Source of the DNA: Verrucomicrobiota bacterium | GTDB lineage: Bacteria > Verrucomicrobiota > Verrucomicrobiia > Verrucomicrobiales > DEV007 | Assembly: GCA_020630975.1 (NCBI GenBank) | Contig: JAHDID010000001.1 | Coordinates: 141,687-205,686 of the forward strand | DNA length: 64,000 nucleotides | Direction: 5' to 3' | In this document: positions 1-64,000 of the stretch, in pieces | Numbering within the stretch: position 1 is the stretch's first letter | Layout of the letters: every line of letters begins with the position of its first letter | Program-made: the position numbers and the translations under genes | Notes under the pieces: generated by a model | What the model saw: the letters and a program-made list of their open reading frames with translations, nothing else | Databases searched by the model: none | What the model was told of the DNA's origin: nothing

Positions 1-1
1 C

Positions 2-1234
2 CAGTATCGACTAGTCTTCGAAGATGGGCCGACTCTCGATGCCACACCCGACCTCGATCAGATGGAGCGCGAGATCGCCAAGATATCCGAGGCCGATGCC
101 GCGAATGTGAAGAAATTCATGGCGGAGAATGCCTGGAAACTGGAGAAGCTCAGCCCGGTGCTGCAGAAGCCCTTCAATGGCCTCGCCGATTTCATCGATC
201 CCTCGCTATTCAGTGCCTTACCGGCAGTGCGCCCCTGGGCCTCACTTGATCAGGATCTCAAACGCCACTTCAAAGACCCGCGCACGCGGCTAGCCTTTTC
301 CTTTCAGTCGAAGTACTTGGGCATGTCGCCCTACCGCTGCCCGAGCCTATTCTCGATCCTCAGCGGACTGGAGTATGAGTACGGCGTCTACCACCCGATC
401 GGCGGCTGCTCAGCAGTGAGCGAGGCGATGGCCCGAGTCGCTCAGCGCATGGGGGTAAAGATCCACCTCGATGAGCCAGTCGAGCAGCTGATCTTCGATG
501 GTGGCAAAAAGAAAGTCGCCGGCGTGAAGACGAAAAGCGGTGAACACCGAGCCGATGCCATGTTCATCAATGCTGACTTCGCCCGCGCCATGCACCGGCT
601 GGTGCCAGAGGGCATGCTCAAGCGCTGGGGCGAGAAGAAGATCGAGACCAAGAGCTTTTCCTGCTCCACCTTCATGCTGTACCTCGGCATCGATAAGGTC
701 TATGAGGATCTCCCCCACCACACCATCTGCATGTCGAAAGACTACGAGGGCAATCTGGACGATATCGAAAACCAGCACCGTCTGTCAGCCGATCCCTCTT
801 TCTACGTTCAGAATGCCTGCGTGACCGATCGTAGTCTGGCTCCCGAGGGACAGAGCACGCTCTACATCCTGCTACCCTGCTCGCACCAGCATGAAAATAT
901 CGACTGGTCGGTCGAGGGCCCACGCTACCGAGAGCTAGCGCTCGATCGCCTGAAGCTGATCGGCCTCGACGATGTGCGCGGCCACATCGTCTGCGAGACG
1001 ATGATCACCCCAGCCGACTGGGATACCGACTACGAGATCCACAAAGGCGCAGTCTTCAATCTCGCGCACAATATCGGCCAACTGTTACACAACCGTCCTC
1101 GCAATCGATTCGAAGAGCTGGATGGCGTCTACCTCACCGGCGGTGGCACTCACCCCGGCAGTGGGCTACCCGTCATCTATGAGTCGGCTCGCATCAGTAG
1201 CAATCTCGCCGCCAAAGATTTTGCCCTCGCTTAG
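2..1234 (+). CDS. Carotenoid desaturase, CrtN/CrtI family (5' end outside window)
   Basis: FAD-dependent phytoene/diapophytoene desaturase-type enzyme that introduces double bases' worth of conjugation into a C30 or C40 carotenoid backbone at the membrane. The open frame runs in from the window edge, so the N-terminal dinucleotide-binding GxGxxG region (roughly 100 residues) is missing here; the first internal Met is at 62. The C-terminal family signature is clear: YLTGGGTHPGSGLP followed by a SARIS helix. It sits 63 bp upstream of a second desaturase on the same strand, and this pair is typical of a carotenoid operon. A C30 substrate is inferred from the paired arrangement and presumed phylum, not shown by the sequence. 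Confidence 0.88.
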   Translation, partial: QYRLVFEDGPTLDATPDLDQMEREIAKISEADAANVKKFMAENAWKLEKLSPVLQKPFNGLADFIDPSLFSALPAVRPWASLDQDLKRHFKDPRTRLAFSFQSKYLGMSPYRCPSLFSILSGLEYEYGVYHPIGGCSAVSEAMARVAQRMGVKIHLDEPVEQLIFDGGKKKVAGVKTKSGEHRADAMFINADFARAMHRLVPEGMLKRWGEKKIETKSFSCSTFMLYLGIDKVYEDLPHHTICMSKDYEGNLDDIENQHRLSADPSFYVQNACVTDRSLAPEGQSTLYILLPCSHQHENIDWSVEGPRYRELALDRLKLIGLDDVRGHIVCETMITPADWDTDYEIHKGAVFNLAHNIGQLLHNRPRNRFEELDGVYLTGGGTHPGSGLPVIYESARISSNLAAKDFALA

Positions 1235-1297
1235 CCCACCCTTTTCCTCCCATATTGACAAACCTCCATCACAGACCGAAAGCAACCAACCCAAGAA

Positions 1298-2830
1298 ATG
1301 AGCGAAACACGTGAAAAATCAGCTGTAGTCGTCGGTGCAGGCCTAGGAGGTCTATCCGCTGCTATCTCACTACGAGCCGAGGGCTATCAGGTGCGTATCG
1401 TCGAGAAAAACGACAAGATCGGCGGCAAGCTCAACTTTCGCGAGATCAATGGCTTCGGCTTCGATCTCGGCCCATCGATCTTCACGCTGCCACAGATCTT
1501 TCGCGATCTGTTCGAGCGCGCGGGCAAGTCGATGGACGACTATGTGCAGCTCCAGCGAGTGACCCCACATTGGCGAAATTTCTTCGAAGACCGTGACCCC
1601 ATCGACCTCTACGAGGAAGACGACCTACAGCGCGCCGAGATGGCCAAGCTGCCCGGTGGCATCGAGAAAAACTGGCCCCAGCTAGAGAGCTTTCTCGCCT
1701 ACGCACGCGAGCAGTACCAGATGGTAGACGAGGGCTACTTCGACAAGGGCCTCGACAATCTGTGGGAATTCGTCCGCCACTACGGCTTTTCCCTGATGAA
1801 TGGCAAGATGGACTACAAAAAGACCATGTCTGAGTCCATCTACGAGCGTCTCGACGATCCTCACCTGAGGATGATCTTTGAGTACTTCATCAAATATGTC
1901 GGTTCATCCGCCAAAGACGCCCCCGGCTACATGAATCTGATGCCCATCATCCAGTACGACTACGGTCTCTGGTATGTGCAGGGCGGCATGTACAATCTCG
2001 CTCGCGGATTGGGCAAACTGTGCAGCGACCTCGGCATCCGCATCGATCTGAATACAGAAGTCGCCGAGATCACCAAATGTGGCAGCAAATCCGTCTCCGG
2101 CATCCGCACCAGGGATGGCGAGGAGATCACTGCCGACTATGTGGTGTGCAATATGGAGGTCATCCCGGCCTACGAGTCGCTGCTCGCCGAGCCAGAAGCT
2201 TTCACCCAAAAGCTGGAAAAGAAATTTTACCCGGCCTGCTCAGGGCTAGTCGTGCACCTCGGCACCGATCGCGAGTATCCCCAGCTCGCTCATCACAACT
2301 TTTTCTACTCGAAGAACCAAAACAAACACTTCGATACCGTGTTTCAGAAAGGCCAGCTGCCAGAGGATCCCACCATCTATCTGGTCGCCCCCACTCGCAC
2401 TGACAAATCGAAGGCTCCCGAAGGCTGCGACAACATTAAGATCCTGCCTCACATCCCACCGATCGACCGCGAGGACCCTCTACCCGAGCAAGCTTACCAC
2501 GATCTCAAAGACCGTGTCATCGACAAGCTCGAGCGCATGGGCCTGACCAATCTGCGCAAACACACCATCGTCGAGGACACGCTGACACCGATCGACATCC
2601 AGCAGATGTATTATTCCAATCGCGGCTCCGTCTACGGTGTGGTTTCCGATTGGAAGAAGAACTACGGATTCAAGCTGCCCAAACAGAGCAGCCGCTACAA
2701 AAACCTGTTTTTCACCGGTGGCACAGTGAACCCCGGCGGAGGTATGCCCATGGTCATTCTGTGCGGTCAGAAAGTAGCCGACCGCGTGGTGAAAGCTGAC
2801 CGCAGCAGCGCCTCATCCGGTCACTGCTGA
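1298..2830 (+). CDS. Carotenoid desaturase/oxygenase, CrtN/CrtP family
   Basis: Full-length (510 aa) FAD-dependent amine-oxidase-fold enzyme of the phytoene desaturase family. The N-terminal Rossmann motif VVGAGLGGLSAA (residues about 10-21) is followed by the family's KIGGKL and LGPSIF segments. The C-terminal signature FFTGGTVNPGGGMPM resembles the GG(S/T)xHPGGGxP motif of diapophytoene desaturases and diapolycopene oxygenases. It follows another desaturase by 63 bp, so the two probably act in succession on the same carotenoid. Desaturase versus terminal oxygenase cannot be decided from the sequence alone. Confidence 0.88.
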   Translation: MSETREKSAVVVGAGLGGLSAAISLRAEGYQVRIVEKNDKIGGKLNFREINGFGFDLGPSIFTLPQIFRDLFERAGKSMDDYVQLQRVTPHWRNFFEDRDPIDLYEEDDLQRAEMAKLPGGIEKNWPQLESFLAYAREQYQMVDEGYFDKGLDNLWEFVRHYGFSLMNGKMDYKKTMSESIYERLDDPHLRMIFEYFIKYVGSSAKDAPGYMNLMPIIQYDYGLWYVQGGMYNLARGLGKLCSDLGIRIDLNTEVAEITKCGSKSVSGIRTRDGEEITADYVVCNMEVIPAYESLLAEPEAFTQKLEKKFYPACSGLVVHLGTDREYPQLAHHNFFYSKNQNKHFDTVFQKGQLPEDPTIYLVAPTRTDKSKAPEGCDNIKILPHIPPIDREDPLPEQAYHDLKDRVIDKLERMGLTNLRKHTIVEDTLTPIDIQQMYYSNRGSVYGVVSDWKKNYGFKLPKQSSRYKNLFFTGGTVNPGGGMPMVILCGQKVADRVVKADRSSASSGHC

Positions 2831-3059
2831 GGCTAGCGCCCAGTCTCACCCAGTTGGGTGGTTTTCAGATCGTAAACAGCTGCGGAACGCACCAATCCTT
2901 TAAAGGCTAATATTCGCCTAAATTTTGTCGGGCTTGATCGTTACTGACTCAATCACTGCCACCACGTGCAGCGACTACAAAAACTGATGTGCCTTTAGCA
3001 AAAATGGGCTAAATTCGTGACGCCCTCACGCCAACACGATACCTCCCCCGACACGAAAC

Positions 3060-6026
3060 ATGACAGTCGATGCAACCGAGAGGCCTGAGCAAGTCCGTAC
3101 TCGTAGGTACAATCCTATCGAGAGCGCGCTGATATGGCTATCCGCAGCCAATAAAGAGGCCCTAGCCCAGTGCTCGATCGGCGAGCGGGTGAAGTACGCC
3201 GCGATCGGTGCCTCCGTTTTGGTGCCCTTTCTTTTCGGCATGATGGCTGCCTCCTACGCGGTCTCTACCCTCACCGAGAGCAAATACATCATCTGTGGTT
3301 TCGCGGCCATCTGGGGATTCATCATCATCACCATCGACCGTGTACTGTTGGCCACATACCGAGCTTTCATTCCATTCAGCAAGAAGATCGTACAGTTCGT
3401 GCTCAGGATCACCGTAGCCGTACTGATGGGACTCACCGTATCCCACCCTCTGACCCTGCTACTTTTCAAAGATACCATCGCCAGCGAGATCGAGAAAAGC
3501 CGTGTCGAGGAGATGGCGGAAGAGCGGGCCAAAATAGCTGCCGATCGAGCCGAGATCGACAGCCAGATCCAACAGGTCACTGACACACTGCGTCAACACG
3601 AGCAGACCTATCAGGAAGTGCTCTCTGGAAATTTCCTAAGCGAAGAATCCAATCCTGCCGCACCTGCCGACACTCCTGCACCTACACGTTCCGCAGCTCA
3701 GGACCAATTCGACGATATCGACACCCAAATCGCGCAGCTACGCGATGACCGTGGGTCGGTGCAGAGCCAGTTCGATACCTTTCAGAAACTCTACAACGAC
3801 GAAGTGAGCGGTGCCCGCACAGGCCGCCCCGGTGTCGGTCCTGAGGCACGCCGCCTCGAGAATGAAGAGCTGGCACCCAGACGAGCGCAGCTGCAGGAAC
3901 TGACCGACAAAATCTCCGAACTCACCTCCAAGCGCACCGATCTGAGTGCCGCTATCATGGTGCAGAATGCCGAGGCCAATGCCCAGATCGAGGCCCGCAA
4001 GCAAGCTCTGGAAAAACAGAAGCTGGATATCTTCACCAGCCAGCAGTCCCAGCGGCTCGATATGGTGAAAGCCCAGATCGAAGCAACCTCTGCAGAGCTA
4101 GAGCGTAAGCGTGCCGAGGCAGCTCAACTCTCCGACAACACCCGTGACCGGATCGACGATCTCAAAGACGAAAAGCGCGCCGATCTGATGACGCAGACCC
4201 TCGTGCTACACCACCTCTTCGAAAAAGAGGGCGGCAAGTTCGCCCTAGCGGTCTACATCATCATCACTGGTCTATTTACCCTCATCGATACCATCCCTCT
4301 GGTGGTGAAGTTTTTCTCTCCCAATGGCCAATACGACATCGAACTTCTGAAGATCGAGGATCAGGAGCAATATCAGGACAAATGGCTCAGCCTGATGGAC
4401 CGCAAAGAGCGCTTCATCGAACGACAACAAGCGCTCCGCGTGAAGGAGATGGAGATCGACTACCAGCTACGCGACCGCGAGCTCGAACGCGGTCGAGACT
4501 TCGTCGATAATCGCAACAAACATATCGATGGCCTGAGTCCTCAGGACCAGACCCTGATGCTAGCCGGCACCAGCCAACTCCTAAATGCCACAGCTGAGGA
4601 AGTCGGTACTGCCGAGTCTGAGGCAGCCGGTGATTCCGCTACAAAAAATAGCCAACCCTTGGCTTTGCCAGCGCCTGCCGAAGTCGCCGCAGAGTCTACC
4701 ACCAAAGAGAAAGCCGACCTCCCACAAGCATTTTTCCGTTCGCGATACAAATTTCAGAAAAACAAAGATGCTACCGGCAATCTCCCAGATCGCCACATGG
4801 TGATGGACTTCACCGTCGAGGAGGCGCTCGAGACAGCGCGCTATCTGGAGGCAACCGCCCGCGAGTGCCAGACCGATCCCAGCAAAGTGATCGATGTCTA
4901 CGACTTCGAGACAGGCAGTGCCAAAAAGGAACCCGGCTTTACCGTGTGGGGAGGATTCTGGGACAAACGCAAGCGCGGCAAATTTAACGAAGTCTCAGCC
5001 AGAGACCAAGCCCAGGCAGCAGCAGCCTGCCAACCGAGTGCGGCCGCAAAGCCGCCAGCATCACCAGCCCCAGCCGCTAGTGCTACAGCCCCATCGCCTA
5101 CCTTCTCGACCAATCGAGTCGAGGAAGTGATGAATTCTATCGAGAGGCCCGCTCCCCGCCCAGCCACAAACCTACCTGAGAATGGTAACGGAAATGGTAA
5201 TGGCAACCATGCCCCTGCCCCACTGAGTCATGGAGCTGGTAATGGCAATGGAAACGGAAACGGTAATGGCAACGGAAACGGCCCGCAGCCCCATTCGACA
5301 CTGCCACCCAAACGCAGCGCCAGACCTCAAAACACTCCCCAGCCGCCAGCACCGCAGACGATGCCAGCTACTGCAGTACCGCAGACAATGGCAGCTACGG
5401 CACCAGCAAGGCCAGAGGCACTCCAGCCAAATCAGGGAGCGATTTCCACACCGCCTTCAGCTCCGCCGCTAACCGTAGAGCCGCAGCCCCATGTAAAGCC
5501 AACCCCAACTGCCGCACCACCTCTCACAGTGGAACCCCAGCCACATACACGGCCCGCACCAGCTCCAGCCGGAGCCACAGCAGCTCCTGTCGCTATCACC
5601 CCGCAGCCTGCTCCACCGGCCGTGGATCCAGCCACTCTTCCCAACTTGCAGCCCACGGTATCGCCCCAGCCAGCTACTACTCATGCGCCGGCACCAGCGC
5701 CTCCCCAGCCCAGTCCAGTGATGCCGCCACCTCAGGCCCCAATAAAGCCCGAGCTACAGCCCAAAAGCAATATCGAGCAGCGCCATACCAATGCCCCAGT
5801 CAATCCCGATACCAACCAATCGGCAGGCGTGCTACCCATCGGTGAATTCATCAAAAACCAGCAGCCTAAGGCCACTGCAGACCTGCCTGCCGAACCGCAG
5901 ACAGCCAAACTGAATACCAAGCAAAGCTCAGTAGTCCAAGGCAATGTCGGCCTACCTCCGGTCACCGAGAAACCACCAGTAACAGGTGGATTTGGCGAGA
6001 TGCTACAGCAACAGCAAAAGGACTAA
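3060..6026 (+). CDS. DUF4407 membrane protein with long Pro/Asn-Gly tail
   Basis: 988-aa protein. Residues about 45-140 contain three or four membrane segments typical of DUF4407, then a long charged coiled-coil (about 140-385), then one more membrane segment (about 395-420, AVYIIITGLFTLIDTIPLVV). The C-terminal half is low complexity: Ala/Pro-rich stretches and an alternating Gly-Asn run (DNA about 5180-5285). The topology suggests a membrane-anchored coiled-coil protein with a disordered tail. The family has no established function. It follows a 229-bp intergenic gap after the carotenoid genes. The tail is repetitive, so its length may vary between strains. Confidence 0.8.
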   Translation: MTVDATERPEQVRTRRYNPIESALIWLSAANKEALAQCSIGERVKYAAIGASVLVPFLFGMMAASYAVSTLTESKYIICGFAAIWGFIIITIDRVLLATYRAFIPFSKKIVQFVLRITVAVLMGLTVSHPLTLLLFKDTIASEIEKSRVEEMAEERAKIAADRAEIDSQIQQVTDTLRQHEQTYQEVLSGNFLSEESNPAAPADTPAPTRSAAQDQFDDIDTQIAQLRDDRGSVQSQFDTFQKLYNDEVSGARTGRPGVGPEARRLENEELAPRRAQLQELTDKISELTSKRTDLSAAIMVQNAEANAQIEARKQALEKQKLDIFTSQQSQRLDMVKAQIEATSAELERKRAEAAQLSDNTRDRIDDLKDEKRADLMTQTLVLHHLFEKEGGKFALAVYIIITGLFTLIDTIPLVVKFFSPNGQYDIELLKIEDQEQYQDKWLSLMDRKERFIERQQALRVKEMEIDYQLRDRELERGRDFVDNRNKHIDGLSPQDQTLMLAGTSQLLNATAEEVGTAESEAAGDSATKNSQPLALPAPAEVAAESTTKEKADLPQAFFRSRYKFQKNKDATGNLPDRHMVMDFTVEEALETARYLEATARECQTDPSKVIDVYDFETGSAKKEPGFTVWGGFWDKRKRGKFNEVSARDQAQAAAACQPSAAAKPPASPAPAASATAPSPTFSTNRVEEVMNSIERPAPRPATNLPENGNGNGNGNHAPAPLSHGAGNGNGNGNGNGNGNGPQPHSTLPPKRSARPQNTPQPPAPQTMPATAVPQTMAATAPARPEALQPNQGAISTPPSAPPLTVEPQPHVKPTPTAAPPLTVEPQPHTRPAPAPAGATAAPVAITPQPAPPAVDPATLPNLQPTVSPQPATTHAPAPAPPQPSPVMPPPQAPIKPELQPKSNIEQRHTNAPVNPDTNQSAGVLPIGEFIKNQQPKATADLPAEPQTAKLNTKQSSVVQGNVGLPPVTEKPPVTGGFGEMLQQQQKD

Positions 6027-6152
6027 TCCAACACAAGCTCAGCCTACCACTAAATATGGCAGCGCGGCCCTCCTCAGGACCGAGGCTAAAACCGTTTGTG
6101 ACCGCCCACTCCGGCTCGTACCCTAGGTGCCGACTAACCACTACCCGCACCT

Positions 6153-7568
6153 ATGGCCGACGCCGCTAGCCGCAATCCACAGCTCTTCATCCTGTTCCGC
6201 ATCTTTTTCAATTCGCGGTTCTACTACCCGGTCTACGCTCTCATGTTTCTGGCCTTCGGCCTGAGCCAGGAGCAGTTCGCCCAACTCAATGTCGCTTGGG
6301 CGATTGCTATCGTCCTACTCGAAGTCCCCTCTGGTGCTCTGGCCGACCAATTCGGGCGTAAACCTCTGGTCGTGACAGCAGCCATCCTCATGGTGCTGGA
6401 GATGCTGGTGCTACTGATCATGCCCGCTGCCAATCCCGCCAACTACGTGGACGATCCCGAAGGCCTCAGCCGGGCCGCCTGGCTACTGTTCCTCGTCTTC
6501 ATGGTCAATCGGGTCATCTCCGGTGCTGCCGAAGCCGCCGCCAGCGGAGCCGACGAGGCTCTCGCCTACGACTCGCTACCCAGCGAAGATCGCGACCAGC
6601 ACTGGAGCCAGCTCACCTCTCGGCTCATGGTCTGGCAGTCGGTCGTATTCATCGCCGTCACCCTAGTCGGCGCTGCCGTCTACGATCCCGCAGTGATGAC
6701 TCGCGTCTTTGGCTGGATGGGCTCGTCCTTTACCTTCACCCAATTCGACACACTGAAAATCCCCATCGCCCTGACTCTCTGCATGGCCATCGCCACTCTA
6801 GTGATCGCCTGCCGAATGGAGGAAAATGGCAAACCCTCCCCCAGCGACACAGACCTACCTCTAGGCCCATCGATTCGAGCTAGCTTTGGCCGCACCTTCC
6901 GAGCGGGCGGCTGGATACTGCGTACACCTGCAGCACTCATGCTGATGCTCATCGGACTCAGCTTCGATAGCATCATCCGCCTCTACTACACGGTCAATTC
7001 GATCTGGCTGGAGCTCATCGGCTACAGCTACTTTCAGTTTGGCATCATCAGCGTGGCAGGCTCGGTCACCGGTATCCTAGCCGCTATCCTCGGAAAACGG
7101 CTGATGGAGCGACGCTCGCCGAATTTCAACTTCGCTTTTCTCTCCGTGCTCGCTCTCATCGGCCTAGGCAGCCTCGCTTTCCCCATTCGCTACTGGTCGG
7201 TGCTGTTCCTGCCTGCGCTATGGATCTCGATGCGCCTACTCCACTACCTGATGTCCAACTACCTAAACCGAGTGACCAGCTCCGACATCCGCGCCACGGT
7301 GCTTAGCTTTCGTGGTATGTCGATGAATCTCGCCTACGGCGCGCTCACCATGCTCTACGGCGTACAGGTGTGGGCGATACGCCAGCGTGAGGGTATCGAT
7401 AACGACGCAGCTGTGACCACCGAGCAGACTCATCAGCTATTCGCCGCAGCCGCCCAGTGGTGGTGGGTCTATCTGCTAGCCGTCCTGATCGCACTCTACG
7501 CTTACCTCAAATTTTCCGTAAAGAGCGACTGGAATAGCCTGATCCCCAAAACAGCCAGCAAAGACTAA
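6153..7568 (+). CDS. MFS transporter
   Basis: 471-aa integral membrane protein with about twelve hydrophobic segments. The loop after the second segment reads GALADQFGRKP (residues about 61-71), the classical major facilitator motif GxLaDrxGrkp. The central cytoplasmic loop is about residues 225-245. The substrate cannot be deduced. It stands alone, 126 bp after the DUF4407 gene, and is followed by a selenoprotein gene. Confidence 0.85.
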   Translation: MADAASRNPQLFILFRIFFNSRFYYPVYALMFLAFGLSQEQFAQLNVAWAIAIVLLEVPSGALADQFGRKPLVVTAAILMVLEMLVLLIMPAANPANYVDDPEGLSRAAWLLFLVFMVNRVISGAAEAAASGADEALAYDSLPSEDRDQHWSQLTSRLMVWQSVVFIAVTLVGAAVYDPAVMTRVFGWMGSSFTFTQFDTLKIPIALTLCMAIATLVIACRMEENGKPSPSDTDLPLGPSIRASFGRTFRAGGWILRTPAALMLMLIGLSFDSIIRLYYTVNSIWLELIGYSYFQFGIISVAGSVTGILAAILGKRLMERRSPNFNFAFLSVLALIGLGSLAFPIRYWSVLFLPALWISMRLLHYLMSNYLNRVTSSDIRATVLSFRGMSMNLAYGALTMLYGVQVWAIRQREGIDNDAAVTTEQTHQLFAAAAQWWWVYLLAVLIALYAYLKFSVKSDWNSLIPKTASKD

Positions 7569-7701
7569 CCAGTTCGTAGACAGGGCCTTACGGGACTCAT
7601 TGTAAGGCGATTAAGCTTGGTTCGTCTGATGTGATGTACTAGACTTGAGATCGGTCTGACCAATGACTGCTGAGACCACCAAGTCTAAAACACCTAAAAC
7701 T

Positions 7702-8034
7702 ATGAAAACAACCATCTCATTGATGGCTACAGTAGCCATCGCTGGCTTTGCCCTGATCGGGTGCTCGCCAGCCACTACCGAGGAAGATTCGTCGGCCAGC
7801 TCTTCGACAGAGTCCGCCGCTCCTGATCAGGCCCAAGTCGTATCGCTCCAAGTCAGCGGTATGAAATGAGGCTCCAGCTGTGTGAGTAAAGTGCGGTCTG
7901 CACTTACCAAAGTAGACGGAGTCACCGATGCGAAAGTATCCATGCCTGATAAGGCCGAAGTCACCGGCTCTGCATCTGCCGATGACCTGATCGCCGCCGT
8001 CAAGGCTGCAGGTTTTACAGCGAAGACTCGCTAG
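7702..8034 (+). CDS. Predicted selenoprotein: HMA-domain lipoprotein, one in-frame UGA
   Basis: 110 aa if UGA at 7867-7869 is read as selenocysteine; otherwise the frame stops within the domain. The chosen start (7702) gives a signal peptide ending in the lipobox LIGC, so the product should be a lipid-anchored periplasmic protein. After a Ser/Glu-rich linker the sequence reads VSGMKUGSSCV, then a heavy-metal-associated-like domain with ALTKVDGVTDAKV and a final AVKAAGF. Sec occupies the first metal-binding Cys position, although the spacing is UxxxC rather than CxxC. The homology continues in frame past the UGA, and a SECIS-like hairpin follows. A redox or metal-binding role is inferred. An intrinsic terminator follows at 8096. 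Confidence 0.78.
7886..7907 (+). promoter_or_regulatory. Candidate bacterial SECIS hairpin
   Basis: A nine-by-eight base stem with one bulged A closes the five-base loop GGUCU. It begins 17 nt after the UGA. The GGUCU loop and the GC closing context closely resemble the E. coli fdhF SECIS loop. This is the main support for reading UGA 7867-7869 as Sec. Confidence 0.75.
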
Positions 8035-8095
8035 AAAGAAAGCCCAGAGGCTTTCCGTATCCATCAGGCCCATACGCTGATACCTCCCGAGAGAA

Positions 8096-8134
8096 AAAAC
8101 CTCGGACTGCCCTGCAGTTCGGGGTTTTCTTTTT
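8096..8134 (+). terminator. Intrinsic terminator after the HMA selenoprotein
   Basis: A stem of about 14 bp (AAAACCTCGGACTG with its G-U-containing complement) with the loop CCCTG, followed by CTTTTT. Confidence 0.8.
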
Positions 8135-8227
8135 CCGCTCCCTCCCCTCTCGCAATATTTAAGTCGCTAAAATTCAAAGAAATATTGAATAATTGGGTCA
8201 ATTGATGTCTAAATACGTCAAACGACC

Positions 8228-9106
8228 ATGAAACACATCTCCCTCGTGCCATTTTGGGTGCTGATAGGGGTGAGCACACTTCTCCATTTATCAGCTAGTG
8301 AAATGCAGTCTATCGATGGCTGTAGACTCAAGGCCATGCGTGGCGCGGATGGCGACAGCTTCATGGTGATGCTACCTGATGGCCGCGAGCAGGTGATCCG
8401 ACTCTACGCCGTAGACTGTGTGGAGGCATCAATCTGGGACGAAAATGACAGTCTCAGGCTCCGCGAGCAGCGCCGCTACTTCGGCATCAGTAGCTGTGGG
8501 CCTACTCTACTAGACTCAATAACCATGGCCAAAAAATTTGGACGCGAAGCTCATCAGGTGGTCACCGAGCTCCTATCAGAGCCATTCACTATCCACACCA
8601 GTTTCGCTGATGGCCGTGGTAGTGGCTATCATAGCCGAGTCTATGCCTACGTGACGACAGCGGCTGGACACGACCTCGGCACCCATCTCGTCGCCCACGG
8701 CTTGGCACGCGCCTTTGGCGTCACCAAAACCTTTGGCGAGCGGACTGATGATGATTGGAAAGACTTTCTCAAAGATGTGGAGCTCCAGGCCGCCGCCCAG
8801 AGACGAGGAGTGTGGGCCGAGACCGATTGGAGTTCTTTCGTATCTCAGCGCGATACGCAGCGTATCGAGGAAGCCGAGCTGGCACTTGCTATTGATCGTG
8901 CCAAACGCACAGGCATCGTAGATCCCAATACAGCCCCTAGAGACGAGCTCATGTCCCTACAGGGCATCGGCGAGACTCTGGCGATACGAATCATCGAAAA
9001 CCGCCCTTACAAATCAGCCGACGATCTACTAGCAGTCGAGCGTCTATCAGAAAGTGTCTTGGCCAAAAACAAAAACCGCCTCCCCACACCCTTTAGGGTG
9101 AATTAA
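8228..9106 (+). CDS. Secreted thermonuclease-like protein with helix-hairpin-helix tail
   Basis: 292 aa with an N-terminal signal peptide. Residues about 35-200 match the staphylococcal nuclease fold: GADGDSFMV, the RLYAVDCVEA strand, the YHSRVYAYV arginine region and GVWAETDW. Residues about 235-290 are a ComEA-type helix-hairpin-helix (NTAPRDELMSLQGIGETLA), which binds DNA without sequence specificity. The combination suggests a periplasmic or extracellular DNA-degrading or DNA-handling enzyme. The stop codon is directly followed by a paired dispersed repeat at 9108. Confidence 0.8.
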   Translation: MKHISLVPFWVLIGVSTLLHLSASEMQSIDGCRLKAMRGADGDSFMVMLPDGREQVIRLYAVDCVEASIWDENDSLRLREQRRYFGISSCGPTLLDSITMAKKFGREAHQVVTELLSEPFTIHTSFADGRGSGYHSRVYAYVTTAAGHDLGTHLVAHGLARAFGVTKTFGERTDDDWKDFLKDVELQAAAQRRGVWAETDWSSFVSQRDTQRIEEAELALAIDRAKRTGIVDPNTAPRDELMSLQGIGETLAIRIIENRPYKSADDLLAVERLSESVLAKNKNRLPTPFRVN

Positions 9107-9107
9107 A

Positions 9108-9144
9108 TTCAATAGGGTACAATTTTGACTGAATAGGGTACAAC
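9108..9144 (-). repeat. Paired dispersed repeat, TTGTACCCTATT type (copy 1)
   Basis: Two copies of TTGTACCCTATT on the minus strand, 21 bp apart, lying between the convergent ends of the thermonuclease and phoU genes. The same double motif with the same spacing recurs at 23709 and 51651, and a single degenerate copy lies at 47349. Confidence 0.75.
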
Positions 9145-9168
9145 TGGGTTCACCCAGCCGATCTCACC

Positions 9169-9897
9169 CTAAGACTCAAGTGCCGAAGGTCCGACGTGCT
9201 TGATACTGGTTCCGTGGGTGATGTAGACCGCTTCCTCGCAGATATTTACACTGTGGTCGCCGATCCGCTCTAGACAGCGGACGATGAAGATCAGGTGCAG
9301 GTAGGTCTTGATATTCTCAGTATCCGCCTCCATCGCCTGTGTGTAGTGCTTGATAGCTTTGCGATGCAGCTTATTTAGGTGCTTGTCCCGCTCGAATAAA
9401 GTCAGTGCTAACTCAGTATCACTCTCAGCATAGGCCTTTGCAGCATCTTGCAGCATAGCAGTAGCCGCGTCGTAGATTGGCTCGATCAGACGGATATCTT
9501 CGACTTCTTTCTTCTTCAGAATCTTACGAGCCCGGCGCGCTATGTTTTCCGCCTGATCGGAGATGCGCTCGATGTTGTTGGCTATCTTCATAGCAGCCAG
9601 CACCGATCGCAGGTCAGTCGCGACAGGATTGAAACGCATCAGGATCTCCATGCCCCCCTGATCGATACTGCGCTCGATCGCATTCACCTCTTCATCCTCT
9701 GCTATGGCATCATTACAGAGATCCTCATCGCGCTGCAGCAGACCATTCATCGCATTGGTCAGATTCTGCTGCGCGAGACTGCCCATCTTAATGACCAAAC
9801 TCCGACTCTCTCGAAGAGCTTCCTCAAAATTGCCTAGGCTGTGGCGAAGATCGGTTGATTCAGATTCAGAGGCCATAATCATTAATGCAGGGTACAC
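9169..9897 (-). CDS. phoU: Phosphate transport system regulator PhoU
   Basis: 242 aa, two tandem PhoU helical bundles. The repeats each carry the metal-contact pattern: DLRSVLAAMKIANNIERISDQAENIA (first copy split here as AANNIERISDQAEN-like) and IFIVRCLERIGDHSVNI near the C terminus. It is the last gene of a minus-strand pst operon, after pstB. PhoU restrains phosphate signalling and PstSCAB uptake when phosphate is ample. An alternative start (MASES) lies at 9876. Confidence 0.9.
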   Translation of the reverse strand: MYPALMIMASESESTDLRHSLGNFEEALRESRSLVIKMGSLAQQNLTNAMNGLLQRDEDLCNDAIAEDEEVNAIERSIDQGGMEILMRFNPVATDLRSVLAAMKIANNIERISDQAENIARRARKILKKKEVEDIRLIEPIYDAATAMLQDAAKAYAESDTELALTLFERDKHLNKLHRKAIKHYTQAMEADTENIKTYLHLIFIVRCLERIGDHSVNICEEAVYITHGTSIKHVGPSALES

Positions 9898-9983
9898 CCA
9901 ACTCGCAAAACACTAAGCGAGATTGCGTGACAATAGCGCCATATCCTAACCGCCTCTAGAACAAGAAACGAAAAAGCAGGCTC

Positions 9984-10835
9984 TTAGCCAAACCTACCAC
10001 TGATGTAGTCTTCGGTCTGCTTGATCGATGGATTGGTGAAAAGCTGCTGAGTGGTATCGTACTCGATCAGCTCACCGAGATAGAAAAAAGCGGTGTGATC
10101 GGAGACACGAGTCGCCTGCTGCATATTGTGAGTGACGATGACTACGGTGAAGTCTTCGCGTAGCTTGGTGATGAGCTCTTCGACGACTGCTGTCGCGATC
10201 GGGTCTAGGGCAGAGCAGGGCTCATCCATCAGGATCACCTCGGGCTCCACGGCGATGGTCCGCGCGATGCATAAGCGCTGCTGCTGACCACCCGATAGAC
10301 CGAGAGCAGACTCACCGAGCCGGTCTTTCACCTCATCCCAGAGAGCGGCGCCCTTCAGACTTTTCTCTACCGCCTCGTCGAGCACGCTCTTTTTGCGCTC
10401 GCCCGCGATGCGTAGACCAAAGGCGACATTCTCATAAATGCTCTTGGGAAAAGGATTCGACTTCTGAAAGACCATACCGACCTGCTTGCGCAGACGAATG
10501 GGATCGACTTTGGGACCATAGATGTCCGCCCCCATGATCTTCACATTGCCATGAGTGATCCTAGCTGTCGGGATGGTATCATTCATCCGATTGAAACAGC
10601 GCAGCAGAGTCGACTTACCACAGCCCGATGGCCCGATAAAGGCGGTCACCTTTTGCTTGGGGATCTCGAGCGAGATCTTCTTCAGCGTATCGGTTTTACC
10701 CATATCATAGCTGAAGCTGAGCTTCTGCACATCGAGCAGCGCTTCATTCAAATGCCGCGCGCCGTCACTCGAGGTATCGATACGCTCAGTCGCTTTGGGC
10801 TTCGGCTCTTTGGATTTCTTGTCTTGCTTGGACAT
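9984..10835 (-). CDS. pstB: Phosphate ABC transporter ATP-binding protein PstB
   Basis: 283-aa ABC ATPase. Walker A is GPSGCGKS, the signature is LSGGQQQR and Walker B is [13 protein letters not shown] with the following H-loop THNMQQATR. About 25 extra charged residues precede the usual PstB start. It energises phosphate import by the PstC-PstA channel encoded just upstream in the operon. Confidence 0.95.
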
Positions 10836-10886
10836 CGTTTCGTTATCGGATGTAGAAAATAATTTTCGGTAAATCTATCATTCCAT

Positions 10887-12059
10887 CTACCACTTCAGCT
10901 TTTTGCGGATGCGGATACGCAGCACCACCGAGGTAGTCGCCAGCGCCAGCATGATGAGCATGAAAACCAGCACTGAGCCATCCTGCATAGGGCGGACGAT
11001 CTCAGTCTGCGGGATCTTCGCTGACACACTATAGATATGATAAGGCAGAGCCTCACAGCCCCGCTGAAAAAACTCTGTGATCCGCCAGAACCAATTCTCT
11101 TCTCGCAGCCCTTCCCAAGGCAGCTGACACTGAGCAAAGGCTCCCGTATACATGATAGGAGCGGTCTCGCCAGACACACGCAGTAGTCCTAAAACAGAGG
11201 CCGTGAGCATGCCCGGTAGCGCGTAAGGTAGTACCGATTTACCGATGGTCTGCCACTGTGTCGCTCCTAGCGATAGGGATGCATCGCGGAATCCCTGCGG
11301 CACAGCACGCAGCGACTCCTCACATGCTGTGATGATGATTGGCAAGACCATGCATGCCAAAGTACAACCCGCAGCCAGGATAGACGATCCCCACCCCTGG
11401 CACGAGAGGTATAGCTGCTCCGCACCTAGCAGGCTAGCCATCCAGTCTGGTAGCTGTGTGAAAAATATCGACCTTTCGACTGGTGTCGTCTTCGTGATGA
11501 CAGGTATGAAATAGCAGAAAAAGGCGAACCCAAACAAGCCAAACACCACCGAAGGCACACCAGCTAGGTTGATGATGGCGAGCCGTATCATCCGAATCAG
11601 CGGCCCTCGCTTGCTATACTCACTGAGGAACACGGAGGCTGCGATACCGATCGTCATGGCGAAGACGATACAAATACCTATCAAAATTAAGGTTCCCATC
11701 AGCGGACCGAAAATTCCTCCCCCGGAGTAGTTGGCTGAGAGCTCATAGAGCTTCAACCCATCTGGATTAGCCGTTTTGAAATCACGATACTCCTGACTAC
11801 CTAGACGATGGTATTTGCCATCCTGATCGTAGAAACAATACAGGATATCTGGACTCTGCGTGATAAACGATATCCCCTCCTTGGCGAGGACAGGCGCTCC
11901 ACGCACGATGATCCGACCAATGATCAAAACAAAAGCAAGGATGATCAGATAAGTCGCAATCCTCAGCAACCAAGTGACTAGCTGCTCTGAGTCGATGCCC
12001 TTACTCTGTTTATCGAAAATTTGGCTCATACTGATAAATCTTGAAGCATTCGATACCAA
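10887..12059 (-). CDS. pstA: Phosphate ABC transporter permease PstA
   Basis: 390-aa inner-membrane permease. It has an N-terminal membrane segment, an insertion of about 70 residues containing YCFYDQDGKYHRLG, then the binding-protein-dependent transport domain with the coupling motif FRDASLSLGATQWQT. It starts 8 nt after the pstC stop, so translation is probably coupled. A second possible start (MSQIF) is at 12029. It forms the channel with PstC. Confidence 0.92.
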   Translation of the reverse strand: MVSNASRFISMSQIFDKQSKGIDSEQLVTWLLRIATYLIILAFVLIIGRIIVRGAPVLAKEGISFITQSPDILYCFYDQDGKYHRLGSQEYRDFKTANPDGLKLYELSANYSGGGIFGPLMGTLILIGICIVFAMTIGIAASVFLSEYSKRGPLIRMIRLAIINLAGVPSVVFGLFGFAFFCYFIPVITKTTPVERSIFFTQLPDWMASLLGAEQLYLSCQGWGSSILAAGCTLACMVLPIIITACEESLRAVPQGFRDASLSLGATQWQTIGKSVLPYALPGMLTASVLGLLRVSGETAPIMYTGAFAQCQLPWEGLREENWFWRITEFFQRGCEALPYHIYSVSAKIPQTEIVRPMQDGSVLVFMLIMLALATTSVVLRIRIRKKLKW

Positions 12060-12067
12060 TCAATCAC

Positions 12068-14479
12068 CTACGAAGACTGAAACTTTCCTAGAATTCTCTG
12101 CCCTATGTAGTTCACCACAAGAGTGATACCAAAAAGGAACAAACCGACAAAAAACAGCGCCTGCCAATCCACCGACCCTTTAGATGCTTCGCCCAGATTT
12201 TGAGCGATGATCCCCGTCATCGTATGACTGGGATCTGTGACCACACCGGGACCCTTGGTGAAATCGGGTATTGCCAATCGATTTCCAGCGACTAACAACA
12301 CCACCATGGTCTCGCCGACGACTCGACCAAAGCCCAACAGCACGGCTGCCACCACTCCACTAAATGATGCAGGCAGTATGACTTTGATCGCTGTCTGCAG
12401 GCGATTTGCCCCAAGCGAAAACGCTCCATCTCGGTAAGCCGAAGGCACATTATTCAAAGCATCTTCAGCCAAGGTGAAGATGATCGGACATGCCATGAAA
12501 GCGAGCAAGATACCCGCCACCAGCATATTCAAGCGAGCCTCGATGGGAAATCCAGGTAGCCACGAGAAAAGCGGTAGATAGCTTAGCTCTTTCAGCAAAT
12601 CTCCAACGACCATGATACCTAGGAAACCGAGCACCACAGATGGAATGGCCCCGATGAATTCGATGGCGGGCTTGAGAAAAGATTGCTCTTTAAAACCCGC
12701 TATCTGGTTGGCATAAATCGCTGCAGCCACCGAGAGTGGCACCGCGATGATCAGCGCTATCAGTGAGATAATCAGCGAACCAGTGATGATGGGCAGCAGA
12801 CCATATCGGTCTACGACTTGAGAGTTATTGGTCCATTTCTTACCCAGAAAAACTGCCGACAAAGTCTTTCCCCAGCCCCAAGACTGATCGTGGCGCCATT
12901 CATCTAGCCTCTCTCCTACGGACTCCAATTTAGCGACATCTTTAGCAAAATTCTTCCGAAAAACCTTCAACTCCTTCCGCGCAGCACTCGTCTGTAGGCT
13001 ACTAGGATCTGGCAAACTGGCGAGCAGCTCATTGCCCTCTGTTTTGATGGATTGTACCGCTTCATTGTAGCGATCTGTCAGAGCATATAGAGTCTCAGCT
13101 TCATCCCCAAAGGGGAAATCTGGCAAGAACTCCTCCGACGCCTCGGCCAGCCGGAGCACTGTCTCATCTTGGCTCAGATCCAAGCTGGCAAGCTCCGCTA
13201 ACAATATGCGTAAAGGCGAGTCTATCTGCCCATCCGGCAGTGCTTTGACAAATCCATCCACTGGGCGGTCATCACTCTGTAGGTAATCAAGAAAGGCTTT
13301 CTGGTCGTCATCCAGATCCGACAAGCGTGCCTCCACCGGCTTGCGAATCGAGGAAGTCATGGTGGCATACAGACTACCACTCTCGTCCAATCGCCTGACG
13401 ATATCTGAAAAGGCTTGGAGATAGAAAACACGGGCATACTCGTCGAAGAACTCAGCCTCATTTACGATCTTTAGCACCTGAGCATACTTCAGCGCCTTGG
13501 TACGTGGGCTCGCCTCCTCACCTAGTGCTATATTCACCTGAGCGACGACCTGCTCCGGCACTATCAGATTGGACTGGTAACGGTCTCGTACATCGGTCGC
13601 ATGCTCGAAAGCTTCCTTCCACACCTTGTCGAGGGGTTTTGCGATCTTACTCTTTGAGTAGCCTCGATAGACATCGAAAATCGGCTTGGCTGATGGATTA
13701 GTCTGTTCCCAGACCTCGTCGAATTGCTCCTCAACTAGCTCATAATACTCAGCGTCTGCCCTCTCCCATAGATCATGACTGACGACTGCATCAACCAACT
13801 CGGCGCGCGCTTCCTTCGACAGAGGTTTCAGCTCCTTTATCAGACCAGGAGTGAGACGACCCCGCAGCCAATCTCGCTTCGCATCGATGCGGCCTTTGTA
13901 GTCTTCGATGACCTTGTCCAGCTTCTTGGCCCGCTCAGAATCAGCCTTCCACTCGTCCTTGCGCTGCTTTATCGCATCTTTTAGCACCAGCAGATCATGT
14001 CCGAGCTGTCTTTCAGCCTCCTTGCGAGTCACCTCGTAGGCCGTCATCTTTAGCTGATTTTCCCGGTTTGGCCAGGCTAGCTCAGCAGCGTAGGCGCGAT
14101 TGATCCCACCTGTATTGGTCTTGTAGTTTTGGTAAGCCTCATCGACCAGCGTGTAATACTCCACCCCCGAACGCCGAAAGGTGCGCAGTTGTTCATGATG
14201 ATTCGGCAGGAAGAACCACGCCTCCTTCAGAAGGAAAAAACAAATCAGCAGCAGGATGAAGATAGCAAGGCTGGCATTGGCACCGAAGAAGTGCTTAATC
14301 ACCGTCTGCTTACTCAAGCCGAAGACCCTCAAGCCTCCTGTTTTCTTCTCAAAATCCATAATTTCTGAACTCAGGCGCCAATCATCGCAACCGATGGTAG
14401 TACCTTCCGAGCAAAAGAAAACACGATTCTGAGAATCAAATGTTTCATTTTTGTCGCAATTAAAATGCAAAAAGCGCAA
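12068..14479 (-). CDS. pstC: Phosphate ABC transporter permease PstC with ~450-residue insertion
   Basis: 803 aa from the longest start; MDFEKK at 14359 gives 764 aa and is more likely. PstC is normally about 300-330 aa. The C-terminal 260 residues are the usual permease, with AYRDGAFSLGANRLQT as the ATPase-coupling loop. Between the first membrane segment (SLAIFILLLICFFLLKEA) and the permease core lies a hydrophilic, Glu/Lys-rich, predicted helical region of about 450 residues, which would face the periplasm. I do not recognise a domain in it. The terminator between pstS and this gene suggests lower expression than PstS. Confidence 0.9.
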   Translation of the reverse strand: MRFLHFNCDKNETFDSQNRVFFCSEGTTIGCDDWRLSSEIMDFEKKTGGLRVFGLSKQTVIKHFFGANASLAIFILLLICFFLLKEAWFFLPNHHEQLRTFRRSGVEYYTLVDEAYQNYKTNTGGINRAYAAELAWPNRENQLKMTAYEVTRKEAERQLGHDLLVLKDAIKQRKDEWKADSERAKKLDKVIEDYKGRIDAKRDWLRGRLTPGLIKELKPLSKEARAELVDAVVSHDLWERADAEYYELVEEQFDEVWEQTNPSAKPIFDVYRGYSKSKIAKPLDKVWKEAFEHATDVRDRYQSNLIVPEQVVAQVNIALGEEASPRTKALKYAQVLKIVNEAEFFDEYARVFYLQAFSDIVRRLDESGSLYATMTSSIRKPVEARLSDLDDDQKAFLDYLQSDDRPVDGFVKALPDGQIDSPLRILLAELASLDLSQDETVLRLAEASEEFLPDFPFGDEAETLYALTDRYNEAVQSIKTEGNELLASLPDPSSLQTSAARKELKVFRKNFAKDVAKLESVGERLDEWRHDQSWGWGKTLSAVFLGKKWTNNSQVVDRYGLLPIITGSLIISLIALIIAVPLSVAAAIYANQIAGFKEQSFLKPAIEFIGAIPSVVLGFLGIMVVGDLLKELSYLPLFSWLPGFPIEARLNMLVAGILLAFMACPIIFTLAEDALNNVPSAYRDGAFSLGANRLQTAIKVILPASFSGVVAAVLLGFGRVVGETMVVLLVAGNRLAIPDFTKGPGVVTDPSHTMTGIIAQNLGEASKGSVDWQALFFVGLFLFGITLVVNYIGQRILGKFQSS

Positions 14480-14503
14480 CCCTCACGGGTTGCGCTTTCC
14501 TGA
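14470..14503 (-). terminator. Terminator or attenuator between pstS and pstC
   Basis: A perfect GC-rich stem (AAGCGCAACCC with its complement), loop GTGA, followed on the minus strand by TTTTTG. It lies just after the pstS stop codon. Partial read-through would give more PstS than channel, the usual ratio for such systems. Confidence 0.75.
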
Positions 14504-14528
14504 AAAATTTGATTTAACTGCCTGCAGC

Positions 14529-15338
14529 TTAGTTAGCAGGGATGAATCCTGACTGCTCGACGATAGCTGATGCCTCTGGAGACTGAGTCGCCCACAACAG
14601 GAATGCAGCCGCAGTGCCCTTAGGGAAACCAACAGTGTAGTAGTAAAGATTGCGAGCAATCGCGTAGGACGCCTTGTTCTCTACAGAGAACTCGACACCA
14701 TCCACAGCCACACTCTTCACACCCTCTTTAGAAGCGTATGCCTTGCCGACGTAGCCGATGCCATTCTTATCACCAGCCACCTCAGTAGCGATCTGCTCGT
14801 TACCCTCCATCTTTTGGGTGTCCGAGCCATAGTCACGCTTGCTCATGGCCAGCTTTTGGAATGTCGCGTAAGTTCCGGAAGTTTCGTTACGTGTGTAGAC
14901 ACCGATTGGGCCTGGCTTACCACCGACCTCAGACCAGTCTGTGATCTCCCCAGTAAAGATCGCCTCGATGTCCTCGAGAGACAGATCGTCGACTCCATTT
15001 GCCTCGTTCACGATCACAGCGATCATATCGACAGCTGCCACGAACTCGGTGAGCTCCTGACCCTTAGCGGAAAACTTCTCCAGCTCCTCGCCCTTCACCT
15101 CACGGCTAGACGCACCGATGTCGGCTGTACCCGCATCCAGATTAGTAAATGCTGATGAGGACCCCTTGTCCTCAATCTCGAAAATTACTTCATTCCCAGC
15201 TGCACGGTAAGCATCTGCGAATCTTGGCATCAACTTAGCGTTGACTGTGTCAGAACCCTTAACTGCGAGCTTCTCTTGAGCGGAGGCAGTGAAACCGAAA
15301 AGGCCAGCGACTGCAGCAGCGATAATGGTGTTTCTCAT
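14529..15338 (-). CDS. pstS: Phosphate-binding protein PstS
   Basis: 269-aa periplasmic binding protein with a signal peptide (AAAVAGLFGFTASA). The mature part begins with the phosphate-loop pattern KGSDTVNAKL, followed by DKGSSSAFTNL, ADIGASSREV and TRNETSGTYATF. It delivers phosphate to PstCA. It is the first gene of the operon, with its own terminator downstream. Confidence 0.92.
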   Translation of the reverse strand: MRNTIIAAAVAGLFGFTASAQEKLAVKGSDTVNAKLMPRFADAYRAAGNEVIFEIEDKGSSSAFTNLDAGTADIGASSREVKGEELEKFSAKGQELTEFVAAVDMIAVIVNEANGVDDLSLEDIEAIFTGEITDWSEVGGKPGPIGVYTRNETSGTYATFQKLAMSKRDYGSDTQKMEGNEQIATEVAGDKNGIGYVGKAYASKEGVKSVAVDGVEFSVENKASYAIARNLYYYTVGFPKGTAAAFLLWATQSPEASAIVEQSGFIPAN

Positions 15339-15650
15339 TTTCTAGTTGTTTGAATAGGTTGTTATTTTTTCCTCAGACCAATTCCTCGATCTGATGACTC
15401 CATCGTCCGACTTTTCGAAACCTTTGCAAACTCAGCCCGGTACCGATTTTGTCACAAAGCTGATTCGAATGAGACGGCGATTTTAGGTGGCGGCGAGCGC
15501 CTAGCGAGTGGCGTTTCATCAGACCTGGGCACTGGCGAATAGGCTTTGCGACCACTCTCTGGCCTTTTCCCGCCACTTTGCATTGGTAGAGAAAATTGAA
15601 GGTTTTGTCCCTTTCCCTCCCCCTGCTACCGCTTATCATCTGTCCTGCTT
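15339..15650. other. Intergenic region upstream of pstS
   Basis: Contains the presumed divergent promoters of pstS and the cysteine hydrolase. I searched by eye for a Pho box and found nothing convincing. Confidence 0.4.
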
Positions 15651-16319
15651 GTGAATATGAACCCAGTCTTACTCGTCGTAGACCTACAGCGCTACTACCT
15701 CGACCCCGAGGCCAACTTTCGCCGCTACCCAGAGTCTCGAAATCCCGCTGCTTTCGAATACATCGAGGCGCGCTGTCGCGACGTCGTCATCCCCAATGCT
15801 ACCGCTTTGGTAGAACACTTTCGTAATCAGGAATGGCCAGTGGTCTTCCTCCGTCTCTGTGGGCAAAATCCTGATCGCAGCGATCTGCACCAGTGTTTTT
15901 TCGAGTCGAATGAGATAGCTGCCGATGCTGGCTACCCTGGCCTCTACCCTCTCGCCGATGAGCCTCTGGCAGCTGTCGTGCCCGAGATCACTCCCGAGCC
16001 CAGAGAACGGGTGCTGGACAAGGTGACATTCAGCGGCTTCACCTCGACCGATCTGGAGGATATACTAGTCGAGCTAGATGCAGGCGAACTAGTATTCTGC
16101 GGGCTAGCGACCAGCCAGTGCGTCGATACCACGGCACGCGATGCCGCCGATCGAGGCTACCCCGTCATCCACGTGGAAGACGCCCAGGCAGACTACTCAG
16201 AGATGATGCACCAGGCGGCTCTGTACGCATCGCAGGGTGTCTGCGGCGGCCATGTCTACTCCACAGAGGAAGTGCTCAATACCGATCGCCCGGGCGATCT
16301 CATACCCAAAGTCCTGTAG
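15651..16319 (+). CDS. Isochorismatase-family cysteine hydrolase
   Basis: 222 aa. The catalytic triad of the family is visible: Asp in VVDLQRYYL (residue about 11), Lys in LDKVTFSGF (about 124) and Cys in GLATSQCVDTTARDA (about 157). Relatives cleave C-N bonds (nicotinamidase, ureidoacrylate, carbamoylsarcosine amidases) or vinyl ethers. The substrate is not clear and the neighbours do not help. It is transcribed divergently from pstS. Confidence 0.82.
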   Translation: MNMNPVLLVVDLQRYYLDPEANFRRYPESRNPAAFEYIEARCRDVVIPNATALVEHFRNQEWPVVFLRLCGQNPDRSDLHQCFFESNEIAADAGYPGLYPLADEPLAAVVPEITPEPRERVLDKVTFSGFTSTDLEDILVELDAGELVFCGLATSQCVDTTARDAADRGYPVIHVEDAQADYSEMMHQAALYASQGVCGGHVYSTEEVLNTDRPGDLIPKVL

Positions 16320-16375
16320 GACAAAGAGAGTGAGTGTGTGGTGTTCGTTCTTTAATTAATTAAACCGACGAACCG

Positions 16376-16409
16376 AAGAAAAAATGGGCCCTATACCATT
16401 AGGACCCAT
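16376..16409 (-). terminator. Intrinsic terminator of the HNH gene
   Basis: Inverted repeat ATGGG-CCTA with its complement, loop about 6 nt, followed by TTTTTT on the minus strand. Confidence 0.75.
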
Positions 16410-16415
16410 CTCGCT

Positions 16416-17000
16416 TCACGACAGCAGAAACGGCTCCCAATCCTCAATATCGTGAGGATTCTTGAGTAGAGCGGTCACTGGCATCTCGCGCGGGGCTATC
16501 GGCTGCCTCTGCAGCTTCAGCCCGGCTTCTTCTGGTGTCCGGTTCGCTTTACGCGAGTTCACCCCGGTATCGGCGAGCACACAGTTTTCCCATGTGGTAG
16601 CGCCACCGCGTGAGCGCGGTATGACGTGGTCGATATTTCCCTCACCTGGGCGCAGCACCTTGCCGGTGTACTGGCAGCGACCACCATCTCGCTCCCACAG
16701 ATTGCGCGCATTGAACTTTGGGCGCTTCATCGGCACTTTGGCAAAATTCGACACGACTACGACTGTCGGGATACGGATACGACCACTGGCTGTACCGATA
16801 CTAGCGTCTTCATCCCGCACGGGTAGTTTTTTCCAGTCTTCCCATTTCGTAGGCACCATCCAGTCGGTTCCCTGTATATCTAGCGCTGTAGATACATCGG
16901 ATGCCATCTGGCAAAATGCCTCCGCTGGGGTTCGCGTATTGATCGCCTGCCAATTACGGTTTAGGACCAAAACGACTTTCTGATGGAGGATACTATTCAT
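16416..17000 (-). CDS. HNH endonuclease family protein
   Basis: 194 aa. The nuclease core lies at about residues 105-160, with CQYTGKV, NIDHVIPRSRGG and a final NSRKANRTPEEAG. The N-terminal half (VVLVLNRNWQAINTRTPAEAF) is the conserved extension found in a widespread housekeeping HNH family of unknown role. It is a single-gene unit with its own terminator. Confidence 0.8.
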   Translation of the reverse strand: MNSILHQKVVLVLNRNWQAINTRTPAEAFCQMASDVSTALDIQGTDWMVPTKWEDWKKLPVRDEDASIGTASGRIRIPTVVVVSNFAKVPMKRPKFNARNLWERDGGRCQYTGKVLRPGEGNIDHVIPRSRGGATTWENCVLADTGVNSRKANRTPEEAGLKLQRQPIAPREMPVTALLKNPHDIEDWEPFLLS

Positions 17001-17432
17001 ATTATCGTCTAGGTTGATGTTGGTTCTATCAAATAGAGCTGCATCTGTCAGCCCTATTATTCGTTATGCGCGGTTCATCTAGTGAGTTGGACGAACGCGA
17101 CAAAGTAAAATTCGATCAGCGCATACTGGCTGAATCCCCATGCCTAAAAACAGACCACCCCCGACATCTCTGCCGGGGATGGCCACCTCCTTTTAGTTTG
17201 GTATGTTTCTATGCTGTCTTAGTTGCTACAATAGTGAGACGGTTGCAGGCGTGCTTTAGCGCTATAATCCTGCCGTGTTTTTGTAAGCCTAGCCACTGCG
17301 AGGCAGCCGCCGGAGCGACCGCCCCGCATCACCTAGCTATATATTGCTTACCTAAACGTGCGCACCTTTTTGACCTATCATCGGTGCGCGGGATGACTCG
17401 TCGTTTGCCGACGAAATTTGTGTTACCACAGG
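17001..17432. other. Gene-poor region after the TROVE gene
   Basis: No convincing gene. An open frame at 17066-17497 on the plus strand mostly lacks coding character and runs antisense into the TROVE 3' end. The stretch holds a hairpin at 17146-17178 (listed separately) and a TATAAT at about 17265. Confidence 0.4.
17146..17178 (-). terminator. Possible terminator downstream of the TROVE gene
   Basis: Hairpin of CCCCGGCA with an imperfect complement, GAGA loop, followed by a T-run on the minus strand. An almost identical GAGA-loop hairpin serves as the terminator at 48356. Confidence 0.55.
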
Positions 17433-18872
17433 CTACAGGGCTACTTTCTCAATTTCTCGCAGTAGCGCAGATTTATCCTCTTCGAGAAATCGCATAGTCG
17501 ACAAAGTCTTATCTGAAAACCCAGCCATGCTGTAGATATCTCTCTCAGGGAACTGCAAGCTACCATAACCAGCCAGATCGAAGGTAAAGACCTTTGGTCG
17601 GATACCTGCTCTCTGCACGTAGTTCTCAAAGGCAGCCTTTGGGCAGTAATAACCGACCCATGCCTGCATATCGGATAGTATCACGATACGATCGTACCGA
17701 CCCTTTGCCCGATCAAAGATCGAGTGGAAGTCTGTGCCTCCCCACTGCGCCTTCTCCTCCAGACGCTGGGCTAGCGACAGAGTCGCATCATCCGCATTCA
17801 GAGAAGTGTAGTGCGCATCGCCGCTGAATAACATCAGGTCAGCGTCGTTTGCCTTGTACAGGACGGAGGCAAACAGCGAACCGATCTTCATAGGCTTTCC
17901 GATCATCGATCCCGAGCAGTCTAAAGCCACCAGAGTACGCCCTGGGAACTTTGGCACATTGCCTAGCGACAGGTCAGCCGCTTGACTCAAGGCTCGCACC
18001 ACTCGCTGGCGCGACTTGCGTGGCAGATCTGCCTGCTCCAGCGCATCCAGAGCCGACCGGTAGCGAAAAGGCAACACCTTTGAGCTTTGCACCAACTTCT
18101 CATCGACCAACATCGCTTCGACTCGATCGATCTCGTCAGGCGCCTGCTCTAGGATATTGCGCAGGTTTCGGAGTAGAGCGAAGTAGCCGATCTTGCGAGA
18201 ACCGATCAAGTCAGACCAGGCTTGTGCCTTTTTGCTTTCCTTATCGGTGTCGCTATCCGCTTGCTGCCCAGCCTGAGTCAGCTTGGTCTCCCAAGTCTCA
18301 GCCGGAGCCAGCTCGCCCTTCACCAGGCTCGCGATCGCAGGGGTGTGAGGTGGGTGCACCAGGTTCACCGCATCGACCATCTTCAGCTCAGCACCATCTT
18401 TTCGGTACTTCGCCAGCTGGTAGGCATCGAATCGGGCCAACGCTTTACCCAGACCTTTCTTCAAAGAGTTGGGCAGCGGCTTGCCATACACAGCCATGCA
18501 GTAGGACAGGATCTCGAGCACATCATCTGCCCGATAGACCACACGATCGAAGAAATCCTTAGTCCACTGCTCACCCTTCACAGAGTGAGCCAGCTCGCCA
18601 GCTACTAGGTGAGACACAGAGCGCATCCCAGCCTCGCGCCGCGCGTACAAAGCCGCTTTGGCGACAAACTTCTTATCCGGTATCTTCGCTACTAGCTCGG
18701 TCAGACGCTTAGCAGTGGCATTGGCACTGCGGTAGTACTGAGCATCGAGAAAACTGGTCAGCATGATAGTCGCCAGCTCCATTTTTTCAGTCTGCTGGTA
18801 GGCCTGGCCGCCAGCCAGATTCAAAGTATTCGGCTTAGCTTGCCGCGATTTTAGTAGTTTATTGAATTTCAT
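17433..18872 (-). CDS. TROVE-domain (Ro60/Rsr-like) RNA-binding protein
   Basis: 479 aa. The N-terminal two thirds is a TROVE HEAT-repeat ring: NLAGGQAYQQTEKMEL, then KIPDKKFVAKAALYARREAGMRSVSHLVAGELA. The C-terminal third is a von Willebrand A domain with an intact MIDAS start (VALDCSGSM) and SDMQAWVG. Ro-family proteins bind Y RNAs and misfolded non-coding RNAs. A strong AAGGAG site lies 12 nt before the ATG, unusual for this window. It ends a minus-strand array of about 22 tRNA-like genes, which suggests these are its ligands, though that is inference. No rtcB or rtcA is present in the window. Confidence 0.92.
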   Translation of the reverse strand: MKFNKLLKSRQAKPNTLNLAGGQAYQQTEKMELATIMLTSFLDAQYYRSANATAKRLTELVAKIPDKKFVAKAALYARREAGMRSVSHLVAGELAHSVKGEQWTKDFFDRVVYRADDVLEILSYCMAVYGKPLPNSLKKGLGKALARFDAYQLAKYRKDGAELKMVDAVNLVHPPHTPAIASLVKGELAPAETWETKLTQAGQQADSDTDKESKKAQAWSDLIGSRKIGYFALLRNLRNILEQAPDEIDRVEAMLVDEKLVQSSKVLPFRYRSALDALEQADLPRKSRQRVVRALSQAADLSLGNVPKFPGRTLVALDCSGSMIGKPMKIGSLFASVLYKANDADLMLFSGDAHYTSLNADDATLSLAQRLEEKAQWGGTDFHSIFDRAKGRYDRIVILSDMQAWVGYYCPKAAFENYVQRAGIRPKVFTFDLAGYGSLQFPERDIYSMAGFSDKTLSTMRFLEEDKSALLREIEKVAL

Positions 18873-18933
18873 TTTATGATTTCACTCCTTTCTGTGTTTG
18901 GTTGATAGAAAGAGAATTTTTGAAGAGAAAAAC

Positions 18934-19026
18934 GAACAGGGATGCGAGTTCCCCCCGATGAGGGAGAACCAGTTTATCAGACTGGTGTATTTTGGTGATA
19001 CGAAGTAACCCTATTCTCACTGCTTC
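18934..19026 (-). ncRNA. tRNA-like element with shared leader (possibly permuted, unresolved)
   Basis: It begins with the leader seen in three other array elements (GCAGTGAG, then GGGTTACTTCG) and ends in a complementary trailer; GAATAGGG and CCCTGTTC pair over 8 bp. Inside is a 5+7+5 stem-loop CCAGT-CTGATAA-ACTGG that looks like a tRNA-Ile(GAU) anticodon arm. Next comes TTCTCCC, which can pair with GGGGGAA after a six-base linker, as in a permuted acceptor stem. A four-bp stem with a seven-base loop (CACCAAA) precedes the anticodon-like arm. No T-arm can be placed. The identity is open. Confidence 0.45.
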
Positions 19027-19034
19027 AAAAAAAT

Positions 19035-19109
19035 TGGCAGCCAAGCACGGATTCGCACCGTGATCTTCGCAGTCAGAGTGCGATATCCTAACTATTGGAC
19101 GACTCGGCG
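19035..19109 (-). tRNA. tRNA-Gln(CUG), non-canonical elbow
   Basis: Normal gene order. The anticodon loop is CTCTGAC. The D-loop is AATAGTTA (A18-G19) and the T-loop TGCGAAT (G55-C56). Pair 1-72 is mismatched (C/U). A 3' CCA appears to be encoded. Confidence 0.8.
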
Positions 19110-19128
19110 ATAAAGAGAGAGGTAAGTA

Positions 19129-19159
19129 ATCTCAGAGAAAAGTGGCTTGGGGACATAAT
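19129..19159 (-). other. Trailer of permuted tRNA-Asn
   Basis: Pairs with the leader at 19241-19269: 7 bp (ATCTCAG/CTGAGAT), then AGTG/CACT, then TGGG/CCCA, with bulges between. This brings the two ends to be joined close together. Confidence 0.5.
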
Positions 19160-19240
19160 CGTGCTCTACCGACTGAGCTACCTCCCGATAAAAAGTCGGG
19201 AGAGTGGGACTCGAACCCACGACCACGCGATTAACAATCG
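19160..19240 (-). tRNA. Permuted tRNA-Asn(GUU): 3' half precedes 5' half
   Basis: In transcript order the 3' half comes first (19240-19196: CGA, loop TTGTTAA, TCGCG, TGGTC, canonical T-arm GTGGG-TTCGAGT-CCCAC, TCTCCCG, A). An eight-base linker follows, then the 5' half (19187-19160: CGGGAGG, TA, D-arm GCTC-AGTCGGTA-GAGC, A, CG). Joining base 19160 to 19240 gives a perfect anticodon stem, CGCGA/TCGCG. The acceptor halves pair over seven positions with one wobble. The whole lies inside a leader/trailer helix (ATCTCAG at 19269 with CTGAGAT at 19135). It keeps the standard elbow (GG with TTC). Confidence 0.72.
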
Positions 19241-19357
19241 AAGTAACCCATATGCCTCACTGCTGAGATAAAACTTGGGGGAGAAAAAAGTAAGATTAGC
19301 AGTCTCACCAGACTGACTAACTAAAGGCTGAAAGAAACGCGACCTCACTGTATGAGG

Positions 19358-19467
19358 AATCTGTGTAATCTGTGCCTCATCTGAGAAAATCTGTGAAAAA
19401 ATGATCTACCTTATCAGCCTAAGGCTCTGCAGAGATTCACTCAGATTAGGCACAGATTACACAGATT
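19358..19467. repeat. Inverted repeat, 28-bp arms
   Basis: Arms 19358-19385 and 19440-19467 match in 27 of 28 positions; the loop is 54 nt. The arm contains AATCTGTGTAATCTGTG, a word that resembles dispersed bacterial intergenic repeats. It lies between the two permuted tRNA genes. Confidence 0.75.
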
Positions 19468-19546
19468 TTTCTTAGCCTGTTCAAATACAAATTTCTTTTG
19501 GTATGAAAAAGTAAGATTCGCGGAGTAAATCGAGCCGAGCATGTTT

Positions 19547-19626
19547 TTCAACTACTGGGCCATATAGGAGGCCCAGATAGGAGTCGAACCTATATCGTCT
19601 GAAGACTAGTCAGATGTTGTATACCG
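19547..19626 (-). tRNA. Permuted tRNA-Thr(AGU): 3' half precedes 5' half
   Basis: The 3' half comes first: CGGTATA, CAAC, A, anticodon arm TCTGA-CTAGTCT-TCAGA, T-arm ATAGG-TTCGACT-CCTAT, CTGGGCC. After a short linker comes the 5' half: GGCCCAG, TA, GTTG, AA. The acceptor stem is a perfect 7 bp, and the D-stem is completed across the halves (GTTG with CAAC), so the junction falls in the D-loop. An outer 10-bp helix (AGATTCGCGG with CCGCGAATCT) encloses it from 19659 to 19514. Position 37 is C, which is unusual. It keeps the standard elbow. Confidence 0.7.
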
Positions 19627-19663
19627 AAGTATCTCGAAATCTCTCACTACCGCGAATCTAAAA

Positions 19664-19736
19664 TGCCCAAGCACGGATTTGCACCGTGTTTATCCGGCTT
19701 CAAAGGCCGGCGCATTACTGCATATGCTACTTGGGG
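19664..19736 (-). tRNA. tRNA-Gln(UUG), non-canonical elbow
   Basis: Cloverleaf with the anticodon loop CTTTGAA. D-loop ATGCAGTA (A18-G19), T-loop TGCAAAT (G55-C56). Pair 1-72 is C/C, as the other Gln tRNA is also mismatched there. Confidence 0.82.
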
Positions 19737-19748
19737 TTAAAAGGGTGA

Positions 19749-19822
19749 TACCCATGGTAGGACTCGCACCTACAACCTCCGGTTTCTAAGACCGGCGCCT
19801 CTGCTAATTGGGCTACATGGGC
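19749..19822 (-). tRNA. tRNA with anticodon UAG (Leu codon CUA), short variable loop
   Basis: Complete cloverleaf, anticodon loop CTTAGAA. D-loop contains TTAGCAG (A18-G19), T-loop TGCGAGT (G55-C56). Leu tRNAs normally have a long variable arm; this one has five bases, so its charging identity is uncertain. Confidence 0.75.
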
Positions 19823-19850
19823 ATAAATTATAAGACATCAAATGGTCACT

Positions 19851-19940
19851 CTATGTAGGGTCAGCTTGTAGCTGACCGACAGGCTGAGGCATCACCTCAT
19901 ACAGAGGGAAGCCGGTCAGCTACAAGCTGACCCTACATAG
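19851..19940. repeat. Perfect inverted repeat, 28-bp arms
   Basis: Arms 19851-19878 and 19913-19940 are exact reverse complements; the loop is 34 nt. Part of the arm and adjacent loop (GTAGGGTCAGC, AGGCTGAG) recurs in degenerate form at 22170-22204. It could act as a strong terminator or processing site between a tRNA and a protein gene. Confidence 0.8.
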
Positions 19941-19975
19941 GCGAATGCAACCGCAGGGCCTCGACCGGCCCAGAA

Positions 19976-20800
19976 TTAGTCGAGGAACGCGACATTCTGC
20001 ATTGCAGATGTCTGGTTCTCCGTGTTCATCAAGACCTTGTGCCAGCCTCTCAACTTGACGGTCTTGTGATCTGGGTGACGCACAGTGCCTCGAGCATAGA
20101 CCTCGGGATTTCGACGCGACACCTGCCAGCCGATTCGCTTGGATGGGTTGGCTTTGATCCGCTTGTTGTATTGAGCCACGGTCAACACCTCTCCAGAGTT
20201 CCAGTTCACATAGACGGTCTCACCATTGGAGCGGACCAACTCCTTCACGATATGCGGCTTGCTACCTCTACCACGAGAGATCGGCTCGTTTTGCAAAATC
20301 TGAAAAGGCGCAAAGTCGACATCCTCCACCGGTACAAAGAACCATTCACCTTGCCGAATGTAAGCCTTGTTGTGTCGACGGTTACGATCTTTTGCTTTCA
20401 GGCGATGATACACCTGAGCATCGATCACAGCCGACGGCTTCAGTGCTTCCTTCGCATCGACCACAGTGGATGCGGTCCCTGGCACGGCAGCGACAAACCA
20501 CTCTCGCTCGTCGAAACCACAGAGGAATCGCTCGCGCCTTCCTTCGGAGTTCACGACCAACGTCAGCAGACTCCTATCGGCTGGCAGGCTCTGTAGCACC
20601 TGCATATCGATATCCGAAGAAAATGCTTTGGATACCGAAAAGACAAACTGCTCCCGCCCTGATTGTGAAGACTGCACATCTAAACTGTAGTCAATAGGTG
20701 CAGGTGAAGCCCACCACTGTTGGCGAGCAGGAACCATATCCTCGAACACAATATGCGCCCCTATTTTAGCAAAATGCTTTTGGATAGTATTAGTATTCAT
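19976..20800 (-). CDS. Unknown protein encoded inside the tRNA array
   Basis: 274 aa, soluble, no signal peptide or membrane segment. I do not recognise the family. Notable stretches are YIRQGEWFFVPVED (about residue 146), GRGSKPHIVKELV (about 180) and VRHPDHKTVKLRGWHKV near the C terminus, where two His and a Trp are closely spaced. Basic residues are frequent (KAKDRNRRHNK), compatible with RNA binding. It is flanked by tRNA-like genes on the same strand and ends next to a perfect inverted repeat. Its position suggests a role with the array RNAs; this is inference only. Confidence 0.75.
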   Translation of the reverse strand: MNTNTIQKHFAKIGAHIVFEDMVPARQQWWASPAPIDYSLDVQSSQSGREQFVFSVSKAFSSDIDMQVLQSLPADRSLLTLVVNSEGRRERFLCGFDEREWFVAAVPGTASTVVDAKEALKPSAVIDAQVYHRLKAKDRNRRHNKAYIRQGEWFFVPVEDVDFAPFQILQNEPISRGRGSKPHIVKELVRSNGETVYVNWNSGEVLTVAQYNKRIKANPSKRIGWQVSRRNPEVYARGTVRHPDHKTVKLRGWHKVLMNTENQTSAMQNVAFLD

Positions 20801-20820
20801 TTTATTGGTTAAAATTCAGA

Positions 20821-20893
20821 TAGCTACGGCCGGATTCGAACCGGCACTGATTCGGGCTTAAACCGAATGCCTCTGCCGTTGGGCTACGCAGCT
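20821..20893 (-). tRNA. tRNA with anticodon UAA (Leu codon UUA), short variable loop
   Basis: Perfect cloverleaf, anticodon loop TTTAAGC. D-loop includes CGGCAG (G18-G19), T-loop TTCGAAT, a standard elbow. Five-base variable loop although the anticodon is that of Leu. Confidence 0.78.
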
Positions 20894-20907
20894 TTTTATG
20901 ATAGAAA

Positions 20908-20979
20908 CACTCCCGGTAGGATTCGAACCTACGACCTTGAGTTTCGAAGACTCCTGCTCTTCCGCTGAGCTACGAGAGT
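20908..20979 (-). tRNA. tRNA-Arg(UCG), standard elbow
   Basis: Anticodon loop CTTCGAA, D-loop AGCGGAA (GG), T-loop TTCGAAT. One mismatch at the base of the anticodon stem. Confidence 0.88.
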
Positions 20980-20991
20980 AGATAGAAAAAC

Positions 20992-21061
20992 ACCTCCACA
21001 TGGTTCCGCCCCATGAACTTCGGAGTAACAATCCGATGTGATACTATTTCACCACAGAGGT
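20992..21061 (-). tRNA. tRNA-Asn(GUU), non-canonical elbow
   Basis: Normal gene order, a second Asn gene besides the permuted one. Anticodon loop TTGTTAC, D-loop AATAGTA (A18-G19), T-loop GGCGGAA (G54, G55, C56, G58). Confidence 0.78.
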
Positions 21062-21076
21062 AACTAAAAAAATACG

Positions 21077-21159
21077 GAGCGGAGGGATCGAACCTCTCGA
21101 CAGCCGACCCACGGTTTTACGTCGTCAGCTTAGAAGGCTGGTGTGGGAGCGCCCCGCTC
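21077..21159 (-). tRNA. tRNA-Arg(UCU)-like, no D-arm, enlarged variable region
   Basis: The anticodon stem-loop CAGC-CTTCTAA-GCTG and T-loop TTCGATC are clear. There is no D-arm: the segment CCCAC (about 21147-21143) can instead pair with GTGGG (21112-21108) in an enlarged variable region. The acceptor plus T stack is shorter than the usual 12 bp. It may be aberrant or a new fold. Confidence 0.55.
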
Positions 21160-21167
21160 AAGAAAGA

Positions 21168-21239
21168 TAGGACTGGCTGGAATCGAACCAGCGGCCAAGG
21201 GATTATGAGTCCCCTGCTCTACCATTGAGCTACAGTCCC
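21168..21239 (-). tRNA. tRNA-Met(CAU), standard elbow
   Basis: Canonical cloverleaf, anticodon loop CTCATAA, D-loop AATGGTA, T-loop TTCGATT. CAU could also be a lysidine-modified Ile tRNA. Confidence 0.9.
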
Positions 21240-21262
21240 GTGGATAGCCCCAATAAAGGGAT

Positions 21263-21334
21263 TGGAGCCTAGGACAGGACTCTCACCCGCATACTCCGAT
21301 TTACAAAATCGGCGCACTTGTCTGCCACCTAGGC
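21263..21334 (-). tRNA. tRNA-Thr(UGU), non-canonical elbow
   Basis: Anticodon loop TTTGTAA. D-loop GACAAG (A18-G19), T-loop TGAGAGT (G55, A56), the only array member lacking C56. An encoded 3' CCA follows the discriminator. Confidence 0.75.
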
Positions 21335-21345
21335 ATAGAAAATAT

Positions 21346-21416
21346 ACGCTGTGCCGGTACTGCCCCGGCTTCTTCAGTTTGGAAGACTGACATCATCGCT
21401 TTTAGACCAACAGCGC
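21346..21416 (-). tRNA. tRNA-Gly(UCC), non-canonical elbow
   Basis: Anticodon arm TCAGT-CTTCCAA-ACTGA. D-loop TAAAAGC (A18-G19), T-arm GCCGG-GGCAGTA-CCGGC (G54, G55, C56, G58). Extra bases separate the D- and anticodon stems. Confidence 0.75.
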
Positions 21417-21492
21417 TCATCATCCCACGAAACACAACTCAGAGAATAATGGTTGGGTACAGCCAAAAAAATATGGCTACCGATGTAGATCG

Positions 21493-21629
21493 AGCAGTGA
21501 AGAATCTGCCCGACACTGATCACGCAGGTAGATCTACAGGAGATCGTCACCGCTGTCGCTAGGCCGATCGCTCGGCTGTCACTACCTTAGGGTCGTTATA
21601 GTTACGAAGTAACCCAAATCCTCGCTGCT
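21493..21629 (-). ncRNA. Leader-bearing tRNA-like element (unresolved)
   Basis: Starts with the shared leader (AGCAGCGAGGATT, then GGGTTACTTCG). The leader pairs with a trailer ATTCTTCACTGCT in 11 of 13 positions (about 21505-21493). It contains a GCCGA-GCGA-TCGGC hairpin that could be a long variable arm, and two copies of a GTAGATC-type acceptor sequence. I could not assign an anticodon or reconstruct a cloverleaf. Confidence 0.4.
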
Positions 21630-21665
21630 GAGGTACCGTTGTGGACGCAAGATTAGAAGTAAAAG

Positions 21666-21736
21666 AGATGCCGACAGGACTTGCACCTGCATGCGATGGG
21701 TTGCAGCCATCTGCCTCGCTGTTCGGCCACGGCATC
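21666..21736 (-). tRNA. tRNA-Cys(GCA), non-canonical elbow
   Basis: Perfect acceptor stem GATGCCG/CGGCATC, anticodon loop CTGCAAC. D-loop GAACAGCGA (A18-G19), T-loop TGCAAGT (G55-C56). Confidence 0.82.
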
Positions 21737-21747
21737 ATTAAAAAAAG

Positions 21748-21818
21748 TTCTCCCGGAAGGTACCGCCCCTTCTTCACTAGCTTAAAAGGCAAGTGCATCA
21801 CTTTAATGCTTCGAGAGA
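21748..21818 (-). tRNA. tRNA-Lys(UUU), non-canonical elbow
   Basis: Anticodon loop CTTTTAA with one U/U mismatch in the stem. D-loop TAAAGTG (A18-G19), T-arm GAAGG-GGCGGTA-CCTTC (G54, G58). Confidence 0.75.
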
Positions 21819-21822
21819 ATAA

Positions 21823-21894
21823 CATCCCAGCCAGGAATCGAACCTGAAGTAGCTGATAGAAAGTCAGCTGTGTTAGCCATTACACCACAGGGAC
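21823..21894 (-). tRNA. tRNA-Glu(UUC), standard elbow
   Basis: Anticodon arm GCTGA-CTTTCTA-TCAGC. D-loop AATGGCTA (GG), T-loop TTCGATT. Position 37 is U instead of a purine. Confidence 0.85.
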
Positions 21895-21912
21895 ATGGGT
21901 ATAGATATATAA

Positions 21913-21987
21913 TCGGGGTAGCAGGATTCGAACCTGCGGCTTCTGGTACCCAAAACCAGCGCTCTGACCAGACTGAGCTATACCCCG
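21913..21987 (-). tRNA. tRNA-Pro(UGG), standard elbow
   Basis: Fully canonical: CGGGGTA/TACCCCG acceptor, anticodon loop TTTGGGT, D-loop AGTCTGGTCA, T-loop TTCGAAT. Confidence 0.93.
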
Positions 21988-22003
21988 CTCTTTAATAGAA
22001 AAA

Positions 22004-22076
22004 TCCGATCGACGGGCCTCGCACCCGCGCAGCTACCTTCACAGGGTAGAATGCTAACTATCTACATCACGATCGG
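22004..22076 (-). tRNA. tRNA-His(GUG), non-canonical elbow, no G-1
   Basis: Acceptor CCGATCG/CGATCGG, anticodon loop CTGTGAA. D-loop AGATAGTTA (A18-G19), T-loop TGCGAGG (G55-C56). The genomic base at -1 is A and the discriminator is A, so the G-1:C73 identity pair of most bacterial tRNA-His is absent. Confidence 0.8.
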
Positions 22077-22223
22077 TGTATGAAATGAACTGGCCCACGC
22101 TACGGACCTAAAAAACGCCATGGCACTACCCCACGGCTATGGGCTCGATCAGCTACCTGCTGTCACTGCGTAGGGTCAGCCTTTAGCTGCCCGGCAGGCT
22201 GAGCACTACAGCCAGCTCAGGAC
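22077..22223. other. Array segment without a recognised gene
   Basis: Minus-strand sequence has a GCCCAT/GTGGGC complementarity at roughly tRNA-acceptor distance, but no cloverleaf could be built. A degenerate copy of the 19851 repeat occupies 22170-22204. Confidence 0.4.
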
Positions 22224-22688
22224 TCACGGAGTCGTAATCTGCCCTCGCCCATGATCCTTCTTAGATGGAGGGACGATCGCCACCGAGTCAGTCTCATCCT
22301 TCGGTGCGGCCTCTACTTTGCCTGTAGTGGTCTTGTTTTTACGCCGCTCACGTAGCGGCACGACCTGAATATCGGTAGTCCTCTCTCGTTCACACACGAG
22401 AAATTCAACATCACTCACTTTGATCACGTCGCCCGCCTTAAACTTGGCTGGCTGGTAGGGCACTAGCCTGTCGCCATTGAGAAATGTTCCATTCGAGGAG
22501 TCACAGTCCTCGATCGATGGTGCCACCTCACCCTCCATCAGGATCTGGGCGTGGCGAGACGAGACCGAGCCTTGGTCGATGCACACGCGATTAGATGGAT
22601 CTCGACCAATCGAGATCTTGTCGCCTTCTAGATCAATCTCCTGAGCCGAGCCAGCAGTTTTGATCAGGGTTTTTAGCACATAGTCCAT
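22224..22688 (-). CDS. FHA-domain protein
   Basis: 154 aa. The forkhead-associated fold spans residues about 18-90 with ISIGRDPSNRVCI, SSRHAQI (the phosphothreonine-contacting Ser-Arg-His) and DCDSSNGTFLNGDRL. The C-terminal tail is basic and disordered (RERRKNKTTTGK). FHA domains bind phosphothreonine peptides, so a Ser/Thr kinase partner is expected, but none is in the window. It is 79 bp downstream of another FHA gene, inside the tRNA array. Confidence 0.88.
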   Translation of the reverse strand: MDYVLKTLIKTAGSAQEIDLEGDKISIGRDPSNRVCIDQGSVSSRHAQILMEGEVAPSIEDCDSSNGTFLNGDRLVPYQPAKFKAGDVIKVSDVEFLVCERERTTDIQVVPLRERRKNKTTTGKVEAAPKDETDSVAIVPPSKKDHGRGQITTP

Positions 22689-22767
22689 CCACGAGACGCG
22701 GAGTGAATCTTACCCCAAAACCCGTGTCTACGGGAAGAGCAAAACAATCCTACCTGCCCTGCCAGGA

Positions 22768-23277
22768 CTACCCGACAGGTGAGAAAGGATCGTAACCCCT
22801 CTTTTTGGGGTAGCCAGCATAGGGCTTTCGCTTACTGGGGCTTTTACTATCCTGCTTAGCACGCGCCGAGCGTACAGCTTTGGGAGATTTACTATTCAAA
22901 AATCCAGGCTTGTAGTCAGCTTCCCAACCCCAGCTCACCGGAGTCAGATCACTCACAGGGCCAACAGTCGCTGCCGCCGTATGAGTCGCCACTACCACAC
23001 ATCCAGCCACACCAAAGCGAACTTCGTCTCCCACCGACAGCGCAGTAGGCTCTGAGATCGCTATACCGTTTACAAAGGTACCATTCCTCGATCCCAGATC
23101 CTCAATACTGTGCCCACCGCCAGGCAGCGGGTTCAGCCTCGCATGCTGAGCAGAGACTGATGATTCGAAAATCTGCAGCTTGTTAAAAGCATTCCGACCG
23201 ACCGATACGGACTCTCCAGCTGGCAGGTCGACATTGTCGCCATGCCCATTAGCAGCGATTTGCAGGCTTAGTTCCAT
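22768..23277 (-). CDS. FHA-domain protein with basic C-terminal tail
   Basis: 169 aa. FHA core at residues about 20-90: SVGRNAFNKLQIF, SAQHARL and DLGSRNGTFVNG; Ala-Gln-His replaces the usual Ser-Arg-His, though the NGTF strand is intact. The tail is Lys/Ser/Arg-rich (RSARAKQDSKSPSKRKP), plausible for nucleic acid contact. A perfect TATAAT at 23318-23313 lies 36-41 bp upstream of the start, so the two FHA genes may have their own promoter within the array. Confidence 0.86.
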   Translation of the reverse strand: MELSLQIAANGHGDNVDLPAGESVSVGRNAFNKLQIFESSVSAQHARLNPLPGGGHSIEDLGSRNGTFVNGIAISEPTALSVGDEVRFGVAGCVVVATHTAAATVGPVSDLTPVSWGWEADYKPGFLNSKSPKAVRSARAKQDSKSPSKRKPYAGYPKKRGYDPFSPVG

Positions 23278-23434
23278 TAGAGTTGTGTAAGGTGTTTGTG
23301 CAAACGACCGAGATTATACTGCCCAGCCGCCTTATGAGATTAGCAATAAAAATGCCAAACACAAAGTAGAAGGCAAATTATGTCCAAAAAATTTACAACC
23401 TTTTTATAATTTCCGTAAATTAAACCTGACTAAC

Positions 23435-23506
23435 TGGCTCGTGATGGTACCGCACCATCCTCTCATCGCCTTCAACGACGCGCTAATCTCTCTCAGCTAA
23501 CGAGCC
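23435..23506 (-). tRNA. tRNA-Phe(GAA), non-canonical elbow
   Basis: Perfect acceptor GGCTCGT/ACGAGCC, anticodon loop TTGAAGG. D-loop AGAGAGAT (A18-G19), T-arm GATGG-TGCGGTA-CCATC. It is the one tRNA that does not fit the 54/58 pattern (U54, G58). Confidence 0.8.
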
Positions 23507-23512
23507 TAAAAA

Positions 23513-23583
23513 TCGCTCCGGATGGTAATGCTCCACCGTCTTCCGGTTATCAACCGGGTGCTCTACTTTTGAGCTACGAAGCG
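23513..23583 (-). tRNA. tRNA-Ile(GAU), non-canonical elbow
   Basis: Acceptor CGCTTCG/CGGAGCG, anticodon loop TTGATAA. D-loop AAAAGTA (A18-G19), T-loop AGCATTA (A54, G55, C56, U58). Confidence 0.78.
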
Positions 23584-23597
23584 AAAAAATTAAACAA

Positions 23598-23684
23598 TGA
23601 GTGATGGTGGTAATGCTCCACTCGTCGACTTCCCGAATTGTTTTATGACAGCGGTTTTACAGACCGCTAGCGGGACCAGCACTC
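23598..23684 (-). tRNA. tRNA-Tyr(GUA), no D-arm, long variable region
   Basis: Anticodon arm GCGGT-CTGTAAA-ACCGC. Only ten bases separate acceptor and anticodon stems, so there is no D-arm. TCCCG in that segment (23675-23671) pairs perfectly with CGGGA (23635-23631) in a long variable region. T-loop AGCATTA. Acceptor GAGTGCT/ATCACTC with one mismatch. Confidence 0.65.
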
Positions 23685-23708
23685 GTTCCTTGGCCGATTT
23701 GTACCCAT

Positions 23709-23745
23709 TTGTACCCTATTGAATAAAAATTGTACCCTATTGAAT
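23709..23745 (+). repeat. Paired dispersed repeat, TTGTACCCTATT type (copy 2)
   Basis: TTGTACCCTATT at 23709 and 23730, 21 bp apart, with a degenerate third copy at about 23699. It lies between tRNA-Tyr and tRNA-Met in the array. Confidence 0.75.
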
Positions 23746-23766
23746 CAGAGCCAAGTGTGTAAAGAA

Positions 23767-23835
23767 ATTGCAGGTCTCGGTAACGCTCCGAGCATCCCGA
23801 GGGTATGAACCTCTGGCCGACTCTTATCGCCCTGC
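23767..23835 (-). tRNA. tRNA-Met(CAU)-like, non-canonical elbow
   Basis: Anticodon loop TTCATAC, T-arm CTCGG-AGCGTTA-CCGAG (A54, G55, C56, U58). Reduced D-arm CGA-TAAGAG-TCG carries A18-G19. Mismatches at 7-66 and at the base of the anticodon stem. Confidence 0.65.
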
Positions 23836-23855
23836 ACATGGTATCAAAAACAAAA

Positions 23856-23928
23856 TTGGCAGGCCGCCCCGGTGCTGCCCCGGGCGACGCCGGATTTGGA
23901 ATCCAGTGTGCACGCTGGTGCGCGACCT
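23856..23928 (-). tRNA. tRNA-Trp(CCA)-like, non-canonical elbow
   Basis: Acceptor AGGTCGC/GCGGCCT, anticodon arm CTGGA-TTCCAAA-TCCGG. Tiny D-arm GCAC-CAGC-GTGC (A18-G19), T-loop of eight bases ending GGCAGCA. Encoded 3' CCA. Confidence 0.7.
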
Positions 23929-23930
23929 AA

Positions 23931-24426
23931 ACCAATGTTTTGATTTGTGTAAAAGAACAAGTCACCTGCTACCTAGCAAACCGACATCATCTGGAGCGGC
24001 GAACTTATAAAACCAGCGTAGCGAAAAAACGATATCTACAGCTTCCTAAAGAAAGCACAATCGCCGTGCAGCCAAGGGTGACTAATCCTCATAACTATCT
24101 ATTTTGAGTCCAATTCTGACCGACCTACTTATCACTAAAACACAGGGTCTAAGATCGCCGCGATCCACCATATAAAGTCATGGCAGCTATCGCAGGCTTC
24201 TCATCCTTTTGTATTTATATAAAAAGAACGAACACCACTATCAAAACTCTCAATTTGATAGCCGCAGGTTTTCTCGACGGACGTTTCAGTGTTTCTTTGG
24301 CACACCTCCCAGGAAGCCTTCTCTATCTGTATTGGTTTTAAATTGATTCATTTAGAGAAATGCAACGTTGATTGATTTACCGGCGATAAGAGTTCTCCGT
24401 AGACGAGTTTATACACCTCGACTTAC
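23931..24426. other. Region upstream of the array
   Basis: No convincing gene. About 23945-24010 has short complementary segments at tRNA-like spacing on the minus strand but no cloverleaf. The array promoter presumably lies here, but none could be picked with confidence. Confidence 0.35.
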
Positions 24427-24455
24427 TTGATCACTCGTTTGCCTTATGCTATCCT
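24427..24455 (+). promoter_or_regulatory. Predicted sigma70-type promoter of a small RNA
   Basis: TTGATC, 17-base spacer, TATCCT. Transcription would start near 24462, directly before a structured segment ending in a terminator. Confidence 0.55.
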
Positions 24456-24461
24456 GTATCT

Positions 24462-24562
24462 GCTACAGAGACAGAAAGCGATTGGCTTTATCATCCGATG
24501 ACCGGTTGCTATTTCTCTCTTTTTCAGACCGCTTGCAGTTGCCGCTGCAGGCGGTCTTTTTT
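24462..24562 (+). ncRNA. Candidate small RNA with terminal helix and terminator
   Basis: About 101 nt. Bases 24467-24485 pair with 24502-24520: a continuous eight-pair core (GCGATTGG with CCGGTTGC) extended by nine further pairs, interrupted by a C/C and an A/A mismatch. A second hairpin (24527-24556) followed by TTTTTT is an intrinsic terminator. No open frame of note. It lies about 500 bp from the tRNA array on the opposite strand. A long end-proximal helix is reminiscent of Y RNAs, the usual Ro partners, but no Y-RNA signature is proven. Confidence 0.5.
24527..24562 (+). terminator. Intrinsic terminator of the candidate small RNA
   Basis: GACCGCTTGCAG with its complement in a strong hairpin, followed by six T. 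Confidence 0.8.
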
Positions 24563-24657
24563 ATTATTTCGTTAAAATTCGTCTTTATTCTCGCTACTTG
24601 AGCGTCTTTTCTTTCTAAAAGGTTTAATCTTTGGGATTCACCGCTTGAGATTGGCAC

Positions 24658-24685
24658 AAAAAAACCGCTTCTTTTTGGGAAGCGG
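24658..24685 (-). terminator. Intrinsic terminator of the small 24722 gene
   Basis: CCGCTTC/GAAGCGG stem with a seven-base loop and a run of T on the minus strand. Confidence 0.8.
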
Positions 24686-24721
24686 GACTCACATCAATAA
24701 TCTAGATCCTAAAAATCTACA

Positions 24722-24904
24722 CTACGTGAGCCCCCTTTTGTGATTGAGTCCATATGACGGTAACCCTATCTCAGTGCAATCCACTGTGGCGACGTTCTTC
24801 ATAAAGTCACAAATCATCCAAGCCGACAGACTACCACCGCCGATGCGGATGCCGCGCTGAGCAGCTGGCCTGGGTTGATGTTTTGTGAAGTTAATCGGTG
24901 TCAT
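24722..24904 (-). CDS. Putative small protein (60 aa)
   Basis: A 60-residue open frame with no recognised domain. It contains a GGGSLSAWMICDF segment. Support is contextual: a good promoter (24955-24928) is upstream and an intrinsic terminator directly downstream, so a transcript of about 260 nt covering just this frame is expected. The transcript could alternatively be non-coding. Confidence 0.45.
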   Translation of the reverse strand: MTPINFTKHQPRPAAQRGIRIGGGSLSAWMICDFMKNVATVDCTEIGLPSYGLNHKRGLT

Positions 24905-24927
24905 TTTACTTTTTCGTTGTGAGAAAG

Positions 24928-24955
24928 ACTATAATTCAATATAGGCAAAAGTCAA
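24928..24955 (-). promoter_or_regulatory. Predicted promoter of the 24722 gene
   Basis: TTGACT, 16-base spacer, TATAGT on the minus strand, ending 24 bp before the ATG. Confidence 0.6.
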
Positions 24956-24992
24956 TCAGTTATTAATCTATCTTTGCTTTTCCTGTAGCACT

Positions 24993-25667
24993 TCAGCTAT
25001 TCTCTACCGGCATCGCATTTTTTACTTTATCAGCTAGCTCGGCACTAAATAATGCGATCAGTGCGTTATTCAAAGGACTGGACTGCTCCATCATACGCCT
25101 GAGCTCGGCATGATCCCATACTAGGTATCTCGCGGCCTGAGACACACTCACCGTAGCCGATGCCTCGCCCCCATGTAGAAAGCTCACTTCTCCGATGAAT
25201 ACATCGCCCTCAGATCGGTAAGAGGTATTTCCTTTGGCGATATCCACCTCACCACGCACCAGCAGGATCAAATCATTCAATGGCTTGCCCTCGGTCACTA
25301 GGACCTTGCCCGCAGGAGCCACTCGCATCTCACCGGCCTTTAGTACTTTGCGAAATTGCCCAGGATTCAGCGTGGGAAAGCTCTCGTAGATACGCGCTGT
25401 CTCCTCGCTCATCGTAAAGGTAGTACGCTCGCGGATGAGTAGGATGATCATAATCAGATTGATCAAGCCCAAGACTCCCGATGCCGCTATCACCTCCCAC
25501 AGAGGCGACTCTGCTTTAAAAAAGTAGTATAGGATATAAAAGCAGGTGCCGCTAAATATCAGGATGCGCAGCCATAGCTCGTCTCTAACGGCCAGACCTA
25601 CGGCCTGAAAGGATAGCGCGATGAACGCTAGAATCGCAGGGGATAGGAGGTAGTCTATCATTACCAC
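24993..25667 (-). CDS. Popeye-like membrane protein with cyclic-nucleotide-binding domain
   Basis: 224 aa. Three membrane segments occupy residues about 5-75. Residues about 95-205 form a cNMP-binding beta-roll (AGKVLVTEGKPLNDLILLVRGEVDI, split here as KVLVTEGKPLNDL and LVRGEV; then GDVFIGEVSFL). The arrangement of three helices then a cNMP fold is that of the Popeye family. Ligand binding is inferred. It follows a DUF3500 gene by 3 nt, so the two are co-translated. Confidence 0.78.
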   Translation of the reverse strand: MVMIDYLLSPAILAFIALSFQAVGLAVRDELWLRILIFSGTCFYILYYFFKAESPLWEVIAASGVLGLINLIMIILLIRERTTFTMSEETARIYESFPTLNPGQFRKVLKAGEMRVAPAGKVLVTEGKPLNDLILLVRGEVDIAKGNTSYRSEGDVFIGEVSFLHGGEASATVSVSQAARYLVWDHAELRRMMEQSSPLNNALIALFSAELADKVKNAMPVENS

Positions 25668-25670
25668 TCC

Positions 25671-26729
25671 CTAGGCAGCAGCCTCTGGCGCCTTCACATG
25701 CGCCCACACATGCACATGCGGATCGCCTCGGAAATACCACACCACCTGAGGCCCCTCGATCTTCCAAGTATCCCACACGGTGTCTTCGCCGATGTTTTCC
25801 TCCTTGTAGTAAGCGATGTGCAAATCATCCAGCTGGGCATTGATCATACGAGCAGCGGCTATGCGATCCTCCGTACGAAAGGGAAGCAGCAAATCCGCAA
25901 TGATATCGATCAGCACATTCTTCTGCTCGACGCTCAGCTCCCAGGCAGGCAGGCCCTCGAGTCCTTCCTTTTGGCCACTCAGCGCTACGGTGCGTGAGCC
26001 CCTCTCGCCGCGACTCTTATTTTTCAGCGCTTTCAGCTGCTGCTTGGAGTCGAGTAGCTCATAGAGCACATTAGCCCGCTCGGCCTGAAACCAATAGGCA
26101 TTACCGGCGTGATCAGCCTCTTCGTAGAATTTCACCGCATGCCCATAAAAGATAGGCCCACCAAAGGCTGTCGTCGTATCAGGCACATTCGTGCAGCGCC
26201 GAGTCGTGTGTCGTCCGGTGATGACTAGCTCAAACAGCTCCGATCCCGCATCCTGAAAAATCGCGACCGAGGCTGTGCCAAAAATCTCGTCTGGCGTACG
26301 TGCCTGACTGGTTCGGTTGTCTTTGAGAAACTGAGCCCACACCGCCTCAGTCATCTGAGTACTATGAAGTTCACGGAAAATCGTGCGCAGCATCGTCTGC
26401 TGAGCTGAGGAAAACTCGGTCCCGACCCTTTTATCCCCCAGGATGTGCCAATTATTCTCCACTCGCTGGCGTAGACGGTGATCGTACGGCAGCACCACTC
26501 TGGCCCTCTGCTCATCCGAGAGGCTGGCGATCAGCTCGATAGCGATCTGCTCTGCTTTCGGCATTTTCCCAATCGCAGCGATAACCTCCTGAGCGCCAGC
26601 CTGTGCTAGAGGCAGGGCCGCAGCACCCGCTAGGCTGCTGCTGAGAAAAGCACGACGACTGGTAGAGTCGGAGAAATGGGACGACGGATTTGTCTGCATG
26701 AGGTCTACTGGTTGTGCCGAGGGTATCAC
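25671..26729 (-). CDS. DUF3500 family protein, Tat-exported
   Basis: 352 aa. A twin-arginine signal (SRRAFLSSSLAGAAALPLA, residues about 24-42) directs folded export. The mature region matches DUF3500, with TGRHTTRRC, FGGPIFYGH and the C-terminal WYFRGDPHVHVWAHV. The clustered His residues suggest metal binding. The biochemical role of the family is unknown to me. It forms a two-gene unit with the Popeye-like gene. Confidence 0.8.
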   Translation of the reverse strand: MIPSAQPVDLMQTNPSSHFSDSTSRRAFLSSSLAGAAALPLAQAGAQEVIAAIGKMPKAEQIAIELIASLSDEQRARVVLPYDHRLRQRVENNWHILGDKRVGTEFSSAQQTMLRTIFRELHSTQMTEAVWAQFLKDNRTSQARTPDEIFGTASVAIFQDAGSELFELVITGRHTTRRCTNVPDTTTAFGGPIFYGHAVKFYEEADHAGNAYWFQAERANVLYELLDSKQQLKALKNKSRGERGSRTVALSGQKEGLEGLPAWELSVEQKNVLIDIIADLLLPFRTEDRIAAARMINAQLDDLHIAYYKEENIGEDTVWDTWKIEGPQVVWYFRGDPHVHVWAHVKAPEAAA

Positions 26730-27095
26730 AGCGACATTTGCCCATCCAGTGATTTTAGGCCTCCAGCCGGTCGGAGAAAAAATAGTTGCTTAATCTAAAG
26801 TAACAGGCCACGTTTCATTGTTCTGTGGCTTGAAGTCATTGCAGCGAATCATTCTGCTGTGAGGCTATTTACCGCATCCCCTCTTGGAAAAACACCGGAA
26901 GCGTACCGCCATCCGTTTTCCAAATAGGGTTCACCAAATCATCCGATCTACGGCCAGCAGCACGACCCACCGAATTTTTCGAAACCGAATTGCACACTCC
27001 ACAGAGTGGCTCCCGCGAGCCGCAGCTAACCTATTACCTAACGCTTTTTACTAGGACCATATTCCTGGTCCGCACCCAGTTTACCTGACTGCAGC
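26730..27095. other. Intergenic region before rho
   Basis: Divergent promoter region for the DUF3500 gene and rho. The 5' leader of rho may be long, but I see no recognisable riboswitch or terminator. Confidence 0.4.
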
Positions 27096-28595
27096 GTGAT
27101 GAACGAAGACAAGGAACCACTACCAGACTCAGAAGCCTCTGCTACCCAGCCCGACCTTTTCGAAGACGAGAAGACCGGCACCGACGAGGCGGCTCCTACT
27201 AAGAAAAAAGTAGCAGCCCGGAAAAAGTCCACCGCGAAGAAGAAGTCCCCACGCAAAAAGTCTGCGAAAAAGAAAACTGCCGCTAAAAAGCGATCGCCAG
27301 AAGGCGATGACAACGAAGTGAGCGAGCAGGTGGAAGCTAATGACACCAAAGGGAGGCCTGAAAAAGACAGCCAAGCAGCTGACGACGGCCCACCAAAAAA
27401 GTCCAGAAAGGAACTATATCGCGAGCGCAAGGAAAAGCAGCGCGCCAAGGAGGCGGCGATCCTAGAGGCGGCTCCTCCAGTAGAGTCCGAGGGTATCGTA
27501 GAGATCTCTCCAAAAGGCTTTGGCTTTCTCCGCGAGAGAAAGCGTAACTTCGATCAATCGCCCAAAGACGTCTTTATCACTCCCGAAGTGGTCCGCACCT
27601 TTGGCCTCCGCGACGGTCTGATGGTGAAATGCGTATCCAAAGAAGGCGCCCGCGGCCCTCAGCTGATCGAGATCCTCGCCATCAACGACCGCAAACCTGA
27701 GGACTACCAAAATTTGCCTTACTTTGAGGAGCTCACCGCTATCAATCCCAACAAGCGTCTAACGCTCGAGACTTCTGCTACACGCATGACGACTCGAGTC
27801 ATCGACCTCGTCGCACCTATCGGTCGCGGGCAGCGCGGACTTATCGTAGCCCCGCCTAGGACTGGTAAGACGACTTTGCTGCAGCACATGGCCGAGGCCG
27901 TGCAGGATAACTATCCCGAGATGCATCTCTTGGTTTTGCTCATCGATGAGCGCCCCGAGGAGGTCACCGACTTTCAGCGCTCATTCCCGAATGCCGAGGT
28001 CCTCTCCAGCTCGAACGATGGAGATAATAAAGATCACACCCGCATCGCCCTACTCGCGATCGAGCGCGCTAAGCGTCTCGTCGAGGCCGGCGAGCATGTG
28101 TTTATCCTGATGGACTCCATCACCCGTCTGGCACGAGCCTTCAATAACTCGGTGCGTGGCGGCAAGGGCCGTGGTGTGGCCTCTGGCGGTCTCACCGTAG
28201 GTGCGCTGGAGATGCCACGCCGTATCTTTGCAGCCGCTCGTAATACGAGAGAGGCCGGCTCGCTGACCATCGTAGCCACTGCACTGGTGCAGACCAACAG
28301 CAAGGCCGATGAAGCGATCTTCCAGGAATTCAAAGGCACCGGTAATATGGAGCTCGTGCTCGATCGGACGATGGCACAAAACTACATCTACCCAGCGGTC
28401 GACATCAATAAATCCGGCACCCGCCGAGAGGAGCTATTGCTACCACCACACATGCTGGAAAAGATCTACGTGATCCGCCGCGGCTTAAGTACCTACAAGT
28501 CGATCGACGCTATCGAGTGGTTACTACGCTGTATGGAGAGATACCCATCGAATGCGCAGATGCTGATGGATATCAAAACCACGGCGCTGAGTTAG
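27096..28595 (+). CDS. rho: Transcription termination factor Rho
   Basis: 499 aa against about 420 in E. coli. The extra length is an N-terminal Lys/Ala/Glu-rich disordered stretch (residues about 25-125). The OSB RNA-binding domain starts near VESEGIVEISPKGFGFLR, and the ATPase carries Walker A APPRTGKTT and LLIDERPEEVTD. Insertions of this sort are common in high-GC and Verrucomicrobial Rho proteins. Confidence 0.96.
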   Translation: MMNEDKEPLPDSEASATQPDLFEDEKTGTDEAAPTKKKVAARKKSTAKKKSPRKKSAKKKTAAKKRSPEGDDNEVSEQVEANDTKGRPEKDSQAADDGPPKKSRKELYRERKEKQRAKEAAILEAAPPVESEGIVEISPKGFGFLRERKRNFDQSPKDVFITPEVVRTFGLRDGLMVKCVSKEGARGPQLIEILAINDRKPEDYQNLPYFEELTAINPNKRLTLETSATRMTTRVIDLVAPIGRGQRGLIVAPPRTGKTTLLQHMAEAVQDNYPEMHLLVLLIDERPEEVTDFQRSFPNAEVLSSSNDGDNKDHTRIALLAIERAKRLVEAGEHVFILMDSITRLARAFNNSVRGGKGRGVASGGLTVGALEMPRRIFAAARNTREAGSLTIVATALVQTNSKADEAIFQEFKGTGNMELVLDRTMAQNYIYPAVDINKSGTRREELLLPPHMLEKIYVIRRGLSTYKSIDAIEWLLRCMERYPSNAQMLMDIKTTALS

Positions 28596-28621
28596 CGGAT
28601 AACTGTTTGTCACTTTCGTAG

Positions 28622-28652
28622 AACGGGTGAATGGCCTTGCCTAACCCGTTTT
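28622..28652 (+). terminator. Hairpin after rho
   Basis: AACGGGT/ACCCGTT inverted repeat followed by TT; a weak T-tract. Confidence 0.45.
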
Positions 28653-28690
28653 ACGGAAGCTTCGTGAGCCGGTTTTTTAACGTGCTGTAA

Positions 28691-28719
28691 TAGATGATTC
28701 GACTGAAGTCGAATCTACG
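28691..28719. repeat. 29-bp palindromic dispersed repeat (copy 1)
   Basis: Contains the palindrome GATTCGACT-GA-AGTCGAATC. An identical 29-bp copy lies at 56083-56111. Further short palindromes follow up to 28893. Confidence 0.75.
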
Positions 28720-28893
28720 ATGCAGCACAAGAAATGCCACGACTCCCACCGGGAGCGGCGGTTTGCAACGGCCGGACAACCCAAGCCACAGCAAATGGGT
28801 AGTAGAAGAACCAGCCTGACAGTAGCTAGCTAAGCTCCGCAGCCCGTCCTAGAAAGCCGACGAGGACGTCGGCGGTCCCGGGGCGCAGAAATA

Positions 28894-29781
28894 TCACTCC
28901 ACAGCTGCGGCCAGTTCCGCTGCGCGTTTACGAGACCCATCTGCTAGTCGATCCAGAGGTAGTGTAAAGGTATCTTTTCCACCCTCTTTCTGGATGGTGA
29001 CTTGATCGCCATCCAGAGCTACAAACTTGGCCCGAATCTTCACCCCGGTTGAGCTGTACCAATCTTCGAATTGGAATAACTCAGCAGCTTTCTCCGCCTT
29101 AGATTGCTCCGCCATGAGCTTGGCATAGCGGACTGCAGTATCCACCAGCTGATTCGTCCTGACAGCCTGCTGATTGCCCCCCCTTTCGATCGTCAACACC
29201 GAGCCATCCTTGGATAGACTCACAAAATTGCCAATATAGGTCGAATCACTCCCTCTCACGCCCCAGCGAGCCGGCGGCGCTTTATCCACGCCCCCGGTGT
29301 CCGAACTACCGCTCTCCAGATTATCCTTCACCAGGTCGCGGATGTCGCGATAGGTTCGACTATTCTTCAGATCATTGTGCGAGGCATACTGCCAAAACTC
29401 CAATCCATCAGGTGAAGTGATCACAGCCCGTGGCACGATGTTCTTTCTACCATCATCTCGAAAGAACCCTCCATAGGCCGCTGGCGGTACCGTGCCGAAC
29501 TTTCGATCCGAACCATCTCGAAAGTCGATAAACACAATCACCGAATGACGGGCAAACTCGCGAAACACAGTCGTACCGACTGTGGCACAAGAGCCTCACC
29601 GAGAAGCCGGATTAGTGATCACAAAGGCAAGTCCTTTACCTTCCTCGATCGCTTTCTGGCGCGCCTCTTCCACGGTATCCACCGTAAAAGCACTACGCGG
29701 CACTCGAAACTCCGCCTGACTGACTGAAACCAGCAGCGAAGCTGCCACCATATAGAGAGAGAATAACTTTGGGGAAGTCAT
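28894..29781 (-). CDS. Predicted selenoprotein: thioredoxin-like protein with SHD1-like tail, one in-frame UGA
   Basis: 295 aa if UGA at 29598-29596 is Sec (residue 62). The start at 29781 gives a signal peptide (SLYMVAASLLVSVSQA). The sequence FVITNPASRUGSCATV then FREFARHSVIVFIDFRD fits a thioredoxin-like strand-UxxC-helix. The last 60 residues (GVKIRAKFVALDGDQVTI, TFTLPLDRLADGSRK) resemble an SHD1 domain. Without Sec decoding the gene splits into two frames, the second lacking a start near the domain edge. A near-perfect SECIS-like hairpin follows the UGA. Periplasmic redox function is inferred. Confidence 0.8.
29566..29584 (-). promoter_or_regulatory. Candidate bacterial SECIS hairpin
   Basis: Seven perfect pairs (CACAGTC/GACTGTG) close a five-base loop GGTAC, starting 12 nt after the UGA at 29598-29596. 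Geometry and loop match the element in the HMA selenoprotein. Confidence 0.8.
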
Positions 29782-29825
29782 GCCGAAAGAGTGTCCGATA
29801 ATTCCCCCCAGAGCAAGCCGATATC

Positions 29826-30242
29826 TCACCCCTGCTCCACCACTATCAGGTACACCCAATTAACCAGAACCAAACCCAATAGGAACAGCCAGAACATCGC
29901 ACGCGCTCGACCACCTACGATCTCCACTCGCCCACGAAATAACACCCGCACCACCAGCAACACAGCAGCAAATGGAACGCCTACTGCTACGAGAGGATTC
30001 ATAGCCATAGCTTTGACCGGCTGCCCACTTAGCAAAAGAAAACTAGCACGACTCCCGCCGCAGAGAAAACAAGGCTGCCCTGTGACCAAACGAAAGACGC
30101 AAGGAACGACTCGCACGCCGTAGGCTTGGCCAATGAAGTAGGCCGCCACTATGGCTCCAAAAAATAAGCTGACACAAAGCGCTAGCGGCAGTGTCAGCCA
30201 ATTCACCTGCTGCGCCCGGTCGACCTTCACTAGCCGAATCAT
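29826..30242 (-). CDS. DUF2752 membrane protein
   Basis: 138 aa with three or four membrane segments. It carries the family pattern TGQPCFLCGGSRA (residues about 54-66) and MNPLVAV. The family has no firm function. It lies upstream of the thioredoxin-like selenoprotein on the same strand. Confidence 0.8.
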   Translation of the reverse strand: MIRLVKVDRAQQVNWLTLPLALCVSLFFGAIVAAYFIGQAYGVRVVPCVFRLVTGQPCFLCGGSRASFLLLSGQPVKAMAMNPLVAVGVPFAAVLLVVRVLFRGRVEIVGGRARAMFWLFLLGLVLVNWVYLIVVEQG

Positions 30243-30267
30243 CGGACGCGCCTATCAAACTAGAGGT

Positions 30268-30555
30268 CTAGAAACTTCTGCCGCCTACCTGCTGAAATAA
30301 CTCAAAGAAAGTCGGCCCCATCACCGCAATCGCGATAGCGACACCGACGACGCTTAGGATCAGCAGGATCGTCCCAACGATACCAATGACCATTCCCAAC
30401 TTAGTCTGATCTCGCCCTTCGGGATCCATCAGACCTGCATCCATTTCAGCGAGATCCTTCTTTCCCATCACCCACGCAAAGATCGCACAAAAGGAACAAA
30501 CCAGAATACCAAGGATACCTAGGATCAGGATGAGACTACTTCTGTGCGCTTTCAT
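30268..30555 (-). CDS. Small DUF4190-like membrane protein
   Basis: 95 aa. Two long hydrophobic segments flank a short charged loop (GKKDLAEMDAGLMDPEG, KLGMVIGIVGTI). This arrangement is typical of DUF4190. It probably forms a unit with the DUF2752 gene downstream. Confidence 0.68.
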   Translation of the reverse strand: MKAHRSSLILILGILGILVCSFCAIFAWVMGKKDLAEMDAGLMDPEGRDQTKLGMVIGIVGTILLILSVVGVAIAIAVMGPTFFELFQQVGGRSF

Positions 30556-30602
30556 TAGGTGCTGAGGTGATTGACGTGAATTGGGTCGGCGTAATATAAA
30601 CT

Positions 30603-32969
30603 CTAGAAACGGAAACCTGCCTTTACACCGATGATGCGAGGATCGCCCACTTGGACTTGGCCTGCAGGACTTGCACCTCGATTAGTGATGTATAGTTCAT
30701 CACCGATATTACTACTCCAAATAGTAGCATACCAGCTACCGACATCGTATGTGAGAGCTGCGTTCACCACAGTTCGAGCATCGTTAATGGCCGTATTCTG
30801 CGGACCAACAAACGAATCAGACTGATAATTTGCATTCACATTGAAATAAAGATTATCAGTCAAAATCGTAGTAGCACCAACCCCAAAAGAAGTCTCAGGT
30901 GCGAAAGGGAAACTATTTCCTGCAAAATTATTAGCACCGTCGATAAACTGATCAAATTCAGTCTCGGCCAAGGCTACGGAAGCGTAAAGCTGCAACGAAT
31001 CGCTAGGTGTATACTCAACTAACCCCTCAAAACCGTATTGATTCGATTCACCAGCATTGCTTGTTAGCACCAAAGGATTTTGCGTGGATATCGCGATCTG
31101 CTGATCCTCCCATTGGGTGTAGTAAAGATTAGCAGCGATATCAAAGTCTCCTACATCCTCTGCACGATAGGCCAGCTCGTAGGTCTTGGTATACTCTGGA
31201 TCAAAGGTATTGATGCCATTACTACCAGCGAAACCGCTAAAATCGACTTCTACTCCGCCAGATCGGTATGATTCCTTGTATAAGGCAGACAAGCTTGTGT
31301 CATCATCAAATTTGTAAGTCAATGATGCCGAAGGGAGCAAGACCCCAAAATTAGTATTCTCCTGGCCAACACCACCTGGAAAAGCTCCCTGTAGGGCTGG
31401 AACACCTGCATTGAACGTTGCTGGGGAAGTCCACCCATACACCGTATTAGTAAACTGATCTGTATCTACGTTATCATAGCGCAATCCTGCTCTGAAGATA
31501 AGATCATTAGCCACGTCATATTCGACCTCACCAAAGAAGGCGTAATTTTTAAACTTCGACTCAATATCAGTATCGAGGTCCAAAACGATATTTCCAGGCG
31601 CTGGAGTAAACAACGGGAACCCAATAGCTCTGTTCAAATTAGGCCCTAAGTCTGTAAAACTCTGATCTAACCCCACCGTGTTAAAATCAACAGTTAGATC
31701 TCGGTCCGAATAATAAGCTCCGATCTGACCACGCAACCTAGTGCCTTCATCATACTTAAAGCGAACCTCACCAGTAAACTCCTCCGAAGTCTCACCAGCG
31801 ATCAATGTCCCAAACGGAGCTGCCGTTCCATCAAAATCATCCTGACGACCATACTTACTATCGTAATAAGTGAACCGAGTGTCCATCGTCCACGCATCGT
31901 TTACCTCGATCTCGAAAAGCTGAGACAGCGCGTGGGTCTCGACCTCTTCAAAACCATAATCATTTGAGAAATCAACTCTAGCGCCAGGATTCGCTGAGTT
32001 AACCAAATCTGCACTCTTGAAAGTGTCATTAAAACTATAAGAAGTCAGCGCACGAACCCCTGTGCCATTGTCGATGAGAAACTTGCCTCTCCAAAATTTG
32101 CTGTCCAATTCATCAACATCGCGACCTAAAGTAAGATTATCGATCGTTCCATCGTCCTTTATATAGCCTCCTGAAAAACGAAACGCAGCGTTATCGCCGA
32201 TTGGGATGTTAATGGTTCCCAATGTAGAGGTCCCATTATCGCTATAGATCCCCTGCTCCATGTTAAACTCGGTTTCCTCTAGGACCGGATCATTCGTCTC
32301 GATCACGATCGCCCCGGCGACTGCACTCTTTCCGATGTTGAGCGACTGACCACCGCGCAAGACTTCGACCTGCTTCACATCCCAAGTCTGCAGAGGGTCG
32401 ACTCGGATATCTAGACGATCTAGCGACACACCATCGCGGATCACTGCGATCGTCGGGCGAAACGCATTGCCTGCCCCTATTCCATCTGGAAATCCACGCA
32501 CACCACGAATCGAGTAGCCGAAATCTTTACCCACCAAGCTCACACCCGGAGTCCGGTCGATGGCCTCGGTGATGGTGGTAATGTTTTGGCTAGCAAGGTC
32601 TGCGCCATCAAGAACCTCCACACTGTTAGTCGTCTCGACGATCGTCCGATTAATCTGCTCCCCTACGAGCACCTCAGGCTCTGGCTGAGTCACGATAACT
32701 GGCTCGTTTGAAACATTGGGACGAGGCGCCTCCACTGGCGGAGGAGGTGTGTAGGTAGGCTGCGGAGCAGGTGCTGGCGCAGGAGCCGCCGCCGCAGGTG
32801 CAGGCGCACTCTCAACTACCGTCTCGCCTAGCGAACCGATATCCTGAGCCTGAGCATAGCCCAGAAAAGTCGCCCCAAAAGCTGCCGCAGCAAATGCACC
32901 AGCCGAAAGTCTGTCAATGGTCGTAGAGGTCATCGCCCCACGATTAGAATAACGCTCAGATCGGTTCAA
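30603..32969 (-). CDS. TonB-dependent outer-membrane receptor
   Basis: 788 aa; start MTSTTID at 32933 gives a clean signal peptide ending AQAQ. Residues about 45-95 are a Pro/Ala-rich linker. The plug domain follows (VEVLDGADLASQNITTITEAID, IRGVRGFPDGIGAGNAFRP in part), then a 22-strand barrel ending in the aromatic signal GVKAGFRF. The substrate is unknown; a siderophore or other large nutrient is typical. An ExbD gene lies about 0.9 kb away. Confidence 0.9.
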   Translation of the reverse strand: MNRSERYSNRGAMTSTTIDRLSAGAFAAAAFGATFLGYAQAQDIGSLGETVVESAPAPAAAAPAPAPAPQPTYTPPPPVEAPRPNVSNEPVIVTQPEPEVLVGEQINRTIVETTNSVEVLDGADLASQNITTITEAIDRTPGVSLVGKDFGYSIRGVRGFPDGIGAGNAFRPTIAVIRDGVSLDRLDIRVDPLQTWDVKQVEVLRGGQSLNIGKSAVAGAIVIETNDPVLEETEFNMEQGIYSDNGTSTLGTINIPIGDNAAFRFSGGYIKDDGTIDNLTLGRDVDELDSKFWRGKFLIDNGTGVRALTSYSFNDTFKSADLVNSANPGARVDFSNDYGFEEVETHALSQLFEIEVNDAWTMDTRFTYYDSKYGRQDDFDGTAAPFGTLIAGETSEEFTGEVRFKYDEGTRLRGQIGAYYSDRDLTVDFNTVGLDQSFTDLGPNLNRAIGFPLFTPAPGNIVLDLDTDIESKFKNYAFFGEVEYDVANDLIFRAGLRYDNVDTDQFTNTVYGWTSPATFNAGVPALQGAFPGGVGQENTNFGVLLPSASLTYKFDDDTSLSALYKESYRSGGVEVDFSGFAGSNGINTFDPEYTKTYELAYRAEDVGDFDIAANLYYTQWEDQQIAISTQNPLVLTSNAGESNQYGFEGLVEYTPSDSLQLYASVALAETEFDQFIDGANNFAGNSFPFAPETSFGVGATTILTDNLYFNVNANYQSDSFVGPQNTAINDARTVVNAALTYDVGSWYATIWSSNIGDELYITNRGASPAGQVQVGDPRIIGVKAGFRF

Positions 32970-33033
32970 TCACTTTTTCCTGAGAAAAGCGCCGTAGGCA
33001 CGTTGACGGTGCCATCATTGCGTATCAAAAGGC

Positions 33034-33750
33034 CTAATAAGCCACCTTCAGCTTCTCAGCGCTGACAGGATCGACCGGGACTAGCTCCATCTGCACGGTG
33101 CCCGGTATCTCGACGAGAGGGTCGTCTTCGAACATATAGGCCTCCATCAGCAGGTAGACCACGCCCTCGATAGGGCGGTAAGTGCGTGCCCCCAGCACCT
33201 TGCGGCCCTCTGGCCCCGACTCACGTCGGATCACGATCGGCTGGTCGGTCTTGATTTTGAGCGCAAACTGGTCGCTACCGACCAGTCCAAAGCTAGGCTT
33301 CACCTTGCGCACATGCTTTTGCATCTCGATGAGAGGCGCAAATAGCTTGGTGTAGCTGATCTTGCCACCGACGATCTCCGGTGGCGCAAAGGGCGGCACC
33401 TCGATATCGAACGAAATATTCAGAGAGCCTTTGATCTGATTCGATACGAGAAACGGATTTTCGGCGTAGAGATCCTTCGAATTGGGCACCTCGAAATACC
33501 CGTCCGAGCTAACGATCAAAAACTCAGGGTTCTCCGAGGACTGCAGCTCGAGCATGATTTTCTCTGGCGGCACATCCAGAGAGCTGCGGATCTTTAGCCG
33601 ATAGCTCTTCACGCCCGGATCCTCCTGATCGCCTCGAGCAATGCGAATGACCTCCCGATAAGGAATGGCTGCCACTGACTGAGCATGACAAAAATCTGAC
33701 ACAGCCAATATGGCCAGTACTACTATCAGCAAGAGGCTATGGTGTTTCAT
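33034..33750 (-). CDS. Secreted protein of unknown function
   Basis: 238 aa from the start at 33750 (MKHHSLLL), which gives a signal peptide ending FCHA. The mature part is beta-rich with no family I recognise. Noted stretches are RLKIRSSLDVPPEKI and RPIEGVVYLLMEAYMF. It is transcribed divergently from exbD; a longer frame to 33798 is possible. Confidence 0.7.
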   Translation of the reverse strand: MKHHSLLLIVVLAILAVSDFCHAQSVAAIPYREVIRIARGDQEDPGVKSYRLKIRSSLDVPPEKIMLELQSSENPEFLIVSSDGYFEVPNSKDLYAENPFLVSNQIKGSLNISFDIEVPPFAPPEIVGGKISYTKLFAPLIEMQKHVRKVKPSFGLVGSDQFALKIKTDQPIVIRRESGPEGRKVLGARTYRPIEGVVYLLMEAYMFEDDPLVEIPGTVQMELVPVDPVSAEKLKVAY

Positions 33751-33883
33751 CGTGTTTGCGAGTCCTAGACTCCTCGGACTATGCAGCGTCTTCCCCAAAA
33801 GTTCCAGCCTAAGGGCAGTTTATTTTTTAACTTTCGCACCCCTCGCTTTCGTCCTACCATGCACTGAGACATTCTCACAGCAG

Positions 33884-34297
33884 ATGAAATTTCGCGACCG
33901 ACAGCCAGAAGCCACTGCCGAGCTAGAGCTAGCTCCGATGATCGATGTGGTTTTCCTGCTACTGATCTTCTTTATCGTCAGTTGGCAGTTTGCGAAATTC
34001 GAGGAAGACATGGACGTCTCAGTGCCTGCGGCAGAGGAAGTCGCACCCGATGACAAGGCCGTAGGCGAGATCATCGTCAATGTCAGTGCTGATGGCGAGA
34101 TCATCCTCAATAGCGCTCGCGTCACCAAAGCCGCTCTGCGCGATAAGCTGACACGCATCCACGAAGTCAACGAAAGCCAGGCGGTGATTCTCCGTGGCCA
34201 TGTCGACGCTGACTTTCAAATCGTGATCGAAGTGCTCGACCAGATCAAAAAAGCCGGCATCTGGAATGTCGCCTTCGCCTCGATGGAGAACAAGTGA
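33884..34297 (+). CDS. exbD: ExbD/TolR-family biopolymer transport protein
   Basis: 137 aa from the ATG at 33884. It has the short cytoplasmic N terminus, a single membrane helix with the proton-path Asp (APMIDVVFLLLIFFIV), and a periplasmic domain with VILRGHVDADFQIVIEVLDQIKKAGI. It should couple proton flow to TonB for outer-membrane transport. No exbB is present next to it. The open frame extends upstream to 33710 but that part is not ExbD-like. Confidence 0.88.
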   Translation: MKFRDRQPEATAELELAPMIDVVFLLLIFFIVSWQFAKFEEDMDVSVPAAEEVAPDDKAVGEIIVNVSADGEIILNSARVTKAALRDKLTRIHEVNESQAVILRGHVDADFQIVIEVLDQIKKAGIWNVAFASMENK

Positions 34298-34311
34298 GCG
34301 GTCAGAGATCG

Positions 34312-34869
34312 CTACCCATGATACGGCAACCCCTGCGGCGGGTAAGCCCCTGGTCGGCCCACAGCATGAGCCGCTCGATGATTCGCCAGCTCTGCAGCTC
34401 TCTGAGAGGTCAGGATAGCGATGACTAGGTAGACACAGAACGTCAGCGGCCAAGTGATCAAGCCGATGAAGAGAAACACGAGCAGAAAGTTCACCACAGT
34501 GAGCGCCCAATAAGTGATCATCAAGATGACACCGGTGATGACATTGCCCGCGTAGATGTTGCCAATACCAAAGGTTTGTAAAAAGATACCCGGCAGGATC
34601 TCCAGCAGCACAGCGATACCCGATGACTTTTCTTCATAGAAATGATGATGGTGATGTACCGGCGCTAGAGCGGTAGTCGCGGGCTCTTGCCGCTCCGAGC
34701 CAGCAGGCAGGCTCGGCCGCTGCAGCTGCTCGATGGGAAACCACACCTCATTTTCCTCCTCACGCACAGTCGCCCCGGCCGAGATCGTCCCATCGAACAG
34801 GGCATCGGTGAGTTCCTCTTTGGTAAATGGCCCAGTCACCTGAGCCTCGGTAGACAGATAGTATTTCAA
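34312..34869 (-). CDS. GYF_2 domain membrane protein
   Basis: 185 aa. Residues 1-55 match GYF_2 (MKYYLSTEAQVTGPFTKEEL, then VWFPIEQL), a peptide-binding fold. A His run follows, then two or three membrane segments resembling TM2-type small proteins (IGNIYAGNVITGVILMITYW). A related GYF_2 gene is at 55073. Function unknown. Confidence 0.75.
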   Translation of the reverse strand: MKYYLSTEAQVTGPFTKEELTDALFDGTISAGATVREEENEVWFPIEQLQRPSLPAGSERQEPATTALAPVHHHHHFYEEKSSGIAVLLEILPGIFLQTFGIGNIYAGNVITGVILMITYWALTVVNFLLVFLFIGLITWPLTFCVYLVIAILTSQRAAELANHRAAHAVGRPGAYPPQGLPYHG

Positions 34870-35059
34870 AGCAGCTCTAGACTGCCAGAAAAGTCACCTC
34901 TCTGGCAGTAGAAAATGTCGCCAGGTTTGTAGAGCCACGCTTAGCGAATTTATGAGAGCATTTTTTCGGCATAAATCTGCCAGCGCCTCGTCGCACTGAG
35001 CGGTCGGGCAGCCTGAAGACCTGCCATCCCAAAACACAACAACCATTCAACCAACCAAC

Positions 35060-35164
35060 TATGCTACAAAAAATAAAGCAAATCCTCCAAACCCTAGACG
35101 ACATGTGGGGCTACGAGCTCTTTCTCCTACGTCAGCGCTACCGCAACGCCAAAAGCGACGTCTA
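35060..35164 (+). CDS. Possible small protein (34 aa)
   Basis: Open frame starting MLQKIKQILQTLDDMW and ending RYRNAKSDV. No ribosome-binding site or conserved domain. Coding potential is uncertain. Confidence 0.25.
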
Positions 35165-35173
35165 GGACCCAAG

Positions 35174-35217
35174 CTCTCCTCCTCTCCTCCTCTCCTCCTC
35201 TCCTCCTCTCCTCCCCC
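35174..35217. repeat. CTCCT simple repeat
   Basis: Tandem CTCCTCT-type pyrimidine tract of about 44 bp in an intergenic region. Confidence 0.85.
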
Positions 35218-35224
35218 ATACAAA

Positions 35225-35262
35225 GAAAAAGCCCCAAGGCGGAAGGACCACCTTGAGGCTTT
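35225..35262 (-). terminator. Intrinsic terminator of the double-Sec gene
   Basis: Inverted repeat AAGCCTCAAGG with its complement and a T-run on the minus strand, 30 bp after the stop codon. Confidence 0.75.
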
Positions 35263-35291
35263 AGAAATAGTAAAAAGATGTGTGCGGGAAA

Positions 35292-35861
35292 TTAACCCTC
35301 GTCGCCACCCTCTTTTGTCCAAGTGTTCACCACATAGCGGCTAGCCTTGGAACCAAGAGACTCGATAGCTGCTGCCTTATCGATCTCGGCAGAACCATCG
35401 GAGACCACTACGACACGCTGTGTGCCTGGATCTCCTTTTTCAATGCTGACTGACTTCACACCTGCAAGACCACCAAACGCCGAACTGACGTATGTTTTGC
35501 AGCCTCCTCATGTCACTCCAGTCATACCGGCCACGTAGGTCACCTCCTGGGAAGCACCCTCCTCGGCCCAATCGACTACCACGTAGCGCTTGGCTTTGTC
35601 TCCGAGAGCCTTGATAGCGGCATCTTTGGTGATCGCCTCTGAGCCATCAGTGACCACAGTCACTTTCTGACCACCAGCCTCATCACACTTCTCGATCTTT
35701 ACAGACTTAGAACCAGCTAACTTACCGAACGCCGAACTGACGTATTTCTTGCAGCCGCCTCAAGTCACGCCGGTCATGCCGGCAACGTATGTGACATCCT
35801 CTGCGAAAGCGGGAGCGATCGCAAAGACAGCCATTATCATGGTTGCGATTGTTTTCTTCAT
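35292..35861 (-). CDS. Predicted selenoprotein with two tandem domains, each with an in-frame UGA
   Basis: 189 aa if both UGA codons (35762-35760, residue 34; 35510-35508, residue 118) are Sec. A signal peptide ends in PAFA. Two repeats of about 84 residues follow, each starting VTYVAGMTGVTUGGCK and continuing YVSSAFG; the fold resembles an HMA or thioredoxin-like metal or redox domain with UxxC. Both UGA lie at the same place in the repeat and homology continues past each. The repeats share a 17-nt identical segment after UGA which can fold into a SECIS-like hairpin. A secreted redox or metal-binding role is inferred. selU lies 140 bp away, divergently. Confidence 0.82.
35477..35491 (-). promoter_or_regulatory. 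Candidate SECIS hairpin, second UGA
   Basis: Same ACGTC-AGTTC-GGCGT hairpin as at the first UGA and at the same distance. An outer CTGCAA/TTGCAG helix can extend it here. Confidence 0.6.
35729..35743 (-). promoter_or_regulatory. Candidate SECIS hairpin, first UGA
   Basis: ACGTC-AGTTC-GGCGT: five pairs, five-base loop, starting 17 nt after the UGA. Identical in the second repeat. Confidence 0.6.
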
Positions 35862-36002
35862 ATTGTTGAACGTGCGGGCAGAGCGCACAATACGCACCAC
35901 CTTCATGTAATAGGATACGGACGAGCCACCTCATGTCACCATAAAAAGTTCCACAAAAACGGGAGAAAAAGGTGTAAGCTGCGCTTAATACGATCACAAA
36001 AA

Positions 36003-37064
36003 ATGGGTGGTAGGATAGAAAGAGTGGCGTATCCGGATGCACAGAGAGACGTCGACTACAGCGAGGTGATCGATGTGCGTGCCCCCTGCGAGTACGCAGA
36101 GGATCACATCTCCGGCGCGCTGAATCTGCCGGTTTTGGACAATTCGCAGCGAGTCGAAGTGGGCACCGTTTACAAGCAGGATTCCACCTTCAAAGCCCGC
36201 CAGATGGGGGCCGCCATGGTCTCGCGGAATATCGCTGAACACATCGATAGCCATTTTTCTGGGAAAGATCGAGACTACCGCCCCCTCGTCTACTGCTGGC
36301 GGGGCGGCCAGCGCTCCGGCAGCCTAGCCACCGTGCTCAGCGACATAGGCTGGCACGTCTGTGTGATCGAGGGTGGCTACCGCACCTATCGCCGTCACGT
36401 GATCGAGCAGATCGATGCTCTGGCCCCCGAGCTGAGATTCATCGTGCTCAATGGCTACACCGGCTCTGGCAAGACCCTCATGCTCCATGCTCTGCGCGAG
36501 CACGGCGAGCAGATCCTAGACCTCGAGGGCCTAGCCAATCACAAAGGCTCAGTATTCGGCGGCGATAGCGAGCATCCTCAGCCTGCACAGAAGCGCTTTG
36601 AATCGCTGATCTACGATCAACTGAACGGATTCGACCCAAAGCGCCCCATCTACATCGAGGCCGAAAGCGCCAAAATCGGCAAACTCAACCTCCCGACTCC
36701 GCTCTGGCAGCGGATGAAAGAATCAACCGTCATCGAGCTAGACTCTCCAGTCGAAGCCCGGGCCCGCTACCTCACACGGGACTACAGCGATTGGCTAGGC
36801 GACCTCGATCGCATCCACAGCACCATCGATAGGCTGCAGAGCTTTCACCCCACACCTCTGCTACAAAAGTGGAAAGACATGGCCCAGTCCAGTCAGTGGG
36901 ACGACCTAGCCACCTCGCTACTGGTGGAGCACTACGACCAGCGCTATCGGCCAGCCTCCGGCGCTAGCTCCTTTCAGCCTGCCCGAGCGATCGTCCAGGT
37001 GCAGGCGCACGACGCTACCAGCCTCCAAGAGAGCATGAGAGAGCTACTGACCTGCGCTGTATGA
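36003..37064 (+). CDS. selU: tRNA 2-selenouridine synthase SelU/MnmH
   Basis: 353 aa. An N-terminal rhodanese domain carries the active Cys in YCWRGGQRSGS (Cys98). A P-loop domain (NGYTGSGKT, about residue 150) follows. SelU uses selenophosphate to exchange sulfur for selenium in the wobble uridine of Lys, Glu and Gln tRNAs. It lies beside a two-Sec selenoprotein, consistent with active selenium metabolism in this organism. Its last codons overlap the next gene by 4 nt. Confidence 0.93.
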   Translation: MGGRIERVAYPDAQRDVDYSEVIDVRAPCEYAEDHISGALNLPVLDNSQRVEVGTVYKQDSTFKARQMGAAMVSRNIAEHIDSHFSGKDRDYRPLVYCWRGGQRSGSLATVLSDIGWHVCVIEGGYRTYRRHVIEQIDALAPELRFIVLNGYTGSGKTLMLHALREHGEQILDLEGLANHKGSVFGGDSEHPQPAQKRFESLIYDQLNGFDPKRPIYIEAESAKIGKLNLPTPLWQRMKESTVIELDSPVEARARYLTRDYSDWLGDLDRIHSTIDRLQSFHPTPLLQKWKDMAQSSQWDDLATSLLVEHYDQRYRPASGASSFQPARAIVQVQAHDATSLQESMRELLTCAV

Positions 37065-37921
37065 CCACTATCGCCCGATACCTTTTATCACTCACTGCAC
37101 TCTCAGCGCTCGGCCTGATAGCCGCAGCAGCTACCGAGCCCGCGGAACTGATCTTCGCAGCCGACTTCGACCACTACGACTCCTCTCGCCGCTACCAAAA
37201 GACAGACTTTCTACACGACTGGCACTCACCCCAGTGGGAAAACGGGGTCAAACAAGGCCGCGTAACCATAGCGCCCAACACCAGAAACAGCGACCGGACC
37301 AACCAATGCCTAGCCATCACCTACCCCACTGGCAAAATCGGCTCCACAGAGTCCGGCGCCCAGTGGAAAGTGAAATTCACCAAAGGCTTCGAGGCAGCCG
37401 AGCTGAGTTATCGGGTGAAATTCGCCGACGACTTCGACTTTGTCCGCGGCGGCAAGCTGCCCGGCCTAGCATCGGGCAGCGCCCCCAGCGGCACCCGCAC
37501 GATGGAGGCCGCAGATGGCTGGTCCGCCAGACTCATGTGGCGGGAGCGCGGCACCGCCATCGCCTACACGCAGCATCTCTCCTCCGGTAAAAAAGCTGAC
37601 GGTAGCGAGGAGGACAAAGACTACTGGAAAACCTCGTCCGGCGAGCGCTTCACCTTCCAGCCGGGGCGTTGGTATCAGATATCGCAGCGCATCCGCCTGA
37701 ACCGCCCCGGCCAAAAAGACGGCACCCTACAGATCGCGATCGATGGCCAACTCCTCCTTTCCAGAAACGATATCCCCTACCGTAGGACTGCCGATCTCCA
37801 AATCGATCAACTCTTCTTCAGCACATTCTTCGGCGGCAGCAACCGTAGCTGGGCAGCGAGCAAGGATGAAACCATCTACTTCGATGATTTCATGATCACT
37901 GCCGTTCAGCAGAGACCGTAA
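37061..37921 (+). CDS. Secreted polysaccharide lyase, PL14-like
   Basis: 286 aa with a signal peptide ending about AAAT. The jelly-roll features of family PL14 are visible: GGKLPGLASG, DGWSARLMWRERG, FQPGRWYQI, LNRPGQKDGTLQIAIDG and the C-terminal FFGGSNRSWAASKDETIYFDDF. Relatives cleave alginate or glucuronan. The ATG overlaps the selU stop, so the two may be cotranscribed. Confidence 0.8.
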   Translation: MTTIARYLLSLTALSALGLIAAAATEPAELIFAADFDHYDSSRRYQKTDFLHDWHSPQWENGVKQGRVTIAPNTRNSDRTNQCLAITYPTGKIGSTESGAQWKVKFTKGFEAAELSYRVKFADDFDFVRGGKLPGLASGSAPSGTRTMEAADGWSARLMWRERGTAIAYTQHLSSGKKADGSEEDKDYWKTSSGERFTFQPGRWYQISQRIRLNRPGQKDGTLQIAIDGQLLLSRNDIPYRRTADLQIDQLFFSTFFGGSNRSWAASKDETIYFDDFMITAVQQRP

Positions 37922-37966
37922 CACCAAATATGCTTGCACACTGCGCTCACCAGCATACTGTTCATT

Positions 37967-38185
37967 ATGATAGATAGTCGTTTCCCTGAATTAGCCAGAT
38001 TGACTCCTGGGGAAAAGATGGAGCTGGCGGGTGAACTGGTGTCTGCAGCTCAGGACCAAGCAGATGCCTCTGAGTTAAGCGAAAAAGCGGTCAAAATTCT
38101 CGAAAATAAACTCGCCGATGCGATCGCAGATCCATCAACATATATCTCTTGGGAGGACCTCAAAGCAGCCAAACATGATCGCTGA
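37967..38185 (+). CDS. Addiction-module antitoxin-like protein
   Basis: 72 aa. It matches the short addiction-module component pattern: LTPGEKMELAGELV near the N terminus and a C-terminal SWEDLKAAKHD. The last 11 nt overlap a RelE/ParE-type toxin frame that is broken by a frameshift. Antitoxins of this type bind and neutralise the toxin. Confidence 0.72.
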   Translation: MIDSRFPELARLTPGEKMELAGELVSAAQDQADASELSEKAVKILENKLADAIADPSTYISWEDLKAAKHDR

Positions 38186-38472
38186 TGTCGTCTGGACAGA
38201 ACATGCCGCAAGAGATTATCAAAACCTCAACACAAGCTTAGCTACCGAATCTGAACTGTCCTATTTTCTAGAACTTGCAAAAGCATTTCCCGAGATTGGT
38301 TTCGCCGGTCCAGTGGTCCAAATTGCTAAGAAGAGGACTTATCGGCAAAAAGAGAGCTTATGGTCTCTACTACTCAGTACACGGCAACCGCCTCTTCGTT
38401 GTTGCTCTCCTGAATCTGAGACAAGATTCAGATACGATAGAAAAATTGATTCTTTCCAGATTGCCGAACTAG
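38175..38472 (+). pseudogene. RelE/ParE-type toxin, frameshifted
   Basis: The first frame gives IADVVWTEHAARDYQNL, typical of a RelE-family N terminus, up to about 38325. The expected C-terminal part (GLYYSVHGNRLFVVALL, then LRQDSDTIEKLI) continues in another frame, so there is a single frameshift near 38325-38345. The toxin is probably inactive. A sequencing error would give the same picture. Confidence 0.68.
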
Positions 38473-38505
38473 AAGCTAACTGAAGCTAACTCAAGCCACA
38501 GCGAC

Positions 38506-39645
38506 ATGATCTACCTCGACTCGAATGCCACGACTCAAGTCCACCCACAAGTGGTGGACGCTATGCTCCCCTTTCTCACCGATCATTTTCACAATCCATC
38601 CAGCGGTTACTCCGCAGGCCAATCCGTAAAAGCCGCCATCGCCAAGGCCCGCGGCCAAGTCGCTAGTCTCATCGGAGCCCAGCCAGAAGAGATCGTCTTC
38701 ACAGGCTGCGGCACCGAGTCGAATAACATGGCCATCAAGGCTCTGGCACGCGAGATCGGTAGGAAATCATCTAAAGTCGTCGTCAGCGAGATCGAGCACA
38801 GCGCCGTGCTCCGCCCTACCGAGGCCATGGCAGCTGTGGGCTTCGACGTCCAGCGGGTCGGTGTCGACGCCTATGGCCGACTCGATCTCGCCGCTCTTGA
38901 GCGAGCTGTCGATTCAGATGTGCCCGGTTTCCTTTCCCTCATGTGGGCCAACAATGAAACCGGTGTCATCCAGCCCATCGCCGAAGCCACCGCTATCGCT
39001 CAGGCTGCCGGCTGGCATGTCCATACCGATGCGATACAAGCCGTCGGCAAAGTCCCCGTCCGGGTCGACGAAGTGCCTGTCGACTATCTCTCTATCAGCG
39101 GCCACAAGTTTCACGCGCCAAAGGGAGTCGGCGTTCTCTACATCCGAAGCGGCAGCCCATTCGAGCCGATGATCCGTGGCGGCGGACAAGAAAACGGCCA
39201 CCGCAGCGGCACCGAAAATGTGCCCTACATTGTCGGTCTCGGTGCCGCCGCCGAGATCATGGAGAAAGAAATGCAGCCCGGAGCAGGCCTCGAGCGAGTC
39301 GGTCGGCTCCGCGACCATCTCGAGACCAGCCTGCAGGAAAGCCTAGATGGCGTCCGCCTCAATGGCTCTCGCCAGCACCGTACCACCAATGTCGCCCACG
39401 TCGCATTCGATGGCTGCGTAGCTACCGACATGCTCCCCCGCCTCGATGCCGCCGGCATCCTCTGCTCCGCCGGTAGCGCCTGCATGACTGGCAAATCAAA
39501 TCCCAGCCACGTGCAAAAAGCCATGGGCTACAGCGATGCCCATGCCTTCAGCAGTCTCCGTCTTTCCCTATCGATATTCTCTACTCAAGAGGAAGTCGAC
39601 CAAGCTATCGAAAAAATCGTAGCTGTCGCGAAGGCGTGTCGATAG
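38506..39645 (+). CDS. Cysteine desulfurase (NifS/IscS-like)
   Basis: 379-aa PLP enzyme. The PLP Lys lies in SGHKFHAPKG, the substrate-binding His/Asp in HTDAIQAVG, and the mobile catalytic Cys in CSAGSACMTG (residue about 327). It mobilises sulfur, and NifS-type enzymes can also release selenium from selenocysteine. Closeness to selU and the two-Sec gene makes a selenium-related role plausible but not proven. It overlaps the next small gene by 10 nt. Confidence 0.92.
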   Translation: MIYLDSNATTQVHPQVVDAMLPFLTDHFHNPSSGYSAGQSVKAAIAKARGQVASLIGAQPEEIVFTGCGTESNNMAIKALAREIGRKSSKVVVSEIEHSAVLRPTEAMAAVGFDVQRVGVDAYGRLDLAALERAVDSDVPGFLSLMWANNETGVIQPIAEATAIAQAAGWHVHTDAIQAVGKVPVRVDEVPVDYLSISGHKFHAPKGVGVLYIRSGSPFEPMIRGGGQENGHRSGTENVPYIVGLGAAAEIMEKEMQPGAGLERVGRLRDHLETSLQESLDGVRLNGSRQHRTTNVAHVAFDGCVATDMLPRLDAAGILCSAGSACMTGKSNPSHVQKAMGYSDAHAFSSLRLSLSIFSTQEEVDQAIEKIVAVAKACR

Positions 39646-40007
39646 TAACCGAGGCAAGAACCTTAAAACCAATCTTAAAACGCTCAGTTGTGAATCTCTT
39701 TAAGAAAGCAGCTATCTCTCTTACCCCGCTCATCTGCCTAACAATAGCGTGGATGGTAATTATATACATAGATGTCGTGGTAAATTACCAACAACAGAGC
39801 ATCGACATAAAAGGCATTCACATCGGCCTCATCCTTACCACCACTTTCTTAGTTACTTGGCTTATCACGCACAAACAATTCGAACCCCAAAGCCCCGATT
39901 CAGCATTACGGCTATTCGTGGCATGCTGTGCCATTTATATCTCTTGGATAATAGTATCCATAATCGCCATGATCTATTGGCACACCTCCATCGGCGGCTC
40001 GCTCTAA
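39636..40007 (+). CDS. Hypothetical membrane protein
   Basis: 123 aa with three predicted membrane helices (about residues 25-50, 62-80, 90-115). No family recognised. Its start overlaps the cysteine desulfurase end by 10 nt. Confidence 0.55.
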   Translation: MSIVTEARTLKPILKRSVVNLFKKAAISLTPLICLTIAWMVIIYIDVVVNYQQQSIDIKGIHIGLILTTTFLVTWLITHKQFEPQSPDSALRLFVACCAIYISWIIVSIIAMIYWHTSIGGSL

Positions 40008-40666
40008 TTTCATACCTAAACATAACCCCTTATCGCGTAACATAATACTCGCAGGAATCTATGCTGAATTTTGCAGTCGCTCAGACCGCTGACTAATTTT
40101 TATTCCGAGAGACTGTAAAGCCCATGGGAAAAGATCTACAGCACACAACTACGCAAAAAACAGAAGGGGCAAGGGGGTGAAAAATGGTTAAATCGAGCCT
40201 GAGCATCCTCACAACCGATGTGTCGTTTTTTTGGCAGCTTTCAAAAACAGAAGAGAAGTCGGATAGGTAAAGTTGACAGGACGTTTCTACCACCCTTCCG
40301 GGTTGGGGTAATGCTTGTGGGTATCCGACCCGGGGTTTTACCCCGGGCTATCAGCTGTTTGCCCCTCCGGGGCACGGACTTTTATTGGTCCCGGAGGGAC
40401 TCAAAGATAGTAGCCGGTGGCAAGCGTAGCGCAGCCACTGGGTGTGGCAGGAGTGAAACTGCACCCCGGCGGGGTGTTAGAAACGTTTGCTAACCAATGG
40501 CGTTCCGGGCTCTGACAAGTCGAAGCGAAAAACGACATTAGAATCTGCGAGTTACCAAACCTGCTAAAGGGGCTATGTTGAGGACTGAATTTAGAAAAAC
40601 CTCCTAAGATCGATATCTAGTCCTATCGGATGCGGCGTCAGCCGTATCTAAGAGCGGTGCACCCAC
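40008..40666. other. Intergenic region rich in GC hairpins
   Basis: No gene found. From about 40281 to 40500 there is a series of GC-rich hairpins, including CCCGGGGTTTTACCCCGGG and CCCCTCCGGGG. Such composite elements are known as dispersed repeats in several environmental phyla. Only this copy is in the window. Confidence 0.6.
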
Positions 40667-42133
40667 TCACTTTTTCTTAGCTGCTCGCTTCCGGTAATTC
40701 GGCGACTGTCTGCGGTCTTTTTCGATCAGAGCTTCGTCAAACACTTCGCCTCCGATCATAGGCTCGTGAGCTTGTTCAGTTAGCACAGCCATCTCTTTCA
40801 CGATGTCGGGAAATTGTTGGGACAAATCATTCAGTTCCTCAATGTCTTTCGAGAGATCGTACAACTCCCAGGCCCCTTTACCTTTTCGGTAGATCTTCCA
40901 GTCGCCTCGGCGGAGGGCGACCTGACCTCCATATTCCCAGTATAGGTAGTCATGTTGCTTTTGCTCTGCCGCATCGCTGCCGCTCAGCTTTAGAGAGGGC
41001 GCGAAAGAAATGCCATCGGTAGACGGGCACTCACTACTAGTCAGATCTGCTAAAGTGGGCATGACGTCGGGAAAATAGCAGACGTGATCACAGACACTAC
41101 CAGCAGGGATCTGGCTCGGCCAGCGGACGAGGTAGGGTATCTTTAGCCCGCCCTCGTACAGGCGACCTTTGCCTCCGCGAAAGCGAGCACCCGTGTGCGG
41201 ATTGAGATTCGGAGCGAAGAAGCCGTGTGGCCGATCCTCGGAGCGGAAATACTCCTGCCCACCATTGTCACCACTGAGAAAGAAGACGGTGTTGTCATCG
41301 ATACCGAGCTCCTTTAGCAGGCTGATGATCTCGCCGATCTGTCGGTCGACCATGTGCATAAATGCCGCATAGATCCGCACATCTTCATCGCGCATCTGGC
41401 CAGCATTCCAGGGTTTGTCTTTGTAGACTTGCCACGAGGGATCGTCCTCGTCGATACCCCACTGCCCATGCGGAGGTGTCCATGGCAGGTAGGCAAAGAA
41501 TGGCTGGTCTTGGTTTGCCCCTTGTTCACGAATGAAATCCATTGATTCGCGAAAGATCTCGAGGTGAGCATGGGTCTGCCCCTCGTGATAGCTGTCTCCC
41601 GAATTCCCCGGCAGGGGGACCTCCTCGCTATTACGAATCAAGTACTCGGGGTAAAAGGTATGCGCGTGGACTTGATCGTAGTAGCCGTAAAAGACATCGA
41701 ACCCATGCTCCTCCGGCAAACCAGTGGTACCTCGGCCACCGATCCCCCATTTGCCGAAGCCGCCTGTCGCATAGCCGCTGGCTTTCAGCATAGAGGCCAG
41801 AGTCGGCTCGTCTGCCCGGATCGGGGCGAAGCCATTGTTCGAGCGCATGGAGGTGTGACCACTATGAAGACCTGTCAGCAGGACTGCACGCGTGGGCCCA
41901 CAGACAGGTGACCCTGTAAGCGCATTGGTAAAACGCATCCCCTCTGCCGCGAACTGATCGATATGCGGCGTGAGCAACTCTGTGTGCCCCATGTGGCCCG
42001 ACTCAAAATAGCCCCACTCATCGAGCATCAGGTAGACGATGTTGGGCTTGTCAGGATTGGACTCGCTAGACCAGACCTCAGCTGAGCCCAAGAGCGAAAA
42101 TAACAGTACACACACACCGCATAGATTCTTCAT
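40667..42133 (-). CDS. Arylsulfatase-type sulfatase
   Basis: 488 aa with a signal peptide. The formylglycine motif is CGPTR (Cys78), and metal ligands lie in LMLDEWG and LSGDNGGQEY. Secreted sulfatases remove sulfate esters from algal polysaccharides. One of three in this part of the window; each stands in its own transcription unit. A formylglycine-generating enzyme is required but is not seen here. Confidence 0.92.
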   Translation of the reverse strand: MKNLCGVCVLLFSLLGSAEVWSSESNPDKPNIVYLMLDEWGYFESGHMGHTELLTPHIDQFAAEGMRFTNALTGSPVCGPTRAVLLTGLHSGHTSMRSNNGFAPIRADEPTLASMLKASGYATGGFGKWGIGGRGTTGLPEEHGFDVFYGYYDQVHAHTFYPEYLIRNSEEVPLPGNSGDSYHEGQTHAHLEIFRESMDFIREQGANQDQPFFAYLPWTPPHGQWGIDEDDPSWQVYKDKPWNAGQMRDEDVRIYAAFMHMVDRQIGEIISLLKELGIDDNTVFFLSGDNGGQEYFRSEDRPHGFFAPNLNPHTGARFRGGKGRLYEGGLKIPYLVRWPSQIPAGSVCDHVCYFPDVMPTLADLTSSECPSTDGISFAPSLKLSGSDAAEQKQHDYLYWEYGGQVALRRGDWKIYRKGKGAWELYDLSKDIEELNDLSQQFPDIVKEMAVLTEQAHEPMIGGEVFDEALIEKDRRQSPNYRKRAAKKK

Positions 42134-42221
42134 GCGGCTACGATCGCGAGATCGCTTCTCATTTGCAATGCCGCAGATCCGTCGGTGTCGGATATGCGCC
42201 CTGCCTCAGGAGGGTAATCCT

Positions 42222-44261
42222 CTAAAACTCCCAGCTAGCTTTGACAGTGCCGACGTGGAGCTGAGCATCGCTCTGAAAATAGCGCCCCTGGTAATCAAAG
42301 AAGACTCCGAGACCATTACTAAAATCCATACCTATACCAGCACCAAACTCCATCCAATCGGTACCCGCAGCGCCAGTCGCCAAAGTATTGCTATAGCCAG
42401 CACCAGGAGTCACTAAACTCCCCTGTGTGATCGTGACAGGGCTGGTCTGTAGAGAGCCGCTCACATTTCTCTCTTGATCCAAATTTTCTCTACCATACCC
42501 CACTCGGAAAGTCGGCGACAAGCAGCCCCAGTCTGTCTCATGGCGCCAGTTGAGCTGCCAAACTAGACTGGTCGTAAGAGACTCGATATCCTGATCATCG
42601 ATTACCGCATTGGCTAGTGCAGCCCCTGTCTCGGTGTAGTCACCGATCTGGCCCTGACTGTAGCTCACCTGAAATACCGGCCCATGGACGAATCGATCCT
42701 CTACTGGGATGTTGTAGCCTAAATTGAGCGCGACTTCATTGGCACGCAGCTTGGTAGCTCCACGCGCTGTTGTCCCAAAGTTTGTATTTCGACTAGTGTC
42801 GACATCGTAGTCACCATAGCTATAGAAAGCATCACCCCAGAAGTTGTTCTGGAAAAAGCTGGCATAAGTCATCGCTGTGTGCCCTTCGATATCGATACTA
42901 CCGAAATTGTTAGCCAATTGGTTTTCATTCCACACATGAGCGAGCCCCGCACCGATGGTGACATTGCGATTGATACGATACTCGATCCCCCCAGTCGCAG
43001 CGTGAGTGCTGGAGTCGACTCCCGGCATCACTCCGAGTTGGTCGAGATCGTATTGGCCGAAATCTGCCGACGCAAAGACCTCCCACTTCTCTCCCGCAGC
43101 GATCACACTAGGGTCCGAACTAGCAGCAGCAGCCTGAGTGGTCGATAGTGGCCAAAATGCAGCACCACCATGACTCTCACTGGCAGCATGAGACGCAGCG
43201 CCCCCAGCGCTGGGATCGAGGCTGATCGAATGCTCCACCCGCATCGTGCCCGAGTCGGCATAGCGCGAGGCAGGCACCTCTCGGCGCATACGAAAGGGTC
43301 GCTGACTCTCCGATGTGTAGGCCGAGCGCAGCCTGGCGATACGGCGGTTCAGAGTGCGACCAGCTAGCCGGTGGGTATTATTACCCACATGCCCGATTGC
43401 CATCGCTGTAGGGATGGCACTGCTGTTCAGGTCGTTGATCGTATCAAAATTCACCGTTACCACAGTCGGGTCCGTGGTAGTTGGCGTATCGGTATCGTCT
43501 GGGTCAGGGTCCACTGGCGCGACAAACTCTGTCAGACTCACAAATAGGCTGTCCCCATCGACACCGAAAGTAGAAGCAGAATACAGCGCTGGATCAAAAC
43601 CATTAATCGTCACCGTGCCCGTCCCCCCAGATGTGGTGCCAAATCGGATCAAATCAATATTACCTGCAGCGCCGGTATAGGCCGTACCATCGACATTAAC
43701 TGCCGCTCCCGATTCGATATTCAGATTACCAGTCACTGTGATCGGCGTGATCCCTGATGCATCAAACGCATAATTGATCTCAGAGCCATTCCTCACAGAC
43801 ATATTGCCGTTGATATCGAATATTCCAGTGCTGCCATTCACGTTAATAATGCCTCGACCTAGCGCATCGGTTCTCCCCGCATCGAGGCCTGCGAAAGAGA
43901 TCGTGCCGGCATTCAGAGTCAGGGTCCCCTCGGCTAAGCTACCTGCACTACCTGCGCTACCCATCGTGACGCGACCTGCGGTGACGATACGCCCCCCGTT
44001 TACGGTGATCAGGCTGCCTGTATTGAGCTGACCAATGCGGTGATCGGTAGTACTGGTCGTGATGTAGGTCGCAGAGTTCACTGTGATCGATCCACCACGT
44101 AGGATCCACCGATCGTGACCAGGATCGACTCCCGAAAAATCATCTGGCACCACTCGACTATCCCCTCCATTGAGCACTAACTGTGCCGATGCAGGTAGTG
44201 CAGCGACTAGCACTGCACAGAATATTGCCCCTTTTAGCCAAAGCGCTCGAGATCCCATCAT
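42222..44261 (-). CDS. Autotransporter-like outer-membrane protein
   Basis: 679 aa from the start at 44261, with signal peptide ending PASAQ. Residues about 30-250 are a Gly/Thr/Asn-rich beta-helical passenger (TVNGGRIVTAGRVTMG). The C-terminal 280 residues form a beta-barrel (SYSQGQIGDYTETG, EFGAGIGMDFSNGLGVFFDY split) ending in VKASWEF with a terminal Phe, as autotransporters do. The cargo has no identified enzymatic domain. Confidence 0.82.
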   Translation of the reverse strand: MMGSRALWLKGAIFCAVLVAALPASAQLVLNGGDSRVVPDDFSGVDPGHDRWILRGGSITVNSATYITTSTTDHRIGQLNTGSLITVNGGRIVTAGRVTMGSAGSAGSLAEGTLTLNAGTISFAGLDAGRTDALGRGIINVNGSTGIFDINGNMSVRNGSEINYAFDASGITPITVTGNLNIESGAAVNVDGTAYTGAAGNIDLIRFGTTSGGTGTVTINGFDPALYSASTFGVDGDSLFVSLTEFVAPVDPDPDDTDTPTTTDPTVVTVNFDTINDLNSSAIPTAMAIGHVGNNTHRLAGRTLNRRIARLRSAYTSESQRPFRMRREVPASRYADSGTMRVEHSISLDPSAGGAASHAASESHGGAAFWPLSTTQAAAASSDPSVIAAGEKWEVFASADFGQYDLDQLGVMPGVDSSTHAATGGIEYRINRNVTIGAGLAHVWNENQLANNFGSIDIEGHTAMTYASFFQNNFWGDAFYSYGDYDVDTSRNTNFGTTARGATKLRANEVALNLGYNIPVEDRFVHGPVFQVSYSQGQIGDYTETGAALANAVIDDQDIESLTTSLVWQLNWRHETDWGCLSPTFRVGYGRENLDQERNVSGSLQTSPVTITQGSLVTPGAGYSNTLATGAAGTDWMEFGAGIGMDFSNGLGVFFDYQGRYFQSDAQLHVGTVKASWEF

Positions 44262-44451
44262 TTCGTGTTTTTGTTTGGATTGCAAAGAATGATCCGGGGG
44301 AGATCGGCCTAATGCTGGCAAAATCAGGCAGTTACTGCAATGTCTCGACCATCCTCATTTTGTAGGATGTCACGGCTTGCAGGAGTATCCGCGCCTTCAT
44401 TCCGCAGATCCGTCGTTTCGAGAAGCTTGATTCCAGTGTCTGCTTATCCAC

Positions 44452-45894
44452 ATGCACCGGCTATTTTTCACCCTGCTACTACTGTCTTTACTGCCAGTCG
44501 CCTCCTGCCTATCAGACGACTCTCCAAAGCCTTTCAATATCATCCTGGTGTTCATCGATGATATGGGCTGGGGAGACTTCTCCTGCTTCGGCAATGAAGA
44601 TGCCGACACACCACACATCGACCGCCTAGCTGCCGAAGGCATCCGCTATGAGCAATTTTATGTGAACTCGCCGATCTGCTCGCCCTCACGAGTGGCCATC
44701 TCTACCGGCACCTACCCTCAGCGCTGGGGTATCACCTCCTACCTTTCCAATCGAAACCACAACCAAGCCCGCGGCATGGAGCAATGGCTCTCACCAGATG
44801 CGCCCATGCTATCTCGACAGCTCCAGCAGGCAGGCTATGCCACTGGTCACTTTGGCAAATGGCACATGGGTGGCCAGCGCGATGTCAACGACGCACCACC
44901 CATTCAAGCCTACGGCTTTGATGCAGCCCTGACCAATTTCGAGGGGATGGGCCCCAAACTCCTCCCGCTCACTCTCAAACCGGGTCAGGGCCCAGAAAAA
45001 CCTGGGCGTATCTGGCATCACGCCGAGATCCTCGGCGAGGGCTACCGCTGGATGCAGCGCTCAGAGATCACCGCTGGTTTTGTAGAAGCTGCTGTCGACT
45101 TCATCGATGAGGCCCAGCAGGCTAACAAACCATTCTACGTGAACCTCTGGCCCGACGATGTGCACACCCCATTTTGGCCACCAGTCGAGACCTGGGGCGA
45201 TGGCTCGAAGCGGCAGCTCTTTCTATCAGTACTGGAGACTATGGATAGCCAGCTCGGCGTGCTCTTTGATCGTATCCACAGCGATGAGACTCTGAGAAAC
45301 AACACGCTGATCCTGGCCTGCTCCGATAATGGTCCCGAGCAGGGCGCCGGTGTCGCAGGCCCCTTCCGCGGGTACAAAACACACCTCTACGAGGGCGGCA
45401 TCCGCTCATCGCTCGTCGCCTGGGGGCCAGGCATACTCGATGCCGAAGGCCGAGTCGACGATAGTTCAGTCTTCTCCGCGATCGATCTCGTCCCCACCCT
45501 GCTCGACCTGACGGGCACGGCTCATGCCACCGATGTGCAGCTAGATGGCGAGAGCCTGCCGGACATCTTTTCCGCCAAAGGCCAATCTCGCCAGGCTCCC
45601 ATCTATTTCCGCCGCCCACCGGATCGCGACTCTTTCTATGGTGTCGCCGATCTACCCGACCTAGCAGTCCGCTCAGGAAAGTGGAAACTCACCTGTGAGT
45701 ATGATGAAAGCGATGTGCAGCTCTTTGATATGGAGACCGATCCCGGCGAGACCCGAAACCTCGCTGCTGAGCACTCCGACATCGCAGCCGATCTCAGTAG
45801 CGTGCTAGTGAAATGGCACCTCAGTATGCCTGCTGACAATGGCGCCACCTACAAAGATCCGCCTCGTAAGCCCAAAACAACCAAGAAGAAATAG
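44452..45894 (+). CDS. Sulfatase, lipoprotein-like
   Basis: 480 aa. A lipobox (VASC, Cys19) suggests membrane attachment. The formylglycine motif is CSPSR (Cys76); metal ligands appear in VFIDDMGWGD and ACSDNGPEQG. Likely acts on sulfated glycans. A metallo-beta-lactamase gene starts 2 nt after its stop, so the two are coupled. Confidence 0.92.
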   Translation: MHRLFFTLLLLSLLPVASCLSDDSPKPFNIILVFIDDMGWGDFSCFGNEDADTPHIDRLAAEGIRYEQFYVNSPICSPSRVAISTGTYPQRWGITSYLSNRNHNQARGMEQWLSPDAPMLSRQLQQAGYATGHFGKWHMGGQRDVNDAPPIQAYGFDAALTNFEGMGPKLLPLTLKPGQGPEKPGRIWHHAEILGEGYRWMQRSEITAGFVEAAVDFIDEAQQANKPFYVNLWPDDVHTPFWPPVETWGDGSKRQLFLSVLETMDSQLGVLFDRIHSDETLRNNTLILACSDNGPEQGAGVAGPFRGYKTHLYEGGIRSSLVAWGPGILDAEGRVDDSSVFSAIDLVPTLLDLTGTAHATDVQLDGESLPDIFSAKGQSRQAPIYFRRPPDRDSFYGVADLPDLAVRSGKWKLTCEYDESDVQLFDMETDPGETRNLAAEHSDIAADLSSVLVKWHLSMPADNGATYKDPPRKPKTTKKK

Positions 45895-45895
45895 A

Positions 45896-47342
45896 GTGAA
45901 CTATTACCAATCACCCTCTCCACCGCTGCCAGATCCACGCCTCCGGATCCGCTTCATCGGCACAGCCGGTTTCGTCATCGAAGGCGCTGGGCACACTCTC
46001 GTGCTCGATCCCTATGTCTCTCGACTCCCCTTGCGAAAGCTAGCCGGCCCGCTAGTGCCCGACGAGCCGCTCATCAAAGAAGTGATCCCCCATGCCGACG
46101 ATGTCTTGATCGGGCACTCGCACTTCGACCACATCCTCGATGCACCCAGTGTCTGCCTGCGCACAGGTGCCAGACTCATCGGCTCCGACTCCACGAAGCA
46201 AGTCGGTATCGCCGCAGGCCTACCAACCGAGCAGATCATCACCACCGAGGGACACGAGGTGATCCCCTGCGGCCCCACTGAGGTCACCGGTATCCCCTCG
46301 AGACACGGCAAAATGTTTGGCAAAATACCTCTCCCAGGGAATATCACCACACCCCCGTCCTGGCCGCCGAAAAACAAAGAACTACGCTGCGGACCCGTGC
46401 TCGATTGGTATATCGAGGTCGCAGGACTCAGTATCATGCACGTGGACTCGGCAGATTTGATCGAGGAAAACCTAAAAGGACTGCAGGTAGATATCCTCTG
46501 CCTGTGTGCCGTCGGCCGAAAGCACTACCCCGACTATGCGAAGATAGCGATATCGATGCTAAAGCCAAAGTATGTCATACCCTGCCACTGGGACTGCTTT
46601 AATATCGCCTACCGAAAGAAAGCCCGAAAAATACGTGAGGGTATAGATTTATGCGCATGCCTTGCTCATATCAGACGGAAGTTCTGGGAAGCTTGCGAGC
46701 AGGGACAGAATAGGACGTTCAACCAATGGGTATTACGGCAGATCCGTTTGCTATATCAGATCGAAGCTCGACTGCGCAGCTCAAATGCCTCCAGCGCACA
46801 GCGCGAGACGGTCCGCGCCTCTGAGAGTGTGATGATCTACAACCGCCTAGCAAGACTCCTTGAGCGGGTGCGGGCAAGTCGCCGTTTTCTACCAAAGAGT
46901 CTTACTGGCCGGGCTGTAAGCTACGCTCTAGATCAATGGCACAGGATGAGAGTCTGGCTGACTAATGGCAATGTCGAAATCGACAACAACCTAGTCGAGA
47001 ACAAAATCCGCCCCACTAAGCTAGGCGCGAAGAACTGGCTGTTCATAGGCTCTGCAAATGCTGGAGATACCAGCGCTATCATCTACTCGATCATCAACAG
47101 CTGCGTGAATATCGGAATCGAGCCGTACCACTATCTCAACGATGTCCTGCAAAGGTTACCAACCATGACGACATCTGAAATTGGCTCAATTCTTCCTGAG
47201 AATTGGAGCCCTGAGACGACCTGTCGTTGATTTGACGCTTACAAAAATACCGTTCCTCGGCCTAGATGGATTCATCCAGGAGATAGAAGACGCAGGTGCC
47301 GAGGCCGTACTATTGCCATTCGATGGCGTGCTAGAGCTATAG
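45896..47342 (+). pseudogene. MBL-fold metal-dependent hydrolase, interrupted by an IS66 relic
   Basis: GTG start at 45896. The N-terminal 245 residues are a UlaG-like metallo-beta-lactamase fold with the metal motif IGHSHFDHILD (HxHxDH). At 46635 a 608-bp IS66-derived segment enters, and the uninterrupted frame runs into transposase. After the segment, the rest of the gene resumes in frame (IPFLGLDGFIQEIEDAG, ending at 47342). Removing the insert and one copy of the 8-bp duplication restores the frame exactly, so the insertion is probably recent. Truncated product may still fold. Confidence 0.85.
46635..47242 (+). mobile_element. IS66-family relic (608 bp) with 8-bp target duplication
   Basis: Flanked by AAAAATAC on both sides (46627-46634, 47243-47250). 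It codes for only the C-terminal 200 residues of an IS66 TnpC transposase (CLAHIRRKFWEAC, NNLVENKIRPTKLGAKN, WLFIGSANAG). The right end, GTAAGCGTC on the minus strand, looks like an IS66 terminal repeat; the left end GTGAGGGTA is a weaker match. The clean duplication means it moved as this short unit, presumably helped by a full-length element elsewhere. Confidence 0.85.
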
Positions 47343-47348
47343 ACCGCA

Positions 47349-47363
47349 CTGTACCCTATCGAA
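47349..47363 (+). repeat. Single degenerate TTGTACCC-type repeat
   Basis: CTGTACCCTATCGAAT just after the end of the disrupted hydrolase gene; related to the paired repeats at 9108, 23709 and 51651. Confidence 0.55.
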
Positions 47364-47700
47364 TTTCAGCTAAAAATGCGCTGACGAACGCCAAATGATG
47401 CGCGCCCCCAATTCTCTGCGGGCTACTCGCTTTACGCTCGCTGCCACATTGGGCAGTCACATCTGCTCTTCCCCCCTCTAAAGCGGATTAAAAATCAGAT
47501 CGTAAATCACTAAAAGTGAGTCAGTTACAAAAAAGAATCATTTTTCGTAAAAAAGTGACCAAAACTTGTGACTTTCTACCAACCTGACGGGTCTTATTGC
47601 TATGACCGCAGGTTTTCCCCTTTTCCTGCGATGAAATCTTACCCCAAATAAGACTTCATAATCTAAACAAAATACTCAACACAATCCTTATTACCCTCCC
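47364..47700. other. Intergenic region without a gene
   Basis: No supported gene. The AT-rich second half leads into the rnpB terminator. Confidence 0.4.
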
Positions 47701-47701
47701 C

Positions 47702-47732
47702 AAAAAAGGCCACTTTATGTGGCCTTTTTTTT
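47702..47732 (-). terminator. Terminator of rnpB
   Basis: GGCCAC-TTTAT-GTGGCC stem with T-runs on both strands; it can act in both directions. Confidence 0.8.
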
Positions 47733-47820
47733 GTGCCCAGTGAAAGTGAACTGAAGGCTCACCGGCATTTCGCTGAGCGGCAGAACCCATTCGCTCTGCG
47801 AAAAGGAAACGAGAAATTGT

Positions 47821-48330
47821 CTGTGGAACCGACCTCGTAAGCCGGATTCTGTTCACTCTGCCCCGAGGGACGGAGTGGACGATCATTTGTCTAACCACCC
47901 TCTGTAAAAAAGGTTGATTCCCCACCCGCAGGCAGGGTGCGACTAATACCCGAACCATATCAGAAGCCGAAGCTCCCAGCCGGGCAGGCAACCCGTTTGG
48001 TTCTGTTCTGTCTTGCACCGCAAGGGGTTTATCTTGCCTCCTCAGTTACCATCGGAGCGGTGAGCTCTTACCTCGCCATTTCACCCTTACCCTCCTTCGC
48101 CAAGGCTACGGCGGGCAAGCCCTCCTATGCTACGGTTAGCGGATTCGGGCTTGTCCGCCGAAGTCTTGACGAAGGCGGGCGGTATATTTTCTGCGACACT
48201 GTCCGTCAGCTCGGCATTACACAGAGCTGCCCTGTCTTTCGACAGGCATGCTGCCTTTCGGTGTCCGGACTTTCCTCCAGCTTGGGCTATCACCACCCAG
48301 CCGACGATCGTCTACCAGCCGATTCCACAG
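47821..48330 (-). ncRNA. rnpB: RNase P RNA, class A, with expanded P12 region
   Basis: The catalytic RNA of RNase P, which removes tRNA 5' leaders. The P4 strand GAGGAAAGTCCGGAC (about 48275) and the 3' region GAACAGAATCCGGCTTAC are diagnostic. The ends pair as P1 (CTGTGGAATCG with CGGTTCCACAG). At about 510 nt it exceeds the usual 350-400 nt because of a nested hairpin at about 48090-48185. Any open frames across it are spurious. Confidence 0.93.
48090..48185 (-). repeat. Nested palindromic insertion in RNase P RNA
   Basis: Two imperfect inverted arms of about 29 bp (containing TTCGTCAAGACTTCGGCGG and its near complement) form a long hairpin in the P12 region. The arm resembles short palindromic repeats that insert into stable RNAs in other bacteria. 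Confidence 0.65.
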
Positions 48331-48355
48331 ACGAGCAGATACTACCGCCAATTTA

Positions 48356-48390
48356 TAAAAAAGCGAACCCTCGGCATCTCTGCCGAGGGT
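48356..48390 (-). terminator. Intrinsic terminator of the 48424 gene
   Basis: ACCCTCGGCA-GAGA-TGCCGAGGGT hairpin, then a T-run on the minus strand, just before rnpB. The GAGA-loop hairpin resembles that at 17146. Confidence 0.8.
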
Positions 48391-48423
48391 CCACCATACC
48401 AACCTACGTGATAATCGCACTTA

Positions 48424-48921
48424 CTATGCTGCTATCACTCCATCGAACTCTTGGAGTTCTATGGATAAATGATTCCAATTGCAGGTGTGATGCGCCTTAC
48501 TGCCGGAGTGGCACTCTTTGCCGACCATAGCTGCCATAGGCGCTGTCGGATCACAGCTGAATGCTGGGTAAAGAAAGGTCTCGCCGCCGATGTTGGCGTT
48601 GCAGACGAAGTTTTTGCCGAAGCGGAAAATGTTTAGCTCGCACTGGATAGGCTGATTCGGACGGAGCGGTGCATTCGAGAGATAGCCGATCACGCCACCT
48701 CCATTGCACACGTCGCAGACTTCGCCAGTCGCTGGGTAGATAGCCACAGCCATCCCCTCTTTGTTGTCTTTCTGGCTGATGAGAGCCACGATGATTCGGC
48801 TTGTGATCGACTGTGGTTCGATTTCGACCGAGTATTTTAGCTCTTCATTCGAGCCCTTGAATCGAATCTCGTCGACGGCTTGAAGGCTAAACTGTTCCAG
48901 TGCAGGGATCTCCAGGTTCAT
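48424..48921 (-). CDS. Hypothetical protein
   Basis: 165 aa, cytoplasmic. No family recognised. It has a Cys-rich middle (GEVCDVCNGGG) and a CNWNHLSIEL segment near the end. It ends 34 bp before its own terminator and is followed by rnpB. Confidence 0.65.
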   Translation of the reverse strand: MNLEIPALEQFSLQAVDEIRFKGSNEELKYSVEIEPQSITSRIIVALISQKDNKEGMAVAIYPATGEVCDVCNGGGVIGYLSNAPLRPNQPIQCELNIFRFGKNFVCNANIGGETFLYPAFSCDPTAPMAAMVGKECHSGSKAHHTCNWNHLSIELQEFDGVIAA

Positions 48922-49141
48922 AGAAGGTAACTTTCTTAGGTTAGAAAAATCAGATCATGAAACCTGTTGGGTGACTGTCGTTTGTGTGAGAGGTATCATG
49001 ATTTTTATAAATTTAACGCATATTGAGCAGGGTTTCCATTTAATTTTATAAAAAATATTAAAAAAACAGCAAAACCAGCCTTTCTAACGCGTAAACTTTA
49101 AAAATACCAACTCTCTCCGAACGACTAGGAACAAGCTATTT

Positions 49142-50530
49142 CTAGCGCTCAGCCCCATCGCTAACCGTCATCATCTGAGCGCCTACCTCGATACGCCACT
49201 GCTGGAGCGAACGAGCCAATTCACCTGAGAGGTCCGGCATACTGATCGCCAGATTATTTTGCTCGCCCGGATCCTTCTCCAGATCATACAGCTCAAAGGC
49301 ACCTGCCTCGCCCATAACAGACTTCTCAAACCACTCGATCAACTTGTATCGACCGCGACGAATAGCTCCCTGAGGGCCGAGACCTCTGCCATGGTAGTGA
49401 GGGTAGTGCCAGCAGACGCTGTCCCTCGCTAGCGAACTGGCAGGCTCCCTGAGCAGCGGCAGCAGACTACAGCCGTCTACCTTGGCTTGAGAAACAACAT
49501 TGCCCCCCCCTGCTAATTCGCAAAAGGTGGGAAAAAAGTCATTACTGATCACGATCTCCTCGCAGACACTGCCGGCGGCGACGATGCCTGGCCATCTCAC
49601 GATCAGCGGCATGCGAATCCCCCCCTCATAGAGGTCTGCCTTGCTACCGCGAAATGGCTTTCCATTCTTCGGCCCTAGCTGCCCATTATCCGAAAAGAAG
49701 ACCACGACCGTGTCTTGCTCGAGATCGAGGGCGCGCAGTCTATCCATGATCACTCCGATACTCATATCGAGCGTCTCTAGCATGGCAGCCTGCTTCGGGT
49801 TCTTCAGTCCATTTTTCTGCGCCCCAGCCTTCTCGGCATACTTGTCGATCAGCTGCCGCTTTTCGATCTCTGGATCGTGAATGCTATTGTGCGTGACGAA
49901 ACAAAAGAATGGCTGATCGCGATGCTTTTCGATAAAAGCCAGAGATCGCTCGGTGATCTGGCGGACATGATGCCAGTCCTCCTCATAGGGACTCGCGGGC
50001 CCTGCCTTGGGCTTGTGAGTGGTCAGCACATCATCAAACCCCTGCGAGCCGGGGTCTCCATCTCGGCCCAGTTCATATTTTTTATCTCGGTTGAGGTGCC
50101 ATTTTCCGAAGTGCCCCGTCGCATAGCCTGCCGCCTTTAGCGCCTCGGCCACAGTCGTCTCTTCCACAGGCAGGCCCTTGCTCCACTCGGGAGTCTGTAG
50201 CTTCCGATTGGTAGTCCTGCCACCAGGGATGAAATCGGTCAGATGAAGCCGAGCAGGGTACTTACCCGTCATGATACTAGCCCGCGTAGGCGAACAGATC
50301 GCGGCGGCGGCGTAGGCATTGTCAAAACGCATCCCCTCTTCTACCAAGCGGTCTATGTGCGGTGTCTCATAAAAAGAATCGTCATAGCAACTGAGTTGAT
50401 GCCTCCCCAAATCATCGACGAGGATAAAGACGATATTCGGCTGAGCCAACTCGCTCGCCACACTACTCTGAATCGCGCCGAACACGCCTATCCAAAGGAA
50501 ACTCAAAAACAGTACAACTGAACGACCCAT
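49142..50530 (-). CDS. Sulfatase
   Basis: 462 aa from the start at 50530, which gives a signal peptide (VVLFLSFLWIGVFGAIQSS). Formylglycine motif CSPTR (Cys79); metal ligands in FILVDDLGRH and FFSDNGQLG. Longer frames to 50605 are possible but would bury the signal. It starts 2 nt downstream of a small membrane-protein gene, and the two are probably translated together. Confidence 0.9.
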   Translation of the reverse strand: MGRSVVLFLSFLWIGVFGAIQSSVASELAQPNIVFILVDDLGRHQLSCYDDSFYETPHIDRLVEEGMRFDNAYAAAAICSPTRASIMTGKYPARLHLTDFIPGGRTTNRKLQTPEWSKGLPVEETTVAEALKAAGYATGHFGKWHLNRDKKYELGRDGDPGSQGFDDVLTTHKPKAGPASPYEEDWHHVRQITERSLAFIEKHRDQPFFCFVTHNSIHDPEIEKRQLIDKYAEKAGAQKNGLKNPKQAAMLETLDMSIGVIMDRLRALDLEQDTVVVFFSDNGQLGPKNGKPFRGSKADLYEGGIRMPLIVRWPGIVAAGSVCEEIVISNDFFPTFCELAGGGNVVSQAKVDGCSLLPLLREPASSLARDSVCWHYPHYHGRGLGPQGAIRRGRYKLIEWFEKSVMGEAGAFELYDLEKDPGEQNNLAISMPDLSGELARSLQQWRIEVGAQMMTVSDGAER

Positions 50531-50532
50531 CA

Positions 50533-50724
50533 CTATATAAAAAACAACCAAATCACAACACCTAGACAAACTAGTAATGCTGCCAACAACGACATCACCG
50601 CCCAAAAACGACCGATGTTCTCTTCATATTTACTTTCCCCCATGCGAAACTGACTCATCCCAGCTTTCCACAACTCGTAAGGTAACAAAACGATACGCAA
50701 TAGAATGTCTAATATCAGATCCAT
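50533..50724 (-). CDS. Small membrane protein (63 aa)
   Basis: N-terminal amphipathic helix, a charged middle (FRMGESKYEENIGRFW), and a hydrophobic C-terminal helix. No family recognised. Its stop lies 2 nt before the sulfatase start. Confidence 0.6.
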   Translation of the reverse strand: MDLILDILLRIVLLPYELWKAGMSQFRMGESKYEENIGRFWAVMSLLAALLVCLGVVIWLFFI

Positions 50725-50733
50725 TGTACGACT

Positions 50734-51621
50734 CTACTGAGAACTCGAGATGATCCGATACTTCAGCAGCTCTTCTTTCGTCATAATATGCATCGAGTCT
50801 GCTACGGCAGCCTCAAGAGTGAACCAATAGAAATCCACTGGCACCTCGACTTTCTGATAGTACTCCACATAAGGCCGGTGCTCCTTATGGTGTCTCGGCA
50901 GTTTATGCCCCTCGCGCCGCTTCCCCGACGCCCAACTATGTACACCAAACTGTACATCCTCTCCCACAGTACGCTTTTTCCCGACAGTGAATAGATCGAC
51001 AGCACCCGACTGCAGCCGTGCATGGTCTGCCGCGTGAGTATCGACACCATGTGCCAGTATCAGATCCATCGCCTCCAGCATGCGCTCATCATCGGCGCTG
51101 CCGGGCATCCAGCCAAAAACCAGTTTTTTCACCTGCGGGTGCTCAGCGAACAACTGGCGAAACTGTTTCACCACACGACTCTTTATCGTACCATTAAGGT
51201 ATGCCGTATCGCCCTTTACGATGAATGATAGCGTGCCATCATCTAGCCAATCAAAGAAGGCATTCACATTGGCAATACGTTGCTTCTCTTTAGCCGAGAG
51301 CACACCATCTCGATCGGTATCTAGTGCGTAGTAGGACTCTGCGATTTGATACTCCAAATACTCTACGATCGATACCGACCGGCTCTGGCTGGTATCGACT
51401 TTTTTAAATATCGCCTCACTTAGGAAAAGCCCATCTTTACCTACGGCACCATCCTCATAGTCCAGCCGCCCGTCTTCATTCTCATCCCAGTCCCAAAACT
51501 CACGCTCGATGAACTTTCGAAACTTCGTATTGGCCGACATCTCCTTCATAAAGGTCGGCAGGTCAGTCGCCTGCGCCTGACTGACCAAGATAAAAGATAA
51601 CAACAAAAGAAGTGTCCGCAT
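50734..51621 (-). CDS. Secreted EF-hand protein with Clp-protease-like domain
   Basis: 295 aa with a signal peptide ending QAQA. Calcium-binding EF-hand loops are seen at DWDENEDGRLDYED and DTDRDGVLSAKE. The C-terminal half (YLNGTIKSRVV, VFGWMPGSADDERMLEAMDLI, GVHSW) resembles periplasmic ClpP/crotonase-fold proteases, in which Ser of a PGS-type loop or SG may be catalytic. Catalysis is unproven. The start lies 30 bp from a paired TTGTACCC repeat. Confidence 0.68.
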   Translation of the reverse strand: MRTLLLLLSFILVSQAQATDLPTFMKEMSANTKFRKFIEREFWDWDENEDGRLDYEDGAVGKDGLFLSEAIFKKVDTSQSRSVSIVEYLEYQIAESYYALDTDRDGVLSAKEKQRIANVNAFFDWLDDGTLSFIVKGDTAYLNGTIKSRVVKQFRQLFAEHPQVKKLVFGWMPGSADDERMLEAMDLILAHGVDTHAADHARLQSGAVDLFTVGKKRTVGEDVQFGVHSWASGKRREGHKLPRHHKEHRPYVEYYQKVEVPVDFYWFTLEAAVADSMHIMTKEELLKYRIISSSQ

Positions 51622-51650
51622 AGCCTCAGGCTAGCATGGCTTTCACGGGA

Positions 51651-51687
51651 TTGTACCCTATTGAGTGAAAATTGTACCCTATTGAAT
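51651..51687 (+). repeat. Paired dispersed repeat, TTGTACCCTATT type (copy 3)
   Basis: TTGTACCCTATT at 51651 and 51672, again 21 bp apart, between the EF-hand gene start and the symporter gene end. Confidence 0.78.
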
Positions 51688-51689
51688 TT

Positions 51690-52634
51690 TCACTCGCCGC
51701 GCCTGCTACTGCTGTAGGTGCGCCAGATACCGGCTACGATACTGCCGATCAGGCAGTGATAGACGGCACTGATGGCACAGGGCACGGCGGCGTTGGTGCC
51801 TTTGAAGTTGCTGTTGGCTAGGTGAGTGCCGAGACCGGAGTTTTGCATGCCGACCTCGATAGATATGGTGCGCCGTGCGTCTTCTGGTAGGCCGATCCAC
51901 TTCGCCGCCATATAGCCAAGCACAAATGCTGCCAGATGCAGGATACCCGGTGCCGCCAGCAGCCGCCAGTTGGCCGTCAGTATCACCTCGTTTTTCAGAC
52001 CTATGATGCAGGCTACGATCAGCACGATGGCGATCACCGAAATCAATGGCGAGACCGGGCTGACCGACTTCACAAATCGAGGGCAAAAGCGATTCAGCAA
52101 CACGCCTACGACAACCGGCAGCAAGACCACCTTTACCGTCTCTAGGAACAGGGCAGTGGCGCTCACCTCGAGCATGGTGCCTACTAAGATTTTGGTGAGA
52201 ATCGGTGTCAGCAGGATCGCAGCAAAGGTCGAGACGATCGTCATCATCACTGATAGTGCCAGATTCGCTTTGGCGAGGTAGGCTATCACATTCGACGCTG
52301 TGCCCCCTGGGCAGCAGGCGACCAGTATCAGTCCCACGGCGAGATGCGGATCGATCTTTGGCAGGCCCAGCAGATGCGCCACAGCAAAGCCCAGCATGGG
52401 CATGATGGTGAACTGACAGATCACACCGATCACGGCGGCGCGAGGCATCTTCAGCACCTGGCGAAAGTCCTCTACACTCAGCGTCATACCCATGCCCAGC
52501 ATGATAATGCCCAGCCCCCAGACGATGTAGGGGCGAAACCAAGTGAAAGTCTCTGGCTGAAATAGAGCGATGCCACTGCAGATGAGTACCCACAGTGGAA
52601 ATGCATTGGTGACGATGTTTAAAGCCCTGAGCAT
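51690..52634 (-). CDS. Bile acid:sodium symporter family transporter
   Basis: 314 aa with about nine or ten helices. The family signature regions GIIMLGMGMTLSVEDF, ACCPGGTASNVIAYLAKANLALS and EVGMQNSGLGTHLA are clear. BASS proteins use sodium to import organic anions such as pyruvate, pantothenate or bile acids. The exact substrate is not predictable. It lies 7 nt downstream of another anion transporter. Confidence 0.9.
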   Translation of the reverse strand: MLRALNIVTNAFPLWVLICSGIALFQPETFTWFRPYIVWGLGIIMLGMGMTLSVEDFRQVLKMPRAAVIGVICQFTIMPMLGFAVAHLLGLPKIDPHLAVGLILVACCPGGTASNVIAYLAKANLALSVMMTIVSTFAAILLTPILTKILVGTMLEVSATALFLETVKVVLLPVVVGVLLNRFCPRFVKSVSPVSPLISVIAIVLIVACIIGLKNEVILTANWRLLAAPGILHLAAFVLGYMAAKWIGLPEDARRTISIEVGMQNSGLGTHLANSNFKGTNAAVPCAISAVYHCLIGSIVAGIWRTYSSSRRGE

Positions 52635-52641
52635 AGTCCCT

Positions 52642-55017
52642 CTACCCTAGCGCACTATTCCAGCGCAGCCAGATCATAGGGATGACAGTGATCATCACGA
52701 CGATCGCTAGCAGTATCCCCATCTTCACATAATCGATGAAACGATAGCCGCCAGGGCCCATCACCAGCACATTCGCGGGATGCGATATCGGGCTGGTGAA
52801 GCTAGCAGACGCCGCCATCGCGATAGCCATCACGATCATCTCGGGTGGAATGCCAAACTCGGCCGAAGCATCGATACCGATCGAAGCCATGATCACCACT
52901 AGCGCCGTGGTCGGGACGATCGTCGTGGCTAGCGCCGTCATGATATAGAGGCCTATGATCATCCCCCAGGGGCCAAAAGGTTTGGCCACAGCAGCCACAC
53001 CCTGAGCTAGCCAGGCAGCCGCTCCGGTCTGATTCATCGCGGTGCCCAGAGGGATCATACAGGCGATCAGAAAGACGGAATTCCACTCAATTGATTTGTA
53101 GGCATCGTCGATGGTCAGACACCGGCAGGCGATCATGATGGCTGAGCCTGCGACTGCTGCTACCGAGATGTGAATGTATCCCGTCAGGACGATACCGATC
53201 ACTAGCATCATGATGACACCGGCGATGATGGCTTTCAGCTTGGACTTTTGGTCATCTTGCCCTGCCTTGGTGTGTGTGAGGATCACAAAGTTCTCATTCT
53301 TAGCGAGTTTCTCGATCTCCTCCTTGGGTCCGGAGAGCAGCAGCGCATCGCCAAACTCAAGCGACATATTGCGCAGATGGGTGCTGAAGGCCTTTCCTTT
53401 TCGCCAGATAGCATCGATCTGCACGCCGAATTGATTTCTGAAATTCACATCGCGCAAGGTCTTGCCCGCCAGCGTGCTCTGTGGCGATAGCGTGGCCTCG
53501 CATTTGGCGTAGTTTTCCAGTAGCACTGGCGCACTGGCCTCGCCCTCGGTATCGATCTCCAGCGACTGGAGGCCTTTGATGATAGCGATTTTGTCCTGCC
53601 TCCCATGGACCAATAGTTTGTCACCTTTCTGGATCAACTCATCGCCAGCGGGAAACAGTAGCGAGCCACTCTTTCTGGCGATACCGAGTACCCGCAAATT
53701 CAAATCCTCGGCGATGCCCGTGTCTTTCAGTTTTAGCCCGGTGATGTGCGACTCCTCTGGCATCGCCATCTCTAGCAGCGCATCGGTATCTGGGTAGATA
53801 TCGGCGATACTCTCCTCTGCGATCAGCTCTAGCGAGGAGAACTCCTCACACTCCTCGAGCAGACCGAGATTCGCTTTCTTGGTCTCGATCTGCAGGCGAT
53901 CTCCAGCCTGAAAAACGTGATCGGCCAGATTGCCGCGCTTTATCCCATCTTCCCCACGGATCGATAGGATATGAGCATCGAAACGACGGCGAAAATCCGA
54001 TTCCCCGACCGTGAGCCCATCGAACTGGCCGCCCTCGCTGATTTCAGCCGTAGTCAGCACCAGCTTTTGCACAGCGAGCAAGTCTGCTATCTCACTACCG
54101 CTAGCTAGCTCGAAGGCCTGCCACTGGCAGAATGTCCGAAAGTTTTCCACCTTGCCCTGGACTAGCAGACCATCACCAGCGCGCAACTTAGTCTCCCCCG
54201 TGACCGGTATCTCCGCCCCATCGCGCTTGATCGCATTCACATGGACGCCCAAGATCGGTCCTAGCCGTGTCTCAGCTAGACTGATGCCCGTGAAGGGACA
54301 ATCAGCCCCCACATTTAGCTGGAAGTGCTTTTCCTCATCGCTGAAGAGGTACTGAGCCGACTGGTCGGTATCTTCGCTACCAAACCCCTCTGGCAACTCG
54401 CCAGGCAGTAGCTTTCTACCGAAGAAGGCGATAAACAATGTGCCCACCACGAGTGCCGGCACACCGATAGGCGCAAACTCAAACAAGGTAAACGGCTCGC
54501 CACCCGCCTCGACCAGCGCGGTGGAGGCGACCAGATTGGGCGGAGTACCGATCAAAGTCGTCAGGCCGCCCAGCAGGGATGAGTAAGCCATCGGCATCAG
54601 CAAGCGCGAGGGAGCCGTACGCGTCTTTCTCGCGATATCCATGACGACAGGCAACATCAGTGCCGCCACGCCGATATTGTTCATGAATGCCGACAGGACT
54701 CCTGTCGTGAGCATGATAGTGATGATGATCCTGGGCTCTGTCTGGCCAGCGATCTTTAGCACCTGCCGACCGATCAAATCCGCTATCCCAGTAGCACTCA
54801 ACCCCGCACTGAGGATAAACATCGCCCACACCGTGACGACTGCTGGATTGCTAAAGCCCGCCAGTGCCTCGCTGGGCGAAACTATCTTGGTAAGCGCTAG
54901 GACCGAGAGCACGAGGAGCGCCACCACATCCATCCTCAGCTTTTCGGTGACAAAAAGCACCAATGCGATAGCTAATATCAGCAAGACGGCTGCTATTTTT
55001 ATTTCAGCGATCCCCAT
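52642..55017 (-). CDS. SLC13/DASS-family permease with two TrkA-C domains
   Basis: 791 aa. The transmembrane halves (residues about 1-200 and 590-790) carry the family's NNIGVAALMLPV and TTIVPTTALVVIM segments. The cytoplasmic middle holds two or more TrkA-C (RCK_C) domains (FDAHILSIRGED and HVNAIKRDGAEIPV regions). Such transporters import sulfate or dicarboxylates. It is a probable operon with the downstream BASS gene. Confidence 0.88.
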   Translation of the reverse strand: MGIAEIKIAAVLLILAIALVLFVTEKLRMDVVALLVLSVLALTKIVSPSEALAGFSNPAVVTVWAMFILSAGLSATGIADLIGRQVLKIAGQTEPRIIITIMLTTGVLSAFMNNIGVAALMLPVVMDIARKTRTAPSRLLMPMAYSSLLGGLTTLIGTPPNLVASTALVEAGGEPFTLFEFAPIGVPALVVGTLFIAFFGRKLLPGELPEGFGSEDTDQSAQYLFSDEEKHFQLNVGADCPFTGISLAETRLGPILGVHVNAIKRDGAEIPVTGETKLRAGDGLLVQGKVENFRTFCQWQAFELASGSEIADLLAVQKLVLTTAEISEGGQFDGLTVGESDFRRRFDAHILSIRGEDGIKRGNLADHVFQAGDRLQIETKKANLGLLEECEEFSSLELIAEESIADIYPDTDALLEMAMPEESHITGLKLKDTGIAEDLNLRVLGIARKSGSLLFPAGDELIQKGDKLLVHGRQDKIAIIKGLQSLEIDTEGEASAPVLLENYAKCEATLSPQSTLAGKTLRDVNFRNQFGVQIDAIWRKGKAFSTHLRNMSLEFGDALLLSGPKEEIEKLAKNENFVILTHTKAGQDDQKSKLKAIIAGVIMMLVIGIVLTGYIHISVAAVAGSAIMIACRCLTIDDAYKSIEWNSVFLIACMIPLGTAMNQTGAAAWLAQGVAAVAKPFGPWGMIIGLYIMTALATTIVPTTALVVIMASIGIDASAEFGIPPEMIVMAIAMAASASFTSPISHPANVLVMGPGGYRFIDYVKMGILLAIVVMITVIPMIWLRWNSALG

Positions 55018-55072
55018 ATTTAGGAAATCTAACGGAAAAACTCGAAATTAGCGACTGGTATTCACGCTCTGA

Positions 55073-56065
55073 TCAAGCGGATTTCTCAGAACAACCAGAG
55101 GTGCCATCACCAAAAGCATCCTCGTAAAGATAGGAAAAAGCGATAGTCGCCCACGGCAAGGTAACCAAAACACCTAGCCCAAGGGCTAAGGCACCAGAAA
55201 AAGACAGCACCGATAGTATGAGCATGAAGACCGTTAGCTTGATCCAGTGTTTCTGGAAAGCTCGCCAAGCTAACTTCAGCGATGGGCCAGCTGGCAGGTC
55301 GCCATCTAGGCAGACCAGCGTCGCTAGAGAGCCGATGAGAGTCATGACGAGCACAGGTGGAATCAGTGCCACCCCTACAATCACCACCACACGGAGGATC
55401 TCAAAAAAACCAGACGAAGCCAGCTCGCCGGTAGACACGATACCGGCCATACCGATCATAGCCGAAATACCGAAAACATATAGGATACCAGGACCGACCA
55501 TAGCCAGCGTGATGATCGATAGAGCTCCGAATCGTCTTCTAAACCCGTCGAAAACACCATCGAAACCAGCTTCATGCCCGCGCAGTCGTCGTAATGAAAA
55601 ATACATGAACCCACCCATGATAGGGAACCACATAAAAAACGTGGGGATCACCAGCTGGGAGGCGATATTGTAGAGGATATAAGCGAGCAGGTACATCCCG
55701 ATGAATACCCAAAAATCCCCACACATCAGTCGCCAACTCTTCGCAAAAGTGCTGCGCATGCCAAACTGATAGCCCTCTCGCAGAGAGATGTGCCGCCCAG
55801 CAGGTAGACTATCTGCCCTGCGTCTAGCTGGAGCTGCCGGATCTGCTGCAGGTGGTGCGTAGACGCCACTCACGCCACCGTCGGGTATACCTACATCCTG
55901 TAGGCCGCTATCTCTATAGGGGACCCAGCTATCTAGGCCTGCTCGCCATACTAGGGTGCCTGCCTGAATCGTGCCCTGCTCGGCTAAACGCTGGATATCG
56001 GGGCTGGGCACAGGGCCATGCCGCTCGCCACCGCTCTCATAATACCACTGAGTTGATTGGCCCAT
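55073..56065 (-). CDS. GYF_2 domain membrane protein
   Basis: 330 aa from the ATG at 56065. An upstream in-frame extension would start inside the 29-bp dispersed palindrome and is unlikely. Residues about 1-60 are GYF_2 (WYYESGGERHGPVP, TLVWRAGLDSWVPY). The rest is a six-helix membrane domain with a PALI-rich amphipathic pattern and the charged FRRRFGALSI. It resembles other polytopic GYF_2 fusions; function unknown. Confidence 0.78.
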   Translation of the reverse strand: MGQSTQWYYESGGERHGPVPSPDIQRLAEQGTIQAGTLVWRAGLDSWVPYRDSGLQDVGIPDGGVSGVYAPPAADPAAPARRRADSLPAGRHISLREGYQFGMRSTFAKSWRLMCGDFWVFIGMYLLAYILYNIASQLVIPTFFMWFPIMGGFMYFSLRRLRGHEAGFDGVFDGFRRRFGALSIITLAMVGPGILYVFGISAMIGMAGIVSTGELASSGFFEILRVVVIVGVALIPPVLVMTLIGSLATLVCLDGDLPAGPSLKLAWRAFQKHWIKLTVFMLILSVLSFSGALALGLGVLVTLPWATIAFSYLYEDAFGDGTSGCSEKSA

Positions 56066-56082
56066 GTCTCGTTTCTCCAGAT

Positions 56083-56111
56083 TAGATGATTCGACTGAAG
56101 TCGAATCTACG
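56083..56111. repeat. 29-bp palindromic dispersed repeat (copy 2)
   Basis: Identical to 28691-28719. Lies between the GYF_2 gene start and the aldehyde dehydrogenase-like gene end. Confidence 0.8.
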
Positions 56112-56114
56112 CAA

Positions 56115-56990
56115 TCAATACTTGCCACCGCCAGCGATACTGGCCTCGATCGGGTGCCAGGTGGTCTTCACCTCCTGAGTATCGAGGATCAGGTAGGGCG
56201 ACTCTGCTCCGAGCAGCTCATCCTTATGCAAGATCAGTCTCTTCAAGTTGTGCACCGACTCCGTCTGAGCACTGGCACGGTCGACATCTGACAAATCAGA
56301 CGCCACCAGAGCATTCACATCCTTGTGGCTGATGATGTTTGAGAATAGCTCTTCACGATTACCGGTTAGGATATTCACCACACCACCTGGCAGATCAGAT
56401 GTGGCCAGCACCTCTCCGAGGGTGATCGAACATAGCGGGCGCTTCTCCGATGCTAGGAGGACGCAGCTATTCCCCCCAGCGATGATGGGCATCACCGTGG
56501 AGATGACGCCCGACAGCCCACTGCTCTCTGGAGCGATCGCAGCGACGACGCCGACAGGCTCGTATACAGAAAAATTGAAGTGTGAAGAGGCGACTGGATT
56601 CACCGCTGAAAACACCTGCTGGTATTTATCGCACCAGCCAGCGTAGTACACACAGATGTCGATGGCTTCCTCTACCTCCTTTTTGGCAGCGGCCTGGCTC
56701 ACACCCTGGCGATATAGCTCATCTACGAATTGGGCCTTTCGGCCCTCCAGCATCTCGCCGATCCGGTACAGGATCTGACTCCGATTGAAGGCCGAACGCC
56801 CAGCCCAACCACCTACGGCGGAGCGTGCTGCGACTACGGCATTGCGAAAGTCCTTTCGAGACGAAAGACAGATATTACCTAGCTGAGCGTCATTGCGACC
56901 AGTAGGCGTGTAATACCGACCCGACTCAGTTCTCGGAAATTCACCACCTATGTATAGCTTGTATGTTTTTAAGACTTCGAGGCGTTTCAT
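56115..56990 (-). CDS. Aldehyde dehydrogenase-like protein lacking the catalytic domain
   Basis: 291 aa against about 490 for the family. It keeps the N-terminal NAD-binding-like half (YKLYIGGEFPRTESGRYY, EPVGVVAAIAPESSGLSG) but the sequence ends before the nucleophilic Cys region. It starts 18 nt after a full-length dehydrogenase gene and ends the deoC operon. It may be a regulatory or structural partner of the full-length enzyme. Two-gene arrangements of this sort beside deoC appear in related phyla as far as I recall. Confidence 0.8.
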   Translation of the reverse strand: MKRLEVLKTYKLYIGGEFPRTESGRYYTPTGRNDAQLGNICLSSRKDFRNAVVAARSAVGGWAGRSAFNRSQILYRIGEMLEGRKAQFVDELYRQGVSQAAAKKEVEEAIDICVYYAGWCDKYQQVFSAVNPVASSHFNFSVYEPVGVVAAIAPESSGLSGVISTVMPIIAGGNSCVLLASEKRPLCSITLGEVLATSDLPGGVVNILTGNREELFSNIISHKDVNALVASDLSDVDRASAQTESVHNLKRLILHKDELLGAESPYLILDTQEVKTTWHPIEASIAGGGKY

Positions 56991-57008
56991 GATGTGGTCT
57001 CAAATGGT

Positions 57009-58478
57009 TCAGTGGCTAGATGTGTGGAGATAAGCGGACAGGCCATGCAATCCTCCCTCGCGACCGAAGCCGCTTTCTTTGTAGCCACCGAATGGTGAAG
57101 TTGGGTCAAATTGGTTATAAGTATTTCCCCAGACCACTCCTGCGTCTAGCGCATTGGTGAGCTGGAATAGGCGGGCTCCTTTATCACACCAGACTCCGGC
57201 CGCTAGTCCGTATGGTGTGTTATTGGCTTTCTCGATGACTTCTGGCACCGTGCGGAATGTCTGGGCCGCTAGGACTGGGCCAAAAATTTCTTCCTGTGCG
57301 ATCACAGAAGACTGGGCCACATTTGTGAACAATGTCGGCGGGCACCAGCTACCGACAGTCGACAACTCGCACTCGGGCTGATAAAGATCGGCGCCTTCTT
57401 TGATTCCTATCTTGATATATTTCTGAATCGTCTTCAGCTGCTCTCTCGAATTAATCGCACCGATATCGGTGTTTTTATCCAGCGGATCACCGACGATCAA
57501 TGTATCGATACGCTGCTTTAGTTTTTGAATCACCTCTTCGTATACCGACTCCTGCACAAATAGACGGGAGCCCGCGCAGCACACATGCCCTTGGTTGAAG
57601 TAAATGCCATTCACCACCCCTTCCACCGCTTGATCGATAGGAGCGTCCTCGAGGATGATATTGGCAGCCTTACCGCCCAATTCGAGCGTGAGTCTCTTGT
57701 TACTACCCGCAGCCGATTTCTGGATCGACTTGCCCACCTCGGTAGAGCCGGTGAAAGCTATTTTATCGACGCCAGGATGATTGGCCAACTCCGCACCAGT
57801 CGTGCCATCTCCGGTTACGATATTTACCACTCCATCCGGCAGACCGGCATCGCTGAATAGCTCAGCCAGCTTGAGTGCGGTCAGCGGCGTGGTCTCGGCA
57901 GGTTTTAGCACGACGGTATTTCCTGTAGCCAGTGCCGGTGCGATCTTCCACGCAGCCATCAGTAGTGGGAAATTCCACGGGATGATCTGCCCGGCTACGC
58001 CGATGGGTGCCACCTTTCGGTTGGGAAAAGCATACTCCAGCTTATCTGCCCACCCTGCGTAATAGAAAAAGTGATTAGCCGCCAACGGGATATCCACATC
58101 CCGAGACTCGCGGATCGGTTTACCGCCATCGAGCGTCTCTATGATGGCGAACTCCCTAGCACGCTCCTGAATCAGTCGAGCGATACGGAATAGATACTTA
58201 CCCCTCTCTCTGGGTGTGATCTGGCTCCACACCTCGTCGTAGGCTTTTCTAGCTGCCTTTACCGCGAGATCCACATCCGGTTGAGTGGACTTCGCGACTT
58301 CGCTCAATTTTTTACCCGTAGCTGGGTTCTTCGTTGGAAAGTATTTGCCTTCGCTTGGCGCTACCCAAGAACCATCGATATAGTTTTTGTATCGGGTAGC
58401 GATATCCACTTGGGCAGTGGACTCTAGCGCTGGAGAGAGCTTCCAGCTAGCTTTGGGTTTCTTGGTTTTACTTGGCAT
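57009..58478 (-). CDS. Aldehyde dehydrogenase
   Basis: 489 aa. NAD-binding FTGSTEVGK, the general base Glu in ELGGKAANI, and the nucleophile in NQGHVCCAGSRLF. The C-terminal GGYKESGFGREGG is intact. Placed between deoC and a truncated homologue; it probably oxidises acetaldehyde or a related product from DeoC. Substrate is inferred from context. Confidence 0.92.
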   Translation of the reverse strand: MPSKTKKPKASWKLSPALESTAQVDIATRYKNYIDGSWVAPSEGKYFPTKNPATGKKLSEVAKSTQPDVDLAVKAARKAYDEVWSQITPRERGKYLFRIARLIQERAREFAIIETLDGGKPIRESRDVDIPLAANHFFYYAGWADKLEYAFPNRKVAPIGVAGQIIPWNFPLLMAAWKIAPALATGNTVVLKPAETTPLTALKLAELFSDAGLPDGVVNIVTGDGTTGAELANHPGVDKIAFTGSTEVGKSIQKSAAGSNKRLTLELGGKAANIILEDAPIDQAVEGVVNGIYFNQGHVCCAGSRLFVQESVYEEVIQKLKQRIDTLIVGDPLDKNTDIGAINSREQLKTIQKYIKIGIKEGADLYQPECELSTVGSWCPPTLFTNVAQSSVIAQEEIFGPVLAAQTFRTVPEVIEKANNTPYGLAAGVWCDKGARLFQLTNALDAGVVWGNTYNQFDPTSPFGGYKESGFGREGGLHGLSAYLHTSSH

Positions 58479-58498
58479 TAAAATCTTCGATTTAATCG

Positions 58499-59428
58499 TT
58501 AATCCTTGGAGAAATACTGAGCGGCCTGGTAGACCCCTTCCTCCTGTTTGGCGACTTGCATCAGAACGTCGTTGGCGAGACTACTCGCGCCGAAGCGGAA
58601 CCACTCATTGTCCAGCCATGCGTCACCGAGCGTCTCTTTGACCATCAATAGGTATTGCAGAGCGAGCTTCGACTTGGATATACCACCAGCCGGCTTCATC
58701 CCGATCATCTCGCCAGTGGCGAAGTAGTGATCTCGAATCGCCAGCAGCATGACCAGAGTGATCGGCAGCGTCGCTGCAGGGCTAATCTTACCTGTCGATG
58801 TTTTGATAAAATCAGCTCCAGAGCGGATCGCGATATCGCTAGCACGACGCACCGCATCCAGAGTGCCCAGCTCTCCTGTCTCCAGGATCACTTTGAGACG
58901 AGCTCCCTGGCAGGCTTCTTTGACCTGAGCGATCTCATCGCTCACGTAGGCGTAGTCTCCTGATAAAAATTTTCCCCTCGAGATCACCATATCGATCTCG
59001 TCAGCACCATCTTCCACCGCCCGCCGAGTTTCCTCGAGTTTGTGATCCAGATGCCCCTGCCCCGCAGGAAATGCGGTGGCCACCGAAGCGATCTTCACAG
59101 TCGAACTTTCCGATAGTGCATCTTTGGCGACTTTTACCAAAGTCGGGTAGACACAAACTGCTGCTGTCGACGGCAAATCAGGGATAGAATCGTGTAGATG
59201 CTCAGCCTTGTAACACAGCTGGCGCACCTTTCTAGGTGTATCCGCGCCTTCTAATGTCGTAAGGTCGATCATACTCAGGATCATGCGCAATCCATCCGAT
59301 TTGCAGTCGGTTTTTAGACTCCGTGTGGTGAACCGTTTAGCCCTCTCCGTGATCCCGACCTGATCGACCGGCGGAGAGGAAAACAGTCCCAACGGGTCCT
59401 TCGAACCATTGGTTTTGAGGTTTTTCAT
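58499..59428 (-). CDS. deoC: Deoxyribose-phosphate aldolase DeoC
   Basis: 309 aa. The Schiff-base Lys lies in FIKTSTGK, with the second Lys/Glu pair in VILETGEL and MKPAGGI. It splits 2-deoxyribose-5-phosphate to glyceraldehyde-3-phosphate and acetaldehyde. It heads an operon with two aldehyde dehydrogenase-type genes that could dispose of the aldehyde. About 50 extra N-terminal residues compared with the E. coli enzyme. Confidence 0.94.
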   Translation of the reverse strand: MKNLKTNGSKDPLGLFSSPPVDQVGITERAKRFTTRSLKTDCKSDGLRMILSMIDLTTLEGADTPRKVRQLCYKAEHLHDSIPDLPSTAAVCVYPTLVKVAKDALSESSTVKIASVATAFPAGQGHLDHKLEETRRAVEDGADEIDMVISRGKFLSGDYAYVSDEIAQVKEACQGARLKVILETGELGTLDAVRRASDIAIRSGADFIKTSTGKISPAATLPITLVMLLAIRDHYFATGEMIGMKPAGGISKSKLALQYLLMVKETLGDAWLDNEWFRFGASSLANDVLMQVAKQEEGVYQAAQYFSKD

Positions 59429-59495
59429 ATTTGCGAAACGAGACCTCAGGATTAGAACAACCTATTAAAGCTGGCAAGTATTTTAATTATAAAAA

Positions 59496-60263
59496 TTACG
59501 AATTTGGCCGAATTGGCAGTCCTTTTGCAGCTAAATATTCCTTCACATCGCCGACTTTATAATCACCAAAATGGAAGATACTGGCTGCTAATACTGCATC
59601 TGCCTTGCCGGCATCGAGGACATCGACCAAATGATCCAGCTCACCCGCCCCGCCACTGGCAATCACTGGGATCTCAATCGCCTCACTGATGGCTGCGGTG
59701 AGAGGAATGTCATAGCCAGCTTTGGTACCATCTGCGTCCATACTGGTCAGCAAGATCTCGCCCGCACCACGCTCGGCCACCTCGATCGCCCACTCTACGG
59801 CGTCGATTCCGGTGGGTGTCCGGCCGCCGTGAGTGTACACTTCCCAGCCATCGCCTTCGGTTCTACGCTTGGCATCTATAGCCACCACAATACACTGAGC
59901 ACCAAAGGCTTTTGACCCTTCCGACACCACCTCCGGACGCTTCACTGCAGCGGTGTTTATGCCCACCTTATCAGCCCCAGCCATCAGCATCCGATGCATG
60001 TCCTCGACCTCTCGGATACCTCCACCCACCGTGACTGGCATGAAGCAGCGCTCGGCCGTTTTCTTGACCACATCGGTCATGGTCGCCCGGTGATCGCTAG
60101 AGGCTGTAATGTCCAAAAACACCAATTCATCAGCCCCCTGTCGATTGTACTCCACGGCACAATCGACGGGATCGCCAGCGTCTTTGAGGTTCACGAAATT
60201 GGTGCCCTTTACCACCCGTCCATCGGTGACGTCTAAGCAAGGAATGATTCTTTTTGTGAGCAT
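59496..60263 (-). CDS. hisF: Imidazole glycerol phosphate synthase cyclase subunit HisF
   Basis: 255-aa TIM barrel. [14 protein letters not shown] begins with the catalytic Asp11-equivalent, and [15 protein letters not shown] holds the second. It makes imidazole glycerol phosphate for histidine biosynthesis with ammonia from HisH, which is not in the window. A stand-alone gene. Confidence 0.96.
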
Positions 60264-60409
60264 GAGAAATGTTTTAAATTTTTAATAAACAGCGAGATAG
60301 GCACCCAACGAGATTGAAGCAGTTGAAGAAAAATTAGTAAAGTTTTATAAATTATTTGAAAAGATTTTATAAAACCCTTAAATTTTCTCCGCTCCGGCTG
60401 ACTTCTTCT

Positions 60410-60832
60410 ATGGAACCCAACTCAAAACCAGCTCTGATCCCAGATCAACTCTCAGATTCAGGTCCCGATTCTTTTATGATCGTGCCCCGAGACTCTGACA
60501 CCGCGGTAGCCTATTGGAGTGTCACCCAGAAGCATCTGGCTTTGCAAGGAGACGGTCGACTGTGTCTCCACCTCGTCGGCTGCAACTCGCCGATCACCGA
60601 GACCATCATTCTCTATCGAGAAGCAGGTCATTTCATCGTGCCGCTGATGGGCGTCGAACGAGAATATCTGGTCCACCTGGGCTGGGTCAACGACAGCGGC
60701 TTTACTTCTTTTTTCTCGGAGCGAATCGAGCTCCCTCCGGTCACCACCAAACAGTCTCCAAAGGTGGGCCTCAGGTCTAATCAAGACCGTGTTCTAAACT
60801 TTATGAGCTACCACAGCGGCTCTGCAAATTAA
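60410..60832 (+). CDS. DUF4912-like protein
   Basis: 140 aa from the ATG at 60410. The segment PRDSDTAVAYWSVT (about residue 26) and a later YLVHLGWVNDSGFTSFF resemble DUF4912, a small beta-rich family. No signal peptide. Function unknown. Confidence 0.6.
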   Translation: MEPNSKPALIPDQLSDSGPDSFMIVPRDSDTAVAYWSVTQKHLALQGDGRLCLHLVGCNSPITETIILYREAGHFIVPLMGVEREYLVHLGWVNDSGFTSFFSERIELPPVTTKQSPKVGLRSNQDRVLNFMSYHSGSAN

Positions 60833-60897
60833 CGTCCCCTACAAACGGACAGTTGCAATAAAACAACAACCAGCCCCACCGCACGAACAAACTGACC

Positions 60898-60968
60898 TTA
60901 GCGGCGGCATCCAGTTGTCTTGTCTACTCGTTGAACTAACAGAGCAAACAACAGGAAGCCGCCGCTAA
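60898..60968. repeat. Large hairpin, possible ncRNA or terminator
   Basis: TTAGCGGCGGC pairs with GCCGCCGCTAA, and an inner GTTGT with ACAAC; the apical loop is about 29 nt. It lies between the DUF4912-like gene and clpB, which converge. No T-run follows. Confidence 0.5.
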
Positions 60969-61034
60969 CGGATCGCAGATCGTCAATGAAACCACTAGGG
61001 GCCCCAATCAGCTCAAAAATGGGGGAATTGATGC

Positions 61035-61072
61035 AAAAGAAAAGCCCGATCCACACAAGGTGAACCGGGCTT
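61035..61072 (-). terminator. Intrinsic terminator of clpB
   Basis: AAGCCCG/CGGGCTT stem with a 17-base loop and a T-rich tail on the minus strand. Confidence 0.7.
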
Positions 61073-61128
61073 ATTTCCCCCCAAATAAAGACTCAAGCAA
61101 CTCAGAGGAGCTGCTTGAAACTCCATAA

Positions 61129-63702
61129 TTAATGATATAGCGCAGAGCCATCGAAGTCAACAGTCACTTTGCTAGAATTTGCGAATTTTCCGCTCAAAAT
61201 TGAGAGACTTAGCGGATCTAAGAGTTGCCTTTGGATCACTCGTTTCAGAGGTCTCGCCCCATAAGAGGGATCGTAACCTTCTCTTGCTAAATGAGCTAGT
61301 GCCGCAGCCGTGACCTCCAATTCAAGATCTTGGCTCTCCAAACGGGCTTTGACTCGATCGATCTGTAGCTCGACGATTCTTTCGATATTTTTTTCGCTCA
61401 ATCGCTCAAAGATCACAGTTTCGTCGATACGGTTGAGGAATTCCGGCCGAAAATGCCCTCTCAAGGCAGCCTCCACTAGCGCCTCTCGCTGGTCGGCATC
61501 GTCGATCGAGAGGATGTGCTCGCTACCTATATTGCTGGTCATGATGATGACGGTGTTTTGGAAATTCACCGTACGCCCCTGCCCATCTGTGATCCGACCA
61601 TCATCCAGCACTTGGAGGAGCACGTTGAACACATCGGGGTGAGCTTTCTCCACCTCATCAAATAGTACCACGGAGTATGGCTGCCGACGCACATGCTCGG
61701 ATAACTGGCCACCCTCCTCGTAGCCCACATAGCCAGGAGGTGCTCCGATCAAGCGCGCCACCGCATGCTTCTCCATGTATTCGCTCATGTCGATGCGCAC
61801 CATGGCATCCTCCGCATCGAATAGAAACTCTGCCAGCGCTCTGGAGAGCTCGGTCTTGCCGACTCCGGTAGGCCCCAAAAAGAGGAAGGAGCCGATAGGC
61901 CGAGCCTCATCCTGCAGCCCAGCTCGGGCTCGCCGCACCGCATTAGACACGGCTTCTACCGCACGTGTCTGGCCGATCACACGCCGCCCGAGGCGCGCCT
62001 CCATATTCACCAGCTTGGCACGCTCGCCTTCCTGGAGGCGCGAGACAGGGATATGCGTCCAGCTAGCCACGACCTCCGCGATGTCTTCTTCTGTCACCTC
62101 CTCGTCGAGGATTCGCGATCCACTCTGATTTTCATGTAGGTCCGCCTGCGCCAGACGCAGCTTTTCCTCAAAATCAGGCAAACGCCCATACTGCAGCTCA
62201 CTGGCTCTCCCCAGATCGCCCTCTCGCTGCGCCTTTTCTATCTCGATCTTCACCTGCTCGATCGCCTCCTGGGCATGGCTTGCTCGGTCGATGACAGCTT
62301 TTTCATTCTGCCATTTCGCCTTTAGCCCATCGGCCTGCTCGCGCACGTCGGCCATCTCACGCTCGACTTTGCTCAGGCGCTCGAGACTGGCGGCATCCTT
62401 CTCCTTGGACAGAGCCTGCCGCTCCATCTCTAGCTGCATCGCCTGCCGCTCTAGCTGATCGATCTCGGTAGGCATACTATCGAGCTCGATCTTTAGGCGA
62501 GAAGCGGCCTCGTCGACTAGGTCCACGGCCTTGTCAGGCAGAAAGCGATCGGCTATGTACCGATCACTCAAAGTGGCCGCAGCGACTAGTGCCGAGTCCT
62601 GGATACGCACGCCATGATGCACCTCGTAGCGCTCACGGATGCCTCGTAGGATCGCTATCGTATCCTCTACCGTCGGCTCATCGACCATCACCGGCTGGAA
62701 TCTACGCTCCAAAGCGGCGTCTTTTTCGATATACTTTCGATACTCATCCAGAGTCGTCGCACCGATGGCTCTCAGCTCACCTCTAGCTAGCTGAGGTTTC
62801 AACAAATTCGACGCATCGACAGCGCCTTCGCTCGCCCCCGCTCCCACGATAGTGTGCAGCTCGTCGATGAATAAAATGATCTCGCCATCGCTATCTGTGA
62901 TCTCTTTGAGAAAGGCCTTTAGGCGATCTTCGAATTCTCCACGGTATTTGGCACCAGCGATCATCGCGCCTATATCCATCGAGATCAGGCGCTTACCCTT
63001 TAGAGACTCTGGCACATCGCCACTGACGATACGGCGCGCCAGACCTTCTGAGATAGCTGTCTTACCCGTGCCCGGCTCTCCGATCAGCACCGGATTATTT
63101 TTGGTGCGGCGCGACAGGATCTGCATGACTCGACGGATCTCATCATCGCGACCGATGATGGGGTCGATATCTCCCCGGCTGGCTATGGCGGTCAGATCCG
63201 TCCCATATTTCTCCAGCGCTTGATATTTACCCTCTGGATCCTGATCAGTCACCCGCTGGCTACCTCGCACCGCCGATATCGCCTCCGACAGCGACTCAGG
63301 AGTCACCCCCTCTGCAGCTAGCGTAGACTTGAGATCCGCAGGCCCGTCCTGGAGGATGGCGAGCAGTACATGCTCGACACTGGTGTACTCGTCGCCCATC
63401 TCAGAGCGAATTTTCTCCGCTGTAGCGATGACGGCACGCAGATCGTTACTCAGATACACCTGCTGCCCTAGGGCTCCTTGGACCGATGGTTGGCTCGCTA
63501 GCAGGTCGCCCACCGCCGTACGGATTGCCTCGATATTTGCCCCGACTTTGGCAAAGATCGGCCGTGTCGCACCGGAGTCGTCTTCGAGCAAAGCACCTAA
63601 AAGGTGCGGCGAACGCAGCTCGGCATGCCCCAGGCGCTGGGCATCAGAGTCCGCTTGTTGAAAGGCCTCCTGGAGTTTTAGAGTGAATTGGTTGGCGTTC
63701 AT
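61129..63702 (-). CDS. clpB: ATP-dependent disaggregase ClpB
   Basis: 857 aa from the start at 63702. The N-terminal Clp repeats are followed by AAA-1 (GEPGTGKT), a coiled-coil M domain (residues about 400-530, Glu/Lys/Arg-rich), and AAA-2 ([13 protein letters not shown], then [21 protein letters not shown]). It rescues aggregated proteins together with DnaK. The M domain separates it from ClpA and ClpC. Confidence 0.96.
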
Positions 63703-63859
63703 GAAAAGGCTGTTGTGATTTACAGCAAACAACCATCACAAAGCCAACCTTCGAGAAGTAGAAAAATCACAAAGTTTTGTAATAAACGATCGTAGGACAC
63801 CCATTCTTAGCGTCGATACTGTCACTTTGCTTTTCAGAAACTACTGCGAGGCTAAGCTT

Positions 63860-63997
63860 ATGGAAACGATAGACATAGGAGTCTCCCCCACTGCACTTAT
63901 CCTTATCCGCTTAGCACTCGCTCACTTTGGCTTACTAGCCATCGCGCTATTGTGCACGCTCCCTGAGAAGGGTCAGGCGACTAGCGGAAAGAAGTGA
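63860..63997 (+). CDS. Possible small membrane protein (45 aa)
   Basis: METIDIGVSP start, one hydrophobic helix (ILIRLALAHFGLLAIALL), and a charged end. It is divergent from clpB with a purine-rich segment upstream of the ATG. No family recognised. Confidence 0.35.
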   Translation: METIDIGVSPTALILIRLALAHFGLLAIALLCTLPEKGQATSGKK

Positions 63998-64000
63998 GTC

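Follow-up and report, generated by a model that had tools for sequence, protein, structure and literature searches.

The locus lies in the genome of a Verrucomicrobiota bacterium (DEV007; assembly GCA_020630975.1, contig JAHDID010000001.1, positions 141,687-205,686), and coordinates are those of this stretch of 64,000 nucleotides, which we call the window. It holds a tRNA array, Y RNAs and protein genes, and the minus strand carries all of these features:

23861-23928, minus, tRNA-Trp (CCA), alternative elbow, D-loop ..CAG.., T-loop GGCAGCA (sequence and covariance model match)
23770-23835, minus, Met-like tRNA (CAU), alternative elbow, T-loop AGCGTTA (sequence)
23599-23684, minus, tRNA-Tyr (GUA), long variable arm, reduced D-arm, T-loop AGCATTA (G55; sequence)
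23513-23583, minus, tRNA-Ile (GAU), AG and AGCATTA
23436-23506, minus, tRNA-Phe (GAA), AG and TGCGGTA
22004-22076, minus, tRNA-His (GUG), AG and TGCGAGG
21913-21987, minus, tRNA-Pro (UGG), canonical GG and TTC
21823-21894, minus, tRNA-Glu (UUC), canonical GG and TTC
21748-21818, minus, tRNA-Lys (UUU), AG and GGCGGTA
21666-21736, minus, tRNA-Cys (GCA), AG and TGCAAGT, U73
21500-21640 (outer limits approximate), minus, candidate Y RNA, Ro60-binding motif at 21606-21626
21345-21416, minus, tRNA-Gly (UCC), AG and GGCAGTA
21266-21334, minus, tRNA-Thr (UGU), short D-loop ACAA and TGAGAGT (G55, A56)
21168-21239, minus, tRNA-Met (CAU), canonical GG and TTC
21077-21159, minus, odd tRNA-Arg-like (UCU), canonical T-loop TTCGATC, D-arm not recognisable, weak tRNA-Sec covariance model match
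20991-21061, minus, tRNA-Asn (GUU), AG and GGCGGAA
20908-20979, minus, tRNA-Arg (UCG), canonical GG and TTC
20821-20893, minus, tRNA-Leu (UAA), canonical GG and TTC
19976-20800, minus, 274-aa protein conserved across these loci, family unknown
19749-19822, minus, tRNA-Leu (UAG), AG and TGCGAGT
19664-19736, minus, tRNA-Gln (UUG), AG and TGCAAAT
19530-19650 (limits approximate), minus, Y RNA, Ro60 motif at 19626-19648, T-loop TTCGACT, acceptor hairpin
19155-19265 (limits approximate), minus, YrlA-type Y RNA, Ro60 motif at 19240-19261, T-arm TTCGAGT, acceptor hairpin, D-arm GG (canonical elbow), RF02553 match at 19160-19227
19038-19109, minus, tRNA-Gln (CUG), AG and TGCGAAT, CCA encoded
18930-19025, minus, candidate Y RNA, Ro60 motif at 19002-19021 and anticodon-arm-like hairpin
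17433-18872, minus, Ro60/Rsr, TROVE and vWA domain protein (PF05731)
16416-17000, minus, HNH nuclease kept beside these arrays (PF13395)

U55 (pseudouridine-55) and G18-G19 vary less than almost any other feature of tRNA. The canonical elongator signature, G18-G19 with U54-U55-C56, is not met by twelve tRNAs of the window, which carry A18-G19 and G55-C56 (Gln-CUG, Gln-UUG, Leu-UAG, Asn-GUU, Gly-UCC, Cys, Lys, His, Phe, Ile, the Met-like CAU and Trp), nor by Thr-UGU, which has G55; Leu-UAA, Arg-UCG, Met-CAU, Glu-UUC and Pro-UGG are canonical, with GG and TTC. The canonical elongator architecture is met, with 7/4/5/5 stems, the 8-14, 15-48 and 9-23 pairs, and U33 (imposed by our finder). Some members of the array are reduced, namely Tyr in its D-arm, the Arg-UCU-like tRNA, and Thr in its D-loop. 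All host tRNAs checked outside the array are canonical GG/TTC (19/19), and the host genome encodes TruB.

The initial annotation, made without database searches, had proposed this dichotomy for the window, and it held, with 12 of its 13 listed AG tRNAs confirmed. The remaining one, Thr-UGU, had been counted as AG with the caveat of A56; G55 and A56 are correct, but the AG call is insecure because the D-loop is very short. Its seven canonical members held in part, since five are confirmed tRNAs and the other two, read as permuted Asn and Thr, are Y RNAs with a canonical elbow. It had also omitted tRNA-Tyr, another member with G55.

Y RNAs and protein genes of the locus

The feature at 19155-19265, which adjoins the rsr gene, combines a stem motif inferred to bind Ro60 with a permuted tRNA-like domain, and scores 35.8 bits against the covariance model RF02553, below the gathering score of 69. 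The reading as permuted tRNA genes was rejected, as the RF02553 match (of the Asn-like one) and the Ro60 motifs point to YrlA-like Y RNAs upstream of the Ro60 gene. Across these loci there are 145 sites of the Ro60-binding motif, compared to 2 in shuffled sequence, and at 64 of the 145 a permuted T-arm, acceptor hairpin and D-arm follow the same plan. The tRNA-like parts of these Y RNAs have mostly TTC and GG, and comparison shows that the Y RNAs of array loci retain the canonical elbow. Folding energies computed for the Y RNA segments were uninformative (z −1.6 to 1.0).

The Ro60/Rsr protein matches PF05731 (6.7e-19; 68.8 bits against a cut-off of 23), solved structures of TROVE/Rsr/Ro60 match the profile of its family (best 6.5e-32), and DCSGS aligns with the vWA MIDAS (DxSxS). 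Against the NCBIfam Rsr equivalog it reached 38 bits and not the cut-off of 900, and we place it in a divergent TROVE branch. The HNH protein matches PF13395 (1.5e-7), with core HNH residues invariant across 20 homologues; its top matches are the HNH domains of Cas9/IscB, and similarity to PtuB is weak. No family was found for the 274-aa protein in Pfam, PADLOC or NCBIfam, and no fold match by Foldseek against the PDB at E ≤ 0.001; it occurs in nine loci, seven of them with G55 arrays.

Comparison across loci shows that the arrays adjoin genes for Ro60, Y RNA, HNH, RtcB, RlaP or SPFH, the conserved neighbours being RtcB, RlaP, HNH and SPFH, and an RNA-repair context is supported. Relatives have RtcB in 14 of their G55-array loci; none was found beside the window's own array, the genome's three RtcB genes being on other contigs. 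The most constant protein partner is HNH. Among 13 arrays found with the tRNA model alone, 11 have HNH and 8 have RtcB. Ro60 as an obligatory partner was rejected, as it lies within ~10 kb of only 2 of these 13. HNH is also present in five viral Ro60 loci, all of them with tRNAs.

Coupling of the D-loop and T-loop in homologous arrays

A cloverleaf finder that uses structure only, requires U33 and is blind to positions 18, 19, 55 and 56 was applied to homologous loci and yielded 1,050 unique tRNAs. Of these, 596 are AG/G55 and 266 are GG/U55C56, compared to only eight mixed cases (two AG/U55C56 and six GG/G55), and both inspected AG/U55 cases, from the Verrucomicrobiota set (D-loops ataggta and aaaggata), in fact have GG. 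Bias in the finder can be excluded as the cause, given that these positions were not used and that a shuffled-window control gave one weak match (score 24.3), compared to 16 matches at 34 or above in the real window. Misalignment of the D-loop is likewise excluded by the persistence of the coupling among 7-nt D-loops only, in which positions 18 and 19 cannot slip (AG with GC 200, GG with TC 84, AG with TC 1, GG with GC 1). The covariance model bit score separates altered and canonical tRNAs incompletely, and therefore the counts are limited to loci that were fetched and re-read; in four fetched loci with top matches of ~60-61 bits, only single canonical tRNAs were found.

With fixed-length D-loops, 18-55 ranks second among non-stem covarying pairs (Fisher p ~1e-57) after 54-58, and the same analysis also recovers 9-23 and 8-14. 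In this elbow position 18, which faces G55, is A or, rarely, C or U, and it lies beneath a 19-56 pair that survives base change, as seen in U19-A56 and A19-U56 variants. Among isoacceptors both loops change in concert: same-anticodon pairs that are otherwise closely identical (Met-CAU 96%, Arg-UCU 92%, Leu-CAA 84%) differ in both, and parsimony infers ~34 switches of elbow type. A canonical minority remains in the arrays, most often Glu, Arg and Met.

The initial annotation had claimed strict covariation without mixing, which held beyond the window apart from the eight mixed cases, and selection on an alternative 18-55 contact rather than decay, which the homologous arrays support. Either independent variation of 18 and 55 in homologous arrays or misplacement of the loops would have refuted it, and neither was seen. 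The Ro60/Y RNA/RtcB loci, the identity of the Y RNAs, the covariation at 54-58 and 19-56 and the phylum-level distribution go beyond what it had described.

Within 686 G55 tRNAs the tertiary pairs 54-58, 15-48, 8-14 and 9-23 covary, which shows that the array RNAs fold as L-shaped tRNAs; pairing holds at 98.2% in the stems, where 20 of the 21 pairs show double changes. The 54-58 pair is T-A in 390 of the 686, with seven pair types in all. The T-loops of the FMN riboswitch, of sequence UGAAA, take an intercalated A (PMC3764141), and GNR-type T-loops are on record (PMC2258182). A U-G-N-R-A sequence with an A available to intercalate is provided by TGCRA T-loops with A18, and by analogy we infer that the T-loop has become of the FMN riboswitch type and accepts an intercalated A; this geometry is a structural inference.

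The class covers 20 of 20 amino acids, with up to 18 in a single array, and synthetase identity elements are kept: G3:U70 in Ala (21/21), U73 in Cys (27/27), G73 in Asp (29/29), Asn (28/28) and Trp (15/15), and C1-G72 in Pro (49/50). The E. coli discriminator rule is not followed by Thr, Gly and His of the class. The discriminator and identity bases go with the anticodon, whose loop is intact; charging itself is inferred. Encoded CCA is missing from most array tRNAs of the window and present in ~80% of the class.

Outside Verrucomicrobiota, many members of which carry such arrays, the altered elbow is nearly absent; it is conserved in dozens of independent genomes, cultured strains among them, and its cultured carriers include Chthoniobacter flavus Ellin428 and Brevifollis gellanilyticus. 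In Bacteroidota, on an Acidobacteriota contig and in most phages, arrays linked to Ro60 have the canonical elbow, so the altered form is not required for Ro60-array function generally. No G55 array accompanies any of the 13 loci of a second TROVE family from the same order, and therefore TROVE alone does not imply them.

Possible roles of the altered elbow

The position of the arrays beside Ro60, Y RNAs, RtcB and RlaP suggests a link to tRNA damage. The explanation that we favour, as somewhat more likely than not and without data on expression, charging or translation, is that an RNA-repair locus of Ro60/Y RNA/RtcB type keeps in the array a functional reserve set of tRNAs, whose elbow works without the canonical signature. 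Structurally, the hydrogen-bond roles at 18-55 would be swapped, G55 donating to A18 as opposed to G18 to U55, so that pseudouridine-55 would not be needed, and with the 19-56 pair retained, docking to RNase P, the L1 stalk and L5 should be preserved. Once ordinary tRNAs have been cleaved or degraded, e.g., by phage-triggered or stress nucleases, the locus would supply replacements, for which there are precedents against tRNA-cutting defence (PMC11555353, PMC13096335). Lacking the G18/U55 signature, these replacements would carry neither Gm18 nor Psi55 and may be spared by a factor that reads it, whether a tRNA nuclease, the HNH protein of the locus or Ro60-Y RNA-PNPase decay; such evasion is inferred, the evaded factor has not been identified and the target of HNH is unknown. 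The canonical-looking Y RNAs may serve as a tether or decoy. Counting against this explanation are the lack of RtcB beside the window's array and the canonical Ro60-linked arrays of other groups, and the canonical minority within arrays needs explaining under evasion. A bolder version, which we would not yet back over its negation, holds that the arrays are a second, elbow-marked tRNA repertoire for nearly the whole genetic code, kept apart from the housekeeping set by the inverted 18-55 contact, and used when the RNA-repair locus is induced, so that translation could proceed on tRNAs unrecognised by elbow-reading nucleases, modification enzymes or Ro60-Y RNA decay.

Modification-independent drift, whereby the arrays escaped dependence on TruB/TrmH, a founder event fixed a UGNRA-type elbow and compensatory evolution maintains the fold without further benefit, fits the near restriction to one phylum, the canonical equivalents elsewhere and the coexistence of several solutions (A-G, C-G and U-G at 18-55, seven types at 54-58), and the 18-55 contact by itself accounts for the covariation. 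We nevertheless consider it unlikely, as ~34 switches with one class near-totally dominant across 20 amino acids point to a shared pressure, and locus-wide drift does not explain the altered elbow when Y RNAs of the same loci remain canonical. It is similarly improbable that the system is one of self-immunity, in which HNH would be a tRNA nuclease (toxin-like or a defence effector) reading the canonical elbow and the array tRNAs an immune set sustaining translation. The constancy of HNH in arrays found without Ro60 and in the viral loci speaks for it, as do its intact core residues and its weak similarity to PtuB, given that PtuAB systems cut tRNA-Tyr (PMC11555353, PMC13096335); however, the Cas9/IscB match is stronger, DNA is the usual substrate of HNH proteins, no PtuA-like ATPase was seen, and HNH-bearing phage arrays may be canonical (L205, L224).

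That the array RNAs are non-translational mimics, which would serve Ro60, PNPase or RNA sensors as ligands, sponges or regulators, seems very unlikely: Y RNAs, themselves tRNA mimics, share the loci and most window members lack encoded CCA, but identity bases follow intact anticodons, most of the class encodes CCA, and G55 arrays occur without Ro60. Decaying copies or an assembly artefact, for which the reduced members could be cited, can be all but dismissed given the paired stems with compensatory changes, the independent genomes and the strict coupling of the loops.

Relation to known systems

Our search of the literature found no description of an A18/G55 tRNA elbow. A natural, phylum-wide isoacceptor set with coordinated replacement amounts to a second workable elbow, and it singles out the parts of the contact that matter, namely the donor-acceptor pair 18-55, the 54-58 trans pair and the stacked 19-56 pair. 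It offers ready material for testing the purpose of Psi55, Gm18 and the TruB and TrmH enzymes, gives the poorly understood Ro60 RNP a testable role, and elbow-marked orthogonal tRNAs may find use in synthetic biology. A second, nearly complete tRNA set with a rebuilt, co-varying elbow beside RNA-repair genes is suggestive of a spare kit for translation, one that the cell can distinguish from its ordinary tRNAs.

Bacterial YrlA/Y RNA-Ro60 (Rsr) RNPs and the Salmonella rsr-yrlBA-rtcBA RNA-repair operon (PMC7790460, PMC8394870) share with these loci a Ro60 protein and Y RNAs that have a tRNA-like domain, as well as RtcB where relatives carry it in the locus; the array loci add a large altered-elbow tRNA array, HNH, RlaP and SPFH, and RtcB is not adjacent in the window. 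Phage Ro60-tRNA arrays, such as that of Streptomyces phage GiJojo (PP725410; Ro-like protein, many tRNAs, RNA ligase), similarly place a Ro-like gene inside a tRNA array near an RNA-repair enzyme, but the GiJojo tRNAs found are all canonical GG/TTC (22/22). Mycobacterial and phage tRNA array units (PMC5966550) are likewise dense, multi-isotype and apart from housekeeping genes; they are not known to have an altered elbow, and here most members are A18/G55. The FMN riboswitch T-loop (PMC3764141) is likewise a U-G-N-R-A loop into which an adenine inserts, between positions 4 and 5, whereas here the motif replaces the T-psi-C loop in full tRNAs with the 19-56 pair kept. Bacterial tRNAs off consensus also include allo-tRNAs (PMC7609411), and the non-proteinogenic staphylococcal tRNA-Gly departs from the consensus as a single isotype. 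The allo-tRNA criterion of 8/4 or 9/3, i.e., non-7/5, stems is not met here, 7/5 stems fitting throughout, and unlike these single isotypes or acceptor/T-stem variants, it is a whole set that is altered, at the elbow and on normal 7/5 stems.

Covariation in the tRNA elbow

In the 7.14-Mb draft genome containing the window, the tRNA array and its neighbouring genes are placed as follows.

23.9 to 18.9 kb, minus strand: tRNA array, oriented towards the Ro60/Rsr and HNH genes
17433-18872, minus strand: TROVE/vWA (Ro60/Rsr) gene
16416-17000, minus strand: HNH gene

A cloverleaf finder blind to positions 18, 19, 55 and 56 recovered 16 window tRNAs at a score of ≥ 34, against one match at 24.3 in the shuffled window. 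A18-G19 is combined with G55-C56 in twelve window tRNAs; G55 is also present in the Tyr tRNA and in Thr-UGU, whose D-loop is very short and whose T-loop reads G55-A56. Five tRNAs carry the canonical elbow (GG in the D-loop, TTC in the T-loop). An Arg-UCU-like gene (21077-21159, minus strand) has a normal acceptor and T-arm and no recognisable D-arm. Two FHA-domain proteins (22224-22688 and 22768-23277, minus strand) separate two blocks of the array, and a palindromic repeat (GTAGGGTCAGCTTGTAGCTGACC-like) occupies intergenic spaces at 19857-19940 and about 22175-22205.

The initial annotation had claimed that A18-G19 strictly covaries with G55-C56, and in homologous arrays this held: among 1,050 pooled unique tRNAs, 596 were AG/G55 and 266 GG/U55C56, versus eight mixed (AG/U55C56, two; GG/G55, six), the rest having both dinucleotides, neither, or another T-loop. 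In 7-nt D-loops, where the location of 18/19 is fixed, the counts were AG|GC 200, GG|TC 84, AG|TC 1 and GG|GC 1 (Fisher p 1e-57, which is not a phylogenetic probability because the sequences are related). Independent support for 18-55 coupling comes from about 34 switches of T-loop type, counted by parsimony on a tree from which the loops were excluded (an upper-side estimate, since tRNA trees are noisy), and from close same-anticodon pairs which differ in both loops while being otherwise 96% (Met-CAU), 92% (Arg-UCU) or 84% (Leu-CAA) identical. When non-stem pairs were ranked by mutual information with average-product correction, 54-58 came first and 18-55 second, and the known 9-23 and 8-14 contacts were recovered. 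The G55 class also covaries at 15-48 and 8-14, its 54-58 pairs include T-A, G-G, A-T, C-A, C-C, T-T and A-A, and position 18 opposite G55 may also be C or U. Watson-Crick pairing of 19-56 is kept through change, as U19-A56 (Arg-UCG) or A19-U56. The A56/U19 variant (D-loop aatgtata, T-loop cgaaagt) is mostly limited to Arg-UCG of homologous arrays, e.g.:

L039, 9223-9294: Arg-UCG with A56/U19
L041, 8815-8886: Arg-UCG with A56/U19
L047, 10988-11059: Arg-UCG with A56/U19

All tRNAs checked outside the array in the same genome have GG and TTC (19/19), and TruB is encoded there; the altered elbow is therefore a property of the array and not of the organism's tRNAs generally.

Homologous loci, Y RNAs and RNA repair

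TROVE was present in 35 of 142 relatives. In the window's branch (22 close homologues, phmmer ≥ 496 bits) every locus with enough upstream sequence has a G55 array; in a second, divergent branch of the same bacterial order (L053-L065, 13 loci, < 90 bits) G55 arrays never occur. The closest named relatives of the window's Ro60 gene are MAGs labelled Verrucomicrobiales. A public-genome scan returned 80 relatives; G55 tRNAs occur in the loci from Verrucomicrobiota, among them those of Chthoniobacter flavus Ellin428, Brevifollis gellanilyticus, Ereboglobus and Spartobacteria LR76, and the same protein adjoins canonical arrays in Saprospiraceae, other Bacteroidota and an Acidobacteriota contig. Viral contigs are canonical for the most part; one, L157, has six G55-C56 tRNAs, and its array (5945-9423) holds G18/C55, A18/G55, A19-U56 and G54-G58 with U55 side by side.

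Two genes initially annotated as permuted Asn and Thr tRNAs did not keep that identity: both are Y RNAs, since the first matches YrlA and both are among four window sites of the Ro60-binding motif. This motif occurs 145 times in homologous loci versus twice in shuffled sequence, and after 64 of these sites comes a permuted tRNA-like domain made up of T-arm, acceptor hairpin and D-arm. By listing, 53 of the 64 have a TTC T-loop, and 44 have GG in the D-arm. For most domains, therefore, the mimic has retained an ordinary elbow, whereas real tRNAs of the same locus have the altered one.

Conserved neighbours besides Ro60 and Y RNAs are HNH, RtcB, RlaP and an SPFH/slipin protein. A conserved 274-aa protein (19976-20800, minus strand) also adjoins these arrays; its model is confident (pLDDT 83), but neither Pfam nor PADLOC nor NCBIfam assigned it to a family, and no PDB fold matched it significantly. 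For a selection not based on Ro60, a G55-tRNA covariance model was run on 388 genomes of the phylum and the strongest loci were fetched. The 13 arrays with at least three G55 tRNAs had HNH in 11, RtcB in eight and Ro60 in only two, and this comparison therefore supports the arrays being parts of RNA-repair loci in which Ro60 is optional. In one G55-array locus (L283), HNH and RtcB flank a small sigma-70 family factor (12464-13183, plus strand), whose presence hints that expression could be inducible.

Probable working tRNAs and a putative role

The G55 tRNAs are likely to be working tRNAs, an inference, charging included, from stems, coverage and identity elements. Stem cells are 98.2% paired, with double changes at 20 of 21 pairs (35-sequence sample), and every one of the 20 amino acids is represented among the 693 unique G55 tRNAs; in the L283 array, G55 tRNAs by themselves account for 18. 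Identity elements follow the anticodon (Ala G3:U70, 21/21; Cys U73, 27/27; Asp G73, 29/29; Asn G73, 28/28; Trp G73, 15/15; Pro C1-G72, 49/50), Ser and Tyr retain long variable arms, and roughly 80% encode CCA. The Thr, Gly and His families do not follow the E. coli discriminator rule.

In an ordinary elbow, T-loop positions 4 and 5 flank the intercalated residue 18, positions 19 and 56 form a pair, and the G18-Psi55 contact is a single hydrogen bond (PMC4810234). FMN riboswitch T-loops are UGAAA and accept an intercalated A (PMC3764141), and GNR-type T-loops with a trans U-A pair are common to FMN and AdoCbl riboswitches (PMC2258182), a pattern matched by the array T-loops (UGCRA with A18). 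We infer that hydrogen-bond donor and acceptor sides are swapped, so that G55 would donate to A18, C18 or U18. The outer 19-56 face used by RNase P, L5 and the L1 stalk would be retained, while U55 and G18, substrates of TruB and TrmH, are removed. Together with the repair genes, this loss suggests replacement tRNAs, unrecognised by whatever damages or removes ordinary ones; this is the weakest step, and the evaded factor is unidentified. There are precedents in replacement tRNAs against HNH-containing PtuAB systems which cut tRNA-Tyr (PMC11555353, PMC13096335), and in the idea that a tRNA nuclease is possibly inhibited by the YrlA tRNA-like domain (PMC7790460).

In the open-licence literature searched we found no description of an A18/G55 tRNA elbow, or of an almost full set of tRNAs with this elbow. 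Ro60-Y RNA systems, RtcB/RlaP repair loci, tRNA arrays and UGNRA T-loops are already known separately. The Streptomyces phage GiJojo has a Ro-like gene within a tRNA array, but its recovered tRNAs are all canonical (22/22).

What the first reader, a model, noticed from the sequence alone, without database searches (positions are those of the whole stretch)
19514..19659. A second permuted tRNA, Thr(AGU), with its junction in the D-loop
The 3' half (19626-19570) and 5' half (19561-19547) are again reversed. The acceptor stem is seven perfect pairs and the D-stem (GTTG with CAAC) exists only after rejoining. The enclosing helix is longer (10 bp) than in the Asn gene, and the leader ends in ATACTTCGG, like the TTACTTCG of Asn. 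Two permuted genes with different junction positions but a common leader make a chance arrangement of half-tRNAs unlikely.
Basis: partly seen in the sequence, partly recalled or inferred. Interest (0 to 1): 0.88.

Follow-up and report, generated by a model that had tools for sequence, protein, structure and literature searches.

The report
Y RNA shaped like scrambled tRNA
The scrambled threonine tRNA is most likely not a tRNA gene but a small RNA (a Y RNA) that carries a tRNA-like head on a stem for the neighbouring Ro60-type protein, one of a set of tRNA and ribosomal-RNA look-alikes kept beside that protein in Verrucomicrobiales.

Summary
On the minus strand at 19659-19514 a 3' tRNA half precedes a 5' half inside a 10-bp helix, and ARAGORN reads the rejoined halves as tRNA-Thr(agt). 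Two T-arm-plus-acceptor-hairpin arrangements occur in the window; none of 100 shuffles had two. The interpretation needs changing. The element lies in a tRNA array just upstream of a TROVE (Ro60/Rsr) gene. A covariance model built only from 'Asn'-type elements finds it full-length (47.9 bits, E 8.6e-10), and the 'Asn' element is a sub-threshold match to Rfam YrlA, a bacterial Y RNA. Among seven elements of this topology the D-stem is seen only here and the anticodon loop changes, while the outer helix is kept with changing sequence in the five checked. No splicing endonuclease and no bulge-helix-bulge at the junction were found. I read it as a Ro60-bound Y RNA whose head is a tRNA mimic. Sister RNAs attach the cloverleaf to the same stem at other points, or carry a 23S rRNA H69-71 copy. 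Decoying of RNA-cleaving enzymes is inferred, not shown.

The parts
19514..19659 (-). The finding: Y-RNA-like element with a tRNA module opened at the D arm ('Thr')
   Evidence: R1 hit 19515-19659, 47.9 bits
19650..19659 (-). 5' strand of the outer helix, AGATTCGCGG, followed by the conserved box TAGTGAG
19514..19523 (-). 3' strand of the outer helix, CCGCGAATCT, preceded by the T-rich box TTTACT
19624..19632 (-). Leader box ATACTTCGG shared by the element family
19598..19614 (-). Anticodon stem-loop TCTGA-CTAGTCT-TCAGA (triplet AGT)
19577..19593 (-). T arm
19555..19576 (-). Acceptor stem as a closed hairpin (7 bp, 8-nt loop)
19127..19271 (-). Sister element 'Asn': YrlA-type, stem opens between D arm and anticodon arm
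   Evidence: Rfam YrlA 35.8 bits, below gathering; A1 pair counts; R1 128.6 bits, a training member
18917..19032 (-). Sister element with an anticodon-arm mimic (GAT)
   Evidence: R1 40.5 bits; z -3.89
21434..21637 (-). Sister element with a 23S rRNA H69-71-like module
   Evidence: R1 30.2 bits; 4 mismatches of 28 to 23S; 3 of 3 blastn matches are 23S genes; z only -0.89
17433..18872 (-). TROVE / Ro60 (Rsr) protein gene, 479 aa, directly downstream
   Evidence: Pfam TROVE 6.7e-19; PDB TROVE and Rsr chains
19035..23583 (-). Array of ordinary-order, partly degenerate tRNAs around the Y RNAs

Best explanation
The element is the gene of a bacterial Y RNA, not of a tRNA. Its two ends pair into a stem that the TROVE/Ro60 protein encoded just downstream is expected to bind. 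The loop end is a tRNA mimic with anticodon arm, T arm and an acceptor stem closed into a hairpin. The stem enters where the D arm would be, which is why the two tRNA halves appear reversed. It needs no splicing or circularisation, and with a closed acceptor it cannot be charged unless cut. Shown here: anatomy, conserved covarying stem, homology to YrlA-like RNAs, linkage to TROVE. Inferred from known Y RNAs: Ro60 binding. Inferred from the set as a whole (anticodon loops with varied triplets, a 23S H69-71 copy, a tRNA array): these Ro60 particles present look-alikes of tRNA and rRNA as decoys or baits for enzymes that attack translation RNA, or as adaptors that bring such enzymes to Ro60.
For: TROVE gene adjacent (PDB TROVE and Rsr matches). 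The sister 'Asn' element matches Rfam YrlA at E 3.3e-5, below gathering. Model R1, built from 14 type I elements without Thr, finds Thr full-length at 47.9 bits. Type I structure: 94.6% of cells paired, 42 double-change cells, 0 of 500 shuffles as high. Outer helix in 14 type I and 5 type II elements: 131 of 133 pairs, against 4.75 of 7 when strands of different elements are crossed. R1 matches at E up to 1e-4 lie in 16 of 17 family TROVE loci and 17 of 18 further order loci examined (13 of the family loci supplied the training rows; 18 of 51 further TROVE-positive order genomes were fetched). Best R1 score in a family genome without a TROVE match is 34.9 bits, apart from G012, which holds a Ro60-type gene that the TROVE model missed (vWA_Ro60 2.2e-16). 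In type I elements 22 of 22 seven-base anticodon loops in the expected register have T at position 33, with 16 distinct loops (10 further elements do not fit that register).
Against: No expression or binding data. Thr itself is not listed as YrlA by Rfam even at E up to 5, and Asn is under the gathering score. The window's D-stem gives an exact cloverleaf on rejoining, which a pure Y RNA does not need. Only 7 elements of this topology are known, 2 of them in one genome. The inner helix is poorly kept in A1 (69% paired). The 23S-like element folds no better than shuffles. The H69-71 copies as read lack the UUCCU site that MazF-mt6 is reported to cut, so a decoy for that toxin is not supported.
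Confidence: 0.78

Rival explanations
1. [quoted passage not shown]
For: Halves in permuted order, rejoined cloverleaf called tRNA-Thr(agt); bacterial RNase P RNA in the window; three RtcB matches in the genome.
Against: No splicing endonuclease family match in the genome, with 4 archaeal controls positive; no bulge-helix-bulge at the exon ends; other elements of this topology lack the D-stem and differ in anticodon loop; ordinary tRNA-Thr GGT and TGT present.
Confidence: 0.05
2. A Y RNA whose tRNA-like head only tethers Ro60 to PNPase or another nuclease (RYPER-like); the anticodon loop is a structural leftover.
For: This is the described role of bacterial Y RNAs (passages of PMC8394870).
Against: Anticodon loops keep U33 and vary in triplet, and one module copies 23S rRNA, neither of which tethering needs.
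Confidence: 0.35
3. A decaying tRNA fragment cluster from a phage or mobile element, with no function.
For: Patchy TROVE distribution, 17 of 74 family genomes; a huge phage carries a TROVE gene 48% identical with the same leader box upstream.
Against: Covarying outer helix and T stem, stable folding (z -4.50), repeated association with TROVE.
Confidence: 0.05

Closest known systems
YrlA, bacterial Y RNA (Rfam RF02553), of rsr-yrl-rtcBA operons
   Same: Next to a TROVE/Rsr gene; ends pair into a stem; tRNA parts in permuted order with the acceptor as closed hairpin
   Different: Here an anticodon stem-loop is present, which the YrlA model lacks and which a review's list of D, T and acceptor arms does not name; Thr opens at the D arm and has no YrlA-type D arm; stem boxes differ (CAGTGAG / TTTTCT here, GAATGC / CTTGTC in canonical ones); linked to a tRNA array, no rtcBA seen beside it in the window genes searched
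Circularly permuted tRNA genes of algae and archaea (PMC3978253)
   Same: 3' half before 5' half, short intervening loop, leader and trailer that pair
   Different: No bulge-helix-bulge at the junction, no splicing endonuclease, tRNA identity not conserved
Two-piece (permuted) tmRNA
   Same: Bacterial RNA encoded as a permuted gene (mentioned in PMC3978253)
   Different: Rfam lists only an 18-position tmRNA match, in the T arm of the Asn element, below gathering
Phage tRNA arrays that counter tRNA-targeting defences (PMC11555353, passages)
   Same: Many tRNAs in one array, possible answer to tRNA-cleaving defences
   Different: A bacterial genome here, with TROVE protein and Y RNAs

Membership tests
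Circularly permuted tRNA gene | 3' half precedes 5' half and rejoining gives a cloverleaf | tested here: met
   ARAGORN tRNA-Thr(agt)
Circularly permuted tRNA gene | Bulge-helix-bulge motif at the junction | tested here: not met
   Four matches to the strict layout (G-T pairs allowed), all in the outer stem, none at the exon ends
Circularly permuted tRNA gene | tRNA splicing endonuclease in the genome | tested here: not met
   PF01974: 0 matches, 4 archaeal controls positive; genome 95.8% complete
Circularly permuted tRNA gene | tRNA fold kept in relatives | tested here: not met
   D-stem in 1 of 7 by inspection, acceptor hairpin 7/7 in 4 of 7, different anticodon loops
Circularly permuted tRNA gene | Circular intermediate and charged tRNA | not testable with these tools
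   needs RNA
Bacterial Y RNA (broad class) | Encoded beside a Ro60/TROVE gene | tested here: met
Bacterial Y RNA (broad class) | 5' and 3' ends pair in a conserved stem | tested here: met
   5 of 5 type II elements counted pair 7/7 with different sequences
Bacterial Y RNA (broad class) | tRNA-like effector module | tested here: met
Bacterial Y RNA (broad class) | Bound by Rsr/Ro60 | not testable with these tools
   needs protein and RNA
Rfam RF02553 YrlA | Score at or above gathering (69 bits) | tested here: not met
   Asn 35.8 bits; Thr not listed
Rfam RF02553 YrlA | D arm, T arm and acceptor hairpin in YrlA order | tested here: inconclusive
   Met by the 'Asn' type; in Thr the stem takes the place of the D arm

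The most novel reading that the evidence does not exclude
Verrucomicrobiales carry islands in which a Ro60 protein is encoded with a tRNA array and a small library of Y RNAs. On these the tRNA cloverleaf is attached to one common stem at different points (acceptor end, D arm, or between D and anticodon arms), with varied anticodons, or is replaced by a 23S H69-71 copy. The library would work as decoys or baits against ribonucleases that cut tRNA anticodon loops and rRNA.
Probability: 0.35. Interest if true: 0.9.

Novelty: new variant of a known kind. Interest (0 to 1): 0.7.

Why it matters
What the tRNA-like head of bacterial Y RNAs does is open. Hughes et al. 2020 (PMC7790460, passages read) suggest it may compete for an anticodon nuclease. 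RNAs that keep an anticodon loop with U33 but vary its triplet, alongside a copy of 23S H69-71, make that idea directly testable. The case also warns that permuted tRNA halves in bacteria can be Y RNAs.

Tried and rejected
A permuted group I intron around the halves was considered from the leader similarity and dropped: leader and trailer are only about 33 nt each, and the relaxed Rfam scan listed no group I intron there. Sigma-70 promoter and terminator scans were uninformative (1 promoter-like site against 5.5 in shuffles). The RNAalifold structure used for model R1 missed the acceptor hairpin because MAFFT misaligned it in three rows; helix counts were therefore made on a structure I named, without the acceptor, and the acceptor was checked per element. 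In the type II alignment A2 the window's outer helix is shifted by two columns, so the strands were compared directly. Low-scoring R1 matches (about 27-34 bits) in the family scan, many of them covering only model positions 32-68 or 32-107, were not counted as elements. A scan for other rRNA copies gave nothing convincing; short patterns matched about as chance would. Chen 2014, Wang 2018, Sim and Wolin 2018 and Sim 2020 on Y RNAs are not held, so what they say comes from papers that cite them.

Full report
Observation. ARAGORN calls the joined halves tRNA-Thr(agt); the same test on the neighbouring element gives tRNA-Asn(gtt). Chance is unlikely: a 5/5 T arm followed at once by a 7/7 hairpin occurs twice in 64 kb, at exactly these two elements, against a mean of 0.13 and a maximum of 1 in 100 shuffles. 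The element folds at -53.0 kcal/mol, z -4.50, 0 of 200 shuffles as stable.

Surroundings. The element sits in an array of tRNA genes on one strand (12 by ARAGORN; further ones by Rfam), several with unusual T loops. Directly downstream, 18872-17433, is a gene for a TROVE-domain protein (Pfam E 6.7e-19) whose PDB relatives include two TROVE-domain proteins, the Rsr protein and Ro60. Four elements in the cluster share the leader box (TTACTTCG or ATACTTCG): Thr, Asn, a short one with a GAT anticodon-arm mimic, and one with a stretch like 23S rRNA H69-71.

Identity. Rfam at relaxed threshold matches the Asn element to YrlA, the bacterial Y-RNA-like family, at 35.8 bits and E 3.3e-5, below the gathering score of 69. 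The TROVE protein was used to fetch named relatives: 5 loci, four from MAGs named Verrucomicrobiales, Verrucomicrobiia or Akkermansiaceae and one from an Actinomycetes MAG. In all five, Rfam again lists a sub-threshold YrlA match near the TROVE gene (the Actinomycetes one only 25.6 bits). The alignment for L004 shows what is new: between the YrlA CUAC and the T arm lies an inserted anticodon stem-loop, CUUCGACUGAUAAUCGAG. [quoted passage not shown]

Family of elements. TROVE was found in 17 of 74 genomes of the family and 68 of 386 of the order. I fetched stretches around all 16 other family loci and 18 of the 51 further order-level positives. Fourteen YrlA-like 'type I' elements from 13 genomes were aligned (A1). 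In a structure of 24 pairs 94.6% of cells are paired, 12 pairs show changes on both sides in 42 cells, and none of 500 shuffles reaches these values (the count of pair types does not exceed its shuffles, 241 of 500); the inner helix is weak (69%) and the D-arm helix hardly varies. All 14 have a 5/5 T arm, and 13 of 14 a 7/7 acceptor hairpin immediately after it. Model R1, built from these 14 only, finds the Thr element over its full length at 47.9 bits, E 8.6e-10. It also finds the short element (40.5 bits) and the 23S-like element (30.2 bits). R1 finds matches at E up to 1e-4 in 16 of 17 family TROVE loci (the exception, G011, is cut off by the contig end; 13 of the 16 supplied training rows) and in 17 of 18 order loci. 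In the family-wide scan the best score in a genome without a TROVE match is 34.9 bits, except G012. G012 holds RtcR, a Ro60-type protein (vWA_Ro60 domain; the TROVE model missed it), RtcB and the RNA cyclase with two canonical YrlA-like RNAs between them and no tRNA in 16 kb.

The Thr topology. Seven elements open like Thr: the window, G031, two in G068, G006, G060 and G054. In the five first found, the outer helix pairs 7 of 7 in each with different sequences, against a mean of 4.75 of 7 when strands of different elements are crossed (the two G068 elements were found later and were not in this count). Acceptor hairpins are 7/7 in 4 of 7; a 4-bp D-stem with tRNA spacing is seen by inspection only in the window. 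Anticodon arms with a 7-nt loop and T33 were found in the window, G031, G068a and G054; G068b and G006 have other loop lengths, and for G060 the script listed none. So the stem takes the place of the D arm, and the tRNA identity is not what is conserved.

Other attachments of the same stem. In type I the stem opens between D and anticodon arms. In a third arrangement the cloverleaf is in normal order and the stem takes the place of the acceptor: 16 elements in 16 of 35 sources scanned (17 hits; one, L085 11259, I dropped as a chance match without a tRNA pattern). Of 32 type I elements, 22 have a 3-bp stem and 7-nt anticodon loop in the expected register; all 22 have T at position 33, with 16 distinct loops and 15 different triplets. 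The other 10 do not fit that register. The 23S H69-71 module is present at 1-4 mismatches of 28 in four loci: window, G031, G060, G025. The three blastn matches of the window copy in E. coli genomes, weak by E-value, are all annotated 23S rRNA.

tRNA arrays. All 18 order loci have at least 5 ARAGORN tRNAs; a few of these calls are Y elements misread. The arrays are thus part of the setting and not peculiar to this genome.

Why not a permuted tRNA gene. Known ones, 34 from six algae and one archaeon in a 2014 review, have a bulge-helix-bulge motif at the junction and are thought to use the splicing endonuclease (PMC3978253, abstract and passages). Here the motif is absent at the exon ends (four matches lie inside the outer stem). 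The genome has no match to PF01974 while 4 archaeal controls do. It has RtcB (3 matches), so ligation alone is not excluded. Ordinary tRNA-Thr GGT and TGT genes exist.

How it probably works. Known Y RNAs tether Rsr to PNPase (PMC8394870, passages). Hughes et al. 2020 propose that the YrlA head might instead inhibit an anticodon nuclease, noting that YrlA itself is not cleaved (PMC7790460, passages). The conserved U33 with varied triplets and the 23S copy point to presentation of RNA targets. MazF toxins are reported to cut helix/loop 70 of 23S and VapC to cut an anticodon arm (PMC5408214, passages). The copies here, as read, lack the UUCCU site given for MazF-mt6, so no particular toxin is claimed. 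This last step is inference.

Phage link. Of 50,697 phage records 151 have a match to the TROVE protein. The best, a 634,780-base uncultured phage, is 48.4% identical over the full length and has two elements with the GAGATACTTCG box upstream but no ARAGORN tRNA within the 31 kb fetched; R1 did not list them at E up to 1e-4.

Not in print? Searches of the held library listed no paper whose title or abstract start describes TROVE islands with tRNA arrays or full-tRNA Y RNAs; the main Y-RNA papers are not held, so this is weak. The Borg paper PMC11208441 holds the terms TROVE domain and Ro60 (search listing only).

Noticed in passing
21434-21637 (-): Y-RNA-like element with a copy of 23S rRNA H69-71 (TAACTATAACGACCCTAAGGTAG); relatives in L036, L044 and L050 with 1-3 mismatches of 28.
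   Followed up: partly
L047 5267, L093 9840, L095 9443, L098 9826 and 12 others: Third arrangement: normal-order D, anticodon and T arms on the same stem, which takes the place of the acceptor.
   Followed up: partly
L088 2999, L089 2193, L092 2379, L044 6037: A longer element type, box TTTCTTCG or TACTTCG, with conserved inner sequence ending in a T arm; what it imitates is unknown.
   Followed up: no
19035-23583 (-): Array tRNAs with non-standard T loops such as AGCATTA, GGCAGTA, GGCGGAA; may be elbow-degenerate tRNAs.
   Followed up: no
L052 14510-14903: Huge phage LR745206.1 carries a TROVE gene and two elements with the same leader box.
   Followed up: partly
L083 7673-14830: Same-family genome with RtcR, a Ro60-type protein, two YrlA-like RNAs, RtcB and RNA cyclase, without a tRNA array.
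   Followed up: yes
19976-20800 (-); 16416-17000 (-): A 274-aa protein without Pfam match inside the array and an HNH endonuclease gene beyond the TROVE gene.
   Followed up: no

What the first reader, a model, noticed from the sequence alone, without database searches (positions are those of the whole stretch)
28894..29781. Thioredoxin-like selenoprotein fused to an SHD1-like domain
UGA lies in NPASRUGSC, between a thioredoxin-like strand and helix, and the protein continues for 233 residues ending in an SHD1-like beta domain. A 7-bp perfect hairpin with GGTAC loop follows the UGA at the right distance. I know of no described selenoprotein with this domain order.
Basis: partly seen in the sequence, partly recalled or inferred. 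Interest (0 to 1): 0.76.

Follow-up and report, generated by a model that had tools for sequence, protein, structure and literature searches.

The report
Exported selenoprotein family in Verrucomicrobiales
The gene encodes an exported, thioredoxin-like protein whose active site reads a UGA codon as selenocysteine and whose tail carries two small SH3-like (SHD1-like) binding domains; it belongs to a sizeable family in Verrucomicrobiales bacteria that I could not find in the latest published selenoprotein inventory.

Summary
On the minus strand at 28894-29781 lies a 295-residue protein: signal peptide, thioredoxin-like domain with the motif U-G-S-C (UGA at 29598-29596), then two SHD1-like domains, not one. 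The genome has tRNA-Sec, selA, selB and selD. Forty-six distinct homologous sequences, nearly all from Verrucomicrobiales (including Rubritalea marina and Roseibacillus ishigakijimensis), carry an in-frame TGA in the same motif; 39 of 46 have the SHD1-like domain fused in frame. Non-Sec homologues have Cys at that column, including one with the window protein's full architecture (33% identity, E 5e-39). A hairpin 18 nt after the UGA covaries across the family, keeps GU in its loop in all 25 sequences aligned, and is degraded in non-Sec homologues. Coding sequence after the UGA is under purifying selection. No family in a 2026 inventory of 119 prokaryotic selenoprotein families, and no NCBIfam or Pfam model, fits it. 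Sec insertion is near certain by comparative evidence but not shown experimentally; the redox function and the SHD1 tethering role are inferred. I rate it a new family, with a new domain order, of a known kind.

The parts
28894..29781 (-). Selenoprotein gene, 295 residues (ATG at 29781, TGA stop at 28896-28894)
   Evidence: Read-through translation; full-length match to L010 with TGA at the same site, 35% over 282 columns, E 2e-47, and to Cys homologue L064, 33% over 302 columns, E 5e-39
29713..29781 (-). Predicted signal peptide, residues 1-23 (MTSPKLFSLYMVAASLLVSVSQA)
   Evidence: Seen directly: basic n-region, hydrophobic core, SQA cleavage-like site; aligned family members have a similar N-terminus. 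No signal-peptide program was available
29308..29706 (-). Thioredoxin-like domain, residues 26-158, with conserved Pro117 (cis-Pro position)
   Evidence: AlphaFold2 model m3c304cd173d8; VIA Z 8-9.7 to many thioredoxins; P117 invariant in A1
29596..29598 (-). UGA codon for selenocysteine 62 (UGSC motif)
   Evidence: TGA at this motif in 46 distinct homologous sequences, Cys in non-Sec homologues
29566..29584 (-). Bacterial SECIS hairpin CACAGTC-GGTAC-GACTGTG, loop 18 nt after the UGA
   Evidence: Fold; two-sided changes at 5 of 6 core pairs, 92.7% of cells paired against 24-57% for slid controls; loop GT invariant
29071..29274 (-). First SHD1-like domain, residues 170-237
   Evidence: Separate model m036ab98d166d, pLDDT 88; best match Sla1 SHD1 2hbp, Z 7.7, rmsd 2.1 over 57, next best Z 5.4
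28900..29076 (-). Second, C-terminal SHD1-like domain, residues 236-294
   Evidence: 2hbp Z 8.3, rmsd 2.5 over 58; Foldseek rmsd 1.4, TMt 0.74; profile of A1 matches 2hbp at E 0.22 in the same region

Best explanation
This is a true selenoprotein gene. SelB with Sec-tRNA recognises the hairpin just after the UGA and inserts selenocysteine at position 62 (well supported by comparison, not shown by experiment). The protein is exported (inferred from the signal peptide) and its thioredoxin-like domain acts as a thiol-disulfide oxidoreductase: Sec62 attacks the substrate disulfide or oxidised thiol, Cys65 resolves the selenenylsulfide, and a membrane DsbD-type electron carrier re-reduces the pair (inferred). 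The two SHD1-like SH3-fold domains bind peptides on exported or envelope proteins and bring the redox site to chosen partners (inferred). It is one of several paralogues in this genome and one member of a Verrucomicrobiales family in which the Trx-SHD1 fusion is the usual form.
For: Machinery: tRNA-Sec with TCA anticodon (58.6 bits), selB (296.5 bits), selA (522 bits), selD (301 bits). Same-site TGA in many genomes. Cys replacing Sec in non-Sec homologues. Sec forms go with tRNA-Sec: 16 of 20 genomes against 1 of 27 with only non-Sec forms. SECIS covariation; hairpin pairs 5-6 of 6 in 27 of 33 Sec forms, 0-4 in all 35 non-Sec forms. Loop codon AGT in 23 of 23 Ser cases against 12% elsewhere in the same domains. 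dN/dS after the UGA below 0.25 in eight of nine close-pair comparisons, 0.56 in the ninth. Folds. A DsbD-type transmembrane protein is in the genome.
Against: No protein-level or 75Se evidence. The window gene's own hairpin sequence is unlike the family consensus, though it pairs perfectly. No conserved neighbour genes point to a partner or substrate. Some Sec paralogues lack the resolving Cys (UGPS), so a UxxC mechanism cannot hold for the whole family. The SHD1 ligand in bacteria is unknown; Pfam does not reach its cut-off.
Confidence: 0.8

Rival explanations
1. Real selenoprotein, but Sec serves another chemistry: peroxidase or methionine-sulfoxide-type reduction, or metal or metalloid binding, rather than general disulfide exchange.
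For: Some paralogues have UGPS without a resolving Cys and one has U-G-N-U; no substrate is known.
Against: The window protein and most members have UxxC at the start of the first helix of a thioredoxin fold with a conserved Pro at the cis-Pro position, the layout of thiol-disulfide oxidoreductases.
Confidence: 0.2
2. The SHD1-like domains are structural (dimerisation or stability) and do not bind partners.
For: Trx-only forms exist (Akkermansia-like Cys forms, UHAC Sec forms), so the redox domain can do without them.
Against: 39 of 46 Sec forms keep the fusion, and SH3-fold domains in bacterial exported proteins are thought to bind peptides (PMC5906684).
Confidence: 0.3
3. The UGA is an ordinary stop and the downstream ORF (28894-29568) starts on its own, so there are two genes or a decayed gene.
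For: A GTG-started ORF of 224 residues lies downstream; two paralogues in the genome do look frame-broken.
Against: Homology runs across the UGA with no gap, in TGA and in Cys homologues; the TGA is conserved in dozens of genomes; low dN/dS after the UGA; the SECIS covaries.
Confidence: 0.02
4. TGA is a sequencing error for TGC or TGT.
For: The window is from a draft assembly.
Against: The same TGA occurs in independent assemblies, including two cultured strains, together with a SECIS that Cys forms lack.
Confidence: 0.01

Closest known systems
Sec-containing thioredoxin (PF00085) and thiol:disulfide interchange selenoproteins (PF13098), UxxC, in PMC13188914 Table 1
   Same: Thioredoxin fold, UxxC motif at the head of the first helix, bacterial SECIS right after the UGA
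   Different: No Pfam thioredoxin family matches the window protein; exported; C-terminal SHD1-like domains; distinct sequence family
Trx7/PDZ domain-containing selenoprotein (NF041199)
   Same: Thioredoxin-7-like domain joined to a peptide-binding-type domain in a selenoprotein
   Different: CxxU motif and PDZ instead of UxxC and SHD1; the NCBIfam model does not match this locus
UGSC-containing protein (NF041046)
   Same: The letters UGSC
   Different: Chance likeness: most members of the present family have UGPC; no NCBIfam match
ERp18/TXNDC12 (AGR) and Thioredoxin_7 proteins
   Same: Closest solved or named thioredoxin-like relatives by profile (E about 0.1) and among the fold matches
   Different: Cys-based, no SHD1
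Yeast Sla1 SHD1 (PDB 2hbp)
   Same: Fold of both C-terminal domains
   Different: 16% identity; Sla1 is an intracellular yeast protein; ligand in bacteria unknown

Membership tests
Bacterial selenoprotein (SelB/SECIS type) | In-frame UGA conserved in homologues and replaced by Cys in others | tested here: met
Bacterial selenoprotein (SelB/SECIS type) | SECIS hairpin with loop 16-37 nt after the UGA and G in the first two loop positions | tested here: met
Bacterial selenoprotein (SelB/SECIS type) | tRNA-Sec, SelA, SelB, SelD in the genome | tested here: met
Bacterial selenoprotein (SelB/SECIS type) | Selenium present in the protein | not testable with these tools
   Needs 75Se labelling or mass spectrometry
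Thioredoxin-like superfamily | Thioredoxin fold with redox motif before helix 1 and a conserved Pro at the cis-Pro position | tested here: met
Pfam Thioredoxin_7 (PF13899) | Match above the Pfam cut-off | tested here: not met
   No match for the window protein; 4 of 18 members weakly, best E 0.043
Pfam SHD1 (PF03983) | Match above the Pfam cut-off | tested here: not met
   (best member E 0.011). Hence 'SHD1-like'
Pfam SHD1 (PF03983) | SHD1 fold | tested here: met
   2hbp Z 8.3 and 7.7 for the two domains, the latter well above the next row
Trx7/PDZ selenoprotein NF041199 | Match to the model, CxxU, PDZ domain | tested here: not met
   the motif is UxxC and there is no PDZ match
UGSC-containing selenoprotein NF041046 | Match to the model | tested here: not met
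   No NCBIfam match

The most novel reading that the evidence does not exclude
A previously undescribed, multi-paralogue family of exported Trx-SHD1 selenoproteins forms a targeted envelope redox system of Verrucomicrobiales: SHD1-like domains choose partners, and paralogues vary the redox centre (UGPC, UGSC, URPC, UHAC, UGPS without resolving Cys, and a U-G-N-U double-Sec form).
Probability: 0.45. Interest if true: 0.72.

Novelty: new variant of a known kind. Interest (0 to 1): 0.6.

Why it matters
Selenoproteins are routinely mis-annotated because UGA is read as a stop, and I found little published selenoprotein work on this order of bacteria. Here one family accounts for up to five Sec-encoding genes in one genome (two of them frame-broken in the assembly), gives this lineage an exported selenium-based redox protein set, couples Sec to a peptide-binding-type domain, and offers cultured hosts for testing. 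It also gives a clean natural comparison of Sec, Cys and redox-dead forms of one protein.

Tried and rejected
First genome-contig scan with the window protein alone found nothing; the alignment A4 found 25 loci. No match in plasmids or viral contigs. Pfam and NCBIfam give no family for the window protein. RF01852 hits near the cut-off (about 47-53 bits, 84-90 nt) in genomes without the Sec form, and in G029, proved to be tRNA-Ser by ARAGORN; only hits of 51.8 bits or more that were not called Ser were counted as tRNA-Sec, and ARAGORN was run only on some of them. No conserved operon partner beyond tandem paralogues and close-relative synteny. Stop/restart, pseudogene and sequencing-error readings rejected as stated under rivals. 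Foldseek E-values were weak (best 1.5e-3), so fold claims rest on Z, coverage and agreement with the profile search.

Full report
What is there. On the minus strand, 29781 down to 28894, is one continuous frame of 295 codons interrupted by a single TGA at codon 62. Mechanical ORF finding splits it into an 87-residue TTG-started ORF and a 224-residue GTG-started ORF. Read through, it gives a signal peptide, a domain with the motif NPASRUGSC, and a tail. The window lies in a 7.1 Mb draft genome of 158 contigs; the named relatives that carry this family are Verrucomicrobiales MAGs and strains.

Is the UGA selenocysteine? The genome has tRNA-Sec (58.6 bits, TCA anticodon), selB, selA and selD; mnmH (tRNA 2-selenouridine synthase) lies in the window itself at 36003-37064. 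A homologue in G079 matches across the UGA with a TGA at the same site (35% over 282 columns). Across the searched genomes and public contigs I collected 46 distinct TGA-bearing sequences of the family. Every one of the 25 loci found in public genome contigs has the TGA, with Rubritalea marina DSM 17716 and Roseibacillus ishigakijimensis KCTC 12986 among them, and both of these have a tRNA-Sec hit over the cut-off. Homologues without TGA have Cys at that column in many cases: CPLC (L064, L066), CHHC (L016), CPKC (L068), and CPLA in Akkermansia-like genomes. L064 is the best Cys counterpart, with the same length and both SHD1-like domains (33% identity over 302 columns, E 5e-39). Some homologues have neither, so probably redox-dead forms also exist (L012/L105, L083).

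Presence of a Sec form goes with tRNA-Sec: 16 of 20 genomes with the Sec form have it; the four without are drafts 75-95% complete. Of 27 genomes with only non-Sec forms one has it (G043). Kinship among genomes is not corrected for, so this is an association only.

SECIS. The hairpin CACAGUC-GGUAC-GACUGUG begins 11 nt after the UGA, loop at 18 nt. In 25 gap-free aligned sequences the six core pairs form in 92.7% of cells; five of six pairs have two-sided changes; slid controls give 24-57%, and 0 of 500 shuffles reach the covariation score (related sequences inflate such counts). Loop positions G and U are invariant, in keeping with the published model (PMC13188914). The loop codon is NGT while its amino acid varies (Ser, Gly, Arg, Cys), and where it is Ser it is always AGT, 23 of 23, although AGT is 12% of other Ser codons in the same domains. 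At the same positions non-Sec homologues form 0-4 of six pairs, while 27 of 33 Sec forms make 5-6; four of the remaining six have a longer spacer before the stem and an evident shifted hairpin. In the whole window only this TGA out of 55 candidates passes both the hairpin and motif filters.

Selection after the UGA. In nine close-pair comparisons dN/dS after the UGA is below 0.25 in eight and 0.56 in one (L102/L103), so the downstream part is translated and constrained.

Domains. AlphaFold2 (mean pLDDT 85.5) gives thioredoxin topology with Sec62 between the first strand and the next helix, and Pro117, invariant in A1, at the cis-Pro position. VIA gives Z 8-9.7 to many thioredoxins over residues about 26-158. 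Residues 236-294 match Sla1 SHD1, 2hbp, Z 8.3, and a separate model of residues 170-237 matches 2hbp first with Z 7.7, next 5.4. An independent sequence-profile search found TXNDC12 and 2hbp, both weakly, in the matching regions. Pfam cut-offs are not reached, so I write SHD1-like. The genome has nine SHD1 domains over Pfam's cut-off, none in 14 control genomes. Of 46 Sec forms 39 have the SHD1-like domain in frame; of 38 non-Sec sequences 11 do.

How it probably works. Strongly supported by comparison: Sec insertion site, SECIS, fold, domain order. Inferred: export; Sec62 as attacking and Cys65 as resolving residue; reduction by a DsbD-type carrier, one of which is present; SHD1-like domains as peptide binders that place the redox site, by analogy with SH3-fold domains of bacterial exported proteins (PMC5906684). 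No conserved gene neighbour helps to name a substrate.

What is known. A 2026 inventory of 119 prokaryotic families and subfamilies (PMC13188914) lists many UxxC thioredoxin-like selenoproteins but none with SHD1. The nearest by design, Trx7/PDZ (NF041199), does not match this locus, nor does the UGSC family. A text search for selenocysteine with SHD1 found no paper; only open-licence papers were searched, so prior mention elsewhere cannot be excluded.

Verdict. A real selenoprotein (by comparative evidence) of an apparently undescribed family with an unusual and recurrent domain order; a new variant of a known kind. The kind itself (UxxC thioredoxin-like selenoprotein) is well known, which limits the surprise; the breadth, the paralogue diversity and the quality of the comparative evidence raise it.

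Noticed in passing
L045 (G000:C31:101819-102181, +): A paralogue in the same genome has two in-frame TGAs 9 nt apart (YSPKUGNUGPAAAA) with a SECIS-like hairpin 18 nt after the second: a possible double-Sec U-x-x-U centre.
   Followed up: partly
L043 (G000:C137:46725-46991, -) and L044 (G000:C33:117011-117375, +): Two further paralogues look frame-broken; L044 also has a TAG in its signal peptide region. Decay or assembly error cannot be told apart.
   Followed up: partly
L102, L103, L104, L114, L115: A UGPS subfamily keeps the Sec but lacks the resolving Cys, which suggests a different catalytic cycle.
   Followed up: partly
L014, L015, L016, L048, L049: Tandem paralogues side by side: two Sec copies in L014/L015, and Sec, CHHC and apparently redox-dead copies in L016/L047.
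   Followed up: partly
window 36003-37064 (+): mnmH, tRNA 2-selenouridine synthase, about 6 kb from the selenoprotein gene (NF008752, E 5.6e-135).
   Followed up: yes
window 38506-39645 (+): NifS-like cysteine desulfurase, a possible selenium donor; role not tested.
   Followed up: partly
L083 (G000:C116:18744-19109, +): A Trx-SHD1 paralogue in the same genome with no Sec or Cys at the active site (ANRQGEASRH), probably redox-dead.
   Followed up: partly
L001 683-1480 (-), G000:C137:28521-28694: The gene next to tRNA-Sec in this genome also ends in an SHD1 domain.
   Followed up: no
L130 (G000:C77:100264-101181, -): selD lies within a 763-residue open frame, so it is probably fused to another domain.
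   Followed up: no
window 29826-32969 (-): Upstream on the same strand: DUF2752 protein, DUF4190-like protein and a TonB-dependent receptor; no neighbour recurs across distant family members.
   Followed up: partly
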